The position numbers and the translations under genes are program-made. The notes under the pieces are model-generated. The model made no database searches, had not been told where the DNA came from, and saw nothing but the letters and a program-made list of their open reading frames with translations. A DNA stretch of 64,000 nucleotides from Thioclava marina (GTDB lineage Bacteria; Pseudomonadota; Alphaproteobacteria; Rhodobacterales; Rhodobacteraceae): contig NZ_MPZS01000002.1 in NCBI RefSeq assembly GCF_002020135.1, positions 372,001-436,000 of the forward strand. Direction: 5' to 3'. Positions 1-64,000 of this stretch are shown here, piece after piece; position 1 is the stretch's first letter, and the number at the start of each line of letters is the position of its first letter.

Positions 1-58
1 CTAGATATTTCATCGGTCCTGTCCTTTGCGAAAACTCATTCTGGCCTTGAAACGTCAC

Positions 59-82
59 GGCCCGCAGCTTCCGCCGCGGGCC
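59..82 (-). terminator. Possible hairpin downstream of the AhpD-like gene
   Basis: Perfect 7-bp arms GGCCCGC (59-65) and GCGGGCC (76-82) enclose a 10-nt loop, 35 bases beyond the stop codon of the minus-strand gene. No T-run follows on the minus strand, so a role as intrinsic terminator is only a guess. Confidence 0.3.
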
Positions 83-116
83 AGACAACTTGTCGCACTC
101 AAGGCGCGGGCAGGCC

Positions 117-455
117 TCAGGCCGCGGCCAGCTCGTCCCAGCAGCCCAGCGCGTGACCGGCATACATGACGGCCGGACCGCCGCCCATCTGGATCGCCAT
201 GCCGAGCACATCGCCCAGCTCCTCGCGGGTCGCCCCGGCCTTCATCAGCGCCTCGACATGGAAGTTGATGCAGGGCTCGCAGCGCAGCACGATCGCCATG
301 CCGACCGCCAGGAGCTCTTTCGTCTTCACATCGAGCGGCCCGTTTTCCTTCACCGCTTTCGACAGCGTACCAAAGCCCGCGGTGGTGTCGGGGATCGCCC
401 GGTACATCGCGCGCAGCTCGTTGCGCATCTCGTCGATCTTGGCCTTGTAGCTCAT
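117..455 (-). CDS. Carboxymuconolactone decarboxylase / AhpD-like protein
   Basis: A 112-residue single-domain protein of the CMD/AhpD superfamily. It keeps the redox signature E47-x11-C59-E-P-C62-x3-H66, which in AhpD-type enzymes forms the thiol pair and proton relay for alkylhydroperoxidase activity; true decarboxylases lack the CxxC. It is therefore better read as a cytosolic peroxidase-type or disulfide reductase than as a protocatechuate-pathway enzyme. Full length for the family. The ATG has a good AAGGAG site 8 bases upstream. It is transcribed alone, away from the Rieske gene to its right, and an FNR-type box lies 60 bp upstream of the start. The actual substrate cannot be told. Confidence 0.85.
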   Translation of the reverse strand: MSYKAKIDEMRNELRAMYRAIPDTTAGFGTLSKAVKENGPLDVKTKELLAVGMAIVLRCEPCINFHVEALMKAGATREELGDVLGMAIQMGGGPAVMYAGHALGCWDELAAA

Positions 456-514
456 GGGAGGTCTCCTTGCGTTTCCTTTGTCAGAGCAAGTGCCACGCAG
501 CCGGGAAAGCGGCC

Positions 515-528
515 TTGACCTGCATCAA
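515..528. promoter_or_regulatory. FNR/FnrL-type binding site
   Basis: The sequence TTGACctgcATCAA is a near-perfect match to the FNR-family consensus TTGAT-N4-ATCAA (FnrL in Rhodobacter). It lies 60-73 bp before the ATG of the AhpD-like gene on the minus strand, a usual distance for an activator site. Inference: that gene responds to oxygen level. Confidence 0.5.
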
Positions 529-623
529 TCGCTGCGCGCAATGCCGCCCTGTCTCGCGATCAACCCGATGAGGACCGCGCGCGCGGGCGGCAATCACGCG
601 GCCGATCCATCCTTCGAGTTGGT

Positions 624-2112
<1,489 letters not shown>

Positions 2113-2116
2113 GCCA

Positions 2117-3202
2117 ATGACCGGACATGTCGAAATGAGCGCCGCGGACGACGCAGGGATCTGGACCGATTCCGAACCGCTCGAATGCTGCGCGGTGGTG
2201 CCCGAGGCGCCCAATACCGTCACCTTCAGCTTCGTCGCCCCCTCGGGAGCGATGTTTCGCTACCTGCCGGGTCAGTTCCTCACGCTGGAGCTGCCGGTTC
2301 CGGGCGGCCCGCTCTGGCGGACCTACACGATCTCGTCCTCGCCCTCGCGCCCGCTCGGCATATCGATCACGGTGAAGGCGCAGGAAGGCAGCCTCGGCAC
2401 GCGCTGGATGCTCGACAACCTGAATCCGGGCGTGAAGATCAAGGCGATGGGACCGGCGGGGGTGTTCACCTTGCCGCCGAAGGAGCGCAAGAAATACCTC
2501 TTCATCTCGGCCGGGTCGGGGATCACCCCCACCTTGTCGATGACCACCTATCTCTACGATCGCGGCACCGATATCGACGTGTGTTTCGTGACCTGCGCGC
2601 GCCGTCCCTCCGAAATCATCGCGCGTCAGAGGCTGGAGAACATGGCGGCCCGCGTGCCGGGGCTGAAACTGCATTTTCTCGTCTCCGAGGACGATCCCTA
2701 TCATGTCTGGACCGGCTATCGCGGGCGGCTCAACCAGATCATGATCGGGTTGATGGCGAGCGATTACCTCGAGCGCGAGATCTATTGCTGCGGCCCCGAG
2801 AGCTTCATGACATCGGTGCGCGAGATGCTGATCGGGCTTGGCTATGACATGGATCGCTACCATCAGGAGAGTTTCGCGGCGCCTGCCGAGACCGCCGACG
2901 AAGTGCCGGAAACGGATGATCTGGTACCCGACATGACCGCGAGCGCACAGCTGCATTTCAAGCGCTCCGGCGTGACGGCGCAATGCTCCGAAGCGGACAC
3001 GGTTCTGGGCGTCGCGCGTCGGGCCGGCATCGTCATCCCCTCTGGCTGCACCTTCGGTGTCTGTGGCACCTGCAAGACGCGCAAGCTCAAGGGCAACGTG
3101 CACATGGTCCATAATGGCGGGATTTCCGAGGACGATGTGGCTGCGGGCTACATTCTTGCCTGCTGCTCCAAGCCGATCGGGGAGGTGGAGGTCGAGGTCT
3201 GA
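2117..3202 (+). CDS. Oxidoreductase with FAD, NAD and 2Fe-2S domains, GbcB-like
   Basis: A 361-residue electron-transfer protein. The N-terminal ferredoxin-reductase-type FAD domain carries the RTYTISSSP flavin motif near residue 68. A NAD-binding domain follows (FISAGSGITPT, about residue 130). A C-terminal plant-type [2Fe-2S] domain has C311, C316, C319 and C349/C350. This layout is that of the reductase partner of Rieske monooxygenases (GbcB). It passes electrons from NADH to the oxygenase encoded 4 bp upstream, and the two are certainly co-transcribed. The next gene is convergent. Databases often name such proteins hybrid-cluster NAD(P)-dependent oxidoreductase. Confidence 0.85.
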   Translation: MTGHVEMSAADDAGIWTDSEPLECCAVVPEAPNTVTFSFVAPSGAMFRYLPGQFLTLELPVPGGPLWRTYTISSSPSRPLGISITVKAQEGSLGTRWMLDNLNPGVKIKAMGPAGVFTLPPKERKKYLFISAGSGITPTLSMTTYLYDRGTDIDVCFVTCARRPSEIIARQRLENMAARVPGLKLHFLVSEDDPYHVWTGYRGRLNQIMIGLMASDYLEREIYCCGPESFMTSVREMLIGLGYDMDRYHQESFAAPAETADEVPETDDLVPDMTASAQLHFKRSGVTAQCSEADTVLGVARRAGIVIPSGCTFGVCGTCKTRKLKGNVHMVHNGGISEDDVAAGYILACCSKPIGEVEVEV

Positions 3203-3275
3203 TACCTGGGCCCGACATCGACCCGGATCGGCTACGAAGCGACCCGGGCAGCACCGCCCTCCCCTCGGACTGCGC

Positions 3276-5312
3276 TCAGAGCCCCCTCACCAGCCGCAAT
3301 GCGTCATAGATCGCCGCATGGGTGTTGCGCGCGGCCACCGCATCGCCGATCCGGAACAGGCGGAACGCACCCTCGGGATTGGGCTTCAGAGCCTGCACGC
3401 CGCCGGTCGAGAGCGCGTCGTAATCCACCTCGCCGAGGTTCGACGACAGTGGCTTGAGGTCGAAATACAGCTCATCGAGCGGTCGCGTGCCGTGATTGAC
3501 CACGACCTGATCGACCAGCCGCTCGCGGATGAAATCCCCGTAATCGCTGCCAAGGCGCGCGCGCAGCCGGTTGCCCTCGCGCGCCACCGAGATGAGCCGC
3601 CAAGTGATGGTGAAGGTCGTGTCGCGCCCTTGCAGGTTGCGCATATAGGGCACCAGGTTCATCGCCATCACCTCAGGCGCAAAGGCCCGGTCGGGCGTCA
3701 CGATCTCGACCTTCGCCCCGGTCGCCGAGATTTTGTCGGCGGCCATCAGCCCCGGATTGTCGCCCGCGTCGTCAAAAATCAGCACGTCCTGCCCCGGCTT
3801 CACGTCGCCCGAGAGGATATCCCAGGCCGAAACCACCAGATCATTGCCCTCAACCAGCACTTCCGTATGCGGCAGCCCCCCGGTCGCGACGATCACCTCA
3901 TCGGGCGCGGTCGCGAGCACATCCGCCGCTTCTGAAAATTCGTTGAAGCGGAAGCTGACGCCGAGCTTCACGCATTGGTCGTAACGCCACTGGGTGATCG
4001 AGATCATCTCGCGGCGGCGTTCGTCCAGCGCGGTCAGCCGGATCTGCCCGCCGGGCTGATCGGCGGCCTCGAAGACGGTGACCGCATGTCCGCGCTCGGC
4101 GGCGACGCGGGCGGCCTCGAGCCCGCCCGGCCCCGCGCCGATCACGGTGATGCGTTTGCGCTCAGTCGCGGGTGCGATGTCATGCCCGACCTCCAGTTCC
4201 CGCCCCGTCGCGGGGTTGTGCAAGCACAGCGCCATGCCACCCTGATAGATCCGGTCGAGGCAGTAATTCGCCCCCACGCAGGGCCGGATATCGTCTTCAC
4301 GCCCGGCGATCACCTTGGCCACCAGATGCGGGTCGGCCATATGCGCGCGGGTCATTCCGACCATGTCGAGCTTTCCGCTCGCGATCGCATGGCGCGCGGT
4401 GGCGACATCGGGGATCTTCGCCGCGTGGAAGGTCGGGAATTGCGTCGCCGCCCGGATCTCGCCCGCGAAATCGAGATGCGGTGCGTTGCGCATGCCCTGG
4501 ATCGGGATCGTGTCGGTCAGGCCCGGATCGGTGTCGATATGGCCCTTCACGACGTTGAGGAAATCGACCATGCCGCTATCGCGCAAGCGCCGCGAAATCT
4601 CCAGCCCGTCGGCCTTGGTCAGCCCGCCCTCGAGGTCTTCATCGCCGGTATAGCGGACGCCCACGATGAACTCCGACCCCACCCGTTTGCGCACCGCGTC
4701 GAGCACGTCGAAGGTGAAGCGCAGCCGGTTGTCGAGCGAGCCGCCATAGGGTGCGTCGAGATCATTGGTCAGCGGTGACCAGAACTGATCCATCAGGTGC
4801 CCGTAGGCCTGCAACTCGATCCCGTCGAGGCCCGCCGCTTGCATCCGCTCGGCCGCATCGGCGTAATCCTCGATGATCCGCGCGATGTCCCAATCCTCTG
4901 CCTTCTTCGGAAAGGCCCGGTGCGCGGCCTCGCGTTCGTGCCCCGGCGAGACGACGGGCAGCCAGTCGGCCTTGTCCCAGCGCGTGCGGCGGCCCAGATG
5001 CGTGAGCTGGATCATCACCGCGCAGCCGTGATCGTGGCACTCGTCGGTCAGATCCTTCATCCAGCCGACGACCTCGTCTTTCCACGCGAGGATGTTGTTG
5101 AACACCGGCGGGCTGTCGCGCGCCACGCTTGCCGATCCGGCCGTCATCGTCAGCGCCACCCCCGCCTTTGCGCGCTCCGCGTGATAGGCGCGGTAGCGAG
5201 CTTTCGGCATCCCGTCTTCCGGGTAGGCGGGTTCATGCGAGGTGATCATGAAGCGGTTGCGAAGCGTCAGGTGCTTGAGCTGATAGGGCTGAAGGAGCGG
5301 ATCGCTGGACAT
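3276..5312 (-). CDS. NADH:flavin oxidoreductase / trimethylamine-dehydrogenase family protein (DgcA / N-methylproline demethylase-like)
   Basis: A 678-residue two-part flavoprotein. An old-yellow-enzyme TIM barrel (residues 1 to about 360, FMN) is followed by a [4Fe-4S] ligand region (CVGANYCLDR...C, about residues 345-365) and a pyridine-nucleotide-disulfide-type domain starting at VIGAGPGGLEAA (about 390). This is the plan of trimethylamine, dimethylamine and dimethylglycine dehydrogenases and of StcD. Opposite the Rieske pair it plausibly removes the second methyl group, with electrons going to ETF. The start at 5312 has AGGAG upstream; an in-frame ATG at 5387 lies inside the operator region and is unlikely. 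The promoter overlaps TetR operators at 5346-5390. Confidence 0.82.
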   Translation of the reverse strand: MSSDPLLQPYQLKHLTLRNRFMITSHEPAYPEDGMPKARYRAYHAERAKAGVALTMTAGSASVARDSPPVFNNILAWKDEVVGWMKDLTDECHDHGCAVMIQLTHLGRRTRWDKADWLPVVSPGHEREAAHRAFPKKAEDWDIARIIEDYADAAERMQAAGLDGIELQAYGHLMDQFWSPLTNDLDAPYGGSLDNRLRFTFDVLDAVRKRVGSEFIVGVRYTGDEDLEGGLTKADGLEISRRLRDSGMVDFLNVVKGHIDTDPGLTDTIPIQGMRNAPHLDFAGEIRAATQFPTFHAAKIPDVATARHAIASGKLDMVGMTRAHMADPHLVAKVIAGREDDIRPCVGANYCLDRIYQGGMALCLHNPATGRELEVGHDIAPATERKRITVIGAGPGGLEAARVAAERGHAVTVFEAADQPGGQIRLTALDERRREMISITQWRYDQCVKLGVSFRFNEFSEAADVLATAPDEVIVATGGLPHTEVLVEGNDLVVSAWDILSGDVKPGQDVLIFDDAGDNPGLMAADKISATGAKVEIVTPDRAFAPEVMAMNLVPYMRNLQGRDTTFTITWRLISVAREGNRLRARLGSDYGDFIRERLVDQVVVNHGTRPLDELYFDLKPLSSNLGEVDYDALSTGGVQALKPNPEGAFRLFRIGDAVAARNTHAAIYDALRLVRGL

Positions 5313-5345
5313 GGGGGAATCTCCTGATTGCGCGGCCAGTCTGAC

Positions 5346-5390
5346 AAAATGTTCATATGTGTCAAGTTTAGGTTCATATGTGAACATTTT
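5346..5390. promoter_or_regulatory. Operator and divergent promoter between dgcA-like gene and tetR
   Basis: Two exact direct repeats GTTCATATGTG (5351-5361 and 5372-5382) start 21 bp apart, which is two helical turns. The second extends to a palindrome GTTCA-N4-TGAAC (5372-5385). The outer ends are perfect inverted arms, AAAATGTTCA (5346-5355) and TGAACATTTT (5381-5390). A consensus -35 TTGACA for the minus-strand flavoprotein gene (5360-5365) lies between the repeats. This is a textbook arrangement for repression by the adjacent TetR-family protein. Confidence 0.7.
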
Positions 5391-5391
5391 C

Positions 5392-5420
5392 TTGAGAGCG
5401 CCGTGCGGAAAGGCTAACCT
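5392..5420 (+). promoter_or_regulatory. Probable tetR promoter, possibly giving a leaderless mRNA
   Basis: TTGAGA (5392-5397) and TAACCT (5415-5420) are spaced by exactly 17 bp. The predicted start of transcription falls at about 5427, the A of the tetR ATG. No good ribosome binding site precedes that ATG. Confidence 0.4.
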
Positions 5421-5426
5421 GGGACC

Positions 5427-6071
5427 ATGGACACCACCTCCGAGACCGAAAAAGACACCGGCTGGCGCGGCTCGCGCGAGGGCTGGCTGGAGGCCGCGAA
5501 AGCCGCGCTGATCGAAGGCGGGGTCGATGCGGTGAAGATCCAGCCTCTGGCCAAGGGGCTCGGACTGTCGCGCACTTCATTCTACTGGTTCTTCAAGGAC
5601 CGCGAGGCGCTGCTCGACGCGCTCGCGGCCGCCTGGGACGAGGCGACCACCGCGCCGCTTCTGGCGGCCACCCGCGCCTATGCCGAGACCGAAGCCGAGG
5701 CGATGCTCAACGTTCTGGGCTGTTTCCTTTCAGGCGGGTTCGATGCGGGGCTGGAATATGCGGCGCGCGCCTGGGGGCTGAGCGATCCGGCGATGGCCGC
5801 GCGGCTGGCGCAGGCGGATGCGGCGCGGCTGGAGGCCTTGCGCGCGATGCTGATCACCCACGGCCACGACGCGGAGGACGCCGATGTGCGCGCCCGCACG
5901 ATCTACCTCGTGCAGATCGGCTATATCTCGATGCGCACCGAGGAAACGCTGGAAACCCGGCTGTCGCGCATTTCCCATTACGTCGAGATCTACACGGGCC
6001 GCAGCCCGAGCGCCGGCGAGCTCGCGCGGTTCGAGGCCGGACTGCGCCAAGCGACGCGGGCCGCGCGCTAA
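5427..6071 (+). CDS. TetR/AcrR-family transcriptional regulator of the demethylase locus
   Basis: A 214-residue protein with an N-terminal helix-turn-helix (about residues 12-58, ending in the LSRTSFYWFFKDREALLDAL recognition-helix region) and an all-helical C-terminal ligand domain with no recognisable specificity. It is divergent from the trimethylamine-dehydrogenase-like gene, and the 114-bp gap contains paired GTTCATATGTG repeats. It most likely represses that gene and itself, released by a methylated amine or a breakdown product. The ATG lacks a clear Shine-Dalgarno and may be leaderless. Confidence 0.85.
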   Translation: MDTTSETEKDTGWRGSREGWLEAAKAALIEGGVDAVKIQPLAKGLGLSRTSFYWFFKDREALLDALAAAWDEATTAPLLAATRAYAETEAEAMLNVLGCFLSGGFDAGLEYAARAWGLSDPAMAARLAQADAARLEALRAMLITHGHDAEDADVRARTIYLVQIGYISMRTEETLETRLSRISHYVEIYTGRSPSAGELARFEAGLRQATRAAR

Positions 6072-6074
6072 CCC

Positions 6075-6124
6075 TGCAAAGCAAAAGGGCACGTTCCGAG
6101 ATCGCGCCCTTCCTTGCCTTTGCA
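6075..6124. terminator. Bidirectional terminator between tetR and ETF-QO gene
   Basis: A long imperfect inverted repeat pairs TGCAAAGCAAAAGGGC (6075-6090) with GCCCTTCCTTGCCTTTGCA (6106-6124). It has A-rich and T-rich flanks on the two strands and sits between convergent genes. Confidence 0.6.
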
Positions 6125-6152
6125 GCACCCGACCGACAGTCGGGCGCGCCTC

Positions 6153-7799
6153 TTACATGTTCGGGTAGTTCGGCCCGTCGCCGCCCTGCGGGGTCGTCCA
6201 GTTGATATTCTGGCTCGGATCCTTGATGTCGCAGGTCTTGCAGTGGACGCAGTTCTGGAAGTTGATCCGGAATTCCGGCCCCTCGGCACTCTCCAGAACC
6301 TCGTAGACGCCAGCCGGGCAGTAACGCTGCGCGGGCTCGGCATATTTCGGCAGGTTCACCGAGATCGGAACCGACGGGTCCTTCAGCTTCAGGTGGCAGG
6401 GTTGGCTCTCTTCATGGTTGGTGAAGGAGAAGCTGACATTGGTCAGGCGGTCGAAGCTCAGCTTGCCATCGGGCTTTGGATACTCGATTTCCTTGAAATT
6501 CTTCGCCTCGCCGGTCGCCTTCGCATCCGACTTGCCATGCTTGAGCGTGCCGAAGAGCGAGAAGCCGAAAAGGTCGTTCGTCCACATGTCGAACCCGCCG
6601 AAGACGAGCGAGGGGATCATCCCCCATTTCGACCACATCGGCTTCACGTTGCGCACCTTCTTGAGGTCTTTCGCGATCGGGCCCGAACGCAGATCGGCCT
6701 CGTATTCAGTGAGCTCATCGCCCGAACGCCCGCCCTTGATCGCCGCCGCCGCGGCTTCCGCCGCCGCGATCCCCGAGAGCATCGCGTTATGGTTGCCCTT
6801 GATGCGCGGCACGTTCACGAGCCCCGCCGAGCAGCCCAGCAGAACCGCGCCCGGCACGGTCAGCTTCGGGATCGACTGCCAGCCGCCTTCCGAGATCGCG
6901 CGCGCGCCATAAGCCACGCGCTTGCCGCCCTCCAGAAGCTCCGCGACCATCGGGTGGTGCTTGAAGCGCTGGAACTCCATGTAGGGGTAAAGATAGGGGT
7001 TCTCGTAGTTCAGGTGGACGACGAAGCCCACGTAAACCTGGTTGTTCTCGAGATGGTAGATGAACGACCCGCCGCCCGCATTGCCGTTCAACGGCCAGCC
7101 CATCGTGTGGGTCACGGTGCCCTCGCGGTGCTTGGCCGGGTCGATCTCCCAGATCTCCTTCATGCCGAGGCCGAATTTCTGCGGGCAGTGACCGTCCGAG
7201 AGGTTGTGCTTCTCCATCACCACCTTGGCGAGCGAGCCACGCACGCCTTCCGCGATCATCACGTATTTGCCGCGCAGTTCCATCCCCGGCTCGTAGCCCG
7301 GGCCTTCCGAGCCATCGGCTTCCTTGCCGAACTCGCCCGCGACGACACCGGCGACGCGATCGCCATCCCAGACGATTTCCGAGGCGGCCATGCCCGGGAA
7401 GATCTCGACGCCAAGGCCCTCGGCCTGCTCGGCCATCCAGCGGCAGACATTGCCCATCGAAACGATGTATTTGCCGTGGTTCGACATCAGGGGCGGCATC
7501 GGCCAGTTCGGGATGCGCATCGCACCGGCCTCGCCCAGCATGTAGAAGTTGTCCTTCTTCACCGGCACGGTGATCGGCGCGCCCTTGTCTTTCCAGTCGG
7601 GGATGAGCTGGTCGAGACCGCTCGTATCGAGCACCGCGCCCGACAGGATATGCGCGCCCACTTCCGAGCCTTTCTCGAGCACCACGACCTCCAGCTCCGG
7701 GTCGATCTGCTTGAGACGGATCGCCGCCGAGAGGCCTGCCGGCCCCGCGCCCACGATCACCACATCATATTCCATCGACTCGCGCGTCACTTCGGTCAT
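6153..7799 (-). CDS. Electron transfer flavoprotein-ubiquinone oxidoreductase (ETF-QO)
   Basis: A 548-residue membrane-associated flavoprotein that moves electrons from reduced ETF to ubiquinone. The N-terminal FAD motif is VIVGAGPAGLSAAIRL (about residues 14-29). Family blocks such as GHCPQKFGLGMKE follow, and the C-terminal [4Fe-4S] ferredoxin-like domain has ...CPAGVYE...NCVHCKTCDIKDP near residues 492-530. Full length for the family, with AAGGGG before the ATG. It is the shared outlet for acyl-CoA dehydrogenases and for dimethylglycine/sarcosine-type demethylases, so its place beside the demethylase locus and 14 kb from the acyl-CoA dehydrogenase gene makes sense. Confidence 0.95.
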   Translation of the reverse strand: MTEVTRESMEYDVVIVGAGPAGLSAAIRLKQIDPELEVVVLEKGSEVGAHILSGAVLDTSGLDQLIPDWKDKGAPITVPVKKDNFYMLGEAGAMRIPNWPMPPLMSNHGKYIVSMGNVCRWMAEQAEGLGVEIFPGMAASEIVWDGDRVAGVVAGEFGKEADGSEGPGYEPGMELRGKYVMIAEGVRGSLAKVVMEKHNLSDGHCPQKFGLGMKEIWEIDPAKHREGTVTHTMGWPLNGNAGGGSFIYHLENNQVYVGFVVHLNYENPYLYPYMEFQRFKHHPMVAELLEGGKRVAYGARAISEGGWQSIPKLTVPGAVLLGCSAGLVNVPRIKGNHNAMLSGIAAAEAAAAAIKGGRSGDELTEYEADLRSGPIAKDLKKVRNVKPMWSKWGMIPSLVFGGFDMWTNDLFGFSLFGTLKHGKSDAKATGEAKNFKEIEYPKPDGKLSFDRLTNVSFSFTNHEESQPCHLKLKDPSVPISVNLPKYAEPAQRYCPAGVYEVLESAEGPEFRINFQNCVHCKTCDIKDPSQNINWTTPQGGDGPNYPNM

Positions 7800-7943
7800 G
7801 TCCCAAACCCCTTGGCTTGCCGTTCCAGCTTTGCCGACTGACTAGCCTACCTTGCGTAATGAGGCAATTGTTACGCTGCGATGCCGCGCAACAATATTAC
7901 GCCTGCATCCCGGGCGTTTCCCGGCGAAAATCGCGCTGTCCAC

Positions 7944-7973
7944 TTGACTTCGGGTGGGCAGACCAGATTTAGA
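7944..7973 (+). promoter_or_regulatory. Probable greA promoter
   Basis: TTGACT (7944-7949) is followed after 17-18 bp by an AT-rich hexamer (TTTAGA, 7968-7973), 41 bases before the greA ATG. The -35 is good and the -10 weak. Confidence 0.4.
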
Positions 7974-8013
7974 TGCCCTGAATTAGGGACAGTTCCGAAT
8001 TCGGGAGCCTTCC

Positions 8014-8484
8014 ATGGAAAAAGTGCCGATGACGCGCGCGGGGTATGACGCGCTCAGTCAAGAATTGAAAAAACTCAAGTCCGAGGAACGTCCGGCGATC
8101 ATCGCGGCGATCGCGGAAGCGCGTGAATTGGGCGACCTGTCGGAGAATGCCGAATACCATTCGGCACGCGAGAAGCAGGGCTTCATCGAGGGCCGGATCA
8201 AGGAGATCGAGAGTCTTCTGGGCCGCTCGGAAGTGATCGACCCGACGAAAATGTCGGGTGCGGTGAAATTCGGCGCGACCGTGACCATCGTCGACGAGGA
8301 TACCGACGAGGAAAAGACCTACCAGATCGTGGGCGAGCCCGAGGCCGACCTCGAAAAAGGCAAGCTGAACATGAAATCGCCGCTTGCGCGGGCACTGATC
8401 GGCAAGGATGAGGGCGACTCGGTCGAAGTGCGCACGCCGGGGGGTGACAAGGCCTACGAGATCCTCAAGATCGAATTCGTCTGA
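8014..8484 (+). CDS. greA: Transcription elongation factor GreA
   Basis: A 156-residue GreA. It binds RNA polymerase in the secondary channel and stimulates cleavage of backtracked RNA. The N-terminal antiparallel coiled coil (residues 1-75) contains the family motif [17 protein letters not shown] with the acidic tip residues D and E. The C-terminal FKBP-like domain ends in [20 protein letters not shown]. Length matches the family and GGGAG lies 6 bases before the ATG. It is followed at 39 bp by a membrane protein gene that may be co-transcribed. Confidence 0.97.
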
Positions 8485-8523
8485 GACCCGTCTCGGCACG
8501 ACGCCACGGCACGGAAGGGGGCT

Positions 8524-9573
8524 ATGGGAAGACCCGCGGATCGGCTCAAGGAGAAAATCTCCGTTCTCGGCGCGCAGAAACCCTCTGCGCCCGCCCCCGC
8601 CGAACCCCTGGTCCGCGGCCCCGGTCGTATCGAATGGATCGCACTCGGCGTGACCCTGCTCTGGATCGCCATGGTGGCGGGGTTCTGGTTCTTCGCCCCC
8701 GGCGTGGCCTCGACAGCCTCTTTGTTCAACACCGTAAGCCTGCTCGTAGGCATGGCCCTGCCGATCGCGATGATCTGGATCGCCGCCGTCACCGCCCGTG
8801 CCAGCCGCGAGATGCGCGCCGAGGCCGCAGCGCTCAAACAATCGGTCGAGGCGATGCGCATGGCCTGGTTGAACCAGCAGGCGCTGCGCAACGATCAGAA
8901 TGTCGAGAAGAAACTCGAGGAGATTGCCGCCGTCACCCGCCAGGCCGAGACGACGATCGCGACCTTCGCCTCGCGCCGCGACACGCAGGCAAGCCAACCC
9001 TCCGCCGATCGCAAGGCGGCGCTGGTCGCACCTCCGCCCGCGCGTGCCGATGACAGCGAGCCGATGCTGGCCCTCGGCACCCCGGCCGAGGAATTGCGCT
9101 CCCCGATCTCGGTCGCCGATTTCGTCCGCGCCTTGAACTTTCCCGATTCGCCCGATGATGCCGACGGCTTCCGCGCGCTGCGTCGCGCGCTCGAGGATCG
9201 CGCCACGGCAAAACTGCTGCGCTCGGCCCAGGACGTGCTCAACCTGCTCGCGCAGGACGGCATCTACATGGACGACCTCAAGCCCGATCGCGCCCGACCC
9301 GAGCTCTGGCGGCGCTTCGCCCAAGGCGAGCGCGGCCGCGAGATCGCCTCGCTCGGCGGCATCCGCGACCGCTCCTCGCTCGCGCTCACGGCGGGCCGGA
9401 TGCGCGGCGACACGATCTTTCGCGACGCGGCCCACCATTTCCTGCGCCAGTTCGACCGCACCTTCGCCGAGTTCGAGAAGAACGCAAGCGATCAGGAAAT
9501 CGCGGAGCTTGCCGAAACCCGTACCGCCCGCGCCTTCATGCTGCTGGGCCGCGTAACCGGCAGTTTCGACTAG
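8524..9573 (+). CDS. Hypothetical membrane protein with coiled coil
   Basis: A 349-residue protein of unknown function. After a short polar N-terminus it has two transmembrane segments (about 37-55 and 67-88), then a heptad-like helical stretch (about 90-150), a proline/alanine linker, and a soluble helical C-terminal half (about 200-349) rich in Arg, Asp and Leu. No catalytic motif is visible. The layout (two TM helices, coiled coil, cytoplasmic helical domain) suggests a scaffold or signalling role, but that is only inference. It lies 39 bp after greA and ends at a paired structured repeat. Confidence 0.75.
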   Translation: MGRPADRLKEKISVLGAQKPSAPAPAEPLVRGPGRIEWIALGVTLLWIAMVAGFWFFAPGVASTASLFNTVSLLVGMALPIAMIWIAAVTARASREMRAEAAALKQSVEAMRMAWLNQQALRNDQNVEKKLEEIAAVTRQAETTIATFASRRDTQASQPSADRKAALVAPPPARADDSEPMLALGTPAEELRSPISVADFVRALNFPDSPDDADGFRALRRALEDRATAKLLRSAQDVLNLLAQDGIYMDDLKPDRARPELWRRFAQGERGREIASLGGIRDRSSLALTAGRMRGDTIFRDAAHHFLRQFDRTFAEFEKNASDQEIAELAETRTARAFMLLGRVTGSFD

Positions 9574-9710
9574 GGGCGCTGCCCCCGGCTCCTTGCGGAG
9601 CCTCCCCCGAGATATTTCGATCAAGAAGAAGGGCGACGAGATCGCGCATGGCTTCTTCTTGAAAGAAATATCTCGGGGGAGCGCGTCAGCGCGGGGGCAG
9701 AGCCCCTTTT
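9574..9710. repeat. Structured intergenic repeat, paired copy B
   Basis: Two half-units face each other between convergent genes. The left half reads on the minus strand (head AAATATCTCGGGGG, hairpin GGCTCC-GCAA-GGAGCC, tail GGGGGCAGCGCCCC). The right half reads on the plus strand (hairpin CGCG-TCA-GCGCG, tail GGGGGCAGAGCCCC). The centre adds the inverted arms TCAAGAAGAA and TTCTTCTTGA, so the whole element can fold as one long hairpin. It probably terminates transcription from both sides. Confidence 0.8.
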
Positions 9711-10295
9711 CTAGAGCCTGCGGCGCATCACCTGCACCGAGCGGAAATCGAAGACGATCCGGGTCAGGGCGGAGCTGCGCCGTCCCGTCACCTCGAAGCC
9801 GAGCCTCTGGTAGAGCGCGCGGGCGCGCAGGTTCTCGTCGATCACGTCGAGGCAAAGCGCGTCATAGCCGCGCTCGCGCGCCTCGGCGACGAGGCTCTCG
9901 ATCAGCGCCGCGCCCACGCCTGTCCCGCGGCGATCCGGCCGCACCGCGATGCCGTCGACCATCATCACCTTCGGGGCGAGGTCATGGGCCAGAAGATGCA
10001 GGCAGGCCGCGCGCCAGAGCGCGCCAGACCAGCCATAGATCGCGACGAGATCGTCCCAGCAGCCCCCCACGAAAGAGCCACGCGGCGTGCGAAACCCCAC
10101 CACCCCGATCAGCTCGCCGCTCTCGTCAATCGCACTGATCACATGGCTTACCTCGATCACGCGCGCGATGAAGCGCAGCGCCTTTGGTTCGGGCCCCATC
10201 ACGCGGCCAAGCTTGCTGCCGAAGGCTTGCCAGTAAAGGCGGGCAGCCTCGGCGCGATGCTCGCCAGCAAGGCCGTGGCGCAGGGCGATGCTCAC
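9711..10295 (-). CDS. GNAT-family N-acetyltransferase
   Basis: A 194-residue acetyltransferase of unknown substrate. The acetyl-CoA binding motif A is VRPDRRGTGVGAALIESLV (about residues 121-139), preceded by the strand VMMVDGIA. The C-terminal motif B region is ENLRARALYQRLGFEVTGR. The chosen start is GTG at 10295, which overlaps the mobA stop as GTGA; upstream in-frame sequence belongs to the mobA region in another frame. Translational coupling to mobA does not by itself imply a molybdenum role. Confidence 0.85.
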   Translation of the reverse strand: MSIALRHGLAGEHRAEAARLYWQAFGSKLGRVMGPEPKALRFIARVIEVSHVISAIDESGELIGVVGFRTPRGSFVGGCWDDLVAIYGWSGALWRAACLHLLAHDLAPKVMMVDGIAVRPDRRGTGVGAALIESLVAEARERGYDALCLDVIDENLRARALYQRLGFEVTGRRSSALTRIVFDFRSVQVMRRRL

Positions 10296-10873
10296 GGCAT
10301 GCCTCTTGCGAGGATGAGCTCGGCCGCGCTCAGATCCTCGGGGGTATTGAGATTGGTGAAGGGATCGGGGGTGGCATCGAAGTCGATCTCGCGCGCGCCC
10401 TCGCAGGCCATGCGCAGGCGGCGTTCGCCCTGGGCGAAGAGGCTTTCGATCCGGGGACGCAGGCGCACCGGCCAGAGCGCCACGCTGGGATGGGCACGGC
10501 CTTGCGAGCAGGCAATGGCATGGCCCGCGCCCGAAAGCCGTGACACCAGATCGCCCGGCAGGAAGGGCGTATCGACCGGCACGCTCAGCACGGCCCTCGC
10601 GCCCTGCGCCTCGGCCCAGTAGAGTGCGCTCAGGACACCTGCGAGCGGCCCCTCGCCGCGCCGTGCGGGCGCGTCGGGCAGGACGGGGAACGGAGCAAAG
10701 CGCAGCGGGTCGCCATTGGCGGAGATCGCGAGTTGAGCCACCTGCGGCCCGATCCGCGCCGCGACATGGGCGAAGAGCGGCCGACCCGCAAGCGACACCA
10801 TCGCCTTGTCGACCCCGCCCATCCGACGCCCCTGCCCTCCGGCGAGGATCACTGCGACCACCTGACGATCCAC
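10292..10873 (-). CDS. mobA: Molybdenum cofactor guanylyltransferase MobA
   Basis: A 193-residue nucleotidyltransferase that adds GMP to Mo-molybdopterin to make the MGD form used by DMSO-reductase-family enzymes. It has the N-terminal GTP-binding signature LAGGQGRRMGGVDKA (about residues 10-24), the PVDTPFLP metal-site motif (about 98-105) and a terminal NLNTPEDL. The start is GTG. It differs from the MocA-like protein at 58213-58788, which should make the cytosine form. It is divergent from azlC. Confidence 0.93.
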   Translation of the reverse strand: MDRQVVAVILAGGQGRRMGGVDKAMVSLAGRPLFAHVAARIGPQVAQLAISANGDPLRFAPFPVLPDAPARRGEGPLAGVLSALYWAEAQGARAVLSVPVDTPFLPGDLVSRLSGAGHAIACSQGRAHPSVALWPVRLRPRIESLFAQGERRLRMACEGAREIDFDATPDPFTNLNTPEDLSAAELILARGMP

Positions 10874-10964
10874 CCTTGCGATTGCCTCCGTTACAATCTC
10901 GCGCTTTGCCTTTCCGCGCCGCCCCGCCTATCTGTCCCGCAACTGGGATCGGGAGGCAAGTATC

Positions 10965-11687
10965 ATGTCCGACAGCACCGCAATCAGGGACGCTTATTGG
11001 CGCGGAGTTCGCCACGGGCTGCCCTTCCTGCTCGTGATCGTGCCATTCGGGCTGTTGTTCGGCGTGGCCGCGACCAATGCGGGGCTCGATCTTGCGCAGG
11101 TGATGGGCTTTTCGATCATGGTGATCGCGGGGGCCGCGCAATTCACCGCGCTTCAGCTGATGGGCGATCATGCCCCGGTGGTGCTGGTGCTGGCGGCCTC
11201 TCTCGCGGTCAACCTGCGCATGGCGATGTATTCGGCGGCGCTGACCCCGCATCTGGGCAAGGCGAAGACCTGGCAGAAGGCGCTGGTGGCCTATTTCATG
11301 GTCGATCAGGCCTATGCGCTGGCGGCCAATGAATACGAGAGCCATCGCGAGATGAGCCGCGCCGAGAAGCTGGCCTATTACGCGGGCGTGTGCACCCCGG
11401 TCTGTCCGAACTGGTATGTCGCAACGCTTGTCGGCGCGCTGGTAGGCGCACAGATCCCGCCGGAATTCGCGCTCGATTTCGCCGTGCCGATCACCTTCCT
11501 CGCGATGATCGGCCCCGCGCTGCGCACGCTGGCCCATGTCGCGGCGGCGCTGGTCTCGGTGGTGGGGGCGCTCGCACTGAGCTTCCTCCCCTCGGGCGTG
11601 GGCCTCATGATCGCGGCGCTTGCGGCGATGGTGACGGGCGCACAAGTGGAGCTTTGGGTGGCGCGCAGAAAGGCGGTGCAAGGATGA
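10965..11687 (+). CDS. azlC: AzlC-family branched-chain amino acid exporter, large subunit
   Basis: A 240-residue inner-membrane protein. The hallmark opening is RHGLPFLLVIVPFGLLFGVAA (residues about 13-33); several further hydrophobic helices and the conserved AAQFTALQLMG segment near residue 59 follow. With the small AzlD partner it forms an exporter for branched-chain amino acids or analogues; the precise substrate is not known here. GGGAGG lies 8 bases before the ATG. Its stop overlaps the azlD start (ATGA). Confidence 0.9.
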   Translation: MSDSTAIRDAYWRGVRHGLPFLLVIVPFGLLFGVAATNAGLDLAQVMGFSIMVIAGAAQFTALQLMGDHAPVVLVLAASLAVNLRMAMYSAALTPHLGKAKTWQKALVAYFMVDQAYALAANEYESHREMSRAEKLAYYAGVCTPVCPNWYVATLVGALVGAQIPPEFALDFAVPITFLAMIGPALRTLAHVAAALVSVVGALALSFLPSGVGLMIAALAAMVTGAQVELWVARRKAVQG

Positions 11688-12016
11688 ACGGTTATTCGGA
11701 TGCGCTCGTCTGGGGGATTATCGCGGCGCTTGGCGTGGGCACCTTCTACCTGCGATTCTCGTTCCTTGGGTTCCTGGGCGACCGCCAACTGCCCGAATGG
11801 GCGCTGCGCTACCTGCGCTACACGCCCGTAGCCGTGTTGCCGGGGCTTGTGGCCCCGCTCGTGCTCTGGCCGTCGGGCACCGGCGGCGAGCCTGACCCGG
11901 CACGCCTGATCGCGGCGTTCGCGGCCCTCGGCGTGGGCATCATCACGCGCAACACGCTCTGGGCGATCTTGGGCGGGCTCGGCGCGCTCTACCTGTCGCT
12001 CTGGCTGGTGGGGTGA
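11684..12016 (+). CDS. azlD: AzlD-family small exporter subunit
   Basis: A 110-residue, almost wholly hydrophobic protein with about four transmembrane helices. It contains the family segment VGTFYLRFSFLGFLGDRQLP and the LRYTPVAVLPGLVAP motif. It starts inside the azlC stop codon (ATGA), so the two are made in step. Partner of AzlC. Confidence 0.9.
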   Translation: MNGYSDALVWGIIAALGVGTFYLRFSFLGFLGDRQLPEWALRYLRYTPVAVLPGLVAPLVLWPSGTGGEPDPARLIAAFAALGVGIITRNTLWAILGGLGALYLSLWLVG

Positions 12017-12341
12017 GCCGCGCTCTGCGCTGAAAGCGTGGAGCGGCGATTCCTGTGGCGCCACCGAAACGGCGAACGCGGATTGCGCAAGCGTTTCGCC
12101 GCGCGGTTCAACTGAAAGAAAACCTTAGAGACTTGGCGTCCACCGGGGGCAGCGCCCGATCGCCGGGTGGGCGCATCGCATTCTGGGGCGTCCAGTTGCT
12201 CCAGCCACATCCGCACAGCCTCGACCCACGCGCTGGCGTGGCCGCAGCGCCAGACCGAGGGGGCGGTCGGGCGCCACCCGGGCCGCTTCACGGCTGTTCC
12301 CGGCATGCCTCCCATGCCAAGGAGGCGGATCCCAGCAACAC
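12017..12341. other. Gene-free 325-bp spacer after azlD
   Basis: It contains a likely azlCD terminator hairpin (GGCGAACGC at 12071-12079 with GCGTTTCGCC at 12091-12100) and an isolated tail-like piece GGGGGCAGCGCCC near 12138 resembling the structured repeat family. A minus-strand open frame crosses the rest but has no start context or recognisable family; I do not call it a gene. Confidence 0.5.
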
Positions 12342-12374
12342 AAAAGAAAAGGCCGCGCCCGAAGGCACGGCCCT
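12342..12374 (-). terminator. rpmG intrinsic terminator
   Basis: On the minus strand the stem GGCCGTGCC / GGCGCGGCC (12364-12372 with 12351-12359) has a TTCG tetraloop and is followed by TTTTCTTTT. It lies 23 bases after the rpmG stop. Confidence 0.85.
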
Positions 12375-12396
12375 TATCCCGTCAAGTCAGGCGATC

Positions 12397-12564
12397 TTAC
12401 TTGATCTTGCCTTCCTTGTATTCGACGTGCTTGCGAACGACCGGATCGTATTTGTTCACGGTCATTTTTTCGGTCATGGTGCGGGCATTCTTCTTGGTCA
12501 CGTAGAAGTGCCCGGTGCCCGCCGTCGAGTTCAGACGGATCTTGATCGTCGTCGGCTTCGCCAT
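12397..12564 (-). CDS. rpmG: 50S ribosomal protein L33
   Basis: A 55-residue basic protein matching bacterial L33 over its full length: it begins [18 protein letters not shown] and ends [10 protein letters not shown]. It lacks the two CxxC pairs of zinc-binding L33 forms, as is usual in proteobacteria, so it is the zinc-independent type. It stands alone with its own promoter and terminator. Confidence 0.97.
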
Positions 12565-12622
12565 TGTCTATCTCCTAGCTCCGGGCACCGTTGCGCGCAC
12601 CCGCGGAATCCTTGAAGCCCGC

Positions 12623-12650
12623 CTTTTAGCGATGCGCCATGCGGAGTCAA
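12623..12650 (-). promoter_or_regulatory. rpmG promoter
   Basis: On the minus strand TTGACT (12645-12650) and TAAAAG (12623-12628) are separated by 16 bp, about 60 bases before the rpmG ATG. Confidence 0.5.
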
Positions 12651-12663
12651 CCGCGAAACCGGA

Positions 12664-12692
12664 CAGGGCGTTGAAATTTATTTCCCGCCCTG
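12664..12692 (-). terminator. Probable terminator of the DUF533 gene
   Basis: Perfect arms CAGGGCG (12664-12670) and CGCCCTG (12686-12692) lie 25 bases beyond the stop of the minus-strand gene. The loop is AT-rich and there is no clear T-tract. Confidence 0.4.
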
Positions 12693-12716
12693 CCGGAATG
12701 GCCCGAACCGCCGCGC

Positions 12717-13427
12717 TCAGACGAGCGGCTTGCCCATCGCCTCGTGGATTTGCGCGACCTTGGCGGTCTCGAGCCCCAGCGCGGCGGCGAGGTTCGCGAG
12801 ATATTGCTTCTCGGCCTCGGTATCGACGGTGATCGGCATGAGCGCCGCCGAGTAGACCTGCGCCTTCATGTGATCGGCGGTGGCGGCGGCCAGCGCGGTC
12901 ACATCGACATCGGCCTCAAGCTCGGATTTGACGAAGGCGATTTCCTCATCGGAGGCATCGTTGAGATGATCGAGAATGGTCTGGCGCTCGCTTTCGTCGA
13001 TTTCGCCGTCGGCCTTGGCCGCCTGGATCATCGCGCGGATCATCAGCTTGGCCTGATCCTCCATCATCGTATTGACTGGAGTGCCCGCGGTCACCGCGCT
13101 CAGCATGTCCGAGATCCCGCTCGCACCGGTCTTTGCAGCCCCCGTCATCGCCCCGATCAGGGCGCCGAGGCCCGCCTGGGTCGCGTCGGTCGCCGAAGCC
13201 GCCTGGTTGCCGAACTGTGTGAACATGCCGCGGACGGTCTCCTTGCCGCCGGGCATGCCCATCTTCTCGGCCCAGTCGCCCATCTGGTCGGCCACGCCGC
13301 CGGGTTCGCCCGCCTTGCCGAGCGCGTCCTTCATCCCGTCGAGGCCGCCCATCTTGTTGAATTTCTCCACGCCCTTCGCGGCGGCAAAGCCGACCGCAAG
13401 AGTGGCCAAGGTCTTCACGAAGCTCAT
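12717..13427 (-). CDS. DUF533 / YebE-like tellurite-resistance TerB-fold protein
   Basis: A 236-residue protein. An N-terminal hydrophobic, Gly/Ala-rich region (about residues 1-25) is followed by a flexible Gly-rich linker and a C-terminal TerB-like helical domain (about 115-230). That domain contains MIRAMIQAAKADGEIDESERQ, the typical acidic metal-binding-like loop of the TerB fold. Membership in DUF533 (YebE) is clear, but no member has a settled function; a link to envelope stress is suspected in enterobacteria. Apparently monocistronic. Confidence 0.85.
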   Translation of the reverse strand: MSFVKTLATLAVGFAAAKGVEKFNKMGGLDGMKDALGKAGEPGGVADQMGDWAEKMGMPGGKETVRGMFTQFGNQAASATDATQAGLGALIGAMTGAAKTGASGISDMLSAVTAGTPVNTMMEDQAKLMIRAMIQAAKADGEIDESERQTILDHLNDASDEEIAFVKSELEADVDVTALAAATADHMKAQVYSAALMPITVDTEAEKQYLANLAAALGLETAKVAQIHEAMGKPLV

Positions 13428-13507
13428 TGCATTCCCCCGTGTTAAGTTACGTCCGGGTCAGCTTTGCGCGACTCGTCCGCTTTGACCAGAGAAATTTGGG
13501 GGGAATA

Positions 13508-13891
13508 TCAAAGCCCCTCGATCACCTCGGCAAGCATCTGGCGCACATGGCTCGCAACGTCGGTGAGATCTTCGTTCTCGATCGCCAGCATCGAGGCGAC
13601 CGGATCGACCGCCGAAACCTCGACGCCCGCATCCGTCTCGCGCAAGATCACGTTGCACGGCAGCATCACGCCGATCTTCGGCACATGGCTGATCGCCTCG
13701 AATGCGAGCTTGGGATTGCAGGCCCCGAGGATCTTGTAGCGCGGCATATCCTTGTCGAGCTTGGCCTTCATCGTCGCCGAGACATTGACCTCGGTGAGCA
13801 CGCCGAAGCCCTTGGCGGCCAGCGCTTCGCGAACCTTCGCCTCCACCGCGTCGAAATCGCCGTTCATCGTTTTGTCGATCGTGTAGCCCAT
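13508..13891 (-). CDS. DUF302 domain-containing protein
   Basis: A 127-residue protein consisting of one DUF302 domain. The conserved parts are visible: FDAVEAKVREALAAKGFGVLTEV near the start, YKILGACNPKLAFEA near residue 60 and GVMLPCNVILRE near residue 80. The function of the family is unknown. The ATG at 13891 has a GAGGAG site 8 bases upstream; a TTG two codons earlier is a poorer start. It stands between the DUF533 gene and rnpB. Confidence 0.85.
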   Translation of the reverse strand: MGYTIDKTMNGDFDAVEAKVREALAAKGFGVLTEVNVSATMKAKLDKDMPRYKILGACNPKLAFEAISHVPKIGVMLPCNVILRETDAGVEVSAVDPVASMLAIENEDLTDVASHVRQMLAEVIEGL

Positions 13892-14074
13892 AGCCAAAAC
13901 TCCTCTCCTGTCTTCACACCTCGTGCACCGAAGAGTGGGTGCGCCATCGCAAAAGGCAAGTCACGATGACGCCGGCGGATTGTGCGCGGCGCGTCGAAGC
14001 TATGGCCCAGCCGAGGTTCCTGCCGTCGCGGCGCGCGCCCGGCTAAGCCGGGTTCATGTCACTAAGCGAAATTT

Positions 14075-14487
14075 GCGCGGATGGCCTGTAAGCCGGATTC
14101 TGTCCCGGGGCTTGCGCCCCATGGATGACCATTCCTCTCGCCCTGCGATTGCTCACAGGGTCCAGCCGCCAACCCGGACCGCTCGGGGCGAAGCTCCCCT
14201 GCCGTCCCCCGTTGCCGGGCGCGGCGCGCGATCCCTATTCGGCGTTGCTCCCGGTGGGGCTTGCCGTGCCGGTCCTGTTGCCAGTCCCGCGGTGGGCTCT
14301 TACCCCACCGTTTCACCCTTACCCTGCCGGAGCAGGGCGGTTTCATTTCTGTGGCGCTTTCCGTCGGGTTCCCCCGCCCGGGCGTTACCCGGCACCGTCG
14401 CTTCATGGAGTCCGGACTTTCCTCGGGCCCCCGACTACCCGCTGGACGCGGGGTTACGGGCGCTCGCGGTCATCCGGCCATCCGCGC
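14075..14487 (-). ncRNA. rnpB: RNase P RNA (class A)
   Basis: On the minus strand the 5' part contains the universal GAGGAAAGTCCGGACTCC block (14407-14424). The 3' part contains AGAATCCGGCTTACAGGCC (about 14083-14101). The ends pair as helix P1: GCGCGGATGGCC at 14487-14476 with GGCCATCCGCGC at 14086-14075. The length is about 413 nt, normal for alphaproteobacteria. It is the catalytic RNA that trims tRNA 5' ends. Confidence 0.96.
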
Positions 14488-14494
14488 GGGTCAG

Positions 14495-14523
14495 CAGATA
14501 GGCAATCGCGCGCGAGGCGTCAA
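14495..14523 (-). promoter_or_regulatory. rnpB promoter
   Basis: On the minus strand TTGACG (14518-14523) and TATCTG (14495-14500) are exactly 17 bp apart. The expected start, about 7 bases past the -10, coincides with the predicted 5' end of the RNA near 14487. Confidence 0.75.
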
Positions 14524-14531
14524 TCGCGCTC

Positions 14532-15740
14532 TTATTCGGCCGCCTGCGCCGTTCCCCGTCCGGTGCCGCGCAGGAGAAGCGCGATCGCGATCAGGCAAAG
14601 CGTCGCCACGATCCCCGCAAAGCCGAGACTGGTCGCGCGCAGCCCGAACTCGGCGCTCGCCAGCCCCACCCCCACCACCGGCAGCGAGATCGCGACATAG
14701 GCCACGGTGAAGAAGGTCGAGGTGACGCCCGCGCGCTCGGTCTCCGGGGCCGCCTGCGCGACATTTCCCAGCCCCGCGCGCAGCCCGATCCCATGACCGA
14801 AGCCCGCCACCATGGCACCCAGAAAGATCAGCCACAAAAGCGCCAGCCCAAGCCCCGCAGCAAGGATCACGACCCCGCAAAACAGGATCGAAACTCCGAT
14901 CGGCAACCGGCGTCCCGAGGGCAAAAGCCCCAGCGCCAGCTGCCCCACAACCGAGGAGATCAGCAAGGAGGCCACGTCGAGCCCGATCAGAAAGGGGCTG
15001 TGTCGGCCCAGAATCTCTCCCAGATAAGCGGGCGAGACGGCGGTGAAGAATCCCGCCACCATGAAGCCCGCGAAGGCGGCGATCGCAGCGGGAACGAAGA
15101 CCGGCACGACCTCGCGCGGCAGGCTCAGGCGCTGGAATTGCAGGCGCGGTCGCGAAGGAATGTGCACGGTTTCGGGGGCCGCGAGGATCAACAGCACCGC
15201 GGTTCCCGCCAGCGCGAGATGGGAAAGATAGGGCGCAGCAAGCGGCCCGGGCAGGAGAGCCACCATCGAGGCGGCGAAAAGCGGCCCGACCCCCAGCCCG
15301 CCCAGATTGGCGGCAATGGCCGCAAACGTGCCCGCCTCGCGCAGCCGCGGCCCGGCCAGCTCGATCACCGCGACCGTTGCCGCCCCGGTATAGATCCCGG
15401 CCGAGAGCCCCGACACGAACCGCCCCGCCAGTAGCCATCCCAATCCCTGCGCCTGCCAGAAGATCAGATCGCTCGCGCCCGCGCAGATCAGCCCCAGGAG
15501 CAGCATCGGCCGCCGCCCGATCTGGTCCGACCATCGCCCCATCGCCAGAAGCGCGGTGATCACGCCGCCCGCATAGACCGCGAAGATCACCGTGATGATC
15601 ACCTCGGAGAAGCCGAATTCCTGCCGGTAGAGCGGATAGAGCACCGTGGGCATCGTCGTGCCCAGCATCACCGTCAGAAAGGCGAAGACCGCCCCGGCAA
15701 GCCCCAGCAGGCGGCGGGGGGACGTCATCTCGGCCATCAT
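14532..15740 (-). CDS. MFS transporter
   Basis: A 402-residue inner-membrane carrier of the major facilitator superfamily with about 12 hydrophobic helices. The loop 2-3 signature GRWSDQIGRRPMLLLG is present at about residues 68-83, and the family-type LGTTMPTVLYPLYRQEFGFS occurs in the first helices, as in drug/metabolite exporters. The substrate is unknown. Good GGAGAG before tandem ATG codons at 15740 and 15737. The gene ends 9 bases before the rnpB promoter. Confidence 0.88.
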   Translation of the reverse strand: MMAEMTSPRRLLGLAGAVFAFLTVMLGTTMPTVLYPLYRQEFGFSEVIITVIFAVYAGGVITALLAMGRWSDQIGRRPMLLLGLICAGASDLIFWQAQGLGWLLAGRFVSGLSAGIYTGAATVAVIELAGPRLREAGTFAAIAANLGGLGVGPLFAASMVALLPGPLAAPYLSHLALAGTAVLLILAAPETVHIPSRPRLQFQRLSLPREVVPVFVPAAIAAFAGFMVAGFFTAVSPAYLGEILGRHSPFLIGLDVASLLISSVVGQLALGLLPSGRRLPIGVSILFCGVVILAAGLGLALLWLIFLGAMVAGFGHGIGLRAGLGNVAQAAPETERAGVTSTFFTVAYVAISLPVVGVGLASAEFGLRATSLGFAGIVATLCLIAIALLLRGTGRGTAQAAE

Positions 15741-15934
15741 CTCTCTCCTGTCGTCGTTGCATCGATACGCGACCCGGCTCGACGCGGCCCGACCCGGCCA
15801 TGACCAATTGCCGCGCAGATGCGGACCGCCAATTCACGACTGCGTGAAGGACCAATGGGTGAGAGCGCGCTTTTTCTTGATTTTCGCCCGAGTCGGGCCG
15901 AGGCTGGAAATCCATAATGTGAAAGGGAGATCAC

Positions 15935-16369
15935 ATGCACAAGGGAGGAACCCGCCTCGGGCTGGCGCTCGCGGCGGCCGTTTGGGCGATGCCGGCCCTC
16001 GCGACCGAGAATATCGCGATCCAGGTCAACAGCAGCGATCCGCAGGTGATGAACATGGCGCTCAACAACGCGCTGAACCTCATCGAGTACTACAAGGAAC
16101 AGGGCGAGGAGGTGAATATCGAGCTCGTGACCTACGGGCCCGGCCTCAACATGCTACGCTCGGACACCTCGCCGGTGAAAGCCCGGATCGAGGACATCGC
16201 GATGACCGAACAGCCGATTCATTTCCGTGCCTGCGCCAACACGATCGCGGGAATGACCAAGAAACAGGGGGTCGCCCCGCCCATGCTCGAAGAGGCCGAG
16301 GTGGTCCCCTCGGGCGCGGCCTATCTCGTCGAGCTGCAAAAACAGGGCTACAGCTACATCAAACCCTGA
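15935..16369 (+). CDS. Periplasmic DsrE-family protein
   Basis: A 144-residue protein with a signal peptide (cleavage likely after ALA-T near residue 23) followed by a DsrE/DsrF-like Rossmann-type domain. Its visible blocks are AIQVNSSDPQVMNMALNNALN, NIELVTYGPGLNMLR and a lone Cys in FRACANTIAGM (about residue 94), the position of the reactive cysteine in this family. Exported DsrE-like proteins are found near sulfur-oxidation genes, but none are seen here. AAGGGAGA lies before the ATG. Confidence 0.82.
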   Translation: MHKGGTRLGLALAAAVWAMPALATENIAIQVNSSDPQVMNMALNNALNLIEYYKEQGEEVNIELVTYGPGLNMLRSDTSPVKARIEDIAMTEQPIHFRACANTIAGMTKKQGVAPPMLEEAEVVPSGAAYLVELQKQGYSYIKP

Positions 16370-16375
16370 GGCAGG

Positions 16376-16515
16376 CAGGGGGCGCCGCCCCCTCGCGCTT
16401 ACGCGCTCACCCCCGGGATATTTGAACCAATTCGAAGAGCGAACAGGATCGGCCCTTCTTCTTGACGAAAATATCTCGGGGGTGAATTTGCGCAGCAAAG
16501 AGGGGGCAGCGCCCC
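16376..16515. repeat. Structured intergenic repeat, paired copy C
   Basis: Two facing half-units between convergent genes. The left half (minus strand) has AAATATCCCGGGGGTGA, hairpin GCGC-GTAA-GCGC and tail GGGGGCGGCGCCCC. The right half (plus strand) has AAATATCTCGGGGGTGA, hairpin TTGC-GCA-GCAA and tail GGGGGCAGCGCCCC. The hairpin arms differ in sequence but pair perfectly in both. Confidence 0.8.
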
Positions 16516-17202
16516 CTAGCTCGCGCGCCACACCCCTCCGTCATCGCCGAAACGCAGCGCGAGATCGGCCACGAGTGCCATGTCGCGTGCGTCGAGCGGG
16601 CCGTCATAAGAGGAGCGGAACCGCAGGCGGAAAGCGGGCAGGAGCACCGAGATCGGGGCCTCGGGATAGCCGAAGCTCTGGGCGAGGGCGCAGAAAGTCT
16701 CGGTGTCGGGTGCCGGGGCGTTGCGGGGCTCGGGCCAGATCGCAAACCCCTGGCGCGCCAGTCGCAGCCAGTCGAAGCGCGGGCCCGGGTCGATCTTGCG
16801 GCCCGGGGCGAAATCGGAATGTCCCAGCACGTTTTCCGGCGGGATCGCCCAGCGTGCCATGATCTGCGGCAAGAGGCGCTCCAGCGCGGCCATCTGCGGC
16901 TCGGTGAACGGCCGGTCGCCCATATTGTCGAGCTCGATCCCGATCGACCGCGAATTCACGTCATCCTGCCCCCGCCAGCTACCCAGGCCCGCATGCCAGG
17001 CGCGCATCTCTTCGGGGACGAGCTGCTCGGTCTGGCCGTCCTCTCCGATCAGCCAATGAGCAGAGACCTCGGCCTCGGGCAGGCAGAGGCGCGTGCGAGC
17101 GGCGGCGCAGCTCGACATAGCGGTGTAATGGATCACGATCAGTTCGGGGACCGCGCCATCACGGCGCGGGCCGAAATTGGGCGAGGGCCAGCCGGCGCTC
17201 AC
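16516..17202 (-). CDS. N-acetylmuramoyl-L-alanine amidase (AmiD/AmpD-like)
   Basis: A 228-residue Amidase_2 (type 2, zinc) protein. The first zinc His is in VIHYTAM (about residue 25), RAWHAG lies near 68-73, and the second ligand with the conserved acidic residues is in GHSDFAPGRKIDPG (about 127-140). It cleaves the amide between muramic acid and L-alanine in peptidoglycan fragments. No signal peptide is visible, which favours a cytosolic AmpD-type role in recycling. The start is GTG at 17202 and overlaps the stop of the lipoprotein gene (GTGA). Confidence 0.88.
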   Translation of the reverse strand: MSAGWPSPNFGPRRDGAVPELIVIHYTAMSSCAAARTRLCLPEAEVSAHWLIGEDGQTEQLVPEEMRAWHAGLGSWRGQDDVNSRSIGIELDNMGDRPFTEPQMAALERLLPQIMARWAIPPENVLGHSDFAPGRKIDPGPRFDWLRLARQGFAIWPEPRNAPAPDTETFCALAQSFGYPEAPISVLLPAFRLRFRSSYDGPLDARDMALVADLALRFGDDGGVWRAS

Positions 17203-17888
17203 TGACGCGCGGCTTGGAAGGGCGTCGGATCCCAGTCGCAGGCGAATCCGTCTCCATCGGGATCGAGATTGAGCTTATCGCGCTCGGGACCGCCTGCCGC
17301 GAGGAAGGCAAGCTGCGCCTGATCGGCCGAGACATATTTGGCGCAGGCCTTCTCGGTCGAGGTCAGATGCATCCCGCCGCGCTTGTAGACGGACTGGCCG
17401 GGACGGTTATTCACCGACAGCGCATAGGCCGCGAGGTTCGGCCCGGAGCTGTCCTGCGTCGCGATCGGTTGCTGGACGACGGGCGCGGGTGCGACGGGTG
17501 CGGGCGGCGTGCCCGCAGGCGCGGTCTGTTGCAGCGCCTGCATCGCTTCGGCGCCGATCGTCGCGCCGGAATTCGTGTCGCCCGGCATTGGCGGGGCGGG
17601 AACCGCAGGGTTCGAACCCACCGTGCCATCGGCATTGATCGTGGGCGCCGAGAGCGCATCGGTCGTGCCGGGCAGTGCCGTGCCGGTCGCATTGAGCGGT
17701 GCGCCGGGCGGCGAGGGATCGGGCAGTGCACCCGGCGCTGCGGGCATCACGTTTTGCGCCGCGGGCGGCAAAATGGGCTGGCCGCGCAATTCGGCCTCGC
17801 GACGGGCAGCGGGACCGCTGTCGGGGACCGTGGAGATACAGCCCGACAGGGCGAGAACACCACCGAGGATCGCGAGCGCCTGTTTCAT
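17199..17888 (-). CDS. Lipoprotein with C-terminal Excalibur-like calcium-binding motif
   Basis: A 229-residue protein. A signal peptide with lipobox LSGC (Cys at residue 17) is followed by a long low-complexity region rich in Pro, Ala and Thr (about 25-150) and a compact C-terminal domain. That domain has CAKYVSADQAQLAFLAAGGP and ends in DPDGDGFACDWDP, which fits the DxDxDGxxC pattern of Excalibur domains. It starts 1 base after the gatA stop and overlaps the amidase start by 4 bases. The linker would span the periplasm. Function unknown; context with an amidase hints at the cell wall. Confidence 0.78.
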   Translation of the reverse strand: MKQALAILGGVLALSGCISTVPDSGPAARREAELRGQPILPPAAQNVMPAAPGALPDPSPPGAPLNATGTALPGTTDALSAPTINADGTVGSNPAVPAPPMPGDTNSGATIGAEAMQALQQTAPAGTPPAPVAPAPVVQQPIATQDSSGPNLAAYALSVNNRPGQSVYKRGGMHLTSTEKACAKYVSADQAQLAFLAAGGPERDKLNLDPDGDGFACDWDPTPFQAARQ

Positions 17889-17889
17889 C

Positions 17890-19368
17890 TTACCACCATT
17901 TCTCCGGCTTGGCCGCGAAGCCCGCAGCCTGTTCGAGCACATGGGCATGGTTGAGGAGATCGCCCTCTTCCCAGGGACGCCCGATCAGTTGCAACCCGAG
18001 CGGCAGACCTTTCGAGTCGAGACCGCACGGCACGGAAATGCCCGGCAGGCCCGCGAGGTTCACCGTCACGGTGAACACATCATTGAGATACATCGCGACC
18101 GGATCGGCATCGGCCATCTCGCCCAGCCCGAACGCCGACGAGGGCGTGGCGGGCGTCAGGATCGCGTCGATGCCTTGCGCGAAGACCTGCTCGAAGTCGC
18201 GCTTGATCAGCGCGCGGACCTTGCGGGCGCGATTGTAATAAGCGTCGTAGAAACCCGCCGACAGCACATAGGTGCCGATCATCACGCGGCGCTGCACCTC
18301 GGGGCCGAAGCCCTCGGCGCGGGTCTTTTCATACATGTCCACGATACCCTCGCCCGCGGCGAGCTTGGCACGGTGGCCATAGCGCACGCCGTCATAGCGC
18401 GCGAGGTTCGAGGAGGCTTCCGCAGGCGCCACGACGTAATAGGCGGGCAGCGCGTATTTCGTATGCGGCAGCGAAATGTCGACGATCTCGGCGCCCGCAT
18501 CCTTCAGCATCGCGATGCCGTCATCCCAGAGCTTGCCGATCTCGGCGGGCATGCCCTCGAGACGGTATTCCTTCGGGATGCCGATCTTCTTGCCGCGAAT
18601 GTCGCCGGTCAGAGCCGCTTCGAAATCCGGCACCGGGATATCGGCCGAGGTCGAATCCTTCGGGTCATGCGAGCACATCGTGCCAAGCATGATCGCCGCA
18701 TCGCGCACCGATTTGGTCATCGGTCCCGCCTGATCGAGAGACGACGCAAAGGCCACCACGCCCCAGCGCGAGACACGGCCATAGGTCGGCTTGATGCCCA
18801 CGATGCCGGTGAAGGCGGCGGGCTGGCGGATCGAGCCGCCCGTATCGGTGCCGGTCGCGGCAAGGCACAGATCCGCGGCCACGGCGGCAGCCGAGCCACC
18901 CGAGGAGCCGCCCGGGGTCAGCTGGCGCTCATCGACCTTCCACGGGTTCACCACGGGGCCGTAGCACGCCGTCTCGTTCGACGAGCCCATCGCGAACTCG
19001 TCCATAGAGAGCTTGCCGAGCATCACCGCACCCGCATCCCACAGGTTCTGCGTGACGGTGGATTCGTATTCCGGCTTGAACCCTTCGAGGATGTTCGACG
19101 CCGCCTGCGTGGCCACGCCCTTGGTCGCGAAGAGATCCTTGATCCCCAGCGGGATGCCGCACATTGCGGGCGCGTCGCCCGACTTGATGCGCGTATCAGC
19201 GGCCTTCGCCTGTTCCAGAGCGATCTCGGGGGTCTTGTGCACGAAAGCGTTCAGCGCCCCCGCGCCCTCGATCTCGGACAGGCAGGCTTCGGTCAGCTCG
19301 ACCGAGGTCACATCGCCCTTCTTCAGCGCGTCGCGCGCTTCGGCAATCGTCAGTTTGTTCAGGCTCAT
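17890..19368 (-). CDS. gatA: Asp-tRNA(Asn)/Glu-tRNA(Gln) amidotransferase subunit A
   Basis: A 492-residue amidase-signature protein that frees ammonia from glutamine for GatB to amidate mischarged Glu-tRNA(Gln) or Asp-tRNA(Asn). The Ser-cisSer-Lys triad is visible: Lys in [12 protein letters not shown] (about residue 78), cis-Ser and nucleophile Ser in [18 protein letters not shown] (about 151-168) and [14 protein letters not shown]. Full length for the family. It overlaps gatC by 4 bases (ATGA). gatB is not in the window. Confidence 0.97.
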
Positions 19369-19652
19369 TCGACCACCTTCGGCACGGCAAAGAAGCCCTC
19401 GCGGGCATCGGGGGCGTTCTTGAGGATCTTGTCCTGGTAACCGCCATCGGTCACCTCGTCGACGCGGCGCTTGAGGCGCATCGGCGTGACCGAGGTCATC
19501 GGCTCGACGCCCTCCACATCAACCTCGTTGAGCTGCTCCATGAAGGTCAGGATGTTGGACAGTTCCTGCGCGAGTTCCGGCAGGTGCTCTTCGGGCACCC
19601 GGATCCGGGCCAGATGCGCCACCTTGCGGGCGGTGTCGATATCAATGGACAT
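19365..19652 (-). CDS. gatC: Asp-tRNA(Asn)/Glu-tRNA(Gln) amidotransferase subunit C
   Basis: A 95-residue GatC, the small subunit that wraps around and stabilises the GatA-GatB complex. The typical opening is [20 protein letters not shown], and the mid-part [20 protein letters not shown] and end [22 protein letters not shown] match the family throughout. First gene of the gatC-gatA-lipoprotein-amidase run. Confidence 0.96.
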
Positions 19653-19793
19653 ATGCTTCTCCGCTTGTCTTGGGAGGCGGTTTAGCCCGACCCAGTGGGG
19701 CTTTCAAGCGCCCCGCCCATTCGTGAGCCTCCCCTCCCCTTTCGCGCGCGGATTTGCGCCCTACACTGTGGGCCAGCAAAGGAGGACTGACAC

Positions 19794-20486
19794 ATGAAAC
19801 TGATCTGGCTCGGCCATTCCGGCTTTCGCATCGAATCCGGCGACGCGGTGATCCTGCTCGACCCGTTCCTCACCGGCTCGCCGGTCTTTCCCCACGCCAA
19901 GCGCGACGAGGCGATCAAGGGGGCGACCCATGTGCTGCTGACCCACGGCCATGGCGATCACGCCAGCGACGCCGCCCCCATCTCCAGGGAACTCGGCATT
20001 CCCGTCTACTGCATCCACGAGATGTCGATCATCCTTGGCAAGGACGGCGCCGAAACCGTGGGCTTCGGCAAGGGCGGCACGGTCGATCTGAACGGGGTCA
20101 AGGTGACGATGGTGAACGCGACCCACTCCGCCTCGATCGACTACAAGGGCGGTGATCCGATCTATGCGGGCCAGCCTGCGGGCTTCATGATCGAGGCCGA
20201 GGGTCACACCATCTACGTCACCGGCGACACCGACGTCATGGCGGACATGGAATGGATGGGTGAGCTTCACAATCCCGATATCGGGATCATCGCCGCGGGA
20301 GGCCATTACACGATGGACATGAAGCGCGCGGCATGGGCGGCGAAGAAGTATTTCAACTTCAAGACCATCATCCCCTGCCACTACAAGACCTTCCCGCTGC
20401 TCGAACAGTCGGCCCAGCCGCTGGCCGACGCGCTGCCGGGCGTCGACGTGATCGAGCCCGAGATCCTCAAGGCGATCGAGATCTGA
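19794..20486 (+). CDS. UPF0173 metal-dependent hydrolase (metallo-beta-lactamase fold)
   Basis: A 230-residue cytosolic protein of the UlaG-like/UPF0173 group. The opening is MKLIWLGHSGFRIE, the metal-binding motif LLTHGHGDHASDA (about residues 44-56) has the HxHxDH pattern, and further ligands lie in NATHSAS (about 104) and YVTGDTDVMADM (about 141). The substrate of UPF0173 members is unknown; a lactonase or phosphodiesterase activity is possible. Strong AAGGAGGA before the ATG. Confidence 0.9.
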   Translation: MKLIWLGHSGFRIESGDAVILLDPFLTGSPVFPHAKRDEAIKGATHVLLTHGHGDHASDAAPISRELGIPVYCIHEMSIILGKDGAETVGFGKGGTVDLNGVKVTMVNATHSASIDYKGGDPIYAGQPAGFMIEAEGHTIYVTGDTDVMADMEWMGELHNPDIGIIAAGGHYTMDMKRAAWAAKKYFNFKTIIPCHYKTFPLLEQSAQPLADALPGVDVIEPEILKAIEI

Positions 20487-20569
20487 GCACGGCCTGCCGG
20501 GCGGCGCGTTGCATCGCTTGCAGCTTCCCGTCCGGCACGCTAGCTTCACGCCCCAACGGGAGGCCGATC

Positions 20570-20938
20570 ATGTCAGAGTTGCTGTCATTCAAGGAAATGT
20601 GCGAGCGGTTCGACGTGACCGCGCGCACGCTGCGCTATTACGAATATATCGAGCTCCTGAATCCCCAGAAGGAAGGCCGCTCGCGCTTCTATGGTCCGCG
20701 CGAGGTGGCCCGGATGACGCTGATCCTGCGCGGCCGCCGCTTTGGCTTCTCGCTCGAGGAGGTGCGCCAGTGGCTTCTCATCTACGACCAGAAGGGCACC
20801 GAAGAGCAAAACAAGGTCTGGATCGAGATGGCCGATCGCCAGCTGGGCGTCCTTGCCCAGCAGCGCGAAGAGCTCGAAGCCGCGATCGAAGATCTCCGAC
20901 AATTGCGTGATCAGGTGCAGGAGACACTTGATTCCTGA
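20570..20938 (+). CDS. MerR-family transcriptional regulator (first of two paralogues)
   Basis: A 122-residue MerR-type protein. The winged helix-turn-helix spans residues 6-75 (MCERFDVTARTLRYYEYIEL, then SRFYGPREVARMTLILRGRRFGFSLEEVRQWL), followed by a dimerising coiled coil (about 85-120). It has no C-terminal cysteines, so it is not a metal sensor. It is about half identical to the regulator at 21179-21574, which points to a gene duplication. Such MerR proteins (LiuR-type) control acyl-CoA catabolism in proteobacteria, which fits the acyl-CoA dehydrogenase gene downstream. GGGAGG before the ATG. Confidence 0.87.
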   Translation: MSELLSFKEMCERFDVTARTLRYYEYIELLNPQKEGRSRFYGPREVARMTLILRGRRFGFSLEEVRQWLLIYDQKGTEEQNKVWIEMADRQLGVLAQQREELEAAIEDLRQLRDQVQETLDS

Positions 20939-20954
20939 TTGCAAAATGCATTCC

Positions 20955-21102
20955 TTAACGTCAACGTAACCCTCATAAGGGTAGGCGGGCTTGACGATTA
21001 TTGCCGGTTTCAACGAAAGAAACTTGCTTTACCGAGTGGTAAAAAATCCCTGACATTACGTCACTGAATTCGTGACGCCACGTTACGGTGACGTGCACGT
21101 AA
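20955..21102. promoter_or_regulatory. Cluster of operator-like palindromes between the two merR genes
   Basis: Four symmetrical elements lie in one 240-bp gap: ACGT-CA-ACGT (20958-20967), TTACC-GAGT-GGTAA (21029-21042), CGTCAC-tgaattc-GTGACG (21059-21077) and the perfect ACGTGCACGT (21091-21100) inside a TTACG...CGTAA frame. MerR dimers bind such near-palindromes in the promoter spacer. The second merR and the acyl-CoA dehydrogenase gene are the natural targets. Confidence 0.55.
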
Positions 21103-21178
21103 AGATCTCTTGTAATGTGGAGGCGATCAAACGATCTGCCCCTTCGCATTACCTAAAGGAAGCGACGAGGCCGAGAGT

Positions 21179-21574
21179 ATGACCGAGACTGTTATGACGA
21201 TCCGTGAGATGTGCGACGCGTTTGACGTGACCCCGCGCACCCTGCGGTTCTACGAGAGCAAGGAGTTGCTGTTTCCCATCCGCGAGGGGCAGAAGCGGCT
21301 GTTCACGCGACGTGATCGCGCCCGGCTGAAACTGATCCTGCGCGGCAAGCGTTTTGGCTTCAGCCTGGAGGACATCCGCCAGCTGCTGGACCTCTACGAG
21401 ATGGGCGACAAGCAGAAGACGCAGCTGAGCGAGACGATCAAGCTCGCGCAGCAACGTCTGGAGGAAATGAAACGCCAGCGCGACGAGCTGGGTCAGGCGA
21501 TCGAGGAACTGGCCGGGCAAATCGACTGGGCGGAACAGGAACTGGATAAGGCTCGCCACGACGACGCGGCCTGA
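21179..21574 (+). CDS. MerR-family transcriptional regulator (second paralogue)
   Basis: A 131-residue MerR-type regulator. The DNA-binding domain (about residues 5-78) reads IREMCDAFDVTPRTLRFYES and RLKLILRGKRFGFSLEDIRQLL; a coiled coil (about 85-128) follows. It lacks sensor cysteines. It lies 29 bp upstream of the acyl-CoA dehydrogenase gene and is very probably co-transcribed with it, which suggests an autoregulated repressor or activator of acyl-CoA oxidation. GAGG is 9 bases before the ATG; an ATG five codons in (21194) is a weaker option. Confidence 0.87.
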   Translation: MTETVMTIREMCDAFDVTPRTLRFYESKELLFPIREGQKRLFTRRDRARLKLILRGKRFGFSLEDIRQLLDLYEMGDKQKTQLSETIKLAQQRLEEMKRQRDELGQAIEELAGQIDWAEQELDKARHDDAA

Positions 21575-21603
21575 TCCGCGACGACGACTAAAGGGAGCGA
21601 ACC

Positions 21604-23379
21604 ATGTCGAGCTACACCGCCAACACCAAGGATATGCAGTTCGTGCTGCATGAGGTCCTGAAGATCTCGGAAGCCGGCGTGCCGGGCTACGAAGAGCTGG
21701 ACCGCGACTTCACCGAGGCCGTGCTGGATGCCGCAGGAAAGGTCTCCTCCGAGGTGCTGGCTCCGCTCAATGAAGTGGGCGACAAGGAAGGCTGCGTGCT
21801 CGAGAACGGCGTGGTGCGCACGCCCAAGGGCTTCGATGCTGCGTTCGAGGCAATGAAAGAGGGTGGCTGGACCGCGCTCGATTGCGACCCGGACTTCGGC
21901 GGCCAGGGCATGCCCTACCTGTTGAACTGCGCCGTGGGCGAGATGTTCGTCTCGGCCAACATGGCCTTCAACATGTATCAGGGCCTGACCCACGGCGCCT
22001 ATTCCGCAATCCACGCCCATGGCACGGATGAGCAGAAAGCGACCTATCTGCCGAAGATGGTCACCTGCGAGTGGACCGGCACGATGAACCTGACCGAGCC
22101 GCATTGCGGCACCGATCTGGGGATGATGCGCACCAAGGCCGATCCGCAGGACGATGGCTCCTACCTGATCACCGGCACCAAGATCTTCATCTCGGCGGGC
22201 GACCACGACCTGTCGGAGAACGTGATCCACCTCGTTCTGGCCAAGGCGCCGGGCGGCGGTGAAGGCACCAAGGGCATCTCGCTCTTCATCGTGCCGAAGT
22301 TCCTGGTGAACGAGGATGGCTCGCTCGGTGAGCGCAACAGCGTCTCGGTGGGCAAGCTCGAAGAGAAGATGGGCATCCACGGCAACGCGACCTGCGTCAT
22401 GAACTATGACAGCGCGCAAGGCTGGCTGCTGGGCGACCTGCACAAGGGCATGCGCGCGATGTTCACGATGATGAACGAGGCACGTCTTGGCGTGGGCCTG
22501 CAAGGCTATGCCGTGGCCGAGGCCGCCTATCAGGAAGCCGTCGCCTACGCGAAGGACCGTATCCAGGGCCGCGATGTGACCGGCGCGAAGGCGCCCGAGA
22601 AGGCCGCCGACCCGATCATCGTGCACCCCGACGTGCGCCGGATGCTCATGGACCAGAAGAGCTTCGTCGAGGGCGCGCGTGCCTTCACCTTCTGGGGGGC
22701 GCATCTGATCGACCGGGCGCACAAGCTCGACGACAAGGCGGCCGACGGGCTGATCTCGCTGATGACCCCGGTCATCAAGGGTTTCCTGACCGACAAGGGC
22801 TTCGAGACCGCCGTTTCGGCGCAGCAGGTCTTCGGTGGCCACGGCTATACCGAAGACTGGCCGATGTCGCAGCATGTGCGCGACGCACGTATCGCGATGA
22901 TCTATGAGGGTGCGAACGGCATTCAGGCGCTCGATCTGGTGGGCCGCAAGCTCGCGCAGGATGGCGGCAAGCATGTCATGGCCTTCTTCGAGATGGTCAA
23001 GGCCGAGTGCAAGGCGCATGACGATGACGAGCGCATGAAGCCCTTCACCGATGCGCTGAAGAACGCCTCGAAGCAGCTTCAGGCGGCGGGCATGTTTTTC
23101 ATGCAAAACGGCATGAAGAACCCCAATGCGGCGCTTTCGGGCTCGTATGACTTCATGCACCTGATGGGCCATGTCTGCCTCGGCCTGATGTGGACGCGGA
23201 TGGCGAAAGCCGCCTTTGCCGCGCTCGACAACGGGGCGTCGGACACCGCGTTCTACGAGGGCAAGATCGCCACGGGCCGCTACTACATGGCCCGCCAGCT
23301 TCCGGCCTGCGCGATGCACCTCGCGCGGATCGAGACCGGCGCCGATCCGGTCATGGCGCTGGCCGACGATCAGTTCTGA
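21604..23379 (+). CDS. Acyl-CoA dehydrogenase (FadE/DmdC-like, long form)
   Basis: A 591-residue flavoenzyme with the extra C-terminal domain of the long acyl-CoA dehydrogenases. FAD/substrate motifs are [19 protein letters not shown] (about residue 162), [18 protein letters not shown], and the region [17 protein letters not shown] that precedes the catalytic base E435 in IYEGANGIQ. It introduces the 2,3-double bond in acyl-CoA and passes electrons to ETF, hence to ETF-QO (6153-7799). This subfamily includes 3-methylmercaptopropionyl-CoA dehydrogenase (DmdC) of DMSP breakdown; sequence reading alone does not separate it from fatty acyl-CoA dehydrogenase. An intrinsic terminator follows. Confidence 0.92.
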
Positions 23380-23400
23380 TAAATCAGGCAAGAGACGAGA

Positions 23401-23426
23401 AAGGGCGCGGTTTTCCGCGCCCTTTT
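23401..23426 (+). terminator. Intrinsic terminator of the acyl-CoA dehydrogenase gene
   Basis: Perfect 8-bp stem GGGCGCGG / CCGCGCCC with a TTTT loop, followed by TTTT, 22 bases after the stop codon. Confidence 0.9.
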
Positions 23427-23663
23427 GGTTTGGGGAGAGGTCGTCACTAAGGGCCTCGCCCGACCCTTGGGTGGGCGCTTTATCTCAAAAGCCCGCAGGT
23501 CGCGTGAACCCGCGAGCCATCGCCAATGCGCCCTCCCGGGGGGAGGGGTGAGCCGGGACGAAGCGGCCTTCCAGTGCAAGGACGCCCCGGCGAACGCCTG
23601 AGCTTCGCGAAGGCCGGACGGGCGCGGCCCGGGCTGGTCGCCCGAGCCAAACTCAATCGTTGC

Positions 23664-24032
23664 TCAGAAATGCGCTTTCGGCTCATCCGGCTTGCCCGCG
23701 GCCAGTGCCAGAACGCCGCCCAGCAGCAGGAAGCCGATCGGGAACATGGTGAAGACACCAAAGCCGAAGGCGTAATAGACAAGACCGCCCGCGATCAGCA
23801 TCAAGACCCCGCCCCAAAGCGCCCGGATCTTCGCCATCGCCCCCCCGGCAATCGCCAGAAGCGGCGCGAAGAAGCTCGCGAATCGGATCAGCTCGGGCTT
23901 GTCGAAGTTGCCGAACATCTCGCCCACCTCGGAATGACGCTGCACCACCTCGGTATAGCCGTAGCCGAAAAACCCCACGAGCATGGCGATGATCCCGCCG
24001 ATGATCCCGAGCATCAGTGCCGCGTTGCGCAT
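23664..24032 (-). CDS. Hypothetical small membrane protein
   Basis: A 122-residue protein with about four hydrophobic segments (about 4-26, 50-68, 70-88 and 92-112), a polar loop between the first two (VQRHSEVGEMFGNFDKPEL) and a short charged tail. GGGAGG lies before the ATG. I do not recognise the family; the pattern resembles small DUF4064-like inner-membrane proteins. The 237 bp to its left (23427-23663) hold nothing I can support. Confidence 0.7.
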   Translation of the reverse strand: MRNAALMLGIIGGIIAMLVGFFGYGYTEVVQRHSEVGEMFGNFDKPELIRFASFFAPLLAIAGGAMAKIRALWGGVLMLIAGGLVYYAFGFGVFTMFPIGFLLLGGVLALAAGKPDEPKAHF

Positions 24033-24190
24033 ATCGCTGCCTCCCCGGACGGGCCGTCCGTTGCATTTGCTTCATTCGAAATAGAACTTCGGGACCGTGG
24101 GGTTCAAGGGGGAGAGATTGTGAATTCTTCACACTGGTCAGCCCCATCGCCTCCCGATACCCTGCACCAAATCGTGCCCAGGAGCCTGCC

Positions 24191-24640
24191 TTGACCAACG
24201 CCCCGCAAGATTATCCCGACGCCCGCGGCGGTTGCCAATGCGGCGCGATCCGGTTTTTCATCGCGGCCGGCCCCGCCAAGGCCGGGCTCTGTCATTGCCG
24301 GATGTGCCAACGCGCAACCGGCAACGCCTTCGCACCTCTCCTCGAGGTTCCGGCAGCCCGCGTGTCTTGGGAAGGTGTAGCCCCGAGCGAATGGGCCAGC
24401 TCGAACATATCGCAGCGCGGCTTCTGCCCCACTTGCGGCACGCCGCTCTATCTGCGCACCGACGACACGTTCGAATTCATGGCTGGCTGCCTCAGCCCCG
24501 ACGTCCCGTTCCTCCCGCAAGATCAGGGTGGGATGGAGGCCCGAAAGAGCTGGCTGGACGCCCTGCCCTCCCTGCCCGCCCATACCACCCGGCCCGAATT
24601 GCTCGCCGTCGTGGTCTCGCACCAATCCAAGGAAGACTGA
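24191..24640 (+). CDS. GFA-family (CENP-V/Gfa domain) zinc protein
   Basis: A 149-residue protein of the glutathione-dependent formaldehyde-activating enzyme fold. The zinc cysteine sets are seen in GGCQCGAIRF (about residue 15), LCHCRMCQRATGNAFAP (about 33) and FCPTCGTPLY (about 78). The best-known member, Gfa, was proposed to speed S-hydroxymethylglutathione formation, but most members have unknown activity. The start is TTG at 24191 with AGGAG 6 bases upstream; no ATG fits. It overlaps the next gene by one base (TGATG). Confidence 0.85.
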   Translation: MTNAPQDYPDARGGCQCGAIRFFIAAGPAKAGLCHCRMCQRATGNAFAPLLEVPAARVSWEGVAPSEWASSNISQRGFCPTCGTPLYLRTDDTFEFMAGCLSPDVPFLPQDQGGMEARKSWLDALPSLPAHTTRPELLAVVVSHQSKED

Positions 24641-24852
24641 TGCCCAAACGCCTGCGCCTGACGCGACGCTTTCCGGTCGCGATGACGAATGACGCTTACC
24701 GCCAGCTCAACCGCTTCGCGCAGGACGCCGGGATCACGTCCGACGAGGCGCTGACTTTCCTTTTCGAGCATTTCAACTCGGTCACCGATCACGACAACCT
24801 CAATCACCGGCTGCGCCTCTTCAAGGCCGAGCTCGACGCACGCAAATCCTGA
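24640..24852 (+). CDS. Hypothetical 70-residue protein
   Basis: A small basic protein with predicted helices (MTNDAYRQLNRFAQDAGITSDEALTFLFEHF) and a charged tail. The core helix-turn-helix-like run around residues 15-45 could bind nucleic acid or a partner, but I recognise no family. It begins in the stop codon of the GFA gene (TGATG) and ends at the region of the next start, so the three genes form a tightly coupled unit. Confidence 0.65.
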   Translation: MPKRLRLTRRFPVAMTNDAYRQLNRFAQDAGITSDEALTFLFEHFNSVTDHDNLNHRLRLFKAELDARKS

Positions 24853-24866
24853 TGAGAGGCTTGACC

Positions 24867-25397
24867 ATGCCCCGCTTGTCGCTCTCCCTCGCCCTGATCC
24901 TCGCCTCTGCCTTTCCCGCCGCAGCCTTTGATGCCGCGGATCGCAATGCAGTCACGCAGGAGGTCGCGGGGTTTGAAAAGGCGGTCGAGGAGAAGGAATA
25001 CGCCGTTTTCTTCGACACCGTGCCGCCGAAAATGATGCAGACCATCGCAGATCAGGCCGGGATGCCGGTCGAGGCGCTCGAAGCGGCGATGGCCAAGCAG
25101 ATCACGCAAGCCATGGCATCGGTGAAGATGGACAGCTTCAAAATGGATACCGCCGCGATGGAGACGGGCGAGACCGCCTCGGGGCGCGCCTATGCCAAGA
25201 TCCCGACCGAGTCGGTCATGGAAGCGCCCAATCTCGGAAAGATCCGCGCGACGAACACCACGCTGGCGCTGAAGGATGGCGAGGAATGGTATCTCGTGCG
25301 TATCGACAGCCCCGCGCAGCTCGCCATTCTGCGCAAGGTCTATCCTGATTTCGAAGGCATCACCTTCCCCTCGGGCACGATGGAAGCAGTGAAGTAA
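24867..25397 (+). CDS. Hypothetical exported protein
   Basis: A 176-residue protein with a clear signal peptide (hydrophobic LSLSLALILASAFPAAA, cleavage near residue 20) and a soluble mixed helix/strand domain rich in Met, Lys and Glu. The ending, LAILRKVYPDFEGITFPSGTMEAVK, contains no known motif. GAGAGG precedes this ATG; an alternative ATG at 24852 overlaps the previous stop. Third gene of the GFA run. Periplasmic location is inferred from the leader; function unknown. Confidence 0.72.
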   Translation: MPRLSLSLALILASAFPAAAFDAADRNAVTQEVAGFEKAVEEKEYAVFFDTVPPKMMQTIADQAGMPVEALEAAMAKQITQAMASVKMDSFKMDTAAMETGETASGRAYAKIPTESVMEAPNLGKIRATNTTLALKDGEEWYLVRIDSPAQLAILRKVYPDFEGITFPSGTMEAVK

Positions 25398-25477
25398 GCC
25401 GCCCTGCCCCGGCCCGCGCGCCGTTCACTCTCCCGTCACCTCCCGCGACGAAACGCCGGATCGGCCCTCGCTTCGGA

Positions 25478-25539
25478 CGCAACGTCGTGATCGAATGACG
25501 TTGCGGCGAAACGCCCGCAAGGGGCTTACGTTCGCGTCA
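25478..25539 (+). promoter_or_regulatory. Perfect 9-bp inverted repeat and ACGT-type box before the GST-thiolase operon
   Basis: CGCAACGTC (25478-25486) and GACGTTGCG (25497-25505) are perfect arms around a 10-bp centre. Just downstream TTACGTTCGCGTCA (25526-25539) resembles the ACGT-N2-ACGT boxes between the merR genes. Both are 44-105 bp before the GST gene start and are likely regulator sites. Confidence 0.5.
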
Positions 25540-25582
25540 CTTAGGGGCCAGATTGGGCCCAGGATCAGGGAGGTCTGAGACC

Positions 25583-26209
25583 ATGACGGCAAAGCTTTAT
25601 TGCTTCGGCGAGTCCGGCAATGCCTACAAGGCAGCGCTCACGATGGAGCTTGCGGGCTACGACTGGGAGCCCGTTTACGTCGATTTCTTCAATGGCGAGG
25701 CGCGCAGCGCCGAATATCAGGCGCTCAACGAGATGGCCGAGGCGCCGGTTTTCGTCGAAGGCGATCTGACTCTCTCGCAGAGCTGCGTGATCCAGCTTCA
25801 TATCGCGGAAAAGACGGGCAAGTTTCTGGCCGATGACCGGCAGGAAATGATGCGCTGGCTGTTCTGGGATGCGCAGAAGGGCTCGGGCCAGCAAGGTTCC
25901 TTGCGCTTCTTGATGAATTTCCTGCCCGAGGCGAAGCGCCCGCAAGAAGCGATCGCCTGGCTCAAGGGCCGCGTCCTGACCGCATTGAAGACGCTGGAGC
26001 GTCACATGGAAGGCCGCGAGTGGATCGTGGGCGATCGGCCCAGCTTGGCCGACTTCGCTTGCTGCGGCTACCTCTACTACCCCGAGCCCTTCGGGTTCGA
26101 CCGCACCGAATTTCCCAATCTCGACCGTTGGCTGGATGGCATTGCCGCCCTGCCCGGTTGGAAACACCCCTATGATTTGATGCCCGGCAACCCTTCCGAC
26201 CGGGCGTGA
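25583..26209 (+). CDS. Glutathione S-transferase family protein
   Basis: A 208-residue GST. The N-terminal thioredoxin-like domain (about 1-78) contains LYCFGESGNAYKAALTMELAG, the conserved cis-Pro in EMAEAPVFVEG and SQSCVIQLHIAEKTGKFL. The helical C-terminal domain (about 85-200) has the N-capping motif VGDRPSLADFACCGY. It lies 9 bp before the thiolase gene and is surely co-transcribed. GSTs of this kind are often found in beta-oxidation operons of Rhodobacteraceae, but their substrate is not known. Confidence 0.9.
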   Translation: MTAKLYCFGESGNAYKAALTMELAGYDWEPVYVDFFNGEARSAEYQALNEMAEAPVFVEGDLTLSQSCVIQLHIAEKTGKFLADDRQEMMRWLFWDAQKGSGQQGSLRFLMNFLPEAKRPQEAIAWLKGRVLTALKTLERHMEGREWIVGDRPSLADFACCGYLYYPEPFGFDRTEFPNLDRWLDGIAALPGWKHPYDLMPGNPSDRA

Positions 26210-26218
26210 GGAGGAACC

Positions 26219-27430
26219 ATGACGGAAGCCTATATCTATGATGCAGCCCGCACCCCGCGGGGCAAGGGCCGCAAGGACGGCTCGCTGCACGAAGTCAGCT
26301 CGGTCGCGCTGTCGGCACGGCTTTTGAGCGCGGTCAAGGAGCGCAACGGCCTCGAGGGTCACGCGGTCGAGGACGTGATCTGGGGCAACGCGACCCAGGT
26401 GATGGAACAGGGCGGCTGTCTGGCGCGCTCGGCGGTGCTGCTTTCGGATCTCGACGAGCGGATCCCGGGCCTGTCGATCAACCGCTTTTGTGCGTCGGGC
26501 ATGGAAGCGGTGAACCTCGCCGCGAACCAGGTGAAGGGTGGCGCAGGTCAGGCCTATATCGCGGGCGGCGTCGAGATGATGGGTCGTGTCGCAATGGGCT
26601 CGGACGGGGCGGCGATCGCCGTCGACCCGACACTGGCGATGAAGACCTATTTCGTCCCGCAGGGGATCTCGGCCGATATCATCGCCACCGAATACGGGTT
26701 CAGCCGCGAAGACGTGGACGCGCTTGGCGTGGAATCGCAGCGCCGTGCGGTGGAAGCGATCAAGGATAACCGCTTTGCGAAATCCATCGTGCCGGTGAAG
26801 GACCAGAACGGGCTCGTGATCCTCGACCATGACGAATTCGTGCGTCCGGGCACCACGATGGAAAACCTCGCCGCGCTCAAGCCCTCGTTCAAGGAGATGG
26901 GCGAGGTAATGCCGGGCTTCGACAAGGTCGCGATGCTGAAATACCCCCATCTCGACCACATCAACCACGTCCACCACGCGGGCAACTCATCCGGCATCGT
27001 GGATGGTGCGGCGGCGATCCTGATCGGCAACAAGGAATTCGGTGAAGCGCATGGCCTCAAGCCGCGCGCGCGCATCCGCGCCACCGCGAAGATCGGCACC
27101 GATCCGACGATCATGCTGACCGGCCCGGTTCCGGTGACCGAGAAGATCCTCGCCGACTCGGGCATGTCGATCTCGGACATCGACCTCTTCGAGGTGAACG
27201 AGGCTTTCGCCGCAGTGGTGCTGCGCTTCATGCAGGCCTTCCAGGTCGATGCCGACAAGGTCAACGTCAATGGCGGCGCGATCGCACTTGGCCACCCGCT
27301 CGGCGCGACCGGCGCGATCATCATCGGGACGCTGCTCGATGAATTGGAACGGCGCGACCTGTCGACCGGCCTCGCGACGCTCTGCGTCGCATCCGGCATG
27401 GGTGCCGCAACGATCATCGAGCGCGTGTGA
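26219..27430 (+). CDS. Acetyl-CoA C-acyltransferase (thiolase, FadA/FadI type)
   Basis: A 403-residue degradative thiolase that splits 3-ketoacyl-CoA with CoA to give acetyl-CoA. The nucleophile Cys is C91 (NRFCASGMEAVN). The catalytic His is in ALGHPLGATGA (about residue 358) and the second Cys in LCVASGMGAA (about 388). The longer loop with HVHHAGNSSGIVDGAAA is typical of FadA/FadI. It works with the FadJ-type protein encoded 676 bp downstream. A strong GC hairpin follows its stop. Confidence 0.94.
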   Translation: MTEAYIYDAARTPRGKGRKDGSLHEVSSVALSARLLSAVKERNGLEGHAVEDVIWGNATQVMEQGGCLARSAVLLSDLDERIPGLSINRFCASGMEAVNLAANQVKGGAGQAYIAGGVEMMGRVAMGSDGAAIAVDPTLAMKTYFVPQGISADIIATEYGFSREDVDALGVESQRRAVEAIKDNRFAKSIVPVKDQNGLVILDHDEFVRPGTTMENLAALKPSFKEMGEVMPGFDKVAMLKYPHLDHINHVHHAGNSSGIVDGAAAILIGNKEFGEAHGLKPRARIRATAKIGTDPTIMLTGPVPVTEKILADSGMSISDIDLFEVNEAFAAVVLRFMQAFQVDADKVNVNGGAIALGHPLGATGAIIIGTLLDELERRDLSTGLATLCVASGMGAATIIERV

Positions 27431-27456
27431 TGTTCGACCTGTGCATACTCTTTTCC

Positions 27457-27488
27457 CGAGCAGCGGGGGCCTCCGGCTCCCCTGCTCG
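27457..27488 (+). terminator. Hairpin after the thiolase gene
   Basis: CGAGCAG-GGGG (27457-27468) pairs with CCCC-TGCTCG (27479-27488). No T-run follows, so it may stop, pause or protect transcripts rather than terminate fully. Confidence 0.45.
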
Positions 27489-27619
27489 AACGCCGGGAAA
27501 GGGCATGCAACCTCTGGTTGACTCAGAAAAAGATTACTGCAATCTTAACAACCATAGTCTCATCGTGGCGGGATCCTGCTCTGACAGCAGTCCGCGCGGC
27601 GCGAAATGGAGTATAGGTT

Positions 27620-28066
27620 GTGGCAATCGGCATCCTGAAAAATCACCTGACGACGATGTCGGACGCGATTCTGGACGGGGATTTCGAGAGATACCTCTCC
27701 TGCGTCGCGCTTCCGCTCAAAGTGACAACCAACAGTTCGACCTTCTGGATCGAAACCGAAGACATGCTCGAAGAGGGTTTCGACGCCTTCTCCGACATGA
27801 TGCTTTCGCTCAATGTGAATTGCATCGCGCGACGTGCGATTACCGTCACGGGGATCACGAACCGTCGGATCTTCGGTCGCTACGCTTCGAGCTGCATGAA
27901 GGATCGCGACGAAATCGTTCCGCTCTACACGGCCGATATCACGCTCGAACTGCAAGAGGATCTGAGCTGGAAGACCTCCAGCATCGACCTGCAAATCGAC
28001 AACAGACGCTGGCCGATCATGGTCCCGCGACCGTCGGAAACCGAATCTGCTTACGCAATAGCCTGA
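27620..28066 (+). CDS. Hypothetical protein inserted in the beta-oxidation operon
   Basis: A 148-residue protein of unknown function. The composition (LKNHLTTMSDAILDGDFERYLSCVALPLKV, then alternating strands) resembles small NTF2/SnoaL-like folds, but that is a guess. Its codon use is less GC-biased than its neighbours, with more AT at third positions. The start is GTG at 27620 without a strong ribosome site. A TTGACT -35-like hexamer (27518-27523) about 100 bp upstream could give it its own promoter. It separates the thiolase gene from the FadJ-type gene. Confidence 0.65.
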   Translation: MAIGILKNHLTTMSDAILDGDFERYLSCVALPLKVTTNSSTFWIETEDMLEEGFDAFSDMMLSLNVNCIARRAITVTGITNRRIFGRYASSCMKDRDEIVPLYTADITLELQEDLSWKTSSIDLQIDNRRWPIMVPRPSETESAYAIA

Positions 28067-28105
28067 TGTGCCTCGCCTCCGCGGCAGGCACGCGGAGGAG
28101 AGAAA

Positions 28106-30295
28106 ATGGCTGATTTCACTTATGAACTTGGCGCCGATGGCGTCGCCGTCATCACTTGGGACGTTCCCGAAAAGTCGATGAACGTGATGAGCATGGAGGG
28201 CTTCGCGCTCCTCGATAGCTTCATCGACAAGGCGCTGGCAGATGACGCCGTCAAGGGCGTGGTCATCACCAGCGGAAAGCCCGATTTCGCGGGCGGCATG
28301 GACCTCAACGTCATTGCCGAGATGCGCAAAGGCGGCGCGCAGGCGATCTTCGACGGCGTGATGCAGATGCACCATGTCCTGCGCAAGATCGAACGCGCCG
28401 GCATGGACCCCAAGACCAACAAGGGTGGCAAGCCGATCGCGACGGCGATCCCCGGCACCGCGCTTGGCATCGGTCTGGAACTGCCGCTGTCCACGCACCG
28501 AATCTTTGCCGCTGACAACCCCAAGGCGAAGATAGGCCTCCCCGAGATCATGGTCGGCATCTTCCCCGGCGGCGGTGGCACGACGCGCCTTGCGCGCAAG
28601 CTCGGCGCGATGGTCGCGGCGCCCTTCCTGCTCGAAGGCAAGCTCTCGGATCCGAAGAAGGCGAAAGCCGCGGGCCTGATCGACGAGGTCGTCGAAGACC
28701 CGCTCGCGGCCGCGAAAGAGTGGGTGCTGAACGCCAAGGATGCCGATCTGGTGAAACCGTGGGATGCCAAGGGCTACAAGATGCCCGGCGGCGCGCCCTA
28801 TCACCCGGCAGGCTTCATGACCTTCGTGGGCGCTTCCGCAATGGTGCATGGCAAGACCAATGGCGTCTATCCGGCGGCCAAGGCGCTGCTGTCGGCGGTC
28901 TATGAAGGCGCGCTCGTACCCTTCGATCAGGCGATCAAGATCGAGGCGCGCTGGTTCACCAACGTTCTGATGAACCCCTCCTCGACCGCGATGATCCGTT
29001 CGCTCTTCATCAACAAGGGCGCGCTGGAGAAAGGCGCGAACCGCCCCGAGGTGCCCGATCAGCGGGTGAAGAAGGTCGGCATCCTCGGCGCGGGCATGAT
29101 GGGCGCGGGCATTGCCTATGTCTCGGCCAAGGCTGGCATCGAGGTCGTCCTGATCGACAACACGCAAGAGGCGGCCGATCGCGGGAAGTCCTATTCCGAG
29201 GGCATCCTCGACAAGGGCATCTCGCGCAAGAAGGTCACCGAGGAAGGCAAGGCGAAGGTGCTGGGCCTGATCAACGCGACCACCGATTACGCCGCCCTTG
29301 AGGGCTGCGACCTGATCGTGGAAGCGGTGTTCGAAGATCCGGGTGTGAAGGCCGAGGTCACCAAGAAGGCCGAGGCGATCATTCCCGATACGGCGATCTT
29401 CGCCACCAACACCTCGACCCTGCCGATCACCGAACTGGCCAAGGCCAGCGCGCGCCCCGAGCAGTTCATCGGCATCCACTTCTTCTCGCCCGTCGACAAG
29501 ATGATGCTGGTCGAGATCATCAAGGGCGCGCAGACCGGTCCGGTCGCCGTGGCGAAAGCGCTCGATTTCGTGCGCCAGATCCGCAAGACGCCGATCGTGG
29601 TGAACGACGCGCGCTTCTTCTACGCCAACCGCTGCATCATCCCCTATATCAACGAAGGCATCCGCATGGTCGCCGAAGGGGTGAACCCGACGCTGGTGGA
29701 GCATGCCGCGACGATGGTCGGCATGCCGCTGGGGCCCCTGCAACTGGTCGACGAGACCTCGATCGATCTGGGCGTGAAGATCGCCAAGGCCACGAAGGCG
29801 GCGATGGGCGATGCCTATCCCGATGGCGCGGTCGATGACGTGCTGTTCTGGATGGCCGACAAGGGCCGGATGGGCCGCAAGTCGAACGCGGGCTTCTACG
29901 ACTATGATGACAAGGGCAAGCGTCAGGGCCTCTGGGAAGGTCTCAACGCGCAATACCCGCGCGCCGACGAGCAGCCGGACGTGCATCACGTCCAGCATCG
30001 TTTGCTGATGGCGCAGGTGCTGGAAGCCGTGCGCGCCTTCGAGCAAGGCGTGTTGGAAGACATTCGCGAGGGTGACGTGGGGGCGATCCTCGGCTGGGGC
30101 TTTGCGCCCTGGTCCGGCGGCCCGTTCGCCTGGCTCGACATCATCGGCGCGGGCAAGGCCGTCGAGATCTGCGAAGCTCTCACCGCCCAATATGGCGCGC
30201 GCTTCGAGACCCCGGCGCTGCTGCGCGACATCGCGGCCAAGGGCGACAGCTTCTACGCACGCTTCGGCGAGGGTCAGGCCGCGCAAGCCGCCTGA
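28106..30295 (+). CDS. Multifunctional enoyl-CoA hydratase / 3-hydroxyacyl-CoA dehydrogenase (FadB/FadJ type)
   Basis: A 729-residue fusion enzyme for the two middle steps of beta-oxidation. The crotonase domain (about 1-200) has the oxyanion-hole region SGKPDFAGGMDL near residue 55 and the acidic catalytic segments around LPEIMVGIFPGGGGTTRLAR. The NAD-binding dehydrogenase domain begins at KVGILGAGMMGAGIAY (about 322-337), has FIGIHFFSPVDKMMLVEII with the catalytic His near residue 455, and ends in two HCDH C-terminal domains. Full length. It pairs with the thiolase upstream. An intrinsic terminator follows. Confidence 0.95.
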   Translation: MADFTYELGADGVAVITWDVPEKSMNVMSMEGFALLDSFIDKALADDAVKGVVITSGKPDFAGGMDLNVIAEMRKGGAQAIFDGVMQMHHVLRKIERAGMDPKTNKGGKPIATAIPGTALGIGLELPLSTHRIFAADNPKAKIGLPEIMVGIFPGGGGTTRLARKLGAMVAAPFLLEGKLSDPKKAKAAGLIDEVVEDPLAAAKEWVLNAKDADLVKPWDAKGYKMPGGAPYHPAGFMTFVGASAMVHGKTNGVYPAAKALLSAVYEGALVPFDQAIKIEARWFTNVLMNPSSTAMIRSLFINKGALEKGANRPEVPDQRVKKVGILGAGMMGAGIAYVSAKAGIEVVLIDNTQEAADRGKSYSEGILDKGISRKKVTEEGKAKVLGLINATTDYAALEGCDLIVEAVFEDPGVKAEVTKKAEAIIPDTAIFATNTSTLPITELAKASARPEQFIGIHFFSPVDKMMLVEIIKGAQTGPVAVAKALDFVRQIRKTPIVVNDARFFYANRCIIPYINEGIRMVAEGVNPTLVEHAATMVGMPLGPLQLVDETSIDLGVKIAKATKAAMGDAYPDGAVDDVLFWMADKGRMGRKSNAGFYDYDDKGKRQGLWEGLNAQYPRADEQPDVHHVQHRLLMAQVLEAVRAFEQGVLEDIREGDVGAILGWGFAPWSGGPFAWLDIIGAGKAVEICEALTAQYGARFETPALLRDIAAKGDSFYARFGEGQAAQAA

Positions 30296-30358
30296 GCCCA
30301 ATACATGATGGTCCGCGCGGGGAGACGGTTCCCTACCGCCGTGCGGGTCTAATCGAGG

Positions 30359-30393
30359 CGCCGGGGTCGCAAGACCCCGGCGTTCTCGTTTTC
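30359..30393 (+). terminator. Intrinsic terminator of the fadJ-type gene
   Basis: Perfect 10-bp stem CGCCGGGGTC / GACCCCGGCG with a GCAA tetraloop (30359-30382), followed by TTCTCGTTTT. Confidence 0.8.
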
Positions 30394-30502
30394 GGACATC
30401 GGTGAAATGGCTGGCCCGCCGCGTCAAAGAGAAACACCGCGACCAGAAGGTCACGGCGCGCTGTATCTCTGACTGTCCTGGGACTTCAGACGCCTCGCGC
30501 GC

Positions 30503-31174
30503 TCACTCGGCCGCGCAGGCGTAGGCGTGGGCGGTTTGATCTTCGTCGATGAGTCCCGCCACGATCGAACGCGCCATCTCGAGCGGCAGCGTCTCGTAGC
30601 TCGGCATTTCCTCGTCGAAGAGAGTGGCAATCCCGCCCGTATGGACGGAGGCGCAATGGACCATGCCCGCGCCGTTGGCGTAGATCACCTGATCGTGCTC
30701 GAACTCCAGCACGACCACTTCGACGCGCTGATGCGGCGTGATGCGGTCGATGCCACGATAGCCCTCAAGCGCGGCTGCCGGGATCAGCGCGAAGGGGTCG
30801 CCAAAGAGCGCCTCGGCCATGTCGCTTTCGACCAGCACGGGCTGTTCGGGCAGCAGCAGCATCGGCGTCTTGTTTCCCAGAGCACCGACCGGCACCGCGA
30901 GCGGCTTGAGCTGCGACGGGCAGGCGCGGCCGCTGATCCAGAGCTGCGAGCGCTTCACCGCTGCGACCGGGAGCAGACCGTGATCGAAGGTCATCACCAT
31001 GTCGCCAGCTGCGATCGCCTCGACCGGACGCCATCCCATCTGGGTCGCGATCTGCGTTCCCGCCACGATCCCTTCCGCCGGTCCGAACTCGGAAAGCTCA
31101 GCATCGAGAATCTCCGCCATGCGCAACCCATGGGCGATTTTCTCCTCCCAAGCCTTGGCGGTTTTGCGAAACAT
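30503..31174 (-). CDS. Hint-domain protein (Hedgehog/intein type), likely self-splicing-inactive
   Basis: A 223-residue protein. After about 35 helical residues comes a Hint fold (about 36-185) with GIVAGTQIATQMGWRPVEAI, then AAGDMVMTFDHGLLPVAAVK. Roseobacter Hint proteins usually read C-F-x-x-GTRI at this point, with the Cys acting as nucleophile for autocleavage. Here the position is Val (GIVAGTQ), and no other Cys is near, so splicing or cleavage chemistry should be lost. No signal peptide and no repeat toxin region are present, so it is a short Hint-only form. Direct repeats AAAAGTGGC lie upstream. Function unknown. Confidence 0.8.
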   Translation of the reverse strand: MFRKTAKAWEEKIAHGLRMAEILDAELSEFGPAEGIVAGTQIATQMGWRPVEAIAAGDMVMTFDHGLLPVAAVKRSQLWISGRACPSQLKPLAVPVGALGNKTPMLLLPEQPVLVESDMAEALFGDPFALIPAAALEGYRGIDRITPHQRVEVVVLEFEHDQVIYANGAGMVHCASVHTGGIATLFDEEMPSYETLPLEMARSIVAGLIDEDQTAHAYACAAE

Positions 31175-31357
31175 GTGCGTCTTCCTTCTGAAAGGCCTGC
31201 GGGGCCACGTTTCTCCGTAATCACTACTCGAAATGATTCTCGCGCAATTTCGGGGGCCAAAAAGTGGCGCAAAAGTGGCAAACCTAACTTTTAGACAGTA
31301 TTCGACCTCACGAGCCCGTGATCGGAACGTGAGGCCATCGCAATTCGCAAAACGCGA

Positions 31358-32014
31358 TTACGAAAGTGAGAAAGTATAGCCAAATCGGGCGATATCGCCT
31401 TTGCACAGACGAAAAATCAGCTCTGCATCAGAATCAGAGTAGTAAATTCGCCAGTCGCGATCACGCCGGGAGACGTTGCAGCGCGCGAAGGGGGTCACCG
31501 CAAATCCCAAATGTGTCTCCAAAAGGGCGGCGTCTTCGACCTGATTCTCGACGCGGATGAACAGGTCACAGCACTCCTCGCCCCCAGGGAGAGTCACGTA
31601 ACCCGCATAAGGCGAGTTCGCGAGCGAAGCCTGCGTCAGCGGCTGCCCCAGAAAACCCGAGAAGTCATGCGCCTTCGCCATCCCGACCGCAGGGTGATCG
31701 AACCTCTGCTCGCGCAGCCAGTGGTAATAACTCACCACCCGGTCCCAGGGGTTGCGCACAAGCGTGAAGGTAAAGAACGCCCGCGCCTCCTGCTCGGAAT
31801 AGAGCCCCAGCCCGTCGGCCAGTGTCGAATGCTTCCACAGCCGTCCCGCCGTCTCGACCCCTTCAAGCCGCCGCTTGCGTCGGCGCGCCTTGGGGGTATC
31901 GCCCACGAGCATATCCTCTGCCATCGCCCGCTTTTCGAGCGCCAGCGCCAGCGCCGTGCCACCGGTTTTCGGGATATGGACGAAGATGAAGCGACGGCCG
32001 CGCGAAAGGATCAT
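31358..32014 (-). CDS. Sulfotransferase-family protein
   Basis: A 218-residue protein with the PAPS 5'-phosphosulfate loop FVHIPKTGGTALALAL (about residues 10-25) and the 3'-phosphate motif FTLVRNPWDRVVSYYHWL (about 82-99), which mark it as a Sulfotransfer_2-type enzyme. It would move sulfate from PAPS to an unidentified sugar, lipid or protein. The start at 32014 was chosen because the motif lies just after it; an upstream in-frame ATG runs into the divergent ligase gene. The gene is rather short for the family. It is divergent from the acyl-CoA ligase. Confidence 0.82.
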   Translation of the reverse strand: MILSRGRRFIFVHIPKTGGTALALALEKRAMAEDMLVGDTPKARRRKRRLEGVETAGRLWKHSTLADGLGLYSEQEARAFFTFTLVRNPWDRVVSYYHWLREQRFDHPAVGMAKAHDFSGFLGQPLTQASLANSPYAGYVTLPGGEECCDLFIRVENQVEDAALLETHLGFAVTPFARCNVSRRDRDWRIYYSDSDAELIFRLCKGDIARFGYTFSLS

Positions 32015-32114
32015 GCGCGGGAGACTAGCGCCCGCGAAAGTTTGCGCAATCCCTCTTCCCTTTCCCCACGCATCCCACGAATATGCGCCTCGAATTGAGA
32101 CGGAGGAGGTTTTC

Positions 32115-33743
32115 ATGGGTTGGCTGGCCGACGAAACGGGTCTGGAAAAATGCGCGGCGAATTTCGTGCCGCTCACGCCACTGTCGCATCTCAACCGCGC
32201 GCTGGAAGTCTTCCCCGAGCGCACCGCGCTCGTCTACGGCAAGACCCAGCTGAGCTATGTCGACTACCACGCCCGCGTGAGCCAGCTCGCCTCTGCCCTC
32301 AAGGCACGCGGCGTCAATCCCGGTGACGTGGTCGCCACCATCCTGCCCAACACCCAGCCCCAGGTGGAGGCGCATTTCGGCGTGCCCGCCTGCGGCGCGA
32401 TCCTGAACGCGATCAACACCCGCCTCGATGTCGACACCATCGCCTATATCTTCGAGCATGGCGGCGCGAAGATCGTGCTGTGCGACACCGCTTTCCTGCC
32501 GCTCGCCGAAGAGGCGGTGAAGAAGATGAAGGGCGCTGCCCCGCAGATCGTCGAAGTGGCCGATCCGCAGCACGGGTTCGACCCGACCGGGCATTATCTC
32601 GAATATGAAGAGCTCGTGGCCGAAGGCGATCCGATGTTTTCCTGGATCATGCCCGAGGACGAATGGGAGAGCATCGCGCTCAACTACACCTCCGGGACCA
32701 CGGGGCGGCCCAAGGGCGTCGTCTATCACCATCGCGGGGCCTATCTGTCGACGCAGGCGAATGCGATCTCGTGGCGGATGCAGCTCTATCCGGTGCTGCT
32801 GACCATCGTGCCGCTCTTCCATTGCAACAGCTGGACCCATGGCTGGATGATCCCGATGATGGGCGGCACGGTCGTTTGCTGCCGCGATGTGACGGCGAAG
32901 GCGATCTATGACGCCATCGCCGATCATGGCGTCACCCATTTCGGCGGCGCTCCGATCGTGCTCAACACGATCATCAACGCCAAGGAAGAACACCGCCGCC
33001 CCTTCGACCATATCGTCGAAGTCTTCACCGCCGGCGCGCCCCCTCCCGCCTCGACGCTCGCCGCGATCGAACCGCTGGGCTTCAACGTGACACAGGTCTA
33101 CGGCCTGACCGAGACCTACGGGCCCGCGGTCGAATGCACCTGGAAACCGTCCTGGCAGGACAGCAAGGGCGAGGAGCGTGCCGATCTCAAGGCCCGCACC
33201 GGGGTGTCGATGCCGATGCTCGAGAAGGTCACCGTGCATGACCACGGCAAGGAGGTCGCCCGCGATGCCCAGCATCTCGGCGAGATCGTCTTCCGCGGCA
33301 ACATGGTGATGAAAGGCTATTACAAGAACCCGCAGGCGACCCGCGAGGCCTTCGAGGGCGGCGTGTTCCACTCCGGCGACATCGCCTTCATGCATCCCGA
33401 CGGCTACATCAAGATCACCGACCGCGCGAAGGACATCATCATCTCGGGCGGCGAGAACGTCTCCTCGGTCGAGGTCGAGGGCGTGATCGCGGCGCATCCC
33501 AGCGTCTCGCTGGCCTCGGTGGTCGCGAAACCCGACGAGAAATGGGGCGAAGTGCCCTGCGCCTTCGTCGAGCTGAAAGAAGGCGCGGAGGCGACCGAAG
33601 ACGAGATCATCAAGTTCTGCCGCGAGCGGCTCGCGGGCTTCAAGACGCCCAAGCGCGTGATCTTCTCGGATCTGCCCAAGACCTCGACCGGCAAGATCCA
33701 GAAATTCGAGCTGCGTGCCGTGGCGAAACTCCTCGATCAGTAA
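32115..33743 (+). CDS. Acyl-CoA ligase (AMP-forming; medium/long-chain or DmdB-like)
   Basis: A 542-residue ANL-family ligase. The ATP-binding loop is YTSGTTGRPKGVVYHH (about 190-205). The A5-type motif is YGLTETYGPAV (about 330), the hinge region is DIAFMHPDGYIKITDRAKDIIISGGENVSS, and the catalytic Lys is in KTSTGKIQKFELR near residue 525. It activates an acid to its acyl-CoA through acyl-AMP. Close relatives include both fatty acyl-CoA synthetases and methylmercaptopropionate-CoA ligase DmdB, which cannot be told apart here. GGAGGAGG precedes the ATG. It supplies the beta-oxidation enzymes nearby. Confidence 0.92.
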   Translation: MGWLADETGLEKCAANFVPLTPLSHLNRALEVFPERTALVYGKTQLSYVDYHARVSQLASALKARGVNPGDVVATILPNTQPQVEAHFGVPACGAILNAINTRLDVDTIAYIFEHGGAKIVLCDTAFLPLAEEAVKKMKGAAPQIVEVADPQHGFDPTGHYLEYEELVAEGDPMFSWIMPEDEWESIALNYTSGTTGRPKGVVYHHRGAYLSTQANAISWRMQLYPVLLTIVPLFHCNSWTHGWMIPMMGGTVVCCRDVTAKAIYDAIADHGVTHFGGAPIVLNTIINAKEEHRRPFDHIVEVFTAGAPPPASTLAAIEPLGFNVTQVYGLTETYGPAVECTWKPSWQDSKGEERADLKARTGVSMPMLEKVTVHDHGKEVARDAQHLGEIVFRGNMVMKGYYKNPQATREAFEGGVFHSGDIAFMHPDGYIKITDRAKDIIISGGENVSSVEVEGVIAAHPSVSLASVVAKPDEKWGEVPCAFVELKEGAEATEDEIIKFCRERLAGFKTPKRVIFSDLPKTSTGKIQKFELRAVAKLLDQ

Positions 33744-33889
33744 GGGGGCGCCGCCCCCGCCGCGCAAGCGCGGCTCCCCCGGGATATTTCGGGCAGTTGG
33801 AAAAAAATACGTGGTCTCACCTTCCAACCGCCCCAAATATCCCGGGGGTGAATGGCCGTGAGGCCAGAGGGGGGCGACGCCCTCTCTTC
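33743..33889. repeat. Structured intergenic repeat, paired copy D
   Basis: Two facing half-units after the ligase gene. The left (minus strand) has AAATATCCCGGGGGAG, hairpin CCGCGC-TT-GCGCGG and tail GGGGGCGGCGCCCCC. The right (plus strand) has AAATATCCCGGGGGTGA, hairpin GGCC-GTGA-GGCC and tail GGGGGGCGACGCCC. Between the heads, GGGCaGTTGGAA and TTCCAACcGCCC extend the inverted repeat. It differs from copies B and C in lying between two genes of the same direction. Confidence 0.8.
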
Positions 33890-33960
33890 GCGCAATGATT
33901 GTCGCCAGCCGGCGACGGCGGAGGCAGTACCCCCTGCCCCGCCACCAGAAGGATTGCACT

Positions 33961-34863
33961 TTGAGCGACTGGATCATTTCCGTTGCCGGGACCGAGACCG
34001 GCAAAAATCTCGCGCTCGGCCTCGCGCTTCTCGCGGCCTTCCTGCACGCGCTCTTTGGCGCCTTGCAGAAGGGTCGGCACGATCCCTGGCTCAGCCGGGC
34101 TGCGATCGACGCGAGTTACGGCATCATCGCGGCACCCTTTGCGCTCTTCGTCGTGCCATGGCCCGAGCCTTTCATGTGGCCGATCTTCGTGGGCGTGTTC
34201 TTCATCCATGTCGGCTACAAGCTGTTGCAGGCGATGAGCTATTCGCGTGGAGCCTACACCGTCGTCTATCCGGTGGTGCGCGGCACGGGGCCGCTCTTTG
34301 CGGTGATCGGCGCCGGGATCATTTTCGGCGAGCATTTCACGCTGGGGCAATGGGCGGGCGTTGCGGTGTTGCTCGCGGGGATCTACGGGCTGGCACTTTA
34401 CAACCTGCGCACCATCACCGTCGATCGCGAGACGATGGTGCCCGCCTTGATGCTGGCTGTGGCGACCGGGGCTTTCGTGGCGCTCTATACCACCTATGAC
34501 GCCTACGGGATCCGCGCGACCGCCGATCCGTTCACCTTCCTTGCGTGGTTCTTCTTCATTGATGGCTGGTTCATGCCGATCCTAACCGCCCGGCGCTGGA
34601 CGAAATTGCCCAGTTCGGAGATCGTGCCCTTGATGAAAAGGGGTGTTATTGGCGCAATCGTCGCCTATTTCTCCTTCGGTGCGATCATGCTGGCGACGCG
34701 GCTCGACAAGGTGGGCGAAGCCGCGGTGCTGCGCGAGACCTCGACGGTCTTCGCCGCCCTCATCGCCTGGCTCGTTCTGGGCGAGAAGGTAGGGCCGCGG
34801 CGTACCGCGTTGATGGGATTGATCGCCGTGGGTGCGGTGATCGTGGAAATGGCAGGACAATAG
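33961..34863 (+). CDS. EamA/DMT-family transporter
   Basis: A 300-residue inner-membrane protein with about ten hydrophobic helices in two EamA halves (about 10-140 and 155-295). The family-type helix ends are LAGIYGLALYNL and FAALIAWLVLGEKVGPRRTALMGLIAVG. The substrate is unknown (drug/metabolite). The chosen start is TTG at 33961 with AAGGA 7 bases upstream; an ATG at 33895 would add a very basic 22-residue N-terminus that overlaps repeat D and is less likely. Next gene follows after 5 bp. Confidence 0.85.
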   Translation: MSDWIISVAGTETGKNLALGLALLAAFLHALFGALQKGRHDPWLSRAAIDASYGIIAAPFALFVVPWPEPFMWPIFVGVFFIHVGYKLLQAMSYSRGAYTVVYPVVRGTGPLFAVIGAGIIFGEHFTLGQWAGVAVLLAGIYGLALYNLRTITVDRETMVPALMLAVATGAFVALYTTYDAYGIRATADPFTFLAWFFFIDGWFMPILTARRWTKLPSSEIVPLMKRGVIGAIVAYFSFGAIMLATRLDKVGEAAVLRETSTVFAALIAWLVLGEKVGPRRTALMGLIAVGAVIVEMAGQ

Positions 34864-34868
34864 GGCAG

Positions 34869-35483
34869 ATGGCAGAGAAGAAGATTTCCCCCTGGGTGAA
34901 GGCAGGCCTCGACTGGGGGCCGCTGATCGTGTTTTTCATCGCCTTCAACCGGCTCAAGGATGGCAGCTACGAGATCCTCGGGCGGGATTATTCCGGCTTC
35001 GTCGTTGCGACCGCCTTGTTCATCCCGCTCATCGCGTTTTCCACGCTGGTGCTGTGGCGACTGACGGGCAAGCTCTCGGCGATGCAGATCGCGACGCTGG
35101 TGCTCGTTCTGGTCTTCGGCGGGCTCTCGGTCTGGCTCAACGATCCGACCTTCTTCAAGATGAAGCCCACGATCATCTACCTGCTTTTTGCCGGCATCCT
35201 CGGGGCCGGGCTATTGCGAGGCAAGGCCTGGTTGCAGCTGGTAATGGAACAGGCGCTCCCGATGGAGCATGAGGGCTGGATGATCCTGACCAAGCGCTTC
35301 GTCGGGCTATTCCTCGCGCTCGCGGTGGCCAACGAGATCGTCTGGCGCACGATGTCGGACGAGATCTGGGTCGATTTCAAGACCTTCGGCCTGCCGATCA
35401 TCCTGATCGGCTTCATCATGGCGCAGGCGAAGCTCTTCGAGAAATACGGGATCGACAAGGCCGAAGAGGACGGGGTGGAGTAG
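34869..35483 (+). CDS. yciB: Inner-membrane-spanning protein YciB (septation protein A/IspZ)
   Basis: A 204-residue polytopic membrane protein with about five or six helices. Family landmarks are GLDWGPLIVFFIAF, a conserved LNDPTFFKMKPTIIYLLFAGIL (about residues 90-111) and the late NEIVWRTMSDEIWVDFKTFG. YciB interacts with cell-elongation and division factors and affects envelope integrity. It sits 5 bp after the EamA gene, as in many Rhodobacteraceae. Confidence 0.92.
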   Translation: MAEKKISPWVKAGLDWGPLIVFFIAFNRLKDGSYEILGRDYSGFVVATALFIPLIAFSTLVLWRLTGKLSAMQIATLVLVLVFGGLSVWLNDPTFFKMKPTIIYLLFAGILGAGLLRGKAWLQLVMEQALPMEHEGWMILTKRFVGLFLALAVANEIVWRTMSDEIWVDFKTFGLPIILIGFIMAQAKLFEKYGIDKAEEDGVE

Positions 35484-35529
35484 CCACCCGCCCCACCCTC
35501 TCCTGACCGCCCCTGAAAGGGCTCGTCGC

Positions 35530-36219
35530 TCAGCGCTTGAAGAGCACCTTCTGCGCCTCTTTCGATTGCGTCCCGCCACGACGATCCGCGGCCAGCGCCC
35601 GGCCCTTCTGCACCGCGGGACGCGCGGACAATTCATCGAGCCAGCGCTTCAGGTTCGGTTTGTCCTCCAGCGTCTGCTCCTGGCCTTCCCAGAGCGAGGC
35701 CCAGCCCCAGGCCGCCATGTCCGCGATCGAATAGAAATCACCGGCCAGGTAACGGGTCTCGGCCAGCTTCCGGTCCATCACACCGTAGAGGCGGCCGGTC
35801 TCGGTGCGGTAGCGATCCTTGGCGTAAGGCAGATCCTGCGGCGGATCGAGATTGGGAGCGTATTTCAGGAAGTGATGCGCCTGCCCCGCCATCGGACCAA
35901 GCCCGCCCACCTGCCAGAACAGCCATTCCTCGACCGCGATCCGTTCGCGTTCGGTCTCGCCGTAGAACTGGCCCGTCTTGCGCGCGAGATATTGCAGGAT
36001 CGCGCCGCTCTCGAAGATCGAGATCGGCGCGCCGTCTGGCCCCTCCGGGTCCACGATCGCGGGCATTCGGTTATTGGGCGAGATCTTGAGAAACTCGGGT
36101 TTGAACTGGTCGCCCGCGCCGATGTCGATCAGATGGGTCTGATAAGCCAGCCCCATCTCTTCCAGCGCGATCGAGATTTTCCAGCCATTCGGCGTCGGCC
36201 AATAGTAAAGATCGATCAT
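35530..36219 (-). CDS. Glutathione S-transferase family protein (YfcG/YghU-like)
   Basis: A 229-residue GST. The N-terminus MIDLYYWPTPNGWKISIALEE has the TPNGWK motif, where Asn replaces the usual catalytic Ser/Tyr, as in the Nu-class YfcG enzymes that act as disulfide-bond reductases. SPNNRMPAIVDPEG (cis-Pro, about 48-61) and FESGAILQYLARKTGQF follow, then the helical C-terminal domain. Strong GGAGGG before the ATG. It is convergent with yciB and 27 bp after the alpha/beta hydrolase gene, with which it may be co-transcribed. Confidence 0.92.
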   Translation of the reverse strand: MIDLYYWPTPNGWKISIALEEMGLAYQTHLIDIGAGDQFKPEFLKISPNNRMPAIVDPEGPDGAPISIFESGAILQYLARKTGQFYGETERERIAVEEWLFWQVGGLGPMAGQAHHFLKYAPNLDPPQDLPYAKDRYRTETGRLYGVMDRKLAETRYLAGDFYSIADMAAWGWASLWEGQEQTLEDKPNLKRWLDELSARPAVQKGRALAADRRGGTQSKEAQKVLFKR

Positions 36220-36246
36220 GGTCCCTCCGCAGTTGCGTGTCGGGGA

Positions 36247-37164
36247 TCAATCTGCACCGCGCTGGAGCGAAGGCAAGGCGAAGCGCGCTGTGCGTCTGCG
36301 CGCGAAAAGCCGTGACCAGCGCGGGGCCTGAGCCTTGGGCAGCGCCTCGGCGAGGAAAGGCAGCGGTAGCCGCTCTGGCTGGCGCAGCACCTGCCGATAG
36401 AGGTCGAACAGCCCCGCACGCATGTAGCAGGAGAAATGGCAGATGCGTTTCTCCGGCGCTGCGACGGGGTAGCCCAGATCCTCCAGCACCGCCATCACCT
36501 CGGGCGCGTCGATCTGGAGATCGAGCCAGTTGCGGCGCGGTGAGGACAGACCATTGCCAAGGCTTTTCTCGCGCCCGCGCGCCACCCCCAGTTCGAAAAG
36601 AAAATCGAACAGGTCGTTCTCGCGGCTGGTGACGTTGAGCACCTCGCAACTGCGCCCGGCGGGACTGTCCATAGCCTCCTCAGCGCGGCGCTGGAACTCG
36701 GCTGCGGCGAGCAGCACCATTCGCGCGACCTGCCCGGCATGGGCATGACGCAAGGCCCGCAGAGCCACCCGGCAGCCCATGGAGTGGGCGATGATCCCGA
36801 CGGGTCGCCCGGACGCCGCATGAAGTGCTCCGATCAGCCGGGCCAGACGCTGTGCGGCGATCTCGGCCATGTCGTAGATCCGGGTCAGCCGGCCGGTCGA
36901 CTGCCACGAAAATGCGACACCCAGCCCCTCGCCGGGGTTGGAACCCGCAAAGCCGAGCGCGCGCGGCCAGCTGACCGCGGTGTGCAGGTGATAGTTGGGA
37001 TCGAGCGAGAGGATATGGTCATGCGGATCGCGCCCCTCGACCCCGGCCGCATAGCCGTAGCCGTGGATCATGATCACGATCGGCGCGTCTTCGGGCAGGG
37101 CCGCGGCCCGCGCGATCACCTCGGCGGGGAGTTCGGTGCTGGCTTGGACCTCGATGAGCGGCAT
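36247..37164 (-). CDS. Alpha/beta hydrolase (lipase/esterase-like)
   Basis: A 305-residue cytosolic hydrolase. The oxyanion region is MIHGYGYAAG (about residue 32-41) and the nucleophile Ser lies in IIAHSMGCRVALRAL (about 124-138), a GxSxG variant with Ala at the first position. The acid and final His are less clear; DLQIDAPEVM and CHFSCYM are candidates. The substrate is unknown. The ATG has only a weak GAG upstream. Divergent from metZ. Confidence 0.8.
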   Translation of the reverse strand: MPLIEVQASTELPAEVIARAAALPEDAPIVIMIHGYGYAAGVEGRDPHDHILSLDPNYHLHTAVSWPRALGFAGSNPGEGLGVAFSWQSTGRLTRIYDMAEIAAQRLARLIGALHAASGRPVGIIAHSMGCRVALRALRHAHAGQVARMVLLAAAEFQRRAEEAMDSPAGRSCEVLNVTSRENDLFDFLFELGVARGREKSLGNGLSSPRRNWLDLQIDAPEVMAVLEDLGYPVAAPEKRICHFSCYMRAGLFDLYRQVLRQPERLPLPFLAEALPKAQAPRWSRLFARRRTARFALPSLQRGAD

Positions 37165-37331
37165 GACAGAACTCGGATTTCGGGTTTGCGCGGATGCGCT
37201 TGGGAGAACTGAATAGCCAACGCAGTTTTCTTTCTCCGGGTTCCCACGGCCTTAACCCCCCGAACGCACAGGGATCTGTGCGAACGGGCATCGAAGCGAC
37301 CACCCTGCGCGATAAACGGATCCGCTATGCG

Positions 37332-37360
37332 TTGACCCTGTCTCGCACCCGCGTTATCGC
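37332..37360 (+). promoter_or_regulatory. Probable metZ promoter
   Basis: TTGACC (37332-37337) and TATCGC (37355-37360) are exactly 17 bp apart and 38 bp before the metZ start. If correct, the leader is only about 30 nt. Confidence 0.5.
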
Positions 37361-37397
37361 AACGGCAAGCCGCGACAGAGAGCCGCAGGAGGCATCC

Positions 37398-38573
37398 ATG
37401 ACCGAGCGCAAGATCCGCACGAAACTTGTCCATGACGGCATTCGCCGCAGCCAGTATGGCGAGATGGCCGAGGCGCTGTTTCTGACGCAGGGGTTCGTCT
37501 ACCCTTCGGCAGAGGCCGCCGAGGCGCGTTTCCTCTCGTCGGGCGATGACGAATTCATCTATGCGCGCTACGGCAACCCCACGACCCGGATGTTCGAAGA
37601 CCGCATGGCCGCCATCGAAGGCACCGAGGACGCGTTTGCCTGCGCCTCCGGCATGGCCGCGATCAACGGCGCACTGACCTGTCTGGTGAAAGCCGGCGAT
37701 CACATCGTGGCCGCGCGGCAGATGTTCGGCTCGTGCCTGCATGTGCTCAAGGTGCTGGAAGGATTCGGCGTGGATGTCACGCTGGTCGACGGCACCCAGC
37801 TCGACGAATGGCGCGCCGCCATGCTCCCCGAGACGAAGATCTGCTTCTTCGAGAGCGTCTCGAACCCCGGGCTGGAAGTGATCGACATCGCGGGCGTGGC
37901 CAAGATCGCCCATGAGGGCGGCGCCAGCGTCGTGGTGGACAACGCCTTCGCCTCGCCGATCTTCTCGCGCGCGGTCGAACTCGGCGCCGATGTCATTGTC
38001 TATTCCGCGACCAAGCATATCGACGGCGGCGGGCGTGTGCTGGGCGGCGTGGTCTGCGGCACCAAGGAGTTCATCCGCGGACCGCTGGAAATGTATGTGA
38101 AACACACCGGCGGCGCGATGAGCCCGTTTCACGCCTGGGTGCTGCTGAACGGCTTGCAGACGCTCGACCTGCGCGTGCGCGCGCAGGCAGGAAACGCGGC
38201 GGCGGTCGCGGCGGCGGTCGCGGGCCATGAGAAACTCGCGCGCACCGTCTATCCAGGACTGATGGATCACCCGCAGCACGGGCTCGCCATGGATCAGATG
38301 GGCTCGGGCGGCACGATGATCGCGCTGGATCTGGCGGACGGCAAGGAGGCGGCGTTCCGGTTCCTCAACGCGCTACAGATCGTGTCGATCTCGAACAACC
38401 TCGGCGACGCGAAATCCATCGCCACCCATCCGGCGACGACGACGCACAAGAACCTCTCGGACGAGGACCGCGCCGCGATCAAGATCACGCCCGGTCTGGT
38501 GCGGATCTCGATGGGAATCGAGGATGGTTCGGACCTCGTCGCAGATATCAAACAGGCGCTCGAGGCGGTCTGA
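37398..38573 (+). CDS. metZ: O-succinylhomoserine sulfhydrylase
   Basis: A 391-residue Cys/Met-metabolism PLP enzyme that makes homocysteine from O-succinylhomoserine (or the acetyl ester) and sulfide. The PLP lysine is K206 (YSATKHIDGGGRVLGG). Other family blocks are YARYGNPTTRMFEDRMAAIEG (about 55-75), FACASGMAAINGAL and FFESVSNPGLEV. The SNPGLEV and DGGGR forms point to MetZ rather than to cystathionine gamma-synthase. Good GCAGGAGG before the ATG. Monocistronic, with a possible structured leader. Confidence 0.93.
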   Translation: MTERKIRTKLVHDGIRRSQYGEMAEALFLTQGFVYPSAEAAEARFLSSGDDEFIYARYGNPTTRMFEDRMAAIEGTEDAFACASGMAAINGALTCLVKAGDHIVAARQMFGSCLHVLKVLEGFGVDVTLVDGTQLDEWRAAMLPETKICFFESVSNPGLEVIDIAGVAKIAHEGGASVVVDNAFASPIFSRAVELGADVIVYSATKHIDGGGRVLGGVVCGTKEFIRGPLEMYVKHTGGAMSPFHAWVLLNGLQTLDLRVRAQAGNAAAVAAAVAGHEKLARTVYPGLMDHPQHGLAMDQMGSGGTMIALDLADGKEAAFRFLNALQIVSISNNLGDAKSIATHPATTTHKNLSDEDRAAIKITPGLVRISMGIEDGSDLVADIKQALEAV

Positions 38574-38669
38574 TCCGGTGAACCGATTACCGCATTTGCA
38601 CGTATTTCCTTGGACAACGCCCCTATAACGCCCATATCTGGCGGGACCGGGCAGACCGGAGGACAGGAT

Positions 38670-39764
<1,095 letters not shown>

Positions 39765-39780
39765 AGCGCGGGATGAATTG

Positions 39781-39815
39781 AAAAGGGCGGCTCCGCTGGG
39801 AGACCGCCCTTTTTT
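39781..39815. terminator. Bidirectional terminator between folE2 and gltX
   Basis: AAAAGGGCGG (39781-39790) pairs with CCGCCCTTTT (39804-39813), followed by more Ts. The A-run on the other side serves the minus strand. It lies between convergent genes. Confidence 0.9.
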
Positions 39816-39872
39816 CAATCCTGATCGGATCGCGCCGCCCACCCCGAGGGGTGCAGGCCATCTGCGCCCGCC

Positions 39873-41201
39873 TCAGCCCTTCGCGCGCACCTTGTGCAAA
39901 AGCGGCATCAGCTCGCCCATGTCAGGGCCGTGATCCATGCCCGTCACGGCCTTGCGCAGCGGCATGAAAAGCCCCTTGCCCTTGCGCCCCGTCGCCTCCT
40001 TCACCGCCGAAGTCCAATCCTTCCAGGTGGTCTCGGTGTAAGGCGCGTCGGGCAGCATCGTCATGGCCTGCGCAATGAACTCGCGATCCTCATCCGCAAT
40101 CGCGGGCTCGGCCCCGTTCAGGCACAGATCGGCCCAGCCTGCCAGATCGTCGAGCTTGTCGATGTTCTGCGAGGCCACGGCCCAGAAGCGTTCGCGCTGA
40201 TCCTCGGGGATGCCCAGCGCCGCAATCCGGTCGGCCACTGCCGAGAACGGCAGGTGCTGGTTGCGCGCGCGGGTCAGCGGGATCAGGTCGTTGCGATCGA
40301 ACTTGGTCGGCGCCGAGCCGAACTGGCTCAACTCGAACCCGTCGGCCAGCTCGTCGATCGACATCTTCAGCTCGATCGGCTGGCTCGAACCCAGACGCGC
40401 CATCATCGACAAAAGTGCCTCGGGCGCGATCCCTTCGGCGCGCAGATCGCGGATCGAGAGCGCGCCGAGGCGTTTCGACAGCTCCTCGCCATGCGGGCCG
40501 GTCAACAGCGAATGGTGCGCGAAGGCCGGGACCTTACCGCCGATCGCCTCGATGATCTGGATCTGGGTTGCGGTGTTGGTGACGTGATCGCCGCCGCGCA
40601 CGATATGGGTGATGCCCATATCCGCATCGTCCACCGGAGAGGCGAAAGTGTAGAGCACCTGCCCAGAGGCCTTGATCAGCACCGGGTCGGACACCGAGGC
40701 CGCGTCGATCGACAGATCGCCGAGGATGCCGTCGGTCCACTCGATCCGCTCGAGTTCGAGCTTGAAGCGCCAGTAGCCTTCCTTGCCCTCGGCGCGCAGC
40801 GCCTCTTTCTCGGCCTCGCTCAGATGCATCGACGCGCGGTCATAGACCGGCGGTTTGCCCATGTTGAGCTGCTTCTTGCGCTTGAGGTCCAATTCGGTCG
40901 GGCTCTCGAAGCATTCGTAGAGCTTGCCGTCCGCTTTCAACTGCTCGGCTACCTCGGCGTAACGCTCGAGACGCAACGACTGGCGTTCCTCGCGATCCCA
41001 CTCGATGCCGAGCCATTCGAGATCCTGCTTCAGCGCGTCGATATACTCCTGCTTCGAGCGTTCCTGGTCGGTATCGTCGAGGCGCAGGATGAATGTGCCG
41101 CCGGTCTTGCGGGCGATCAGGTAGTTCATCAGCGCGGTGCGCAGGTTGCCGACATGGATATAGCCGGTGGGCGACGGGGCGAAACGGGTAACGGTGGTCA
41201 T
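39873..41201 (-). CDS. gltX: Glutamyl-tRNA synthetase
   Basis: A 442-residue class I aminoacyl-tRNA synthetase. The HIGH-type motif is HVGN in APSPTGYIHVGNLRTAL (about residues 8-24) and the KMSKS-type motif is ELSKRLG (about 238-244). The C-terminal anticodon-binding part is the short form typical of alphaproteobacteria, which often carry two GluRS paralogues. With GatCAB in the window, this GluRS may also mischarge tRNA(Gln). The start at 41201 has CAGGAG upstream; longer in-frame extensions to 41663 run over the divergent neighbour. Confidence 0.95.
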   Translation of the reverse strand: MTTVTRFAPSPTGYIHVGNLRTALMNYLIARKTGGTFILRLDDTDQERSKQEYIDALKQDLEWLGIEWDREERQSLRLERYAEVAEQLKADGKLYECFESPTELDLKRKKQLNMGKPPVYDRASMHLSEAEKEALRAEGKEGYWRFKLELERIEWTDGILGDLSIDAASVSDPVLIKASGQVLYTFASPVDDADMGITHIVRGGDHVTNTATQIQIIEAIGGKVPAFAHHSLLTGPHGEELSKRLGALSIRDLRAEGIAPEALLSMMARLGSSQPIELKMSIDELADGFELSQFGSAPTKFDRNDLIPLTRARNQHLPFSAVADRIAALGIPEDQRERFWAVASQNIDKLDDLAGWADLCLNGAEPAIADEDREFIAQAMTMLPDAPYTETTWKDWTSAVKEATGRKGKGLFMPLRKAVTGMDHGPDMGELMPLLHKVRAKG

Positions 41202-41297
41202 CTGGGCAAACTCCTGTTGGGCCTGCTCTTTCACACAGCGGCCCGTTTGTCCATATGAGGGGCTATGCGAGAGGTGCAGGACGGCTTGGAGAAAGCG

Positions 41298-41714
41298 ATG
41301 AGCGAGACCGACGACTGGCGTGATGTGATGGCCCCGGGCATCGAGGAAATCGAGGCTCTGGCCGAGGCTGCGCGCGCCGCCCTTCCCGAAGCGTTTGCGA
41401 AGGCCGCCGAGGGCGTCGCGATCCGTGTGGAGGATTTCGCCTCCGAAGAGATGCTCGCCGAACTCGGGATCGAAGATCCTTTCGAGTTGACCGGTCTTTA
41501 TGACGGCGTGCCCCTGACCGAGAAATCCGTGATGGACCCGGGCGGACATGCGGATGTGATCTGGCTCTTCCGCCGCCCGATCCTCGACGAATGGGTTTCG
41601 CGGGGCAATGAGAGCCTCGGCACGTTGGTCACCCACATCTTCGTGCACGAACTCGCCCATCACCTCGGCTGGTCGGATGACGACATTTCTTCGATCGACC
41701 GCTGGTGGGAGTGA
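41298..41714 (+). CDS. Zincin-like metallopeptidase family protein
   Basis: A 138-residue protein of the small zinicin-like family (PF06262 type). The zinc motif HELAHHLGW (about residues 118-126) fits HExxH with a following Gly. The conserved LTGLYDGVPLTEKS and VIWLFRRPILDEW blocks are upstream of it. Activity on a substrate has not been shown for most members. GGAG lies 8 bases before the ATG at 41298; an ATG at 41265 is possible but lacks a good site. Divergent from gltX. Confidence 0.85.
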   Translation: MSETDDWRDVMAPGIEEIEALAEAARAALPEAFAKAAEGVAIRVEDFASEEMLAELGIEDPFELTGLYDGVPLTEKSVMDPGGHADVIWLFRRPILDEWVSRGNESLGTLVTHIFVHELAHHLGWSDDDISSIDRWWE

Positions 41715-41813
41715 ACCATCTCACGCTCACGCACGTTCACATATCGGTAGAAGCAGCGCTTTGCGCTAGACTTCGGAACTGGGAGTTTATCCACCATGAC
41801 AGGGAGAATTGAG

Positions 41814-42743
41814 ATGACGAGGAGTTTGATGACCCGCCGTGCCGCGCTCAAGACCGCAGCGATCCTGCCCGCAGCCCCCGCGATCCTGACCGGCACGCGC
41901 GCTGCCGCCCAGAGCACCGAGTCCCCGCCCGCGATCCCGCTTTATCGTCGGATGCAGCTTGGCGACATGACCGTCACGACCCTGCTTGCCGGCACCCGCG
42001 AACTCGAGAACCCGCAGACCATCTTCGGCATGAACGCAAGCCCCGAAGATTTTGCGGAAGTCTCGCAGAATGCCTTCATCCCGCATGACAAATCGCTGAA
42101 TTTCTTCACCCCCACGCTGGTCGAGACCGGCTCGGAAAAGATCCTCTTCGACACCGGCCTCATGCCTGCCGGTATCACCGCCGCGCTCGCCGCTGCGGGC
42201 CATTCGCCCGACGAGATCACGACCGTCGTCATCACCCACATGCATGGCGACCATATCGGCGGGCTGATGGGCGACGGTGGCGAGACCTTCGCCAATGCCA
42301 AATATGTGACCGGCCAGGTCGAATTCGATCACTGGTCGAACGCGGGCAACGAGACTTTCGAGGCCAAGGTGCGCCCGCTGGCCGAGAAGATCACCTTCCT
42401 CAAGGGCGGCGATTCGGTCGTGTCGGGCATTTCCGCTGTCGACGCCTTCGGTCATACGCCGGGTCATATGGCGTTCCGGCTCGAGTCTGGCGGCAAGGGT
42501 CTGATGCTCGCTGCCGACACCACCAACCACTATGTCTGGTCGCTCCAGAAACCCGATTGGGAAGTGAAATACGACATGGACAAGGAAGCGGCGGCCGCCA
42601 CCCGCAAATCGCTTCTGGGCATGGTGGCGGCGGATCGGCTGGCCTTCATCGGCTACCACATGCCCTTCCCCGGCGTCGGCCATCTCGAGGCCACGGGCGA
42701 CGGGTTCCATTTCCACCCGATGACCTATCAGCTCAATCTCTGA
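41814..42743 (+). CDS. Exported metallo-beta-lactamase-fold hydrolase with Tat signal
   Basis: A 309-residue MBL-fold protein. The leader carries TRRAALKTAAILPAAPAIL, a twin-arginine signal with cleavage near residue 33 (AAAQS). Metal ligands are visible in VVITHMHGDHIGGLMG (HxHxDH, about residues 140-155) and later HTPGHMAFRL and AADTTNHYVW. Overall it resembles the methyl-parathion-hydrolase/lactonase group, which folds with two metals before Tat export. The ATG at 41814 has GGGAG upstream; 41796 is an alternative. Substrate unknown. Confidence 0.88.
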   Translation: MTRSLMTRRAALKTAAILPAAPAILTGTRAAAQSTESPPAIPLYRRMQLGDMTVTTLLAGTRELENPQTIFGMNASPEDFAEVSQNAFIPHDKSLNFFTPTLVETGSEKILFDTGLMPAGITAALAAAGHSPDEITTVVITHMHGDHIGGLMGDGGETFANAKYVTGQVEFDHWSNAGNETFEAKVRPLAEKITFLKGGDSVVSGISAVDAFGHTPGHMAFRLESGGKGLMLAADTTNHYVWSLQKPDWEVKYDMDKEAAAATRKSLLGMVAADRLAFIGYHMPFPGVGHLEATGDGFHFHPMTYQLNL

Positions 42744-42766
42744 GCGGGGCGCATACGCCCCGGGTA

Positions 42767-42797
42767 GGCGCGCCGTGCGGCATTCGCGCGGCGCGCC
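42767..42797. terminator. Strong hairpin between the MBL gene and the PfkB gene
   Basis: GGCGCGCCGTGCG (42767-42779) pairs with CGCGCGGCGCGCC (42785-42797) over 13 positions with one U-G wobble and a 5-nt loop. A U-rich tail is missing. It is likely a terminator or mRNA-end stabiliser. Confidence 0.5.
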
Positions 42798-42881
42798 TCT
42801 CCATTCGCAACCGCATCTGTACCCTTGATCGCAGGCGCACAGCTGCGATGATCCGGGTGCAACAAAGCTGCGGAGCGCGCG

Positions 42882-43829
42882 ATGACCTCGATCCTGACGA
42901 TCACGCTGAACCCGACCGTCGATCTCTCGATCGAGGCAGACACGGTGACGCCGGAGCGCAAGCTGCGCTGCACCCGGCCGCTGACGGATCCGGGAGGTGG
43001 TGGCCTCAATGTCAGCCGAGCGATCTCTTCGCTCGGGGGCAACTCCACCGCCTTCGTCGCGCTCGGCGGAACGACCGGTGACAAGGTGATGCGGCTACTG
43101 GCCGAAGCTGGGATCGGTCTCTTTCCCTTCCCCGCACCGGGCGAGACCCGGATGAGCCTCACCGCAACCGATCAAACCACGGGCGAGCAATACCGGTTCG
43201 TGATGCCGGGGCCGGACTGGGGCCCGGCTGACGTCAACAAAGCCCTCAGCCGCATCGCAAGGGCCGCGCCCGAAGGCGGGATCGTGGTTCTCTCGGGCAG
43301 CCAGCCACCCGGCGTGCCCGACGACTTCCCCGCAAGACTTGCGACGCGGATCTCGCGCACCCGCGCACAGCTCTTTCTCGATACCTCCGGCAAGGCGCTG
43401 CACAACCTGTTGAGCGCCGAGGCCAAGCCCGCCGACGTGCTGCGCATGGACGAACTGGAGGCCGAGGAACTGGCCGGGCGCACCTTGCCCGAGCGCACCG
43501 ACAGCGCGGATTTCGCGCAGGAACTGGTGACGCGCGGCCTCGCCCATGCAGTGATCCTGGCGCGCGGCGCGGATGGTAACGTTCTGGCCACCCGCGAGGG
43601 GCGCTGGTTTGCCAAGGCCGCCCCGGTCAAGGTCGTCTCGAAAGTTGGTGCGGGGGACAGTTTCGTGGCCGCGTTCACGCTCGCGCTCGCACGCGGCAAA
43701 TCGCTCCCCGAGGCGCTGCGTCATGGAGCCGCTGGCGCGTCGGCCGCAGTCACCACGCCCGCGACGGATCTCTGCTCTTCGGCGATGGTGCGCAAACTGC
43801 TGCCCCAATGCCCTGTCGAGGCACTCTGA
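42882..43829 (+). CDS. PfkB-family sugar kinase (1-phosphofructokinase / 6-phosphofructokinase II type)
   Basis: A 315-residue ribokinase-fold kinase. The opening is ILTITLNPTVDLSIE, the substrate-binding stretch is DPGGGGLNVSRAISSLGG (about residues 36-53), and the ATP/anion-hole motif with the catalytic Asp is KVGAGDSFVAAFTLALARG (about 249-267). The N-terminal TLNPTVD form is that of phosphofructokinase B, tagatose-6-phosphate kinase and FruK, so the substrate is a phosphorylated hexose, not certain which. It is 66 bp before hisF but probably not functionally linked to histidine synthesis. Confidence 0.9.
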   Translation: MTSILTITLNPTVDLSIEADTVTPERKLRCTRPLTDPGGGGLNVSRAISSLGGNSTAFVALGGTTGDKVMRLLAEAGIGLFPFPAPGETRMSLTATDQTTGEQYRFVMPGPDWGPADVNKALSRIARAAPEGGIVVLSGSQPPGVPDDFPARLATRISRTRAQLFLDTSGKALHNLLSAEAKPADVLRMDELEAEELAGRTLPERTDSADFAQELVTRGLAHAVILARGADGNVLATREGRWFAKAAPVKVVSKVGAGDSFVAAFTLALARGKSLPEALRHGAAGASAAVTTPATDLCSSAMVRKLLPQCPVEAL

Positions 43830-43895
43830 GTGCTGTGCGTTCCCTCTTTGCCTTCGGCCGGCTGCGCGCTATGAAGGCGCCAAAGGAGCCCGCCC

Positions 43896-44657
43896 ATGCT
43901 GAAGACCCGCATCATCCCCTGCCTTGACGTGGCCGATGGCCGCGTGGTCAAGGGCGTGAACTTCGTCAACCTGATCGACGCGGGCGACCCGGTCGAGGCC
44001 GCGAAAGCCTATGACGCGGCGGGCGCCGACGAGTTGTGCTTCCTCGACATTCACGCAACGCATGAAAACCGCGGCACGATGTTCGATCTGGTGACCCGCA
44101 CCGCCGAGCAATGCTTCATGCCCCTCACCGTTGGCGGCGGCGTCCGCAGCCACGAGGATGTGCGCGCGCTGCTGCTGGCCGGGGCCGACAAGGTGTCGTT
44201 CAACTCGGCCGCCGTGGCGGATCCCAACGTGATCGCCGAGGCCGCAGATCGTTTCGGGTCGCAATGCATCGTCTGCGCGATCGACGCCAAGACCGTGGAG
44301 CCGGGCCGCTGGGAGATCTTCACCCATGGCGGGCGCAAATCCACCGGCATCGACGCGGTCGAATTCGCCCGCACGGTGACCGCGAAAGGCGCGGGCGAGA
44401 TCCTTCTGACCTCGATGGATCGCGACGGCACGCGGGCAGGTTTCAACCTCGAACTGACGAAAGCGATTTCGGACGCGGTAGACGTGCCCGTGATCGCGAG
44501 CGGGGGCGTTGGCAATCTCGAACATCTGGTGGAAGGCGTGACCAAGGGCGGGGCGTCAGCCGTGCTCGCGGCCTCGATCTTCCATTTCGGCGAATTCACG
44601 ATCCGCGAAGCCAAGGAATACATGGCCGCCGCGGGCATCCCGATGAGGCTGCAATGA
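43896..44657 (+). CDS. hisF: Imidazole glycerol phosphate synthase subunit HisF
   Basis: A 253-residue TIM-barrel cyclase of histidine synthesis. With ammonia from HisH it turns PRFAR into IGP and AICAR. The catalytic Asp residues are in [17 protein letters not shown] (D11) and [14 protein letters not shown] (D about 130). Phosphate motifs GGGVRS and [11 protein letters not shown] are present. AAGGAG before the ATG. It overlaps hisE by 4 bases (ATGA). Confidence 0.97.
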
Positions 44658-44965
44658 GCATTCTGGAGCAACTCGCGGCGACCATCGAAGCCCGTAAGGG
44701 TGCCGACCCGGAAACCTCCTGGACGGCCAAGCTTCTTGCCAAGGGGCCGGAGAAATGCGCCGAGAAATTCGGCGAGGAAGCGGTGGAAGCGATCATCGCG
44801 GCCGCGAAGAACGACAGGGAGAACCTGACTTACGAGGCGGCGGATGTGCTCTATCACCTGCTGGTGATGCTGGCTGCGCGCGACATTCCCCTTGCCGAGG
44901 TTCTCGCCGAACTGGAGCGCCGCGAAGGCACGTCGGGCATCGCCGAGAAAGCATCGCGTGGATAA
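44654..44965 (+). CDS. hisE: Phosphoribosyl-ATP diphosphatase
   Basis: A 103-residue MazG-fold HisE that removes pyrophosphate from phosphoribosyl-ATP, step 2 of histidine synthesis. The metal-binding helices are visible: [17 protein letters not shown] (EExxE pattern, about residues 35-50) and [15 protein letters not shown] (ExxD, about 59-73). It is a separate protein, not fused to HisI, as usual in alphaproteobacteria. Its start lies in the hisF stop codon. Confidence 0.97.
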
Positions 44966-45008
44966 GGAGCACCGCCCCTAAAGCCCGCTTGCTCTATTCA
45001 GGTAAAAT

Positions 45009-45929
45009 TCAGGGATGGCTCTCCGCCTGAGCCAAGACCTCGGCAAGCACCGATACAGCCAGCAGTCGCGGCTCTCGCGCAGACCGGATCAACCCGATCG
45101 GTCCGTGAACCCGCGCGCGCGTCGCGGCAGCTAGACCACGAGCCTGCAAACCTTCCTGCCGTCGGGTCTGGGTGCGCACACTCCCCTGCGCCCCGATGTA
45201 GAAAGCCTGGGTCGCGAGCACCCCCTCGAGGATACCCAGCTCCCAATCGTGATCGTGGAATAGCAAGATCACGGCGGTGCGCGCGTCGATAGCAGCCTCT
45301 GGCGGAACTCCTGTACGGTTCAGTTGACGTACAGTGCAGCCGGCAGCCTTGGCATTGACGAAGGTGGCATCTTCCGGCGTGAAAAGAAGATGCGGCGCAC
45401 CGGTGGCGCGCACGAGATCCGCGAAAAACACCGCTTCGGCCCCTGCGCCGAAGATCACGAAGCGTGGCTCGGGGCGAAACGCGATGCGAAACCCGTCGGG
45501 TTTCCCGGACGCCGCGCCCTCCTCCGTAAAACGCAGATCGCCGGAAGCGCTCAGCCATAGCGCTGTCTCTTCGCGGCGGGCGCGACGTGCCGCGAGTTCA
45601 CCCAGCAACTCCCGGTCAGGTGCCGGGATCACGGTCACCTCGAGTGCTCCGCCGCAGGGCAGCTTCAGATCGAAAAAGGGCGAGCCCACGCCGTAGCGCA
45701 GCTTGCGAACCTTCCCGTCGAGGAGCGCCGCTCGCGCATGTTCGGCCACATCTTCCTCGATACAGCCAGCACTGAGCGCGCCGATGCGCCGACCGTCATG
45801 CAAGATCGCCATCGCAGTTCCGGCATTTCGATAGGCCGGACCTTCGATCCCCGAAATCACCGCAATCGCGCCGGGCGCTTCCGTCTGTGAAAGCTCCTGC
45901 CAGGGATCTTGCGCGGCGGGATGGGTCAT
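45009..45929 (-). CDS. XdhC-family molybdenum hydroxylase maturation protein
   Basis: A 306-residue XdhC/CoxI-like protein. The N-terminal XdhC_CoxI domain has GIEGPAYRNAGTAMAI and GALSAGCIEEDVAEHA with the conserved Cys (about residues 29-64). The C-terminal Rossmann domain has RFVIFGAGAEAVFFADLV (about 156-173) and the ending YIGAQGSVRTQTRRQEGL. XdhC proteins bind Mo-cofactor, support its sulfuration and insert it into xanthine dehydrogenase-type enzymes. It is the last gene of the 11-gene run, 10 bp after the amidohydrolase gene, and serves the hydroxylase encoded at 48604-52342. Confidence 0.9.
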   Translation of the reverse strand: MTHPAAQDPWQELSQTEAPGAIAVISGIEGPAYRNAGTAMAILHDGRRIGALSAGCIEEDVAEHARAALLDGKVRKLRYGVGSPFFDLKLPCGGALEVTVIPAPDRELLGELAARRARREETALWLSASGDLRFTEEGAASGKPDGFRIAFRPEPRFVIFGAGAEAVFFADLVRATGAPHLLFTPEDATFVNAKAAGCTVRQLNRTGVPPEAAIDARTAVILLFHDHDWELGILEGVLATQAFYIGAQGSVRTQTRRQEGLQARGLAAATRARVHGPIGLIRSAREPRLLAVSVLAEVLAQAESHP

Positions 45930-45939
45930 GGACGCCCCG

Positions 45940-47112
45940 TCATTCGTTCGCTCCGATCAGGGCACGCCGCGCGACCTCGACGAAGAATTGCACACCAAGC
46001 GGAAGGATCTCGTCGTTGAAATCATAGTGCGGGCTGTGGAGGTTGCGCCCGCCCTCGGCCGATCCATTCCCGATCCAGCCGTAAGCACCGGGAACCTTTT
46101 CCAAAAGGAAAGCGAAATCCTCGCTCGCCATGCTCGGCGCGTAATCGGTTTGCACCGCATCGCGCCCCACAATCGCCTCCGCCGCGCGGCGCGCAGTCTC
46201 GGCCGCCTCGGGGGAGTTGATCGTTGCCGGGTAGCGCCGCTGATAGGTTAGCTCGGCCGAGGCGTGGAATGCCTCAGCGATCATTTCGGCACGGCGCGTC
46301 ATCTCGGCCTGAACGAAATCGCGCGTCGCGGGCCGCAACGTGCGCACGGTGCCGCGCAGGATCACCTCATCGGGGATGACATTGAGCGTGTGGCCCGCAT
46401 GGATTTGCGTCACCGAAATCACCGCCGCGTCGGTCGGATCCACGGCGCGGCTGACGATGGTCTGCCAGGCCATCTGCAATTGCGCCGCGAGCGTGATCGG
46501 GTCGATCCCCTCATGCGGCATCGCACCATGCGATCCCCTGCCCATCACCTTCAGTTCGAACGTATCGAAAGCGGCCATGACGGGGCCTGCACGCATTGCG
46601 ATCCTGCCCGCCTCCAGCCCCGGCCAGTTATGCAGCGCATACGTGCTGTCGAGAGGGAATTGTTCGAGCAGGCCATCCTCGATCATCACCCGCGCTCCGC
46701 CTTCGTTTTCCTCGGCGGGCTGGAAGATGAATACGACTGTCCCCGGCCCGGGCGGATCGGCCGCCATCACCTGCGCGGCCCCGAGCAGCATCGTTGTATG
46801 CCCGTCATGGCCACAGGCATGCATTTTGCCGGGAGTTTCCGAGGCATAGTCGGCCCCGGTCAATTCCGCTATCGGCAGCGCATCGATATCAGCGCGCAGA
46901 CCGACACTTGGCCCCTCGCCATTGCGCAGAATGCCTATTACCCCGGTGCCGGCCAACCCCTCATGCACCTCAAGTCCGAAAGCCCGCAAGTGGGTGGCGA
47001 TGAAGGCGGCGGTCTCATGCTCCTCGAACGCCAGCTCGGGACGGCGATGCAGCGCGCGCCGCCACTCGACAAGCTGGTTTTCCATCGCCTTGATCGCCGG
47101 GGAGATATTCAT
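45940..47112 (-). CDS. M20-family amidohydrolase (M20D, hippurate/IAA-amide hydrolase type)
   Basis: A 390-residue zinc aminoacylase-like enzyme. Metal ligands are visible in GLRADIDALP (D about 75), MHACGHDGHT (C100, H102), the catalytic Glu pair in QPAEENEGGARVM and H in YALHNWPG; the last is in NLHSPHYDFND. A lid domain (about 180-300) carries GRGSHGAMPHEG. M20D enzymes cut amide bonds of N-acyl amino acids. In this operon it presumably hydrolyses an amide in the imported compound or in the product of the Mo hydroxylase. The start at 47112 is 11 bp after coxG. Confidence 0.92.
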   Translation of the reverse strand: MNISPAIKAMENQLVEWRRALHRRPELAFEEHETAAFIATHLRAFGLEVHEGLAGTGVIGILRNGEGPSVGLRADIDALPIAELTGADYASETPGKMHACGHDGHTTMLLGAAQVMAADPPGPGTVVFIFQPAEENEGGARVMIEDGLLEQFPLDSTYALHNWPGLEAGRIAMRAGPVMAAFDTFELKVMGRGSHGAMPHEGIDPITLAAQLQMAWQTIVSRAVDPTDAAVISVTQIHAGHTLNVIPDEVILRGTVRTLRPATRDFVQAEMTRRAEMIAEAFHASAELTYQRRYPATINSPEAAETARRAAEAIVGRDAVQTDYAPSMASEDFAFLLEKVPGAYGWIGNGSAEGGRNLHSPHYDFNDEILPLGVQFFVEVARRALIGANE

Positions 47113-47123
47113 CGCGCGTCCTT

Positions 47124-47714
47124 TCAACCGAAGAGCCAGCAGATCCCGAGACCAAGACCGAGACCGACCAGAAGCCATGCGACACGGTCGATCAGCGGGA
47201 TATGCCCCGCTGCGGCAGCGGCCATCGCGCCCGGCCGAGCAGAGCCCTCACGGGCAGGAGTCTCTGACTCGGCCTCTCCGGTCACGACCCGCGAGAAGGC
47301 ATTGAAGAAATCCTCAGCATTCTTGCGTGCGACGCCCTGTATCAACCGTCCGCCAACCGCCGCGAGCTTACCGCCCACCTCGACATCGGCGATGTAGGAC
47401 AACCGCGTGCCGTCGCCCTCGGGAGAGAGCCTGATTTCCGCGCCCCCTTTGGCAAAGCCCGCAGGCCCGCCCTGCCCGCGTCCGGTGATCCGGTAGGACA
47501 CGGGCGGGACCAGATCGGACAGCTCGACCTTGCCGCGAAAGCTTGCCGCAACCGGCCCAACCCGTGCGACGACTGTCGCGGTATATTCGGCCTCACCTGT
47601 CTGCTCCATCGCCTCGCAGCCCGGTATCGCGCGGCGCAAGACCTCCGGATCGTTGAGCCCGCGCCATACCGTTTCAGGATCCGCCGGGATCAGGTGATCG
47701 CCCTCGAACTGCAT
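47124..47714 (-). CDS. CoxG-family SRPBCC protein with C-terminal membrane anchor
   Basis: A 196-residue protein. The CoxG/SRPBCC domain (about 1-145) opens MQFEGDHLIPADPETVWRGL and has AIPGCEAME and GGAEIRLSPEGDGTRLSY. After a variable linker a single transmembrane helix ends the chain (VAWLLVGLGLGLGICWLFG). In Oligotropha CoxG recruits CO dehydrogenase to the membrane, and this protein could do the same for the hydroxylase here, putting it near the quinone pool. It starts in the stop codon of the upstream gene (TGATG). Confidence 0.9.
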   Translation of the reverse strand: MQFEGDHLIPADPETVWRGLNDPEVLRRAIPGCEAMEQTGEAEYTATVVARVGPVAASFRGKVELSDLVPPVSYRITGRGQGGPAGFAKGGAEIRLSPEGDGTRLSYIADVEVGGKLAAVGGRLIQGVARKNAEDFFNAFSRVVTGEAESETPAREGSARPGAMAAAAAGHIPLIDRVAWLLVGLGLGLGICWLFG

Positions 47715-48604
47715 CAACCCGCCTCCGAGTGGATCGCGTTATATGCACGGTAGAGCGCTTGCGTGCCCTCTTCACCGAACCCATCGTCCTTGAGCTTGAG
47801 ATACAGGCTCCGCGCGAGAGCGAGGCCCGGCAGATCGAGACCAAGTCTTTCGGTCTCATCCAGCGCGATGGTCATGTCCTTGACGAAGTGGTGAATGAAG
47901 AAACCGGGAGCGAAATCCTCTTCTACCATTTTCGGCCCGAGCCCGTTGAGCAGAAAGCTCGATGCCGCCCCGGTTCCGATAACCTTCAGAACCTGCGCAG
48001 GATCCAAACCGGCGGCACGGGCGTAGCTGACGCTTTCGGCCACCGCGAGCATGGTCGAGGCGATCGCGATCTGGTTCGCCATCTTGGTGTGCTGGCCTGC
48101 ACCTGCCTTGCCCATCAGCGCGATATTCGCCCCCATCACTTCCAGCACCGGCAACACACGATCGAAGGTGCGTTTGTCGCCCCCCACCATGATCGCGAGC
48201 TTTCCCGCTTTCGCGCCGACATCGCCACCCGAAACCGGGGCATCTAGGGCCGCAACACCGCTCAAGAGACCCGATTGCGCGATCCGCGCGGCGAGGGCCG
48301 GACTCGAGGTGGTCATGTCGATCAGCACGGATCCCGGCCGCGCGCTGGCGAGGATCCCGCCATCCGCGAGATAGACCTGTTCGACATCGGCAGGGTAGCC
48401 CACGATCGTGATCGTGATGTCGCTGGCCGCGGCAACCGCACCGGGGCTGTCACACCACTGAGCGCCCCGTGCCACCAGATCGTCGCCCTTGGCGCGGGTG
48501 CGATTGTAGATATTGAGCGGGTAGCCCGCAGCGAGGATGTGCCCCGCCATGTGGTGCCCCATGATTCCGAGGCCAATGAAGCCGACAGTGGGTTTCTGTT
48601 CCAT
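47714..48604 (-). CDS. NAD(P)-dependent 3-hydroxyisobutyrate-dehydrogenase-like oxidoreductase
   Basis: A 296-residue beta-hydroxyacid dehydrogenase. The N-terminal Rossmann motif is VGFIGLGIMGHHMAGHIL (about residues 7-24). The substrate motif is LDAPVSGGDVGAKAGKLAIMVGG (about 115-137) and the catalytic Lys is in GQHTKMANQIAIA (about 170). The family includes 3-hydroxyisobutyrate dehydrogenase and tartronate semialdehyde reductase GarR; the exact substrate cannot be told. It overlaps the large hydroxylase subunit gene (TGATG) and the coxG gene, so it belongs to the same pathway. Confidence 0.92.
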   Translation of the reverse strand: MEQKPTVGFIGLGIMGHHMAGHILAAGYPLNIYNRTRAKGDDLVARGAQWCDSPGAVAAASDITITIVGYPADVEQVYLADGGILASARPGSVLIDMTTSSPALAARIAQSGLLSGVAALDAPVSGGDVGAKAGKLAIMVGGDKRTFDRVLPVLEVMGANIALMGKAGAGQHTKMANQIAIASTMLAVAESVSYARAAGLDPAQVLKVIGTGAASSFLLNGLGPKMVEEDFAPGFFIHHFVKDMTIALDETERLGLDLPGLALARSLYLKLKDDGFGEEGTQALYRAYNAIHSEAG

Positions 48605-50982
48605 CACAGCTGGGTCCTTTTCGCTGGGCTGGTCGCTGCCTCTTGCAGGAGCGCACAAATGGATTGAGGGGTCAGCGGAAGACGCTCGATCGTCATTCCG
48701 TGGGGGGCGAGCGCATCGCTCACCGCATTGGCGATCACACCGATCGCGCCCATCACTCCGCCTTCGGCCATGCCCTTGATCCCGGCAGGCGTGCGTTGGT
48801 TCGGAGTGTGGTGATGCAGGATCTCGAATTCGGGCAATTCATTCGGGGAGGCCACGAGATAATCGGCGAGCGTCGCCGAAAGGTTCTGCCCGGCGCCGTC
48901 ATAGATCACCTGTTCGAGCAGCGCGCCGCTCAGCCCCATCGCGATCGCGCCCTGCTGTTGGCCGCGCACGACGATCGGATTGAGAACGGTGCCGCAATCC
49001 TCGGCCACGATATAGCGGTCGATCGAGATCGCACCCGTTTGCGGATCGACCTCCACTTCGCAGGCATGGGTCGAATTCGAATAGGTCATCGCTGGCGGGT
49101 CATAGCTATGCGAGAAATCGAGCCCCGGCGCGACACCCTCTGGCAGCGCCAGCGGGTCGAGATAGGCACGCCGCGCGATATCCGTCAGAGCAAGCCCGGT
49201 TTTCTGCCAATCCTCACCGATCATTCGCTCGATGTGCCCCGCGCGCATCCGCAGCCCGCCAGCATCGTTGAGATCAAGCATCGAAGCCGCGATCGCGAGC
49301 ACCCGCTCGCGCGCCTTGAGCGCGCACAGATAGAGCGTCCCGCCCCCGGCAGTGGCGCCGCGACCGCCGCGGCTGCCCATGCCGTAGGGCGCGATGTCCG
49401 TGTTGCCCATGTGGACCGTGACGTCTTCCGAGCGCACTCCGAGTCCTTCGGCCACGGCCTGCGCAAGCGGACTCTCGTAGCCCTGCCCCGTGCCCATCAG
49501 CCCGACGGAGGCATTGACCGCCCCGCTGGGTTCGATCCGCACCCACGCAGCCTCGTGCCCCGATCCCGGGATGCCGGCGGATTTGTAGAATTCCGATCCA
49601 TAGGTCGTGCTTTCGATCACGGTGCACAGCCCGAGCCCCAGATACCTCCCCTCGGACCGCGCCCGCGCTTGCCGCTCACGGAACGCCGCGACATCGATTG
49701 CGGCAACGGCGGTTTCAAGCGTTTCCTTCGGGGTGACATCTTCAAGGACTTCGCCCGTCGGCATCGTGTAGGGCAGGTCCCCCGGGCCAAGCGCGTTGAT
49801 ACGGCGCACTTCAACCGGGTCGAGGCCGAGCTCGCGGGCAATCGCGTCGATCGTGCCTTCCATCACCCAGCTCGTGACCGCCATCGGCGCACGCATAGGA
49901 CCGGCGCCGCATTTGTTCGTCAGGGCGACGCGAACCTCATAGGCATAATCCTGGATGCGGTACGGGCCGGTCATGATGAGCGCGATGACCCGCGCCATGT
50001 AATTGGCCGGGTAGAAGCAATAGCCTCCGAAATCCTCGTCGATCTCGAGTTCCAGCCCGAGGATCTTACCCGTTTCGCTGACCGCGGCGCGTGTGCGACA
50101 CTCGTATTCGCGCGCATGGGCGGCGGCCATCAGGTTTTCCATCCGATCCTCGCGCCAACGCAGCGGGTGGCGGAGATGACGCGAGAGAGCCGCCACAGCG
50201 AGTTCCTCGCGGTAAAGCGCGATCTTCTGACCGAACGCGCCGCCGACATCGGGGCTCATCACCGTGACCTGGCTTTCGGAGAGGCCCAGCCGCGCGGCGA
50301 GCTGGCTGCGCAGCGGGTGCGGAACCTGATTGCCGATATGCATATTCAGATGCGCTCGGCCGTCGTCCCAATCGGCAACGCAGCCGCGCGTCTCGAGGGG
50401 GGCATGCGTGTGGCGGTGGAGGGCGAAACGCGCCGAGACCACGCGATGGGCCTCTGCCCGCCGTGCTGCGGGATCGCCGACACACAGACTTTGGTGCGAG
50501 ACCATGTTGCTGGACAAGGTTTCATCGACCAGCACGGCATCGGGCGCAAAGGCCTCTTCGATCGAGGTCACGGCCGGGATTTGTTCATAGTCGACAACGA
50601 CACATTCGGCCGCATCCTCGGCGAGGTAGCGATCTGTCGCGACCACACAGGCCACGGGATCGCCATGAAACCGCACCTTGTCGATCGGCAGCGTCGTGAG
50701 CTCGGTCGGCTGCAACCCCTCGATCGGCGGAGCGAGGCGCAGCCGCGTCGTCCACTGATCGAGATCGCGTCCGGTGAATACACCCATGACGCCCGGCATT
50801 GCAGCGGCTTCAACGCTGTCGATCCCGAGGATGCGAGCATGGGCATGCGGCGAACGCACAAAGCTCACATGCAGCGCGCCAGGAAAGGCGAGGTCGTCGA
50901 GATAGCGGCCGCGGCCAGTGACGAGACGGCGGTCTTCCTTGCGCGGCAGGGCGCGACCGATCTCGGTGAAGGCGTCGCTCAT
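48604..50982 (-). CDS. Molybdenum hydroxylase large subunit (CoxL/XdhB family, molybdopterin-binding)
   Basis: A 792-residue Mo-cofactor subunit. The N-terminal part has GRALPRKEDRRLVTGRGRYLDD; the MCD-binding stretches include MSPDVGGAFGQKIALYREE (about 235-253) and GSRGGRGATAGGGT. The catalytic Glu is in KGMAEGGVMGAIGVIANAV near residue 750. Where CO dehydrogenase has AYxCSFR and form II CoxL has AYRGAGR, this protein has GPMRAPM (about residues 357-363), so it is neither a true CO dehydrogenase nor a standard form II protein. It hydroxylates an unidentified carbon centre. Overlaps neighbours on both sides. Confidence 0.92.
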   Translation of the reverse strand: MSDAFTEIGRALPRKEDRRLVTGRGRYLDDLAFPGALHVSFVRSPHAHARILGIDSVEAAAMPGVMGVFTGRDLDQWTTRLRLAPPIEGLQPTELTTLPIDKVRFHGDPVACVVATDRYLAEDAAECVVVDYEQIPAVTSIEEAFAPDAVLVDETLSSNMVSHQSLCVGDPAARRAEAHRVVSARFALHRHTHAPLETRGCVADWDDGRAHLNMHIGNQVPHPLRSQLAARLGLSESQVTVMSPDVGGAFGQKIALYREELAVAALSRHLRHPLRWREDRMENLMAAAHAREYECRTRAAVSETGKILGLELEIDEDFGGYCFYPANYMARVIALIMTGPYRIQDYAYEVRVALTNKCGAGPMRAPMAVTSWVMEGTIDAIARELGLDPVEVRRINALGPGDLPYTMPTGEVLEDVTPKETLETAVAAIDVAAFRERQARARSEGRYLGLGLCTVIESTTYGSEFYKSAGIPGSGHEAAWVRIEPSGAVNASVGLMGTGQGYESPLAQAVAEGLGVRSEDVTVHMGNTDIAPYGMGSRGGRGATAGGGTLYLCALKARERVLAIAASMLDLNDAGGLRMRAGHIERMIGEDWQKTGLALTDIARRAYLDPLALPEGVAPGLDFSHSYDPPAMTYSNSTHACEVEVDPQTGAISIDRYIVAEDCGTVLNPIVVRGQQQGAIAMGLSGALLEQVIYDGAGQNLSATLADYLVASPNELPEFEILHHHTPNQRTPAGIKGMAEGGVMGAIGVIANAVSDALAPHGMTIERLPLTPQSICALLQEAATSPAKRTQL

Positions 50983-51476
50983 GCCGCCTCTCCCCGCATC
51001 CGCGCGGCAGCCTTCAGCACTGCAGCCACGATATTCTGATAGCCCGTGCAGCGGCACAGATTCCCCGACAATACGTCACGCACTTCATCTGCGGTCGGGG
51101 CCGGGTTCTCGCGCAGGTAGTGTTCGAAGGTCATCACGATGCCGGGTGTGCAAAAACCGCATTGCAGCCCGTGTTCCTCATGCAGAGCCTGCTGCAGGAC
51201 CGAGAGAGCATCGGGCCGCCCTACAGCCTCGATCGTGGTAATATCGTGACCTTCCATCTGGGCTGCGAAGGTCAGGCAGGCGCGTGCCGGACGCCCGTCG
51301 ATCAGCACGGTACACGCACCGCAGACGCCGTGCTCGCAACCAACATGGGTGCCCGTCAGGCCGAGATCCTCGCGCAGAACATCCGACAGCAGCTTGCGCG
51401 CGGGCACCTGCAAATCATAGGTCTGGCCATTCACGCTCAGCGACAGGGTCAGGGGCTCAGGTTTGTGAGCGTTCAT
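50979..51476 (-). CDS. Molybdenum hydroxylase small subunit, [2Fe-2S]
   Basis: A 165-residue CoxS-type subunit with two iron-sulfur clusters. The N-terminal plant-type set is C47, C52, C55 and C67; the C-terminal helical set is C106, C109, C141 and C143 (GLQCGFCTPG and GNLCRCTGYQNIV). It moves electrons from the Mo site to FAD in the medium subunit. It overlaps the large-subunit gene by 4 bases and the medium-subunit gene by 4 bases. Confidence 0.95.
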   Translation of the reverse strand: MNAHKPEPLTLSLSVNGQTYDLQVPARKLLSDVLREDLGLTGTHVGCEHGVCGACTVLIDGRPARACLTFAAQMEGHDITTIEAVGRPDALSVLQQALHEEHGLQCGFCTPGIVMTFEHYLRENPAPTADEVRDVLSGNLCRCTGYQNIVAAVLKAAARMRGEAA

Positions 51477-52342
51477 GCGCCCTCCTCCCGGTTCAGAGCG
51501 GACTGGAACGCCCGAATGACAAGCGTTTCGGCCAGCCTCCGGCGATAGCTTGCGGGCACCTGCGCGCTGTCCTCTGGCGCAATCGCCGAGGCAGTTGCCG
51601 CAGCGAGCTCGCGAATGGTGTCTTCATCTGCCGGCCTGCCCTGCGCGCGCGCCTCGATCTCGGGCAAGCGCAGCGGGACGGTATCGACGCCACCGAGACC
51701 GAGCCTCAGCGCATCGATCTTGCCGTCCGCATCCTGCGCGAAGTTCAACGCAACGCTCACGATCGCGAAATCCCCATGGCGGCGCGAGAAATGTTCGAAG
51801 GCCCAAAAACCGCCAACAGGCAGCGGAAAGCGAAGGGCGGTGATGAGTTCGCCATCGCGCAGATCGACTGTCATGATCGATTGCAGGAAATCGGCCGCAA
51901 CGACGTTTCGAGTGCCCTGCAGACCCGCGATCACCAGCGACGCGCCGAGGGTCACCGCAATCAGCGGCAATTGGGCCGCCGGGTCCGCATGGGCGAGACT
52001 GCCGCCGATCGTTCCGCGCTGCCGGATGGCGTAGTGCCCGATGGATGCGGCGGCGGCACTCAGAAGAGGAAGGCTGCGGCGCAATTCCGGCGCATTCGCC
52101 ACGCGGTGATGGCGCGTCAGTGCGCCGATCTCGACCATGTCATCGCTCACCCGGACGCTGTCGAGCTCGATCAAGTCGTTGAGATCGACGAGATGGTCCG
52201 GCCGCGCCAGCCGCATGTTCAGCATCGGACCGAGGCTTTGCCCCCCGGCGAGCGACTTCGCGGAAGACCCGTGCGTGCGCAAAAGCGCCAAAGCCTCTGC
52301 AAGACTCGCGGGCCGGTGGTAGGTGAATTGGGCCGGTTTCAT
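51473..52342 (-). CDS. Molybdenum hydroxylase medium subunit, FAD-binding (CoxM type)
   Basis: A 289-residue FAD subunit of the xanthine-dehydrogenase family. The first flavin motif AKSLAGGQSLGPMLNMRLARP (about residues 32-52) and the second TIGGSLAHADPAAQLPLIAV (about 110-130) match the AGGQS and TIGGN patterns. The CO_deh_flav_C domain fills the last 100 residues. It passes electrons to an acceptor, probably a quinone or an electron carrier. Gene order medium-small-large is that of cox operons. It begins 4 bp after the ATPase gene. Confidence 0.94.
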   Translation of the reverse strand: MKPAQFTYHRPASLAEALALLRTHGSSAKSLAGGQSLGPMLNMRLARPDHLVDLNDLIELDSVRVSDDMVEIGALTRHHRVANAPELRRSLPLLSAAAASIGHYAIRQRGTIGGSLAHADPAAQLPLIAVTLGASLVIAGLQGTRNVVAADFLQSIMTVDLRDGELITALRFPLPVGGFWAFEHFSRRHGDFAIVSVALNFAQDADGKIDALRLGLGGVDTVPLRLPEIEARAQGRPADEDTIRELAAATASAIAPEDSAQVPASYRRRLAETLVIRAFQSALNREEGA

Positions 52343-52346
52343 CGCT

Positions 52347-53456
52347 TCAGACTGCGTTCCAGATCAGCGACTGACCGGTTTCACGATCGAAGATGTGCAG
52401 GCGGTTGAGGTCAACGGCGAGGGTGATCTCCTCACCGAAGGCGTGGCGTAGATCCTTGCCGACGCGGAAGAACAGCTCTTCGCCGCCGAAATCCATTCCC
52501 AGGTACTGGTCCGAGCCGACCGGAAGCACCGAATTCACGGTGCCGCTCAGCGCGTTGACCTCAAGCTCCGCAGGGCCTTCGGCGACATCCTCGGCCCGGA
52601 TACCTAGCCGCACCGCGCGGCCGTCCTGCCCTTTGAGTCGCGCCGCATGAGCCGCCGGCAAAGCGAGACGCAACCCGTCACGGATGAAGCTCATCCGGTC
52701 ATCCGGCCCGACTTCGAGCACCCCGTCGAAATAGTTGATCGGCGGGCTCCCGAGGAAGGAAGCGACGAAGGTGTTCGCCGGACGCTCGTAGATATCATCC
52801 GGCGTGCCGATCTGCTGCACAACACCGTCATTCATCACCACGATACGATCCGCGAGGGTAAGCGCCTCGGCCTGATCGTGGGTCACATAGACGAAAGTCG
52901 TCTGCATCGCGCGATGGAGTTCCTTGATCTCCGCACGCATCGAAATCCGCAACGCCGCATCGAGGTTCGAGAGAGGTTCGTCCATCAGGAATACCGCAGG
53001 CTCGCGAACCATCGCGCGCCCCAGCGCCACACGCTGACGCTGGCCGCCCGAGAGCTGCGACGGGCGTCGGTCGAGCAAATGGGAAATCTCGAGTTTTTGC
53101 GCCGCGTCGCGCACGCGCCTGTCGATCTCTTCCTTCGACACGTTCCGCATCCGTAAACCGAAGCCGATATTGTCGTAGACCGTCTTGTGCGGATAGAGCG
53201 CGTAGCTCTGGAAGACCATCGCGACGTCGCGCTTGTGCGGGGGGACGTAATTCACAACCTGCTCGTCGAAGATCAGATTGCCGTCCGAGACCTCCTCGAG
53301 CCCCGCGATCATGTTGAGGGTCGTGGATTTGCCGCAGCCCGACGGGCCAAGCAGGACGATGAACTCGCGATCCTCGATATCGAGGTTGAGATCGCGAACG
53401 GCGTGGAAGCCGTTGGCGTATTTCTTGTTGACGTTGGTGAAGCGGATCCGGGCCAA
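52347..53456 (-). CDS. ABC transporter ATP-binding protein (UgpC/MalK type)
   Basis: A 369-residue ATPase of carbohydrate-uptake type 1 (CUT1) importers. Walker A GPSGCGKSTT (about 37-46), the signature LSGGQRQRVALGRAM (about 135-149), Walker B VFLMDEPLSNLD (about 154-165) and switch His (VTHDQAEA) are intact. The C-terminal TOBE domain (about 240-360) is of the MalK kind. It drives import by the permeases encoded just upstream. Such ATPases serve sugars, polyols and glycerol phosphates, so the family name does not fix the substrate. Confidence 0.95.
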   Translation of the reverse strand: MARIRFTNVNKKYANGFHAVRDLNLDIEDREFIVLLGPSGCGKSTTLNMIAGLEEVSDGNLIFDEQVVNYVPPHKRDVAMVFQSYALYPHKTVYDNIGFGLRMRNVSKEEIDRRVRDAAQKLEISHLLDRRPSQLSGGQRQRVALGRAMVREPAVFLMDEPLSNLDAALRISMRAEIKELHRAMQTTFVYVTHDQAEALTLADRIVVMNDGVVQQIGTPDDIYERPANTFVASFLGSPPINYFDGVLEVGPDDRMSFIRDGLRLALPAAHAARLKGQDGRAVRLGIRAEDVAEGPAELEVNALSGTVNSVLPVGSDQYLGMDFGGEELFFRVGKDLRHAFGEEITLAVDLNRLHIFDRETGQSLIWNAV

Positions 53457-53469
53457 GACTTTGTCCTTT

Positions 53470-54435
53470 CTAACCTTTGACAGCCCCGGCGGTCAGACCG
53501 GAAACGATGTAGCGTTCGAAGACGATTGCGACGATGACAGGCGGCACGACTGCCAGAACGCCCGCGGCGTTGAGGAAGGAGAAGCTCACCGTGAAATCGG
53601 AGGTGAACGAGGCCAGTAGGATGGGGAGGGTCTGCGACGCCGAGGTCTGAGTGAACATCAGGGCGAGCAGGAACTCGTTCCAGCTGGCGAGGAAGGTGAA
53701 CAGCACCACGGCGACGAGGGAGGGCAGCGAGAGCGGCAGGAACACCTTGATCAGCGCCTGCAATCGGGAACAGCCATCAACTCGTGCGGCCTTGTCCAGT
53801 TCGTCGGGAAGTCCCTCGAAGTACTGGATCATGATGAAGACCGTGAACGGAACCGTGATCGCAAGGTAAGTGATCACGAGCGAGCCCAGCGTATCGAGCA
53901 TCCCGAGTTTGCGGATCACGAGGAAGAACGGCACGACCAACGCAATATCGGGGATCACCCGCGTGATCAGGATGAAATAGACGGAAGCATTACGCCCCCA
54001 AAACCGGATCTTCGCGATCGCATAGGCGGCGGGCACCCCGACGAGAAGATTGAGGATCACAACAAGCGTCGCAACGATGAGGCTGTTGAGCATCGAAGGC
54101 AGAAGGTTCTTCGCGGTCGAGGGGATGAAATCACCTGCGGCCGGATCAGTGCCCGAGCGCGTCTCGTAGGTGACCGGCTCGCTGTCTCCGGCGGTGAAGA
54201 TCGCCTCGAAATTGCGCAATGTCGGCTCGTCGGGGATCCAGTGCGGCGGGATCGAGACGATCTCGGCCTCGGTCTGGAAGGCCGACGAGACAAGCCAGGA
54301 AACCGGGGCGAGCACATAGATCGCCAGGACGATCGCGGAGACGACGATCACGAGCCGCTGCACGATGCGCGCAATTTTCTGGCGGCGGCGGTAGTCGATC
54401 GCGTCGGCGGGAGGGGTGTTGGGCATATCGGTCAT
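53470..54435 (-). CDS. ABC transporter permease (MalG-like)
   Basis: A 321-residue inner-membrane permease with about six helices. The first is at about 24-44 (IVVSAIVLAIYVLAPVSWLV), and a long periplasmic loop follows. The EAA motif, the ATPase contact, is LPDELDKAARVDGCSRLQALIKVFLP (about 205-230). It lies 13 bp before the ATPase gene and 1 bp after the MalF-like permease. Start at 54435 was chosen as the first ATG after that stop. Confidence 0.92.
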   Translation of the reverse strand: MTDMPNTPPADAIDYRRRQKIARIVQRLVIVVSAIVLAIYVLAPVSWLVSSAFQTEAEIVSIPPHWIPDEPTLRNFEAIFTAGDSEPVTYETRSGTDPAAGDFIPSTAKNLLPSMLNSLIVATLVVILNLLVGVPAAYAIAKIRFWGRNASVYFILITRVIPDIALVVPFFLVIRKLGMLDTLGSLVITYLAITVPFTVFIMIQYFEGLPDELDKAARVDGCSRLQALIKVFLPLSLPSLVAVVLFTFLASWNEFLLALMFTQTSASQTLPILLASFTSDFTVSFSFLNAAGVLAVVPPVIVAIVFERYIVSGLTAGAVKG

Positions 54436-54436
54436 A

Positions 54437-55348
54437 TCAGAGTTTGCGCCCCAGCGTTCGGATGAAGAGATAGGAAAGCGCGAAGGTCGCGATCGCGAGC
54501 AGGTAGGACATCGCGGCCCCACTCCCGAAGGAGAGGTTGCGGAAGGTCTCGACATAGATGTGCCAGGACAAGACATGCGAGGCGCTGCCGGGACCGCCCT
54601 CGGTCAGCACGAAGAACAGATCGAAATGGCGGATTGCCATCATCGTCTCGTAGATCATCACCAGCATGAAACCGGGCTTCATCGCAGGCAGGGTGACATG
54701 GACGAAGCGCTGCCAGACCGTCGCGCCATCGACGCGGGCGGCCGAATACAGATCCGCAGGGATCGACTTGAGCGAGACCAGAAGAAGGATCGTCGCGAGC
54801 GGGACTTCCTTCCACACGAAAGCGTTCGCGATCAGGAACAGCGTCTTGTCCTGATCACCGAGCCAGACCATGTATTTGTCAATGAAGTCAAGCTGGTAGA
54901 GCAGACCGTTCAGGGCGCCATAACTGGAATCGTAGATCCATTTCCACATCAGCGCATTCGCCACGTAGGGGATTGCCCAAGGCACCAGCAGGATCGTGGA
55001 GAGGATGCGGCGACCGCGGAACTCCTGGTTCAGCAGCAGCGAAACAAGCAATGCGATCACCGCGATCGCACTGACAGAGACGAGCGAGAAACTCACCGTG
55101 CGCCAGACCGCGCTCCAGAAAGCCGCGTCCCCCAGCAGATCGGTATAGTTCTTGAGGCCGACGAAGGGCGTCCGGTTCGGCCGCGTGAGCTTGACGCTGA
55201 AAAAGCTGATGTAGAGCGAATAGAGGATCGGGAAGACGGCAACCGCACCCAGCACAACCATTACCGGAGCAAGGAACAGCATGGCGCTGCGCTCTTCGTA
55301 TCCCAGCCGCCATCTCGGGCGCGTCGCCCCAATCATTGCATCCGCCAC
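54437..55348 (-). CDS. ABC transporter permease (MalF-like)
   Basis: A 303-residue permease with about six helices; the first is AMLFLAPVMVVLGAVAVFPILYSLY (about 22-46). The EAA motif is IPADLYSAARVDGATVWQRFVHVTLP (about 195-220). The chosen start is GTG at 55348, with GGGAG 7 bases upstream; an ATG four codons in (55336) and another at 55408 are poorer. It forms the membrane channel with the MalG-like protein. Confidence 0.9.
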   Translation of the reverse strand: MADAMIGATRPRWRLGYEERSAMLFLAPVMVVLGAVAVFPILYSLYISFFSVKLTRPNRTPFVGLKNYTDLLGDAAFWSAVWRTVSFSLVSVSAIAVIALLVSLLLNQEFRGRRILSTILLVPWAIPYVANALMWKWIYDSSYGALNGLLYQLDFIDKYMVWLGDQDKTLFLIANAFVWKEVPLATILLLVSLKSIPADLYSAARVDGATVWQRFVHVTLPAMKPGFMLVMIYETMMAIRHFDLFFVLTEGGPGSASHVLSWHIYVETFRNLSFGSGAAMSYLLAIATFALSYLFIRTLGRKL

Positions 55349-55413
55349 GTCATGCTCTCCCGTTGCCCAGCCCGTCAGTCGGCGGGCCTTCGCAAAGGCC
55401 CGCCGCACCGGGA

Positions 55414-56745
55414 TCAGTAGCTGTCCTTCAGCTCATTCCACAGATCTGCGGATTTCTTGACCGCCCCTGCGGCATCGACATTACCCAAGATCGCCGATTG
55501 CCAGGCCGAGCCATTGGTGTCGTTCCACTCCCCGAACCACGGCGTGACCGTGTCCTTCTTGAGGGCAAGCGCCTGCTGGGCCTGGATCATGTCGACATCG
55601 CCGTAGGAGTCGTAGGCGGCGCGGACCTCCTGATCCTCGAATAGCGGCTTTACGCCGAACCCGGCGCCGATATCGAGGAACAGGAGCTTCTGGAACGTGT
55701 AGGCCCCATCGGACTTACCGCCGAACCATTCAATCAGCTTTGCGGTGCTTTCGGCGCGCGCCTTGTCCTGCGCCGCTTGTGCCGACATGCCATGGAAGCG
55801 CATCCACCCCACCGTCGCATGAGATCCGTTGGGCCCTTGCGGCATCATCGCCTGCTTCACGTTGCCCGCGATCTGCGATTGTGCGGGATCGTTCAGCATC
55901 CGCAGACGATATTTCGCGACCATCGCGAAGGCATGGTTGCCCGCAGCGAAGGACTTCAACCCCGCCAACTCACCGGTCTCGACACAGGCGGGCGAGACGA
56001 TCTTGTGCTTGTTGACCGCATCGACGACCCATTGCAGCGCCTCGACGGCCCCTTCCTTCTCGTCTTGCATCACGGCCGAGCCGCTGTCGTCGACCAACCG
56101 TCCGCCATGCGAATAGACGAGCGTCGAGATGAACTCGATCAGCCAGCTTTCCTGCGCCATCGCGAGCATCATCGGATAGTCGGAAATGCCCTTTTCCTTC
56201 ATGACCAGAGACTGCTCCACCAGCTCGTCCCAGCTCGTCGGCGGCGCATCGAAGCCGGCTTCCTTGAGCTTCGCCTCGTCATAGAGGAAGGCCATGTAAT
56301 CTGTGTAATAGGTCAGGCCGTATTGCCGACCGTCATAGGTCATCGACTGGGTGCAGAAATCCTCGGCTTCGGCGTTGTATTTCATCAGGCTGTCGAATTC
56401 GTCGACCGGTGCGATCCAGCCGGCCTCGGCCCATTCAGGCAGCCAGGCGTCCGATACCCACATCGCATCAAGCGGCGCGCCCCCGACGAATTTCGCGACC
56501 ATCCCCTCGCGGTACTGCGCCCAAGGAGAGTTTCCGTAATTCACGGGGATCCCCGTTTCCTTCGTAAACGCGCTGAGGTGGCTCTGCACGGTGTCGACCG
56601 CGGCCGACCAGGTATGCATCGTCAGCGTGGCCGTTTCAGCACGTGCCTGACGAACCAGACCCGGCGCCATCAGCGCCCCTGCGCCCGCCGCCGAATAGCG
56701 GAGGAAATCCCGGCGCCCGAGGTGGCGCGTCTTGTCCTTTAGCAT
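55414..56745 (-). CDS. ABC transporter substrate-binding protein (CUT1 type, Tat-exported)
   Basis: A 443-residue periplasmic binding protein, first gene of the operon. The leader has a twin-arginine motif GRRDFLRYSAAGAGALMAPG, with cleavage near ARA-ET (about residue 37). The mature part is a type 1 extracellular solute-binding protein with landmarks TLTMHTWSAAVDTV, PLDAMWVSDAWLPEWAEAG and YYTDYMAFLYDEAKLKEAG. Tat export is unusual but known for this family. The ligand is unknown. AAAGGAA before the ATG, and an operator lies 115 bp upstream. Confidence 0.92.
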   Translation of the reverse strand: MLKDKTRHLGRRDFLRYSAAGAGALMAPGLVRQARAETATLTMHTWSAAVDTVQSHLSAFTKETGIPVNYGNSPWAQYREGMVAKFVGGAPLDAMWVSDAWLPEWAEAGWIAPVDEFDSLMKYNAEAEDFCTQSMTYDGRQYGLTYYTDYMAFLYDEAKLKEAGFDAPPTSWDELVEQSLVMKEKGISDYPMMLAMAQESWLIEFISTLVYSHGGRLVDDSGSAVMQDEKEGAVEALQWVVDAVNKHKIVSPACVETGELAGLKSFAAGNHAFAMVAKYRLRMLNDPAQSQIAGNVKQAMMPQGPNGSHATVGWMRFHGMSAQAAQDKARAESTAKLIEWFGGKSDGAYTFQKLLFLDIGAGFGVKPLFEDQEVRAAYDSYGDVDMIQAQQALALKKDTVTPWFGEWNDTNGSAWQSAILGNVDAAGAVKKSADLWNELKDSY

Positions 56746-56837
56746 TATTCGATTCCTTTTGCGTGGCCGCCCGCCGCGGGCCCCATCCGAGCCCCGCCGC
56801 AGCAAACCGTCCCTGTTGAACTTTCTTATAAGAATCG

Positions 56838-56873
56838 ACGCTATTGGCGATTTATTAATTCGTCAACTGACGA
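56838..56873 (-). promoter_or_regulatory. Promoter and TetR operator of the ABC / Mo-hydroxylase operon
   Basis: TCGTCA-AC-TGACGA (56860-56873) is a palindrome with perfect 6-bp arms. On the minus strand it contains the -35 hexamer TTGACG (56861-56866), with TAGCGT (56838-56843) 17 bp away as a fair -10. Binding by the adjacent TetR protein would block the -35. Confidence 0.7.
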
Positions 56874-56983
56874 CAAAACGAAAAGTGATGATTCAACTTC
56901 CCCTAAGGAAATTGCACAAATTTTCACCACCCACAGCCGTCACCGCAGGGGGAAATCCAAGAAAAGAGAACCGATTGTTGCGG

Positions 56984-57679
56984 TCAGTCGCCGCGACACG
57001 CGTCGATCATGTCGGCAAATCCCGCGACGAACAGGCGAACATGCATCGAAACCACCTGATCCTCGGACAGGGACAGGCTGCTTTGATAGATATGGCGCCG
57101 AATTGCGTAGTGAGAGATCGCGCCATGCAGCGTCCATGCCATTTCACGGAGCAATGCCGGATCAGCCGGCAGGACGACCCCTTTCTCGTGCGCCACCTCG
57201 CGCATCACAACTTCCAGCAGCTGGGTGATGATCGCAGCGATGTAATCGGGCGCCATATTCGCCTCGGCCAAGGAGGCATAAAGGAACAAACGCAGCCATT
57301 TGCGGGTCAGGGTGGACTGGAGATAGTCGCGATAAAAGGCCTCGAGCCGCACCGAAACCGGCTGCGAGCGATCCTGGAGCTCCACGAACCAAACCGCCTT
57401 GAATGCCCCGAGGATCTCCTGGTTATAGACCTCCCGGAGAAGGTCCTCCTTGGTCGGAAAGAAGCGATAGAGGAGACGCTGAGAAATGCCGCATTTCTCT
57501 GCCAGTTGACGCGTCTGCCCCGCAAGACCGTTCTCGGCAAAGAAGTCGGAAGCGACATCCAGAATCTGCGCGCGACGCTCATTGAACGGCATGCGGACCG
57601 CCCCCTGCGGCGAGCCCGGCTTGCTTCCCGCCCCCCCCACCTTGGATGAGCCCTCTTTCGTCATCGATCTGGCCTGCAC
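56984..57679 (-). CDS. TetR-family transcriptional regulator of the Mo-hydroxylase regulon
   Basis: A 231-residue regulator. After a 25-residue polar N-terminal extension comes the helix-turn-helix (about 30-76), with RRAQILDVASDFFAENGLAG and the recognition part ISQRLLYRFFPTKEDLLREVY. The C-terminal half is helical and probably binds the pathway inducer. The start is GTG at 57679 with AAGGAGG 4 bases upstream; an ATG five codons in is possible. It lies between two copies of a TCGTCA-N2-TGACGA operator, so it very likely controls the ABC/Mo-hydroxylase operon, itself and the NIPSNAP-mocA pair. Confidence 0.9.
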   Translation of the reverse strand: MQARSMTKEGSSKVGGAGSKPGSPQGAVRMPFNERRAQILDVASDFFAENGLAGQTRQLAEKCGISQRLLYRFFPTKEDLLREVYNQEILGAFKAVWFVELQDRSQPVSVRLEAFYRDYLQSTLTRKWLRLFLYASLAEANMAPDYIAAIITQLLEVVMREVAHEKGVVLPADPALLREMAWTLHGAISHYAIRRHIYQSSLSLSEDQVVSMHVRLFVAGFADMIDACRGD

Positions 57680-57776
57680 GTTACCTCCTTCGCACTCATT
57701 CTCTCAACACTGACGCCGGACGCCACGCCCTCAGGATTACACATTAGCCCATTGTGCGCATCGGCAAAGCATCTTT

Positions 57777-57790
57777 TCGTCAATTGACGA
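57777..57790. promoter_or_regulatory. TetR operator in the tetR / NIPSNAP divergent promoter
   Basis: TCGTCAATTGACGA is a perfect 14-bp palindrome. It carries TTGACG -35 hexamers on both strands and lies 97 bp before the NIPSNAP start and 98 bp before the tetR start. It shares both 6-bp arms with the operator at 56860-56873. Confidence 0.72.
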
Positions 57791-57886
57791 CTTAAACGTT
57801 GCGAAAACCTGAACTCTTGCCTTAGCCTCGGATCGAAACGGCGCGCCAGCGTCCGAGAGTCCACACCAATCATGCCGGAGCGCATC

Positions 57887-58198
57887 ATGATCTACGAACA
57901 AAGAACCTATCGCATCACGCCCGGGAAAGCGCCTGAGTTCCTCAAGCTCTACGAAGCCGAGGGGCTCCATATCATCAGCCAGTACGCGAAGCTCGCCGGA
58001 TGCTGGGTCAGTGACAGTGGCGTGTTGAACGCCGTCACGTTTCTTTGGGCCTATCAGGATTACGCCCACCGCAGCGCACAAAGAGCCAAACTCGGCGCAG
58101 ACCCGCAGTGGCAGGAGTTCGTTCCCAAGATCCTTCCCTATCTCGTCCATCAGGAAAGCATCTTCCTGCAACCCGCCGCTTTCTCTCCACTGGACTGA
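57887..58198 (+). CDS. NIPSNAP-family protein
   Basis: A 103-residue dimeric alpha/beta-barrel protein. The family opening MIYEQRTYRITPGKAPEFLKL is at the N-terminus, followed by LAGCWVSDSGVLNAVTFLWAY and a HRSAQRAKLGADPQWQEF helix. NIPSNAP proteins have no defined chemistry, but bacterial ones are common in catabolic operons. The start at 57887 has GGAG 6 bases upstream and fits the family start better than the ATG at 57872. It is 14 bp before the MocA-like gene and shares its promoter. Confidence 0.88.
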   Translation: MIYEQRTYRITPGKAPEFLKLYEAEGLHIISQYAKLAGCWVSDSGVLNAVTFLWAYQDYAHRSAQRAKLGADPQWQEFVPKILPYLVHQESIFLQPAAFSPLD

Positions 58199-58212
58199 GC
58201 CGGGGGCGTTCC

Positions 58213-58788
58213 ATGCGCACGCTCGGCATTCTGCTCGCCGCTGGCGCCTCCCGTCGGTTCGGGGCTCAAGACAAGCTCCTCGCCGATTGGGAGGGCGCGC
58301 CTCTGGTTGTGGCGGCGGCGCGTGCGCTTGAAGCGGCGGGCTGTGACGCGCTCCTTGCGCTCGTCTCTTCCGATGCGGTCGAAGCCGTACTCCCCGCACC
58401 GTTCCGGGCAATCCGGGTGGCGCCAGGCCTGCCGCTTTCTCATACTTGGCGAGCGGCGCGTGACCACGCGCAACAGCTGCAAGCGGAACGCGCCCTGTTC
58501 ATGCTGGGCGACATGCCCTCGGTTTCCGCCGGAACAATCCGAACGCTGATGGCTGACGACGGCGGCAGCCGCGCCTGCGTCTTCGATGGGATCCCGATGC
58601 CACCGGCACTCTTGACGGCAGACGACATGCGGGGATTACGCGCAGAGGAAGGAGACCAAGGCGCGCGCGCGCTGCTGCGCTCCCTGCCCCACAACTCGCT
58701 TGTGCCCCTGACGGCCGAAGAAGCCCGTGATATCGATACACCGAAAGACCTCTGCCGCGATCGGGTGCCCCCGGTCGTTCGCCCATGA
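58213..58788 (+). CDS. MocA-like molybdenum cofactor cytidylyltransferase
   Basis: A 191-residue nucleotidyltransferase. The opening LGILLAAGASRRFGAQDKLLADW (about residues 4-26) has the LAAG-x-SxRxG-x-K signature, and the metal motif is FMLGDMPSVS (about 96-105). This form is that of MocA, which adds CMP to Mo-molybdopterin to give MCD, the cofactor of xanthine-oxidase-family enzymes. It lies in the same operator-controlled region as the Mo hydroxylase, and XdhC is at the far end of that operon. Dedicated cofactor supply is the likely role. Confidence 0.85.
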   Translation: MRTLGILLAAGASRRFGAQDKLLADWEGAPLVVAAARALEAAGCDALLALVSSDAVEAVLPAPFRAIRVAPGLPLSHTWRAARDHAQQLQAERALFMLGDMPSVSAGTIRTLMADDGGSRACVFDGIPMPPALLTADDMRGLRAEEGDQGARALLRSLPHNSLVPLTAEEARDIDTPKDLCRDRVPPVVRP

Positions 58789-59081
58789 CGGCCTTTCGAC
58801 CCATCCGCTGCGAAAGCGGGTCGGCAGATCCGACCAGACGGGAATAGGGCAAACTTCTTCGTACGCGCCTCTTTTTGACGACGTGTAGGGGGGATGCGCT
58901 GTCACAATCGCCGCCCCAAGATGGAACGCCCCCATATCCCGAGCAAAGGCGCCTGAACGTCCATCCAGCCGGACCGGCCGCTCGAACCGGCCCTTCCGAC
59001 CCGCCACTCTCTTTCGCGAAGGGTTTTCCTCGCGCACGCTCCGGGCTAAACAGCGCTCAAGCCGAGCCAAGGATGCCTGAC

Positions 59082-62000
59082 ATGACGATGGACAAGACTT
59101 TCGATGCCGCGAGCGCCGAGCCGCGGATCTACGCGAAATGGGAAGAAGCCGGGGCTTTCAAAGCCGGGGCCAACGCCTCGCGCGATGAGACCTTCTGCGT
59201 GATGATCCCGCCGCCCAACGTCACGGGCGCGCTGCATGTCGGCCACGCCTTCAACAACACCGTGCAAGATATCCTCGTGCGCTGGCACCGGATGCGCGGG
59301 TTCGACACGCTCTGGCAGCCGGGCCAGGACCATGCGGGCATCGCGACCCAGTTGATGGTGGAAAAGGAACTGGCCAAGACCCAGCAGCCCAAGCGCACGG
59401 AACTCGGCCGCGAGAAATTCCTCGAGAAGGTCTGGGAATGGAAGGGTCAGTATGGCTCGACCATCATCAACCAGCTCAAGCGTCTGGGGTCGTCCTGCGA
59501 CTGGTCGCGCAACGCCTTCACCATGTCCGGCGCACCCGGAGCGCCTGAGGGTAACGAGGGCAATTTCCATGACGCGGTGATCAAGGTCTTCGTCGACATG
59601 TACGAAAAGGGCCTGATCTATCGCGGCAAGCGTCTGGTGAACTGGGATCCCCATTTTGAGACCGCGATCTCGGACCTCGAGGTGGAGAATATCGAGGTCG
59701 CCGGCCATATGTGGCACTTCAAATACCCGCTGGCGGGCGGCGAGACCTACACCTACGTCGAGAAGGACGAGGACGGGAACGTGATCCTCGAGGAGGAGCG
59801 CGACTACATCTCGATCGCCACCACCCGCCCCGAGACAATGCTCGGCGATGGTGCGGTGGCGGTGCATCCCTCCGACGCGCGTTACGCGCCGATCGTCGGC
59901 AAGCTCTGCGAAATCCCGGTGGGCCCGAAAGAGCATCGCCGCCTGATCCCGATCATCACCGACATGTATCCTGATCCGACCTTCGGCTCGGGCGCGGTGA
60001 AGATCACCGGCGCGCATGACTTCAACGACTACATGGTCGCGAAGCGGAACGGCATCCCGATGTATCGCCTGATGGACACCAAGGGCGCGATGCGCGCCGA
60101 CGGGCTGTCCTATGAGGAGTGCGCGACCCGTGCGATGGAAATCTCGCGCGGCGCCCAGTTCACCGAGGCCGAGATCGACGCGCTGAACCTCGTGCCGGAA
60201 GAACTGCGCGGGCTCGACCGGTTCGAGGCGCGCAAAGCTGTCATCGACCAGATCACCGAGGAAGGTCTGGCGGTGATGACCACCCAAACGGTCACCGACG
60301 AAGACGGCAACGAGACCGAAACGCTGGTGCCCTACGTCGAGGCCAAGCCGATCATGCAGCCCTTCGGCGACCGCTCGAAAGTGGTGATCGAGCCGATGCT
60401 GACCGATCAGTGGTTCGTCAATGCCGAGAAGATCGTGGGCAAGGCGCTCGACGCGGTGCGCAATGGCGACACGGTGATCCTGCCCGAGGCGGGCGAGAAG
60501 ACCTATTACCACTGGCTCGAGAATATCGAGCCCTGGTGCATCTCGCGCCAGCTCTGGTGGGGCCACCAGATCCCGGTCTGGTATGGTCTGGACCTCGAGG
60601 CCTCGGATTACCGCGACGACGAAAACGATGGCGCGATCGACCTTGTCGAGATGGGACGTCTGCTCGTCGAGACGAAGATGGTGCACCTTGACGACCGCTA
60701 TCACTGCGCGCCCGATTTCGAAGGCGTGACCGGCTATTTCAAGGCGGCGAATGCTGATCTGCCGACGCCGCTCAACGCGGCGCGGATCGTCGAGGTGGAA
60801 GACCGCCATGCCGCCATCGAGGCGCTGGCCGCAAGCCTCGCGCAATACGAGATGACCGAAGACCCGACGCAGCTGATCTACCCGGTCTGGCGCGATGCGG
60901 ATGTGCTCGACACTTGGTTCTCGTCCGGGCTCTGGCCGATCGGCACGCTCGGCTGGCCCGAAGATACCGACGAGATGCGCAAGTATTTCCCGACCGATGT
61001 CCTCGTGACCGGCTTCGACATCCTGTTCTTCTGGGTGGCGCGGATGATGATGATGCAGCTGGCCGTGATGGATCAGGTGCCCTTCCACACCGTCTACCTG
61101 CACCAGCTCGTGCGCGACGAGAAGGGCAAGAAGATGTCCAAGACCGCGGGCAACGTGATCGATCCGCTGACGATCATCGACGAATACGGCGCGGATGCGC
61201 TGCGCTTCACCAATGCGGCGATGGCGGCCCTTGGCGGCGTGCTGAAACTCTCGGAAGAGCGCATCAAGGGCTACCGCAACTTCGGCACGAAGATCTGGAA
61301 CGCCACGCGTTTCGCCGAGATGAACGGCGTCTTCGAAGGCCCGGTGGTGACCGAGATCCCGCAGCCCACTCACACCGTGAACCGCTGGATCATCGGCGAG
61401 ACCGCGAAGGTGCGCGAACTGGTGGACGAGGCCTTCGCCGCCTACCGCTTCAATGACGCAGCACTCGGGCTTTACGGCTTCGTCTGGGGCAAGGTCTGCG
61501 ACTGGTATGTGGAATTCGCCAAGCCTCTCTTCGATGGCGAACACGCGGACGAGACGCGGGCGACCATGCGTTGGGTGCTCGACCAGTGCTATACGCTGCT
61601 GCACCCGATCATGCCCTTCATCACCGAAGAGCTCTGGGAGCTGACCGCACCGCAGAGCGACCGCGCGAAGATGCTCGTCCATTCCGACTGGCCGAGCTAC
61701 GCGGCGGCCGATCTGGTGGACGAGGCCGCCGACCGCGAAATGAACTGGGTGATCGAGCTGATCGAGGCGATCCGGTCGTCGCGCACACAAATGGGCGTGC
61801 CGGTGGGTCTGAAACTGCCGATGGTTCTCGCCGAAGCGGATGAGGCGGCCCGCGCAGCACTCGCCAATAACGAGGCGCTGATCTTCCGTCTCGCCCGTGT
61901 CGACAGCATCACCGAAGCGCCGATCCCGAAAGGGGCGATCTCGATCCCGGCACAGGGCGCGCTCTTCGGGCTGCCGCTCGAAGGGGTGATCGACATCGGC

Positions 62001-62201
62001 AAGGAAAAGGCGCGTCTGGAAAAGGCTCTGGGCAAGATGGAGAAGGATATCAGCGGCATGAAGGGCCGTCTGAACAACCCCAAATTCATCGCCAATGCCG
62101 ATCCCGAGGTGGTCGAGGAAACCCGCGACAACCTCGCCCGCGCCGAGGAAGAGGCCGAGAAGGTCCGCCAGGCCGTGGCGCGTCTGGCAGAGCTGGGATA
62201 A
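59082..62201 (+). CDS. valS: Valyl-tRNA synthetase
   Basis: A 1039-residue class Ia synthetase. The HIGH motif is HVGH in [15 protein letters not shown] (about residues 43-57) and KMSKS is [10 protein letters not shown] (about 684-693). The CP1 editing domain (about 210-400) has [17 protein letters not shown]. The zinc-free tail ends in the valyl-specific coiled coil (about 965-1035). Its PPPNVTG form separates it from IleRS. The ATG at 59082 has AAGGA 8 bases upstream; 59073 is an alternative. The 293 bp upstream (58789-59081) hold no gene. Confidence 0.97.
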
Positions 62202-62212
62202 CGGAGGCTCCA

Positions 62213-62548
62213 ATGGCAAGCTGGCTTGAGCGGATCGCGGAACGTCGAATGCTCAAGGCGCGGGCCGAAGGGAAGATGGCCGGGCTCGAGGGCGAGGGCA
62301 AACCCCTGCCCGACCGCTCGGGTGAAGCGCATCTCGATGCGGGAGAGCAGGTCGCCTTCCGCATGATGGCCGCCGCGGGTGTCCTGCCCGAAGAGATCGA
62401 GTTGAAGAAGAAAGTCGCGGCGGCGAAGGAAATCCTCGCCGCGGCCACCACCGAGGCGGAGCGCAAATCCGCGATGGCCGCGCTCTCTGAACTGATGATG
62501 AAGCAGTCGATCGCGGAAGAGGCCCGGCGCAAATTCCTCAAAGGTTAG
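62213..62548 (+). CDS. DUF1992 (DnaJC28-like) domain protein
   Basis: A 111-residue protein consisting of one DUF1992 domain. The conserved part is LERIAERRMLKARAEGKMAGLEGEGKPLP (about residues 5-33), and helical, charged sequence follows. No J domain is present, so it is not a co-chaperone by itself. It is 11 bp after valS and co-transcribed with it. Its stop overlaps the convergent MFS gene end by 4 bases. Function unknown. Confidence 0.88.
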   Translation: MASWLERIAERRMLKARAEGKMAGLEGEGKPLPDRSGEAHLDAGEQVAFRMMAAAGVLPEEIELKKKVAAAKEILAAATTEAERKSAMAALSELMMKQSIAEEARRKFLKG

Positions 62549-63840
62549 TCGTCGGCTTCCTTCATCGTGAAAGCGACACCGGACGCCGCGACGCAGATCG
62601 CGGCATAGATGGCGAGCACGGTTGTGGGTCCCGCCAGCGCAAGCGCCGAACTGGCCGCACCGAAGGCGAGCAACATCACCCCGACCGTCGTGTTCGACAC
62701 CGCCGTATAGGCTGCACGATTGTCTGCGGGCGCCATGTCCACAAGATAGGTCGAGCGCCCCAGCCGCACGCCCTGATAGCCGATCATCAGCCCGAACAGC
62801 GCCAGCGGCGAGGCCCAGATCGTGCCCATCAACCCCGACCAGCTCAGGATCACCGCCAACACCAGAAACACCGCCGCGACCAGCCCGGTGAAGATCAGCA
62901 CCTTGCGAGACGACCGGTCCGCGAGCCGCCCCCAGATATAGGAGCTCACCAGCGAGGCCAGCGCCGAGGCCAGCACCATCGCACCCAGCGCCCCGAACCG
63001 GTTATCTCCCGCCTGCGCCGCGAGCAGCACGATATAGGGCGGGGCAAGTGCTGTCGGCAGCAGCAAGGTGCGCGCGATCACGAACTTGCCGAGATCGCGA
63101 TCTTCCCAAAGAAGGCGCAATTCACGCAGGCCGACCTTGTCCTCCGCCTCCCCGGGCTGGTCTTCCTCACGCAGGGTCGAGAAGGTCACAGCCGACGCGA
63201 TCCAGAGCACCGCCGCGAGCGAGATCGCCCCGATCACGAGCGCCATCCGCTCGATCGTTCCGCTCATCATGACAAGCGCGAACAGGATCACTCCCGCCGC
63301 CGACACGGTCGTCGCGATTCCCGTGGAGGTTCCGCGCCGGGTGCGGTCCACCGTCTTGCCCAGCACATCCTTGTAGCTCACCGAAGAGATCGAGCGCGCC
63401 ACCGCCAACACCGCGAGCGCGCCGAGGATCGCAAGCCCCGCCATTACCCCCTGCATGGTCAGGGCGACGAAGACGATCATGGCCGCTGCGACCCCCTGAA
63501 ACAGACTGCCCGCCGCCCAGGCCCATTTGCGCTCGGGCATCTTGCGGATATGCGGCGCGGTGAACAACTGCGGTAGGAGCGAACCCGCCTCACGCACCGG
63601 CACCAGCCAGCTGACCAGCGCCGCCGGCGCGCCCACTGCCTGCATCAACCAGCTCAACACCAGCTTCGGGTCGATCAGCCCATCGGCGAGCTTGGTCATA
63701 GATAGCGACGCGACATGGCGCAGGAAATTGGCGGGTTCGTGGCACGCCGCATCCGCACTCAGTTCCCTCGGCTTGCCCCCGTCCGCCCCGGTCAGGGTCT
63801 GGAAGAGGCTGTTCGCAAGGGAGGTGTCGCTGGCGCTCAT
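62545..63840 (-). CDS. MFS transporter
   Basis: A 431-residue membrane carrier. After about 60 soluble residues come about 12 hydrophobic helices; loop motifs such as YIWGRLADRSSRKVLIFTGL (about residues 300-320) carry the MFS signature. The long N-terminal soluble part is unusual for MFS. The substrate is unknown. The start at 63840 is the first ATG before the hydrophobic part with acceptable context. Convergent with DUF1992 and divergent from the last gene. Confidence 0.85.
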   Translation of the reverse strand: MSASDTSLANSLFQTLTGADGGKPRELSADAACHEPANFLRHVASLSMTKLADGLIDPKLVLSWLMQAVGAPAALVSWLVPVREAGSLLPQLFTAPHIRKMPERKWAWAAGSLFQGVAAAMIVFVALTMQGVMAGLAILGALAVLAVARSISSVSYKDVLGKTVDRTRRGTSTGIATTVSAAGVILFALVMMSGTIERMALVIGAISLAAVLWIASAVTFSTLREEDQPGEAEDKVGLRELRLLWEDRDLGKFVIARTLLLPTALAPPYIVLLAAQAGDNRFGALGAMVLASALASLVSSYIWGRLADRSSRKVLIFTGLVAAVFLVLAVILSWSGLMGTIWASPLALFGLMIGYQGVRLGRSTYLVDMAPADNRAAYTAVSNTTVGVMLLAFGAASSALALAGPTTVLAIYAAICVAASGVAFTMKEADD

Positions 63841-63958
63841 CGGCTGGCTCTCCGGGTCGGTGCTCGATCGCAGGTTACGTAAAATTAAGTGTCTCGCCCA
63901 GCCCGGGGTTCCACGCGGCCCCTTGCCGCATCCCGGCTTTGCGCTTACGCCTGTTGCC

Positions 63959-64000
63959 ATGACCGGACCGCGTTACACCAAACTGATCGAGAGCCTTCCC
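63959..64000 (+). CDS. Start of a probable PLP-dependent aminotransferase (cut by window end)
   Basis: Only 14 residues are inside the window (MTGPRYTKLIESLP). I recall this kind of start from class I/II aminotransferases of Rhodobacteraceae, but the fragment is too short to prove it. It is divergent from the MFS gene, with 118 bp between the two starts; the gap includes a TTACGTAA palindrome near 63876. Confidence 0.4.
   Translation, partial: MTGPRYTKLIESLP

What the first reader, a model, noticed from the sequence alone, without database searches (positions are those of the whole stretch)
45009..58788. Undescribed catabolic island: CUT1 importer, Mo hydroxylase, dehydrogenase, amidohydrolase and cofactor maturation under one TetR regulator
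Seen: 11 minus-strand genes from 56745 to 45009, with gaps of at most 67 bp and several ATGA/TGATG overlaps, encode SBP-MalF-MalG-MalK-CoxM-CoxS-CoxL-HIBADH-CoxG-M20-XdhC. A tetR and a divergent NIPSNAP-mocA pair complete it. Known: Mo hydroxylases attack C-H next to N or C=O, M20D enzymes split amides, HIBADH-like enzymes oxidise 3-hydroxy acids. Inferred: a route for an imported N-containing compound (heterocycle, lactam or acylated amine). I know no described pathway with this gene set.
Basis: partly seen in the sequence, partly recalled or inferred. Interest (0 to 1): 0.85.

Follow-up and report, generated by a model that had tools for sequence, protein, structure and literature searches.

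The report
Regulated uptake-and-oxidation gene cassette, substrate unknown
A set of about a dozen bacterial genes, kept together as one unit beside one regulator, appears to import an unknown, probably nitrogen-containing compound and oxidise it with a molybdenum enzyme of an uncharacterised type.

Summary
The genes are as described: eleven packed minus-strand genes (SBP-MalFGK-CoxMSL-HIBADH-CoxG-M20-XdhC), tetR, and a divergent NIPSNAP-mocA pair. Of 25 loci with this CoxL clade, 21 keep tetR, SBP, MalFGK, CoxL and HIBADH together (Rhodobacterales, Rhizobiales, Burkholderia); of these, CoxM, CoxS and NIPSNAP are in 21, CoxG in 20, M20 in 18. XdhC and MocA stand beside it only in Thioclava (4 of 21). 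A palindrome, TCGTCA-NN-TGACGA, lies perfectly upstream of SBP and of NIPSNAP and nowhere else in the genome; it is perfect before SBP in 20 of 21 loci. SBP and CoxL occur in the same 6 of 394 family genomes. CoxL is neither form I nor form II CO dehydrogenase: its clade reads PMRAPM in the active-site loop (26 of 26; 0 of 27 comparison sequences). Best reading: an imported compound is hydroxylated, electrons probably reach quinone via CoxG, and an amide is split later. The substrate is not shown; an N-acyl amino-sugar route is a serious rival. No described pathway with this gene set was found, in an open-access library only.

The parts
45009..45929 (-). xdhC: Mo-hydroxylase maturation factor (role in cofactor sulfuration recalled); accessory, seen beside the cassette only in Thioclava
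   Evidence: PF13478 3.6e-22, PF02625 6.6e-17; next to the cassette in 4 of 21 loci; second copy of the domain elsewhere in the genome
45940..47112 (-). m20: M20D amidohydrolase/aminoacylase; metal-ligand motifs intact
   Evidence: PF01546 8.1e-47, TIGR01891 356.6 bits over cut-off 153.75; present in 18 of 21 loci; motifs
47124..47714 (-). coxG: SRPBCC-type protein with a hydrophobic C-terminal segment (judged by eye); proposed membrane anchor/quinone link of the hydroxylase
   Evidence: PF06240 5.9e-33; 20 of 21 loci; tail aligned to or near its end in 16 of 20 rows
47714..48604 (-). hibadh: beta-hydroxyacid dehydrogenase family, substrate unknown
   Evidence: PF03446 2.9e-50, PF14833 2.4e-32; below every NCBIfam equivalog cut-off listed
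48604..50982 (-). coxL: large molybdenum subunit of a distinct hydroxylase clade (PMRAPM loop)
   Evidence: PF02738, PF20256, PF01315; closest solved chain quinoline 2-oxidoreductase 1t3q_B, 505 bits; clade and motif
50979..51476 (-). coxS: 2x[2Fe-2S] subunit
   Evidence: PF01799, PF00111
51473..52342 (-). coxM: FAD subunit
   Evidence: PF00941, PF03450; 7dqx_B 184 bits
52347..53456 (-). malK: ABC importer ATPase (UgpC/MalK type)
   Evidence: PF00005, PF17912; NF008653 above cut-off
53470..54435 (-). malG: permease
   Evidence: PF00528
54437..55408 (-). malF: permease (true start may be 55348 or 55336)
   Evidence: PF00528; starts
55414..56745 (-). sbp: CUT1-type solute-binding protein with a twin-arginine motif (GRRDFLRY)
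   Evidence: PF01547 3.2e-26; RR motif found by a simple pattern in 17 of 21 loci
56860..56873 (.). palindrome TCGTCAACTGACGA, proposed TetR operator for the sbp operon
   Evidence: one of only 2 perfect matches in the genome; perfect core in 20 of 21 loci
56984..57664 (-). tetR regulator
   Evidence: PF00440 8.2e-12; in 21 of 25 clade loci
57777..57790 (.). palindrome TCGTCAATTGACGA, proposed TetR operator for nips-mocA
   Evidence: second of the 2 perfect genome matches; at most one mismatch in 17 of 21 loci on this side of tetR
57872..58198 (+). nips: NIPSNAP-family small protein, core member, role unknown
   Evidence: PF07978 1.3e-26; 69 of 102 residues identical to 5ixu_A; in 21 of 21 full cassettes
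58213..58788 (+). mocA: MobA-like nucleotidyltransferase, likely molybdenum cofactor cytidylyltransferase (name inferred); accessory
   Evidence: PF12804 2.8e-21; next to the cassette in 4 of 21 loci

Best explanation
The unit is a self-contained catabolic regulon. A TetR repressor bound at two palindromes keeps the sbp...xdhC operon and nips-mocA off until an inducer appears (inferred from conserved palindromes). A CUT1-type ABC importer takes up a small compound (shown by family). The CoxMSL molybdenum hydroxylase then acts on that compound, probably as the first step, inserting oxygen at a carbon next to nitrogen (or oxidising an aldehyde); that it comes first is inferred because importer plus CoxL is the part kept in the divergent loci L049 and L050. 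Electrons probably pass to quinone at the membrane with the help of CoxG (inferred from other CoxG proteins). The hydroxylation creates or exposes an amide that an M20D amidohydrolase splits, and the HIBADH-type enzyme oxidises or reduces a 3-hydroxy/3-oxo acid formed on the way (both inferred from family chemistry). XdhC and MocA supply matured molybdenum cofactor in Thioclava. The likeliest substrate is an N-containing compound (heterocycle, lactam or acylated amine); its identity is unknown.
For: Cassette kept in 21 of 25 clade loci; pairwise distances of the 12 proteins correlate (r 0.60-0.97); binding protein and CoxL in the same 6 of 394 family genomes; palindromes; island borders; Mo-hydroxylase residues kept (FGQK, GxxR-type arginine, KGMxEG) and no CODH loop; closest solved large subunit is quinoline 2-oxidoreductase, closest medium subunit 6-hydroxypseudooxynicotine dehydrogenase; three different amide-splitting enzymes beside members or relatives: M20D, Amidase in L050, PxpABC in Thermomicrobium L064; CoxG as membrane or quinone partner (PMC4240915, PMC13240472, PMC11962113, passages).
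Against: No substrate, inducer or activity is known. CoxS and CoxM score best in NCBIfam against glyceraldehyde dehydrogenase subunits, though below cut-off, which suits an aldehyde substrate; and CoxM scores 4zoh (161 bits), recalled as the Sulfolobus glyceraldehyde enzyme, as high as quinoline oxidoreductase (162). The binding protein resembles sugar-binding proteins. M20 is missing in 3 of 21 cassettes (L039, L046, L056), with best paralogues of only 46-49% elsewhere in those genomes, so it is not strictly needed. CoxG is missing in L041. The four other clade loci lack tetR and hibadh in the stretches held (several are cut by contig ends); L049/L052 pair CoxL with acetoin-dehydrogenase-type genes, which the scheme does not explain. 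One of the CoxG papers found CoxG not needed for electron transfer (PMC11962113, passage).
Confidence: 0.6

Rival explanations
1. Oxidative route for an N-acylated amino sugar or similar: the CUT1 importer brings in the sugar, CoxMSL oxidises its aldehyde/hemiacetal carbon to an acid, which makes it an N-acyl amino acid, M20D deacylates it, and the HIBADH-type enzyme oxidises the beta-hydroxy acid.
For: Sugar-type binding protein; CoxS/CoxM best NCBIfam matches are glyceraldehyde dehydrogenase subunits; closest named M20D relatives act on N-acyl amino acids (with substrate knowledge recalled); oxidised GlcNAc is deacylated by a relative of amino-acid deacylases in a marine bacterium (PMC9537276 and PMC12017989, passages).
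Against: CoxL is far closer to quinoline oxidoreductase (505 bits) and CO dehydrogenases (388-445) than to 4zoh (266). No kinase, isomerase or aldolase in the cassette. The known GlcNAc-acid deacetylase OngB is of another fold family.
Confidence: 0.2
2. A detoxification module: TetR senses a toxic xenobiotic or plant compound that the hydroxylase inactivates, without supporting growth.
For: TetR beside a small set of palindromes; patchy distribution and differing genomic sites (8 of 16 genomes of the genus).
Against: A dedicated importer argues for use as food; CoxG points to energy recovery (both inference).
Confidence: 0.1
3. A true aerobic CO dehydrogenase operon with an unrelated sugar transporter beside it.
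For: Subunit order M-S-L plus CoxG; NCBIfam CODH_aero_grp5 is the best CoxL match (533 bits).
Against: That match is far below its cut-off of 950; the loop reads PMRAPM, not (A/S)YRCS(F/L)R, with alanine where the CODH sequences have the cysteine after the arginine (its copper role recalled); importer and CoxL occur in the same six family genomes; no coxD/E/F-like gene was identified within the cassette (the rest of the genome was not searched for them).
Confidence: 0.02
4. A plain sugar importer that happens to sit beside a hydroxylase operon.
For: CUT1 family membership.
Against: The same 6 of 394 genomes carry both; correlated divergence; palindrome before sbp and tight packing into coxMSL.
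Confidence: 0.03

Closest known systems
Quinoline 2-oxidoreductase (Qor, 1t3q)
   Same: L/M/S molybdenum hydroxylase; highest-scoring solved large subunit (505 bits); loop arginine and KGMxE glutamate align
   Different: Loop reads PMRAPM where Qor has AYRGVG; importer, HIBADH and M20 genes in the operon
[quoted passage not shown]
   Same: A CoxG homologue has been proposed as its membrane anchor (passage); that it is an N-heterocycle Mo hydroxylase is recalled
   Different: No sequence comparison could be made here; the original paper did not appear in the library
Aerobic CO dehydrogenase, forms I and II
   Same: M, S, L subunits and a CoxG partner
   Different: Lacks the (A/S)YRCS(F/L)R and AYRGAGR loops; NCBIfam scores far below cut-off
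Nicotinate fermentation (Mo nicotinate dehydrogenase, enamidase, 2-hydroxymethylglutarate dehydrogenase)
   Same: Mo hydroxylase plus amide hydrolysis plus HIBADH-family enzyme (pathway recalled; 3hrd and 3cky appear as relatives)
   Different: Neither is the nearest relative; different hydrolase family and a ring reductase step (recalled)
Oxidative chitin (GlcNAc1A) catabolism, ong cluster
   Same: Oxidised acylated compound imported and split at its amide
   Different: OngB is a TIM-barrel D-aminoacylase relative and the transporter is of the SSS family (passages)

Membership tests
Molybdenum hydroxylase (xanthine oxidase) family | L subunit Moco domains, FAD subunit and 2x[2Fe-2S] subunit | tested here: met
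   Pfam domains above cut-off
Molybdenum hydroxylase (xanthine oxidase) family | Catalytic glutamate in the KGxxE motif (role recalled) | tested here: met
   present in the window and in 24 of 25 clade loci (L052 is cut right after it); L055 does not reach it
Form I aerobic CO dehydrogenase | (A/S)YRCS(F/L)R loop | tested here: not met
   PMRAPM in 26 of 26 clade members (25 loci and the window); motif definition read in PMC13240472 (passage)
Form II 'CO dehydrogenase' | AYRGAGR loop | tested here: not met
   definition from PMC13240472 (passage)
NCBIfam CODH / glyceraldehyde dehydrogenase models | score above curated cut-off | tested here: not met
   CoxL 533 vs 950 and 493 vs 790; CoxS 202 vs 290; CoxM 244 vs 350
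CUT1 ABC importer | SBP_bac_1, two BPD permeases, MalK/UgpC-type ATPase | tested here: met
CUT1 ABC importer | carbohydrate as substrate | not testable with these tools
beta-hydroxyacid dehydrogenase (HIBADH) family | Rossmann GxGxxG-type motif, DAPVSGG, catalytic lysine (roles recalled) | tested here: met
   GFIGLGIMG (one I-to-V change), DAPVSGG and GxGQHxK in 21 loci plus the window
any named HIBADH equivalog (GarR, HIBADH, threonate DH) | score above curated cut-off | tested here: not met
   best 244 vs 340.75
M20D amidohydrolase | TIGR01891 above cut-off and metal-ligand motifs (roles recalled) | tested here: met
   356.6 vs 153.75; HACGHD, PAEE, HNWPG and the C-terminal His kept in 18 loci plus the window
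TetR-controlled regulon | TetR gene with a conserved palindrome at its presumed target promoters | tested here: met
TetR-controlled regulon | TetR binds the palindrome and represses | not testable with these tools
   needs a binding assay
Mobile element | terminal repeats or an integrase in the unit | tested here: not met
   longest exact repeat between the border stretches 8 nt direct and 9 nt inverted; shuffles (direct) mean 8.4, largest 11; none of the cassette genes is an integrase

The most novel reading that the evidence does not exclude
The cassette encodes an undescribed aerobic pathway for an N-heterocyclic or acylated natural compound, in which a dedicated ABC importer feeds a new subfamily of molybdenum hydroxylase (PMRAPM loop) whose electrons go to quinone through CoxG, and which has spread as a relocating unit between marine and soil Proteobacteria.
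Probability: 0.4. Interest if true: 0.65.

Novelty: new variant of a known kind. Interest (0 to 1): 0.5.

Why it matters
If right, one ligand screen of one binding protein would name the substrate of an entire orphan regulon found in marine and soil bacteria, give a function to a molybdenum hydroxylase clade with its own active-site signature, and add a route for turnover of dissolved organic nitrogen.

Tried and rejected
Homarine-type catabolism was considered (nine papers listed, listing only, none opened). Tetramethylpyrazine degradation was considered because of the acetoin-dehydrogenase genes in L049/L052 (four papers listed, none on point by title). Chitin-acid catabolism was looked at in passages: different enzyme families. 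CO oxidation was rejected on the active-site loop. Neighbours of the best relatives of single genes gave no consistent clue: M20 in Azospirillum beside an L-2-amino-thiazoline-4-carboxylate hydrolase and a branched-chain amino-acid-type importer, HIBADH in Paenibacillus, SBP at 27% in Rhizobium, NIPSNAP in Burkholderia anthina. Flanking genes scanned in other loci are varied and include transposase-type genes in L039, L043 and L046. Distant relatives L066-L070 showed no partner set like this one; their unlabelled ORFs were not scanned. No terminal repeats. The loose pattern scan of the window (one mismatch allowed) found 2 matches against 2.97 expected, so by itself it shows nothing; the case rests on both being perfect, on the genome scan and on conservation.

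Rows dropped: L058 (33% CoxL) was left out of clade counts. L049, L050, L052 and L055 were counted as clade members but not among the 21 full cassettes. The 21 were selected for having tetR, sbp, malF, malG, malK, coxL and hibadh, so those seven are 21 of 21 by construction. The genome's own second hydroxylase (L001) was put into the database for the tree but did not pass its filters. The tree was not rebuilt without the long branches that the tool flagged.
Full report
What is there. The window lies in a 3.65-Mb genome whose nearest named relatives are Thioclava. The largest uncertainty is the malF start.

A conserved cassette. CoxL relatives of at least 59% identity were found in 23 of 24 loci returned from the genome collection (the 24th, L058, is 33%) (the scan starts from six exact 8-residue patterns and can miss kin) and in 2 of 1074 matching plasmid-collection records. 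Of these 25 loci, 21 carry tetR, sbp, malF, malG, malK, coxL and hibadh; this is how the 21 were chosen. Among them coxM, coxS and NIPSNAP are in 21 of 21 (NIPSNAP divergent upstream of tetR in 20, next to m20 in Burkholderia L034), coxG in 20 (missing in L041), m20 in 18 (missing in L039, L046, L056). XdhC and MocA neighbour the cassette in 4 of 21, all Thioclava; L042 has more distant xdhC and mocA relatives beside a second hydroxylase. In genome samples the clade is rare: 6 of 394 in the family; in the class sample only the own genome of 385, with two further hits at 40-41%; in the phylum sample only the own genome of 398; in the genus 8 of 16. Some genomes recur between these collections, so the counts overlap.

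Importer and hydroxylase belong together. The binding protein at E<=1e-60 is found in the same 6 of 394 genomes as CoxL; these six fall into five genera, so they are not six independent events for the two from one genus. Pairwise divergences of the twelve proteins across the loci correlate with r between 0.60 and 0.97; this shows common transmission, not physical interaction. In the divergent L049 the importer, and in L050 its ATPase at the contig end, is still beside CoxL while other genes differ: acetoin-dehydrogenase-type genes in L049 (the E2 subunit passes its acetoin-dehydrogenase cut-off; the E1 subunits match pyruvate-dehydrogenase-type models), an Amidase gene before coxMSL in L050. 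L052 has E1/E2 genes directly before CoxL without the importer between and ends inside CoxL; L055 is too short to tell. CoxM and CoxS were not found in the 14.4 kb held around CoxL in L049, which ends 2 kb downstream at a contig end; CoxS relatives exist elsewhere in that genome. From this I infer that the hydroxylase acts on the imported compound itself.

Regulation. TCGTCA-NN-TGACGA occurs perfectly at 56860-56873 and 57777-57790 and nowhere else in the genome; three further places have one mismatch and were not followed; the reversed control pattern gave one place at up to one mismatch. Upstream of sbp the core is perfect in 20 of 21 loci and has one mismatch in the other. On the other side of tetR it is perfect in 10, with one mismatch in 7 (one of these, L034, has no nips there), two in 2 and three in 2. 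In 2000 simple shuffles of one 300-bp stretch the best site had one mismatch in 0.05%, two in 0.8% and three in 8.6%, so the last two loci are not significant. That TetR binds these sites is inferred.

An island in the literal sense. Aligned to the seven other genomes of the genus that have CoxL, homology runs from 45018-45033 to 58756-58766 (to 58199 in L101, which shows no mocA match at these settings) and stops; the window's flanks (hisF-hisE and valS) gave no match of 100 bp or more in these loci within the stretches held. The flanks of L035, of the L036/L037/L100 group and of L054 do not match each other either, so with the window there are at least four contexts; L101 and L102 matched none of these flanks but were not compared with each other. 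In genome G1124, which lacks the CoxL clade, the hisF-hisE and valS flanks lie on different contigs, so no simple empty site was seen. No terminal repeats or integrase were found. CoxL is 91-92% identical to the window's in these genomes and ValS 88-94%, so relocation with old residence is likelier than recent arrival; horizontal spread between families was not tested against a species tree.

The hydroxylase. All 26 read PMRAPM in the active-site loop; none of the 27 comparison sequences does (24 from the family search, two from the class search, one from Thermomicrobium). Form I CO dehydrogenase needs (A/S)YRCS(F/L)R and form II AYRGAGR (PMC13240472, passages), so it is neither. The closest solved relative of CoxL is quinoline 2-oxidoreductase (505 bits), then CO dehydrogenases (388-445). 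CoxM is closest to 6-hydroxypseudooxynicotine dehydrogenase (184), but CO dehydrogenases (148-171), quinoline oxidoreductase (162) and 4zoh (161) are close behind. In NCBIfam, CoxS and CoxM score best, below cut-off, against glyceraldehyde dehydrogenase, which keeps an aldehyde substrate open.

Other steps. CoxG has a hydrophobic C-terminal segment that aligns in 16 of 20 rows (the other four alignments stop early; no membrane predictor was run). CoxG proteins recruit partner enzymes to the membrane (PMC4240915, PMC11962113, passages) and are proposed to deliver electrons to quinone (PMC13240472, passage), but the Sulfolobus study found CoxG not needed for electron transfer. M20 is a clear M20D enzyme. 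HIBADH is below the cut-off of every named subfamily listed, and its nearest listed plasmid-collection relatives outside the cassette are in Bacillota at 51-56%. NIPSNAP shares 69 of 102 residues with the solved protein 5ixu, deposited as uncharacterized; its role is unknown.

What is not known. The substrate. Amide-splitting enzymes of three kinds next to members or relatives of this hydroxylase (M20D; Amidase; PxpABC beside the 42% Thermomicrobium relative) favour a nitrogen compound, but this is circumstantial. Ten literature searches were made in an open-access library that lacks most subscription journals. Four aimed at this gene set: searches returned no paper, and (84 papers held the terms, 10 listed; 27 held, 12 listed) listed none that describes it by title or abstract opening. 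The others asked about pyrazine/acetoin (50), homarine (52), CoxG (57, 61), 3-hydroxypyridine (62) and chitin oxidation (71). Of five papers I saw passages; of all others only search listings.

Noticed in passing
L049:2401-12346 and L052:4943-10632: Two related metagenome genomes place CoxL of this clade behind acetoin-dehydrogenase-type genes; in L049 the same importer lies between, and CoxM/CoxS are not in the stretch held.
   Followed up: partly
L064 (Thermomicrobium roseum plasmid) 7576-18351: A 42% relative of CoxL with its CoxM and CoxS stands before a TorT-like binding protein with an ABC importer and a PxpABC-type oxoprolinase set, another hydroxylase-importer-amide grouping.
   Followed up: partly
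window 55414-56745: The binding protein carries a twin-arginine motif, found by a simple pattern in 17 of 21 loci, so it may be exported folded.
   Followed up: partly
window 47714-48604: The HIBADH-type enzyme has its closest listed relatives outside the cassette in Bacillota records (51-56%), suggesting a separate, unnamed subfamily.
   Followed up: no
L033:13992-16381: CoxL of the Ciceribacter thiooxidans record lies in two overlapping frames, a broken gene or a sequencing error.
   Followed up: no
G000:C1:178176, G000:C2:256026, G000:C3:12149: Three one-mismatch copies of the palindrome elsewhere in the genome could be further targets or chance.
   Followed up: no
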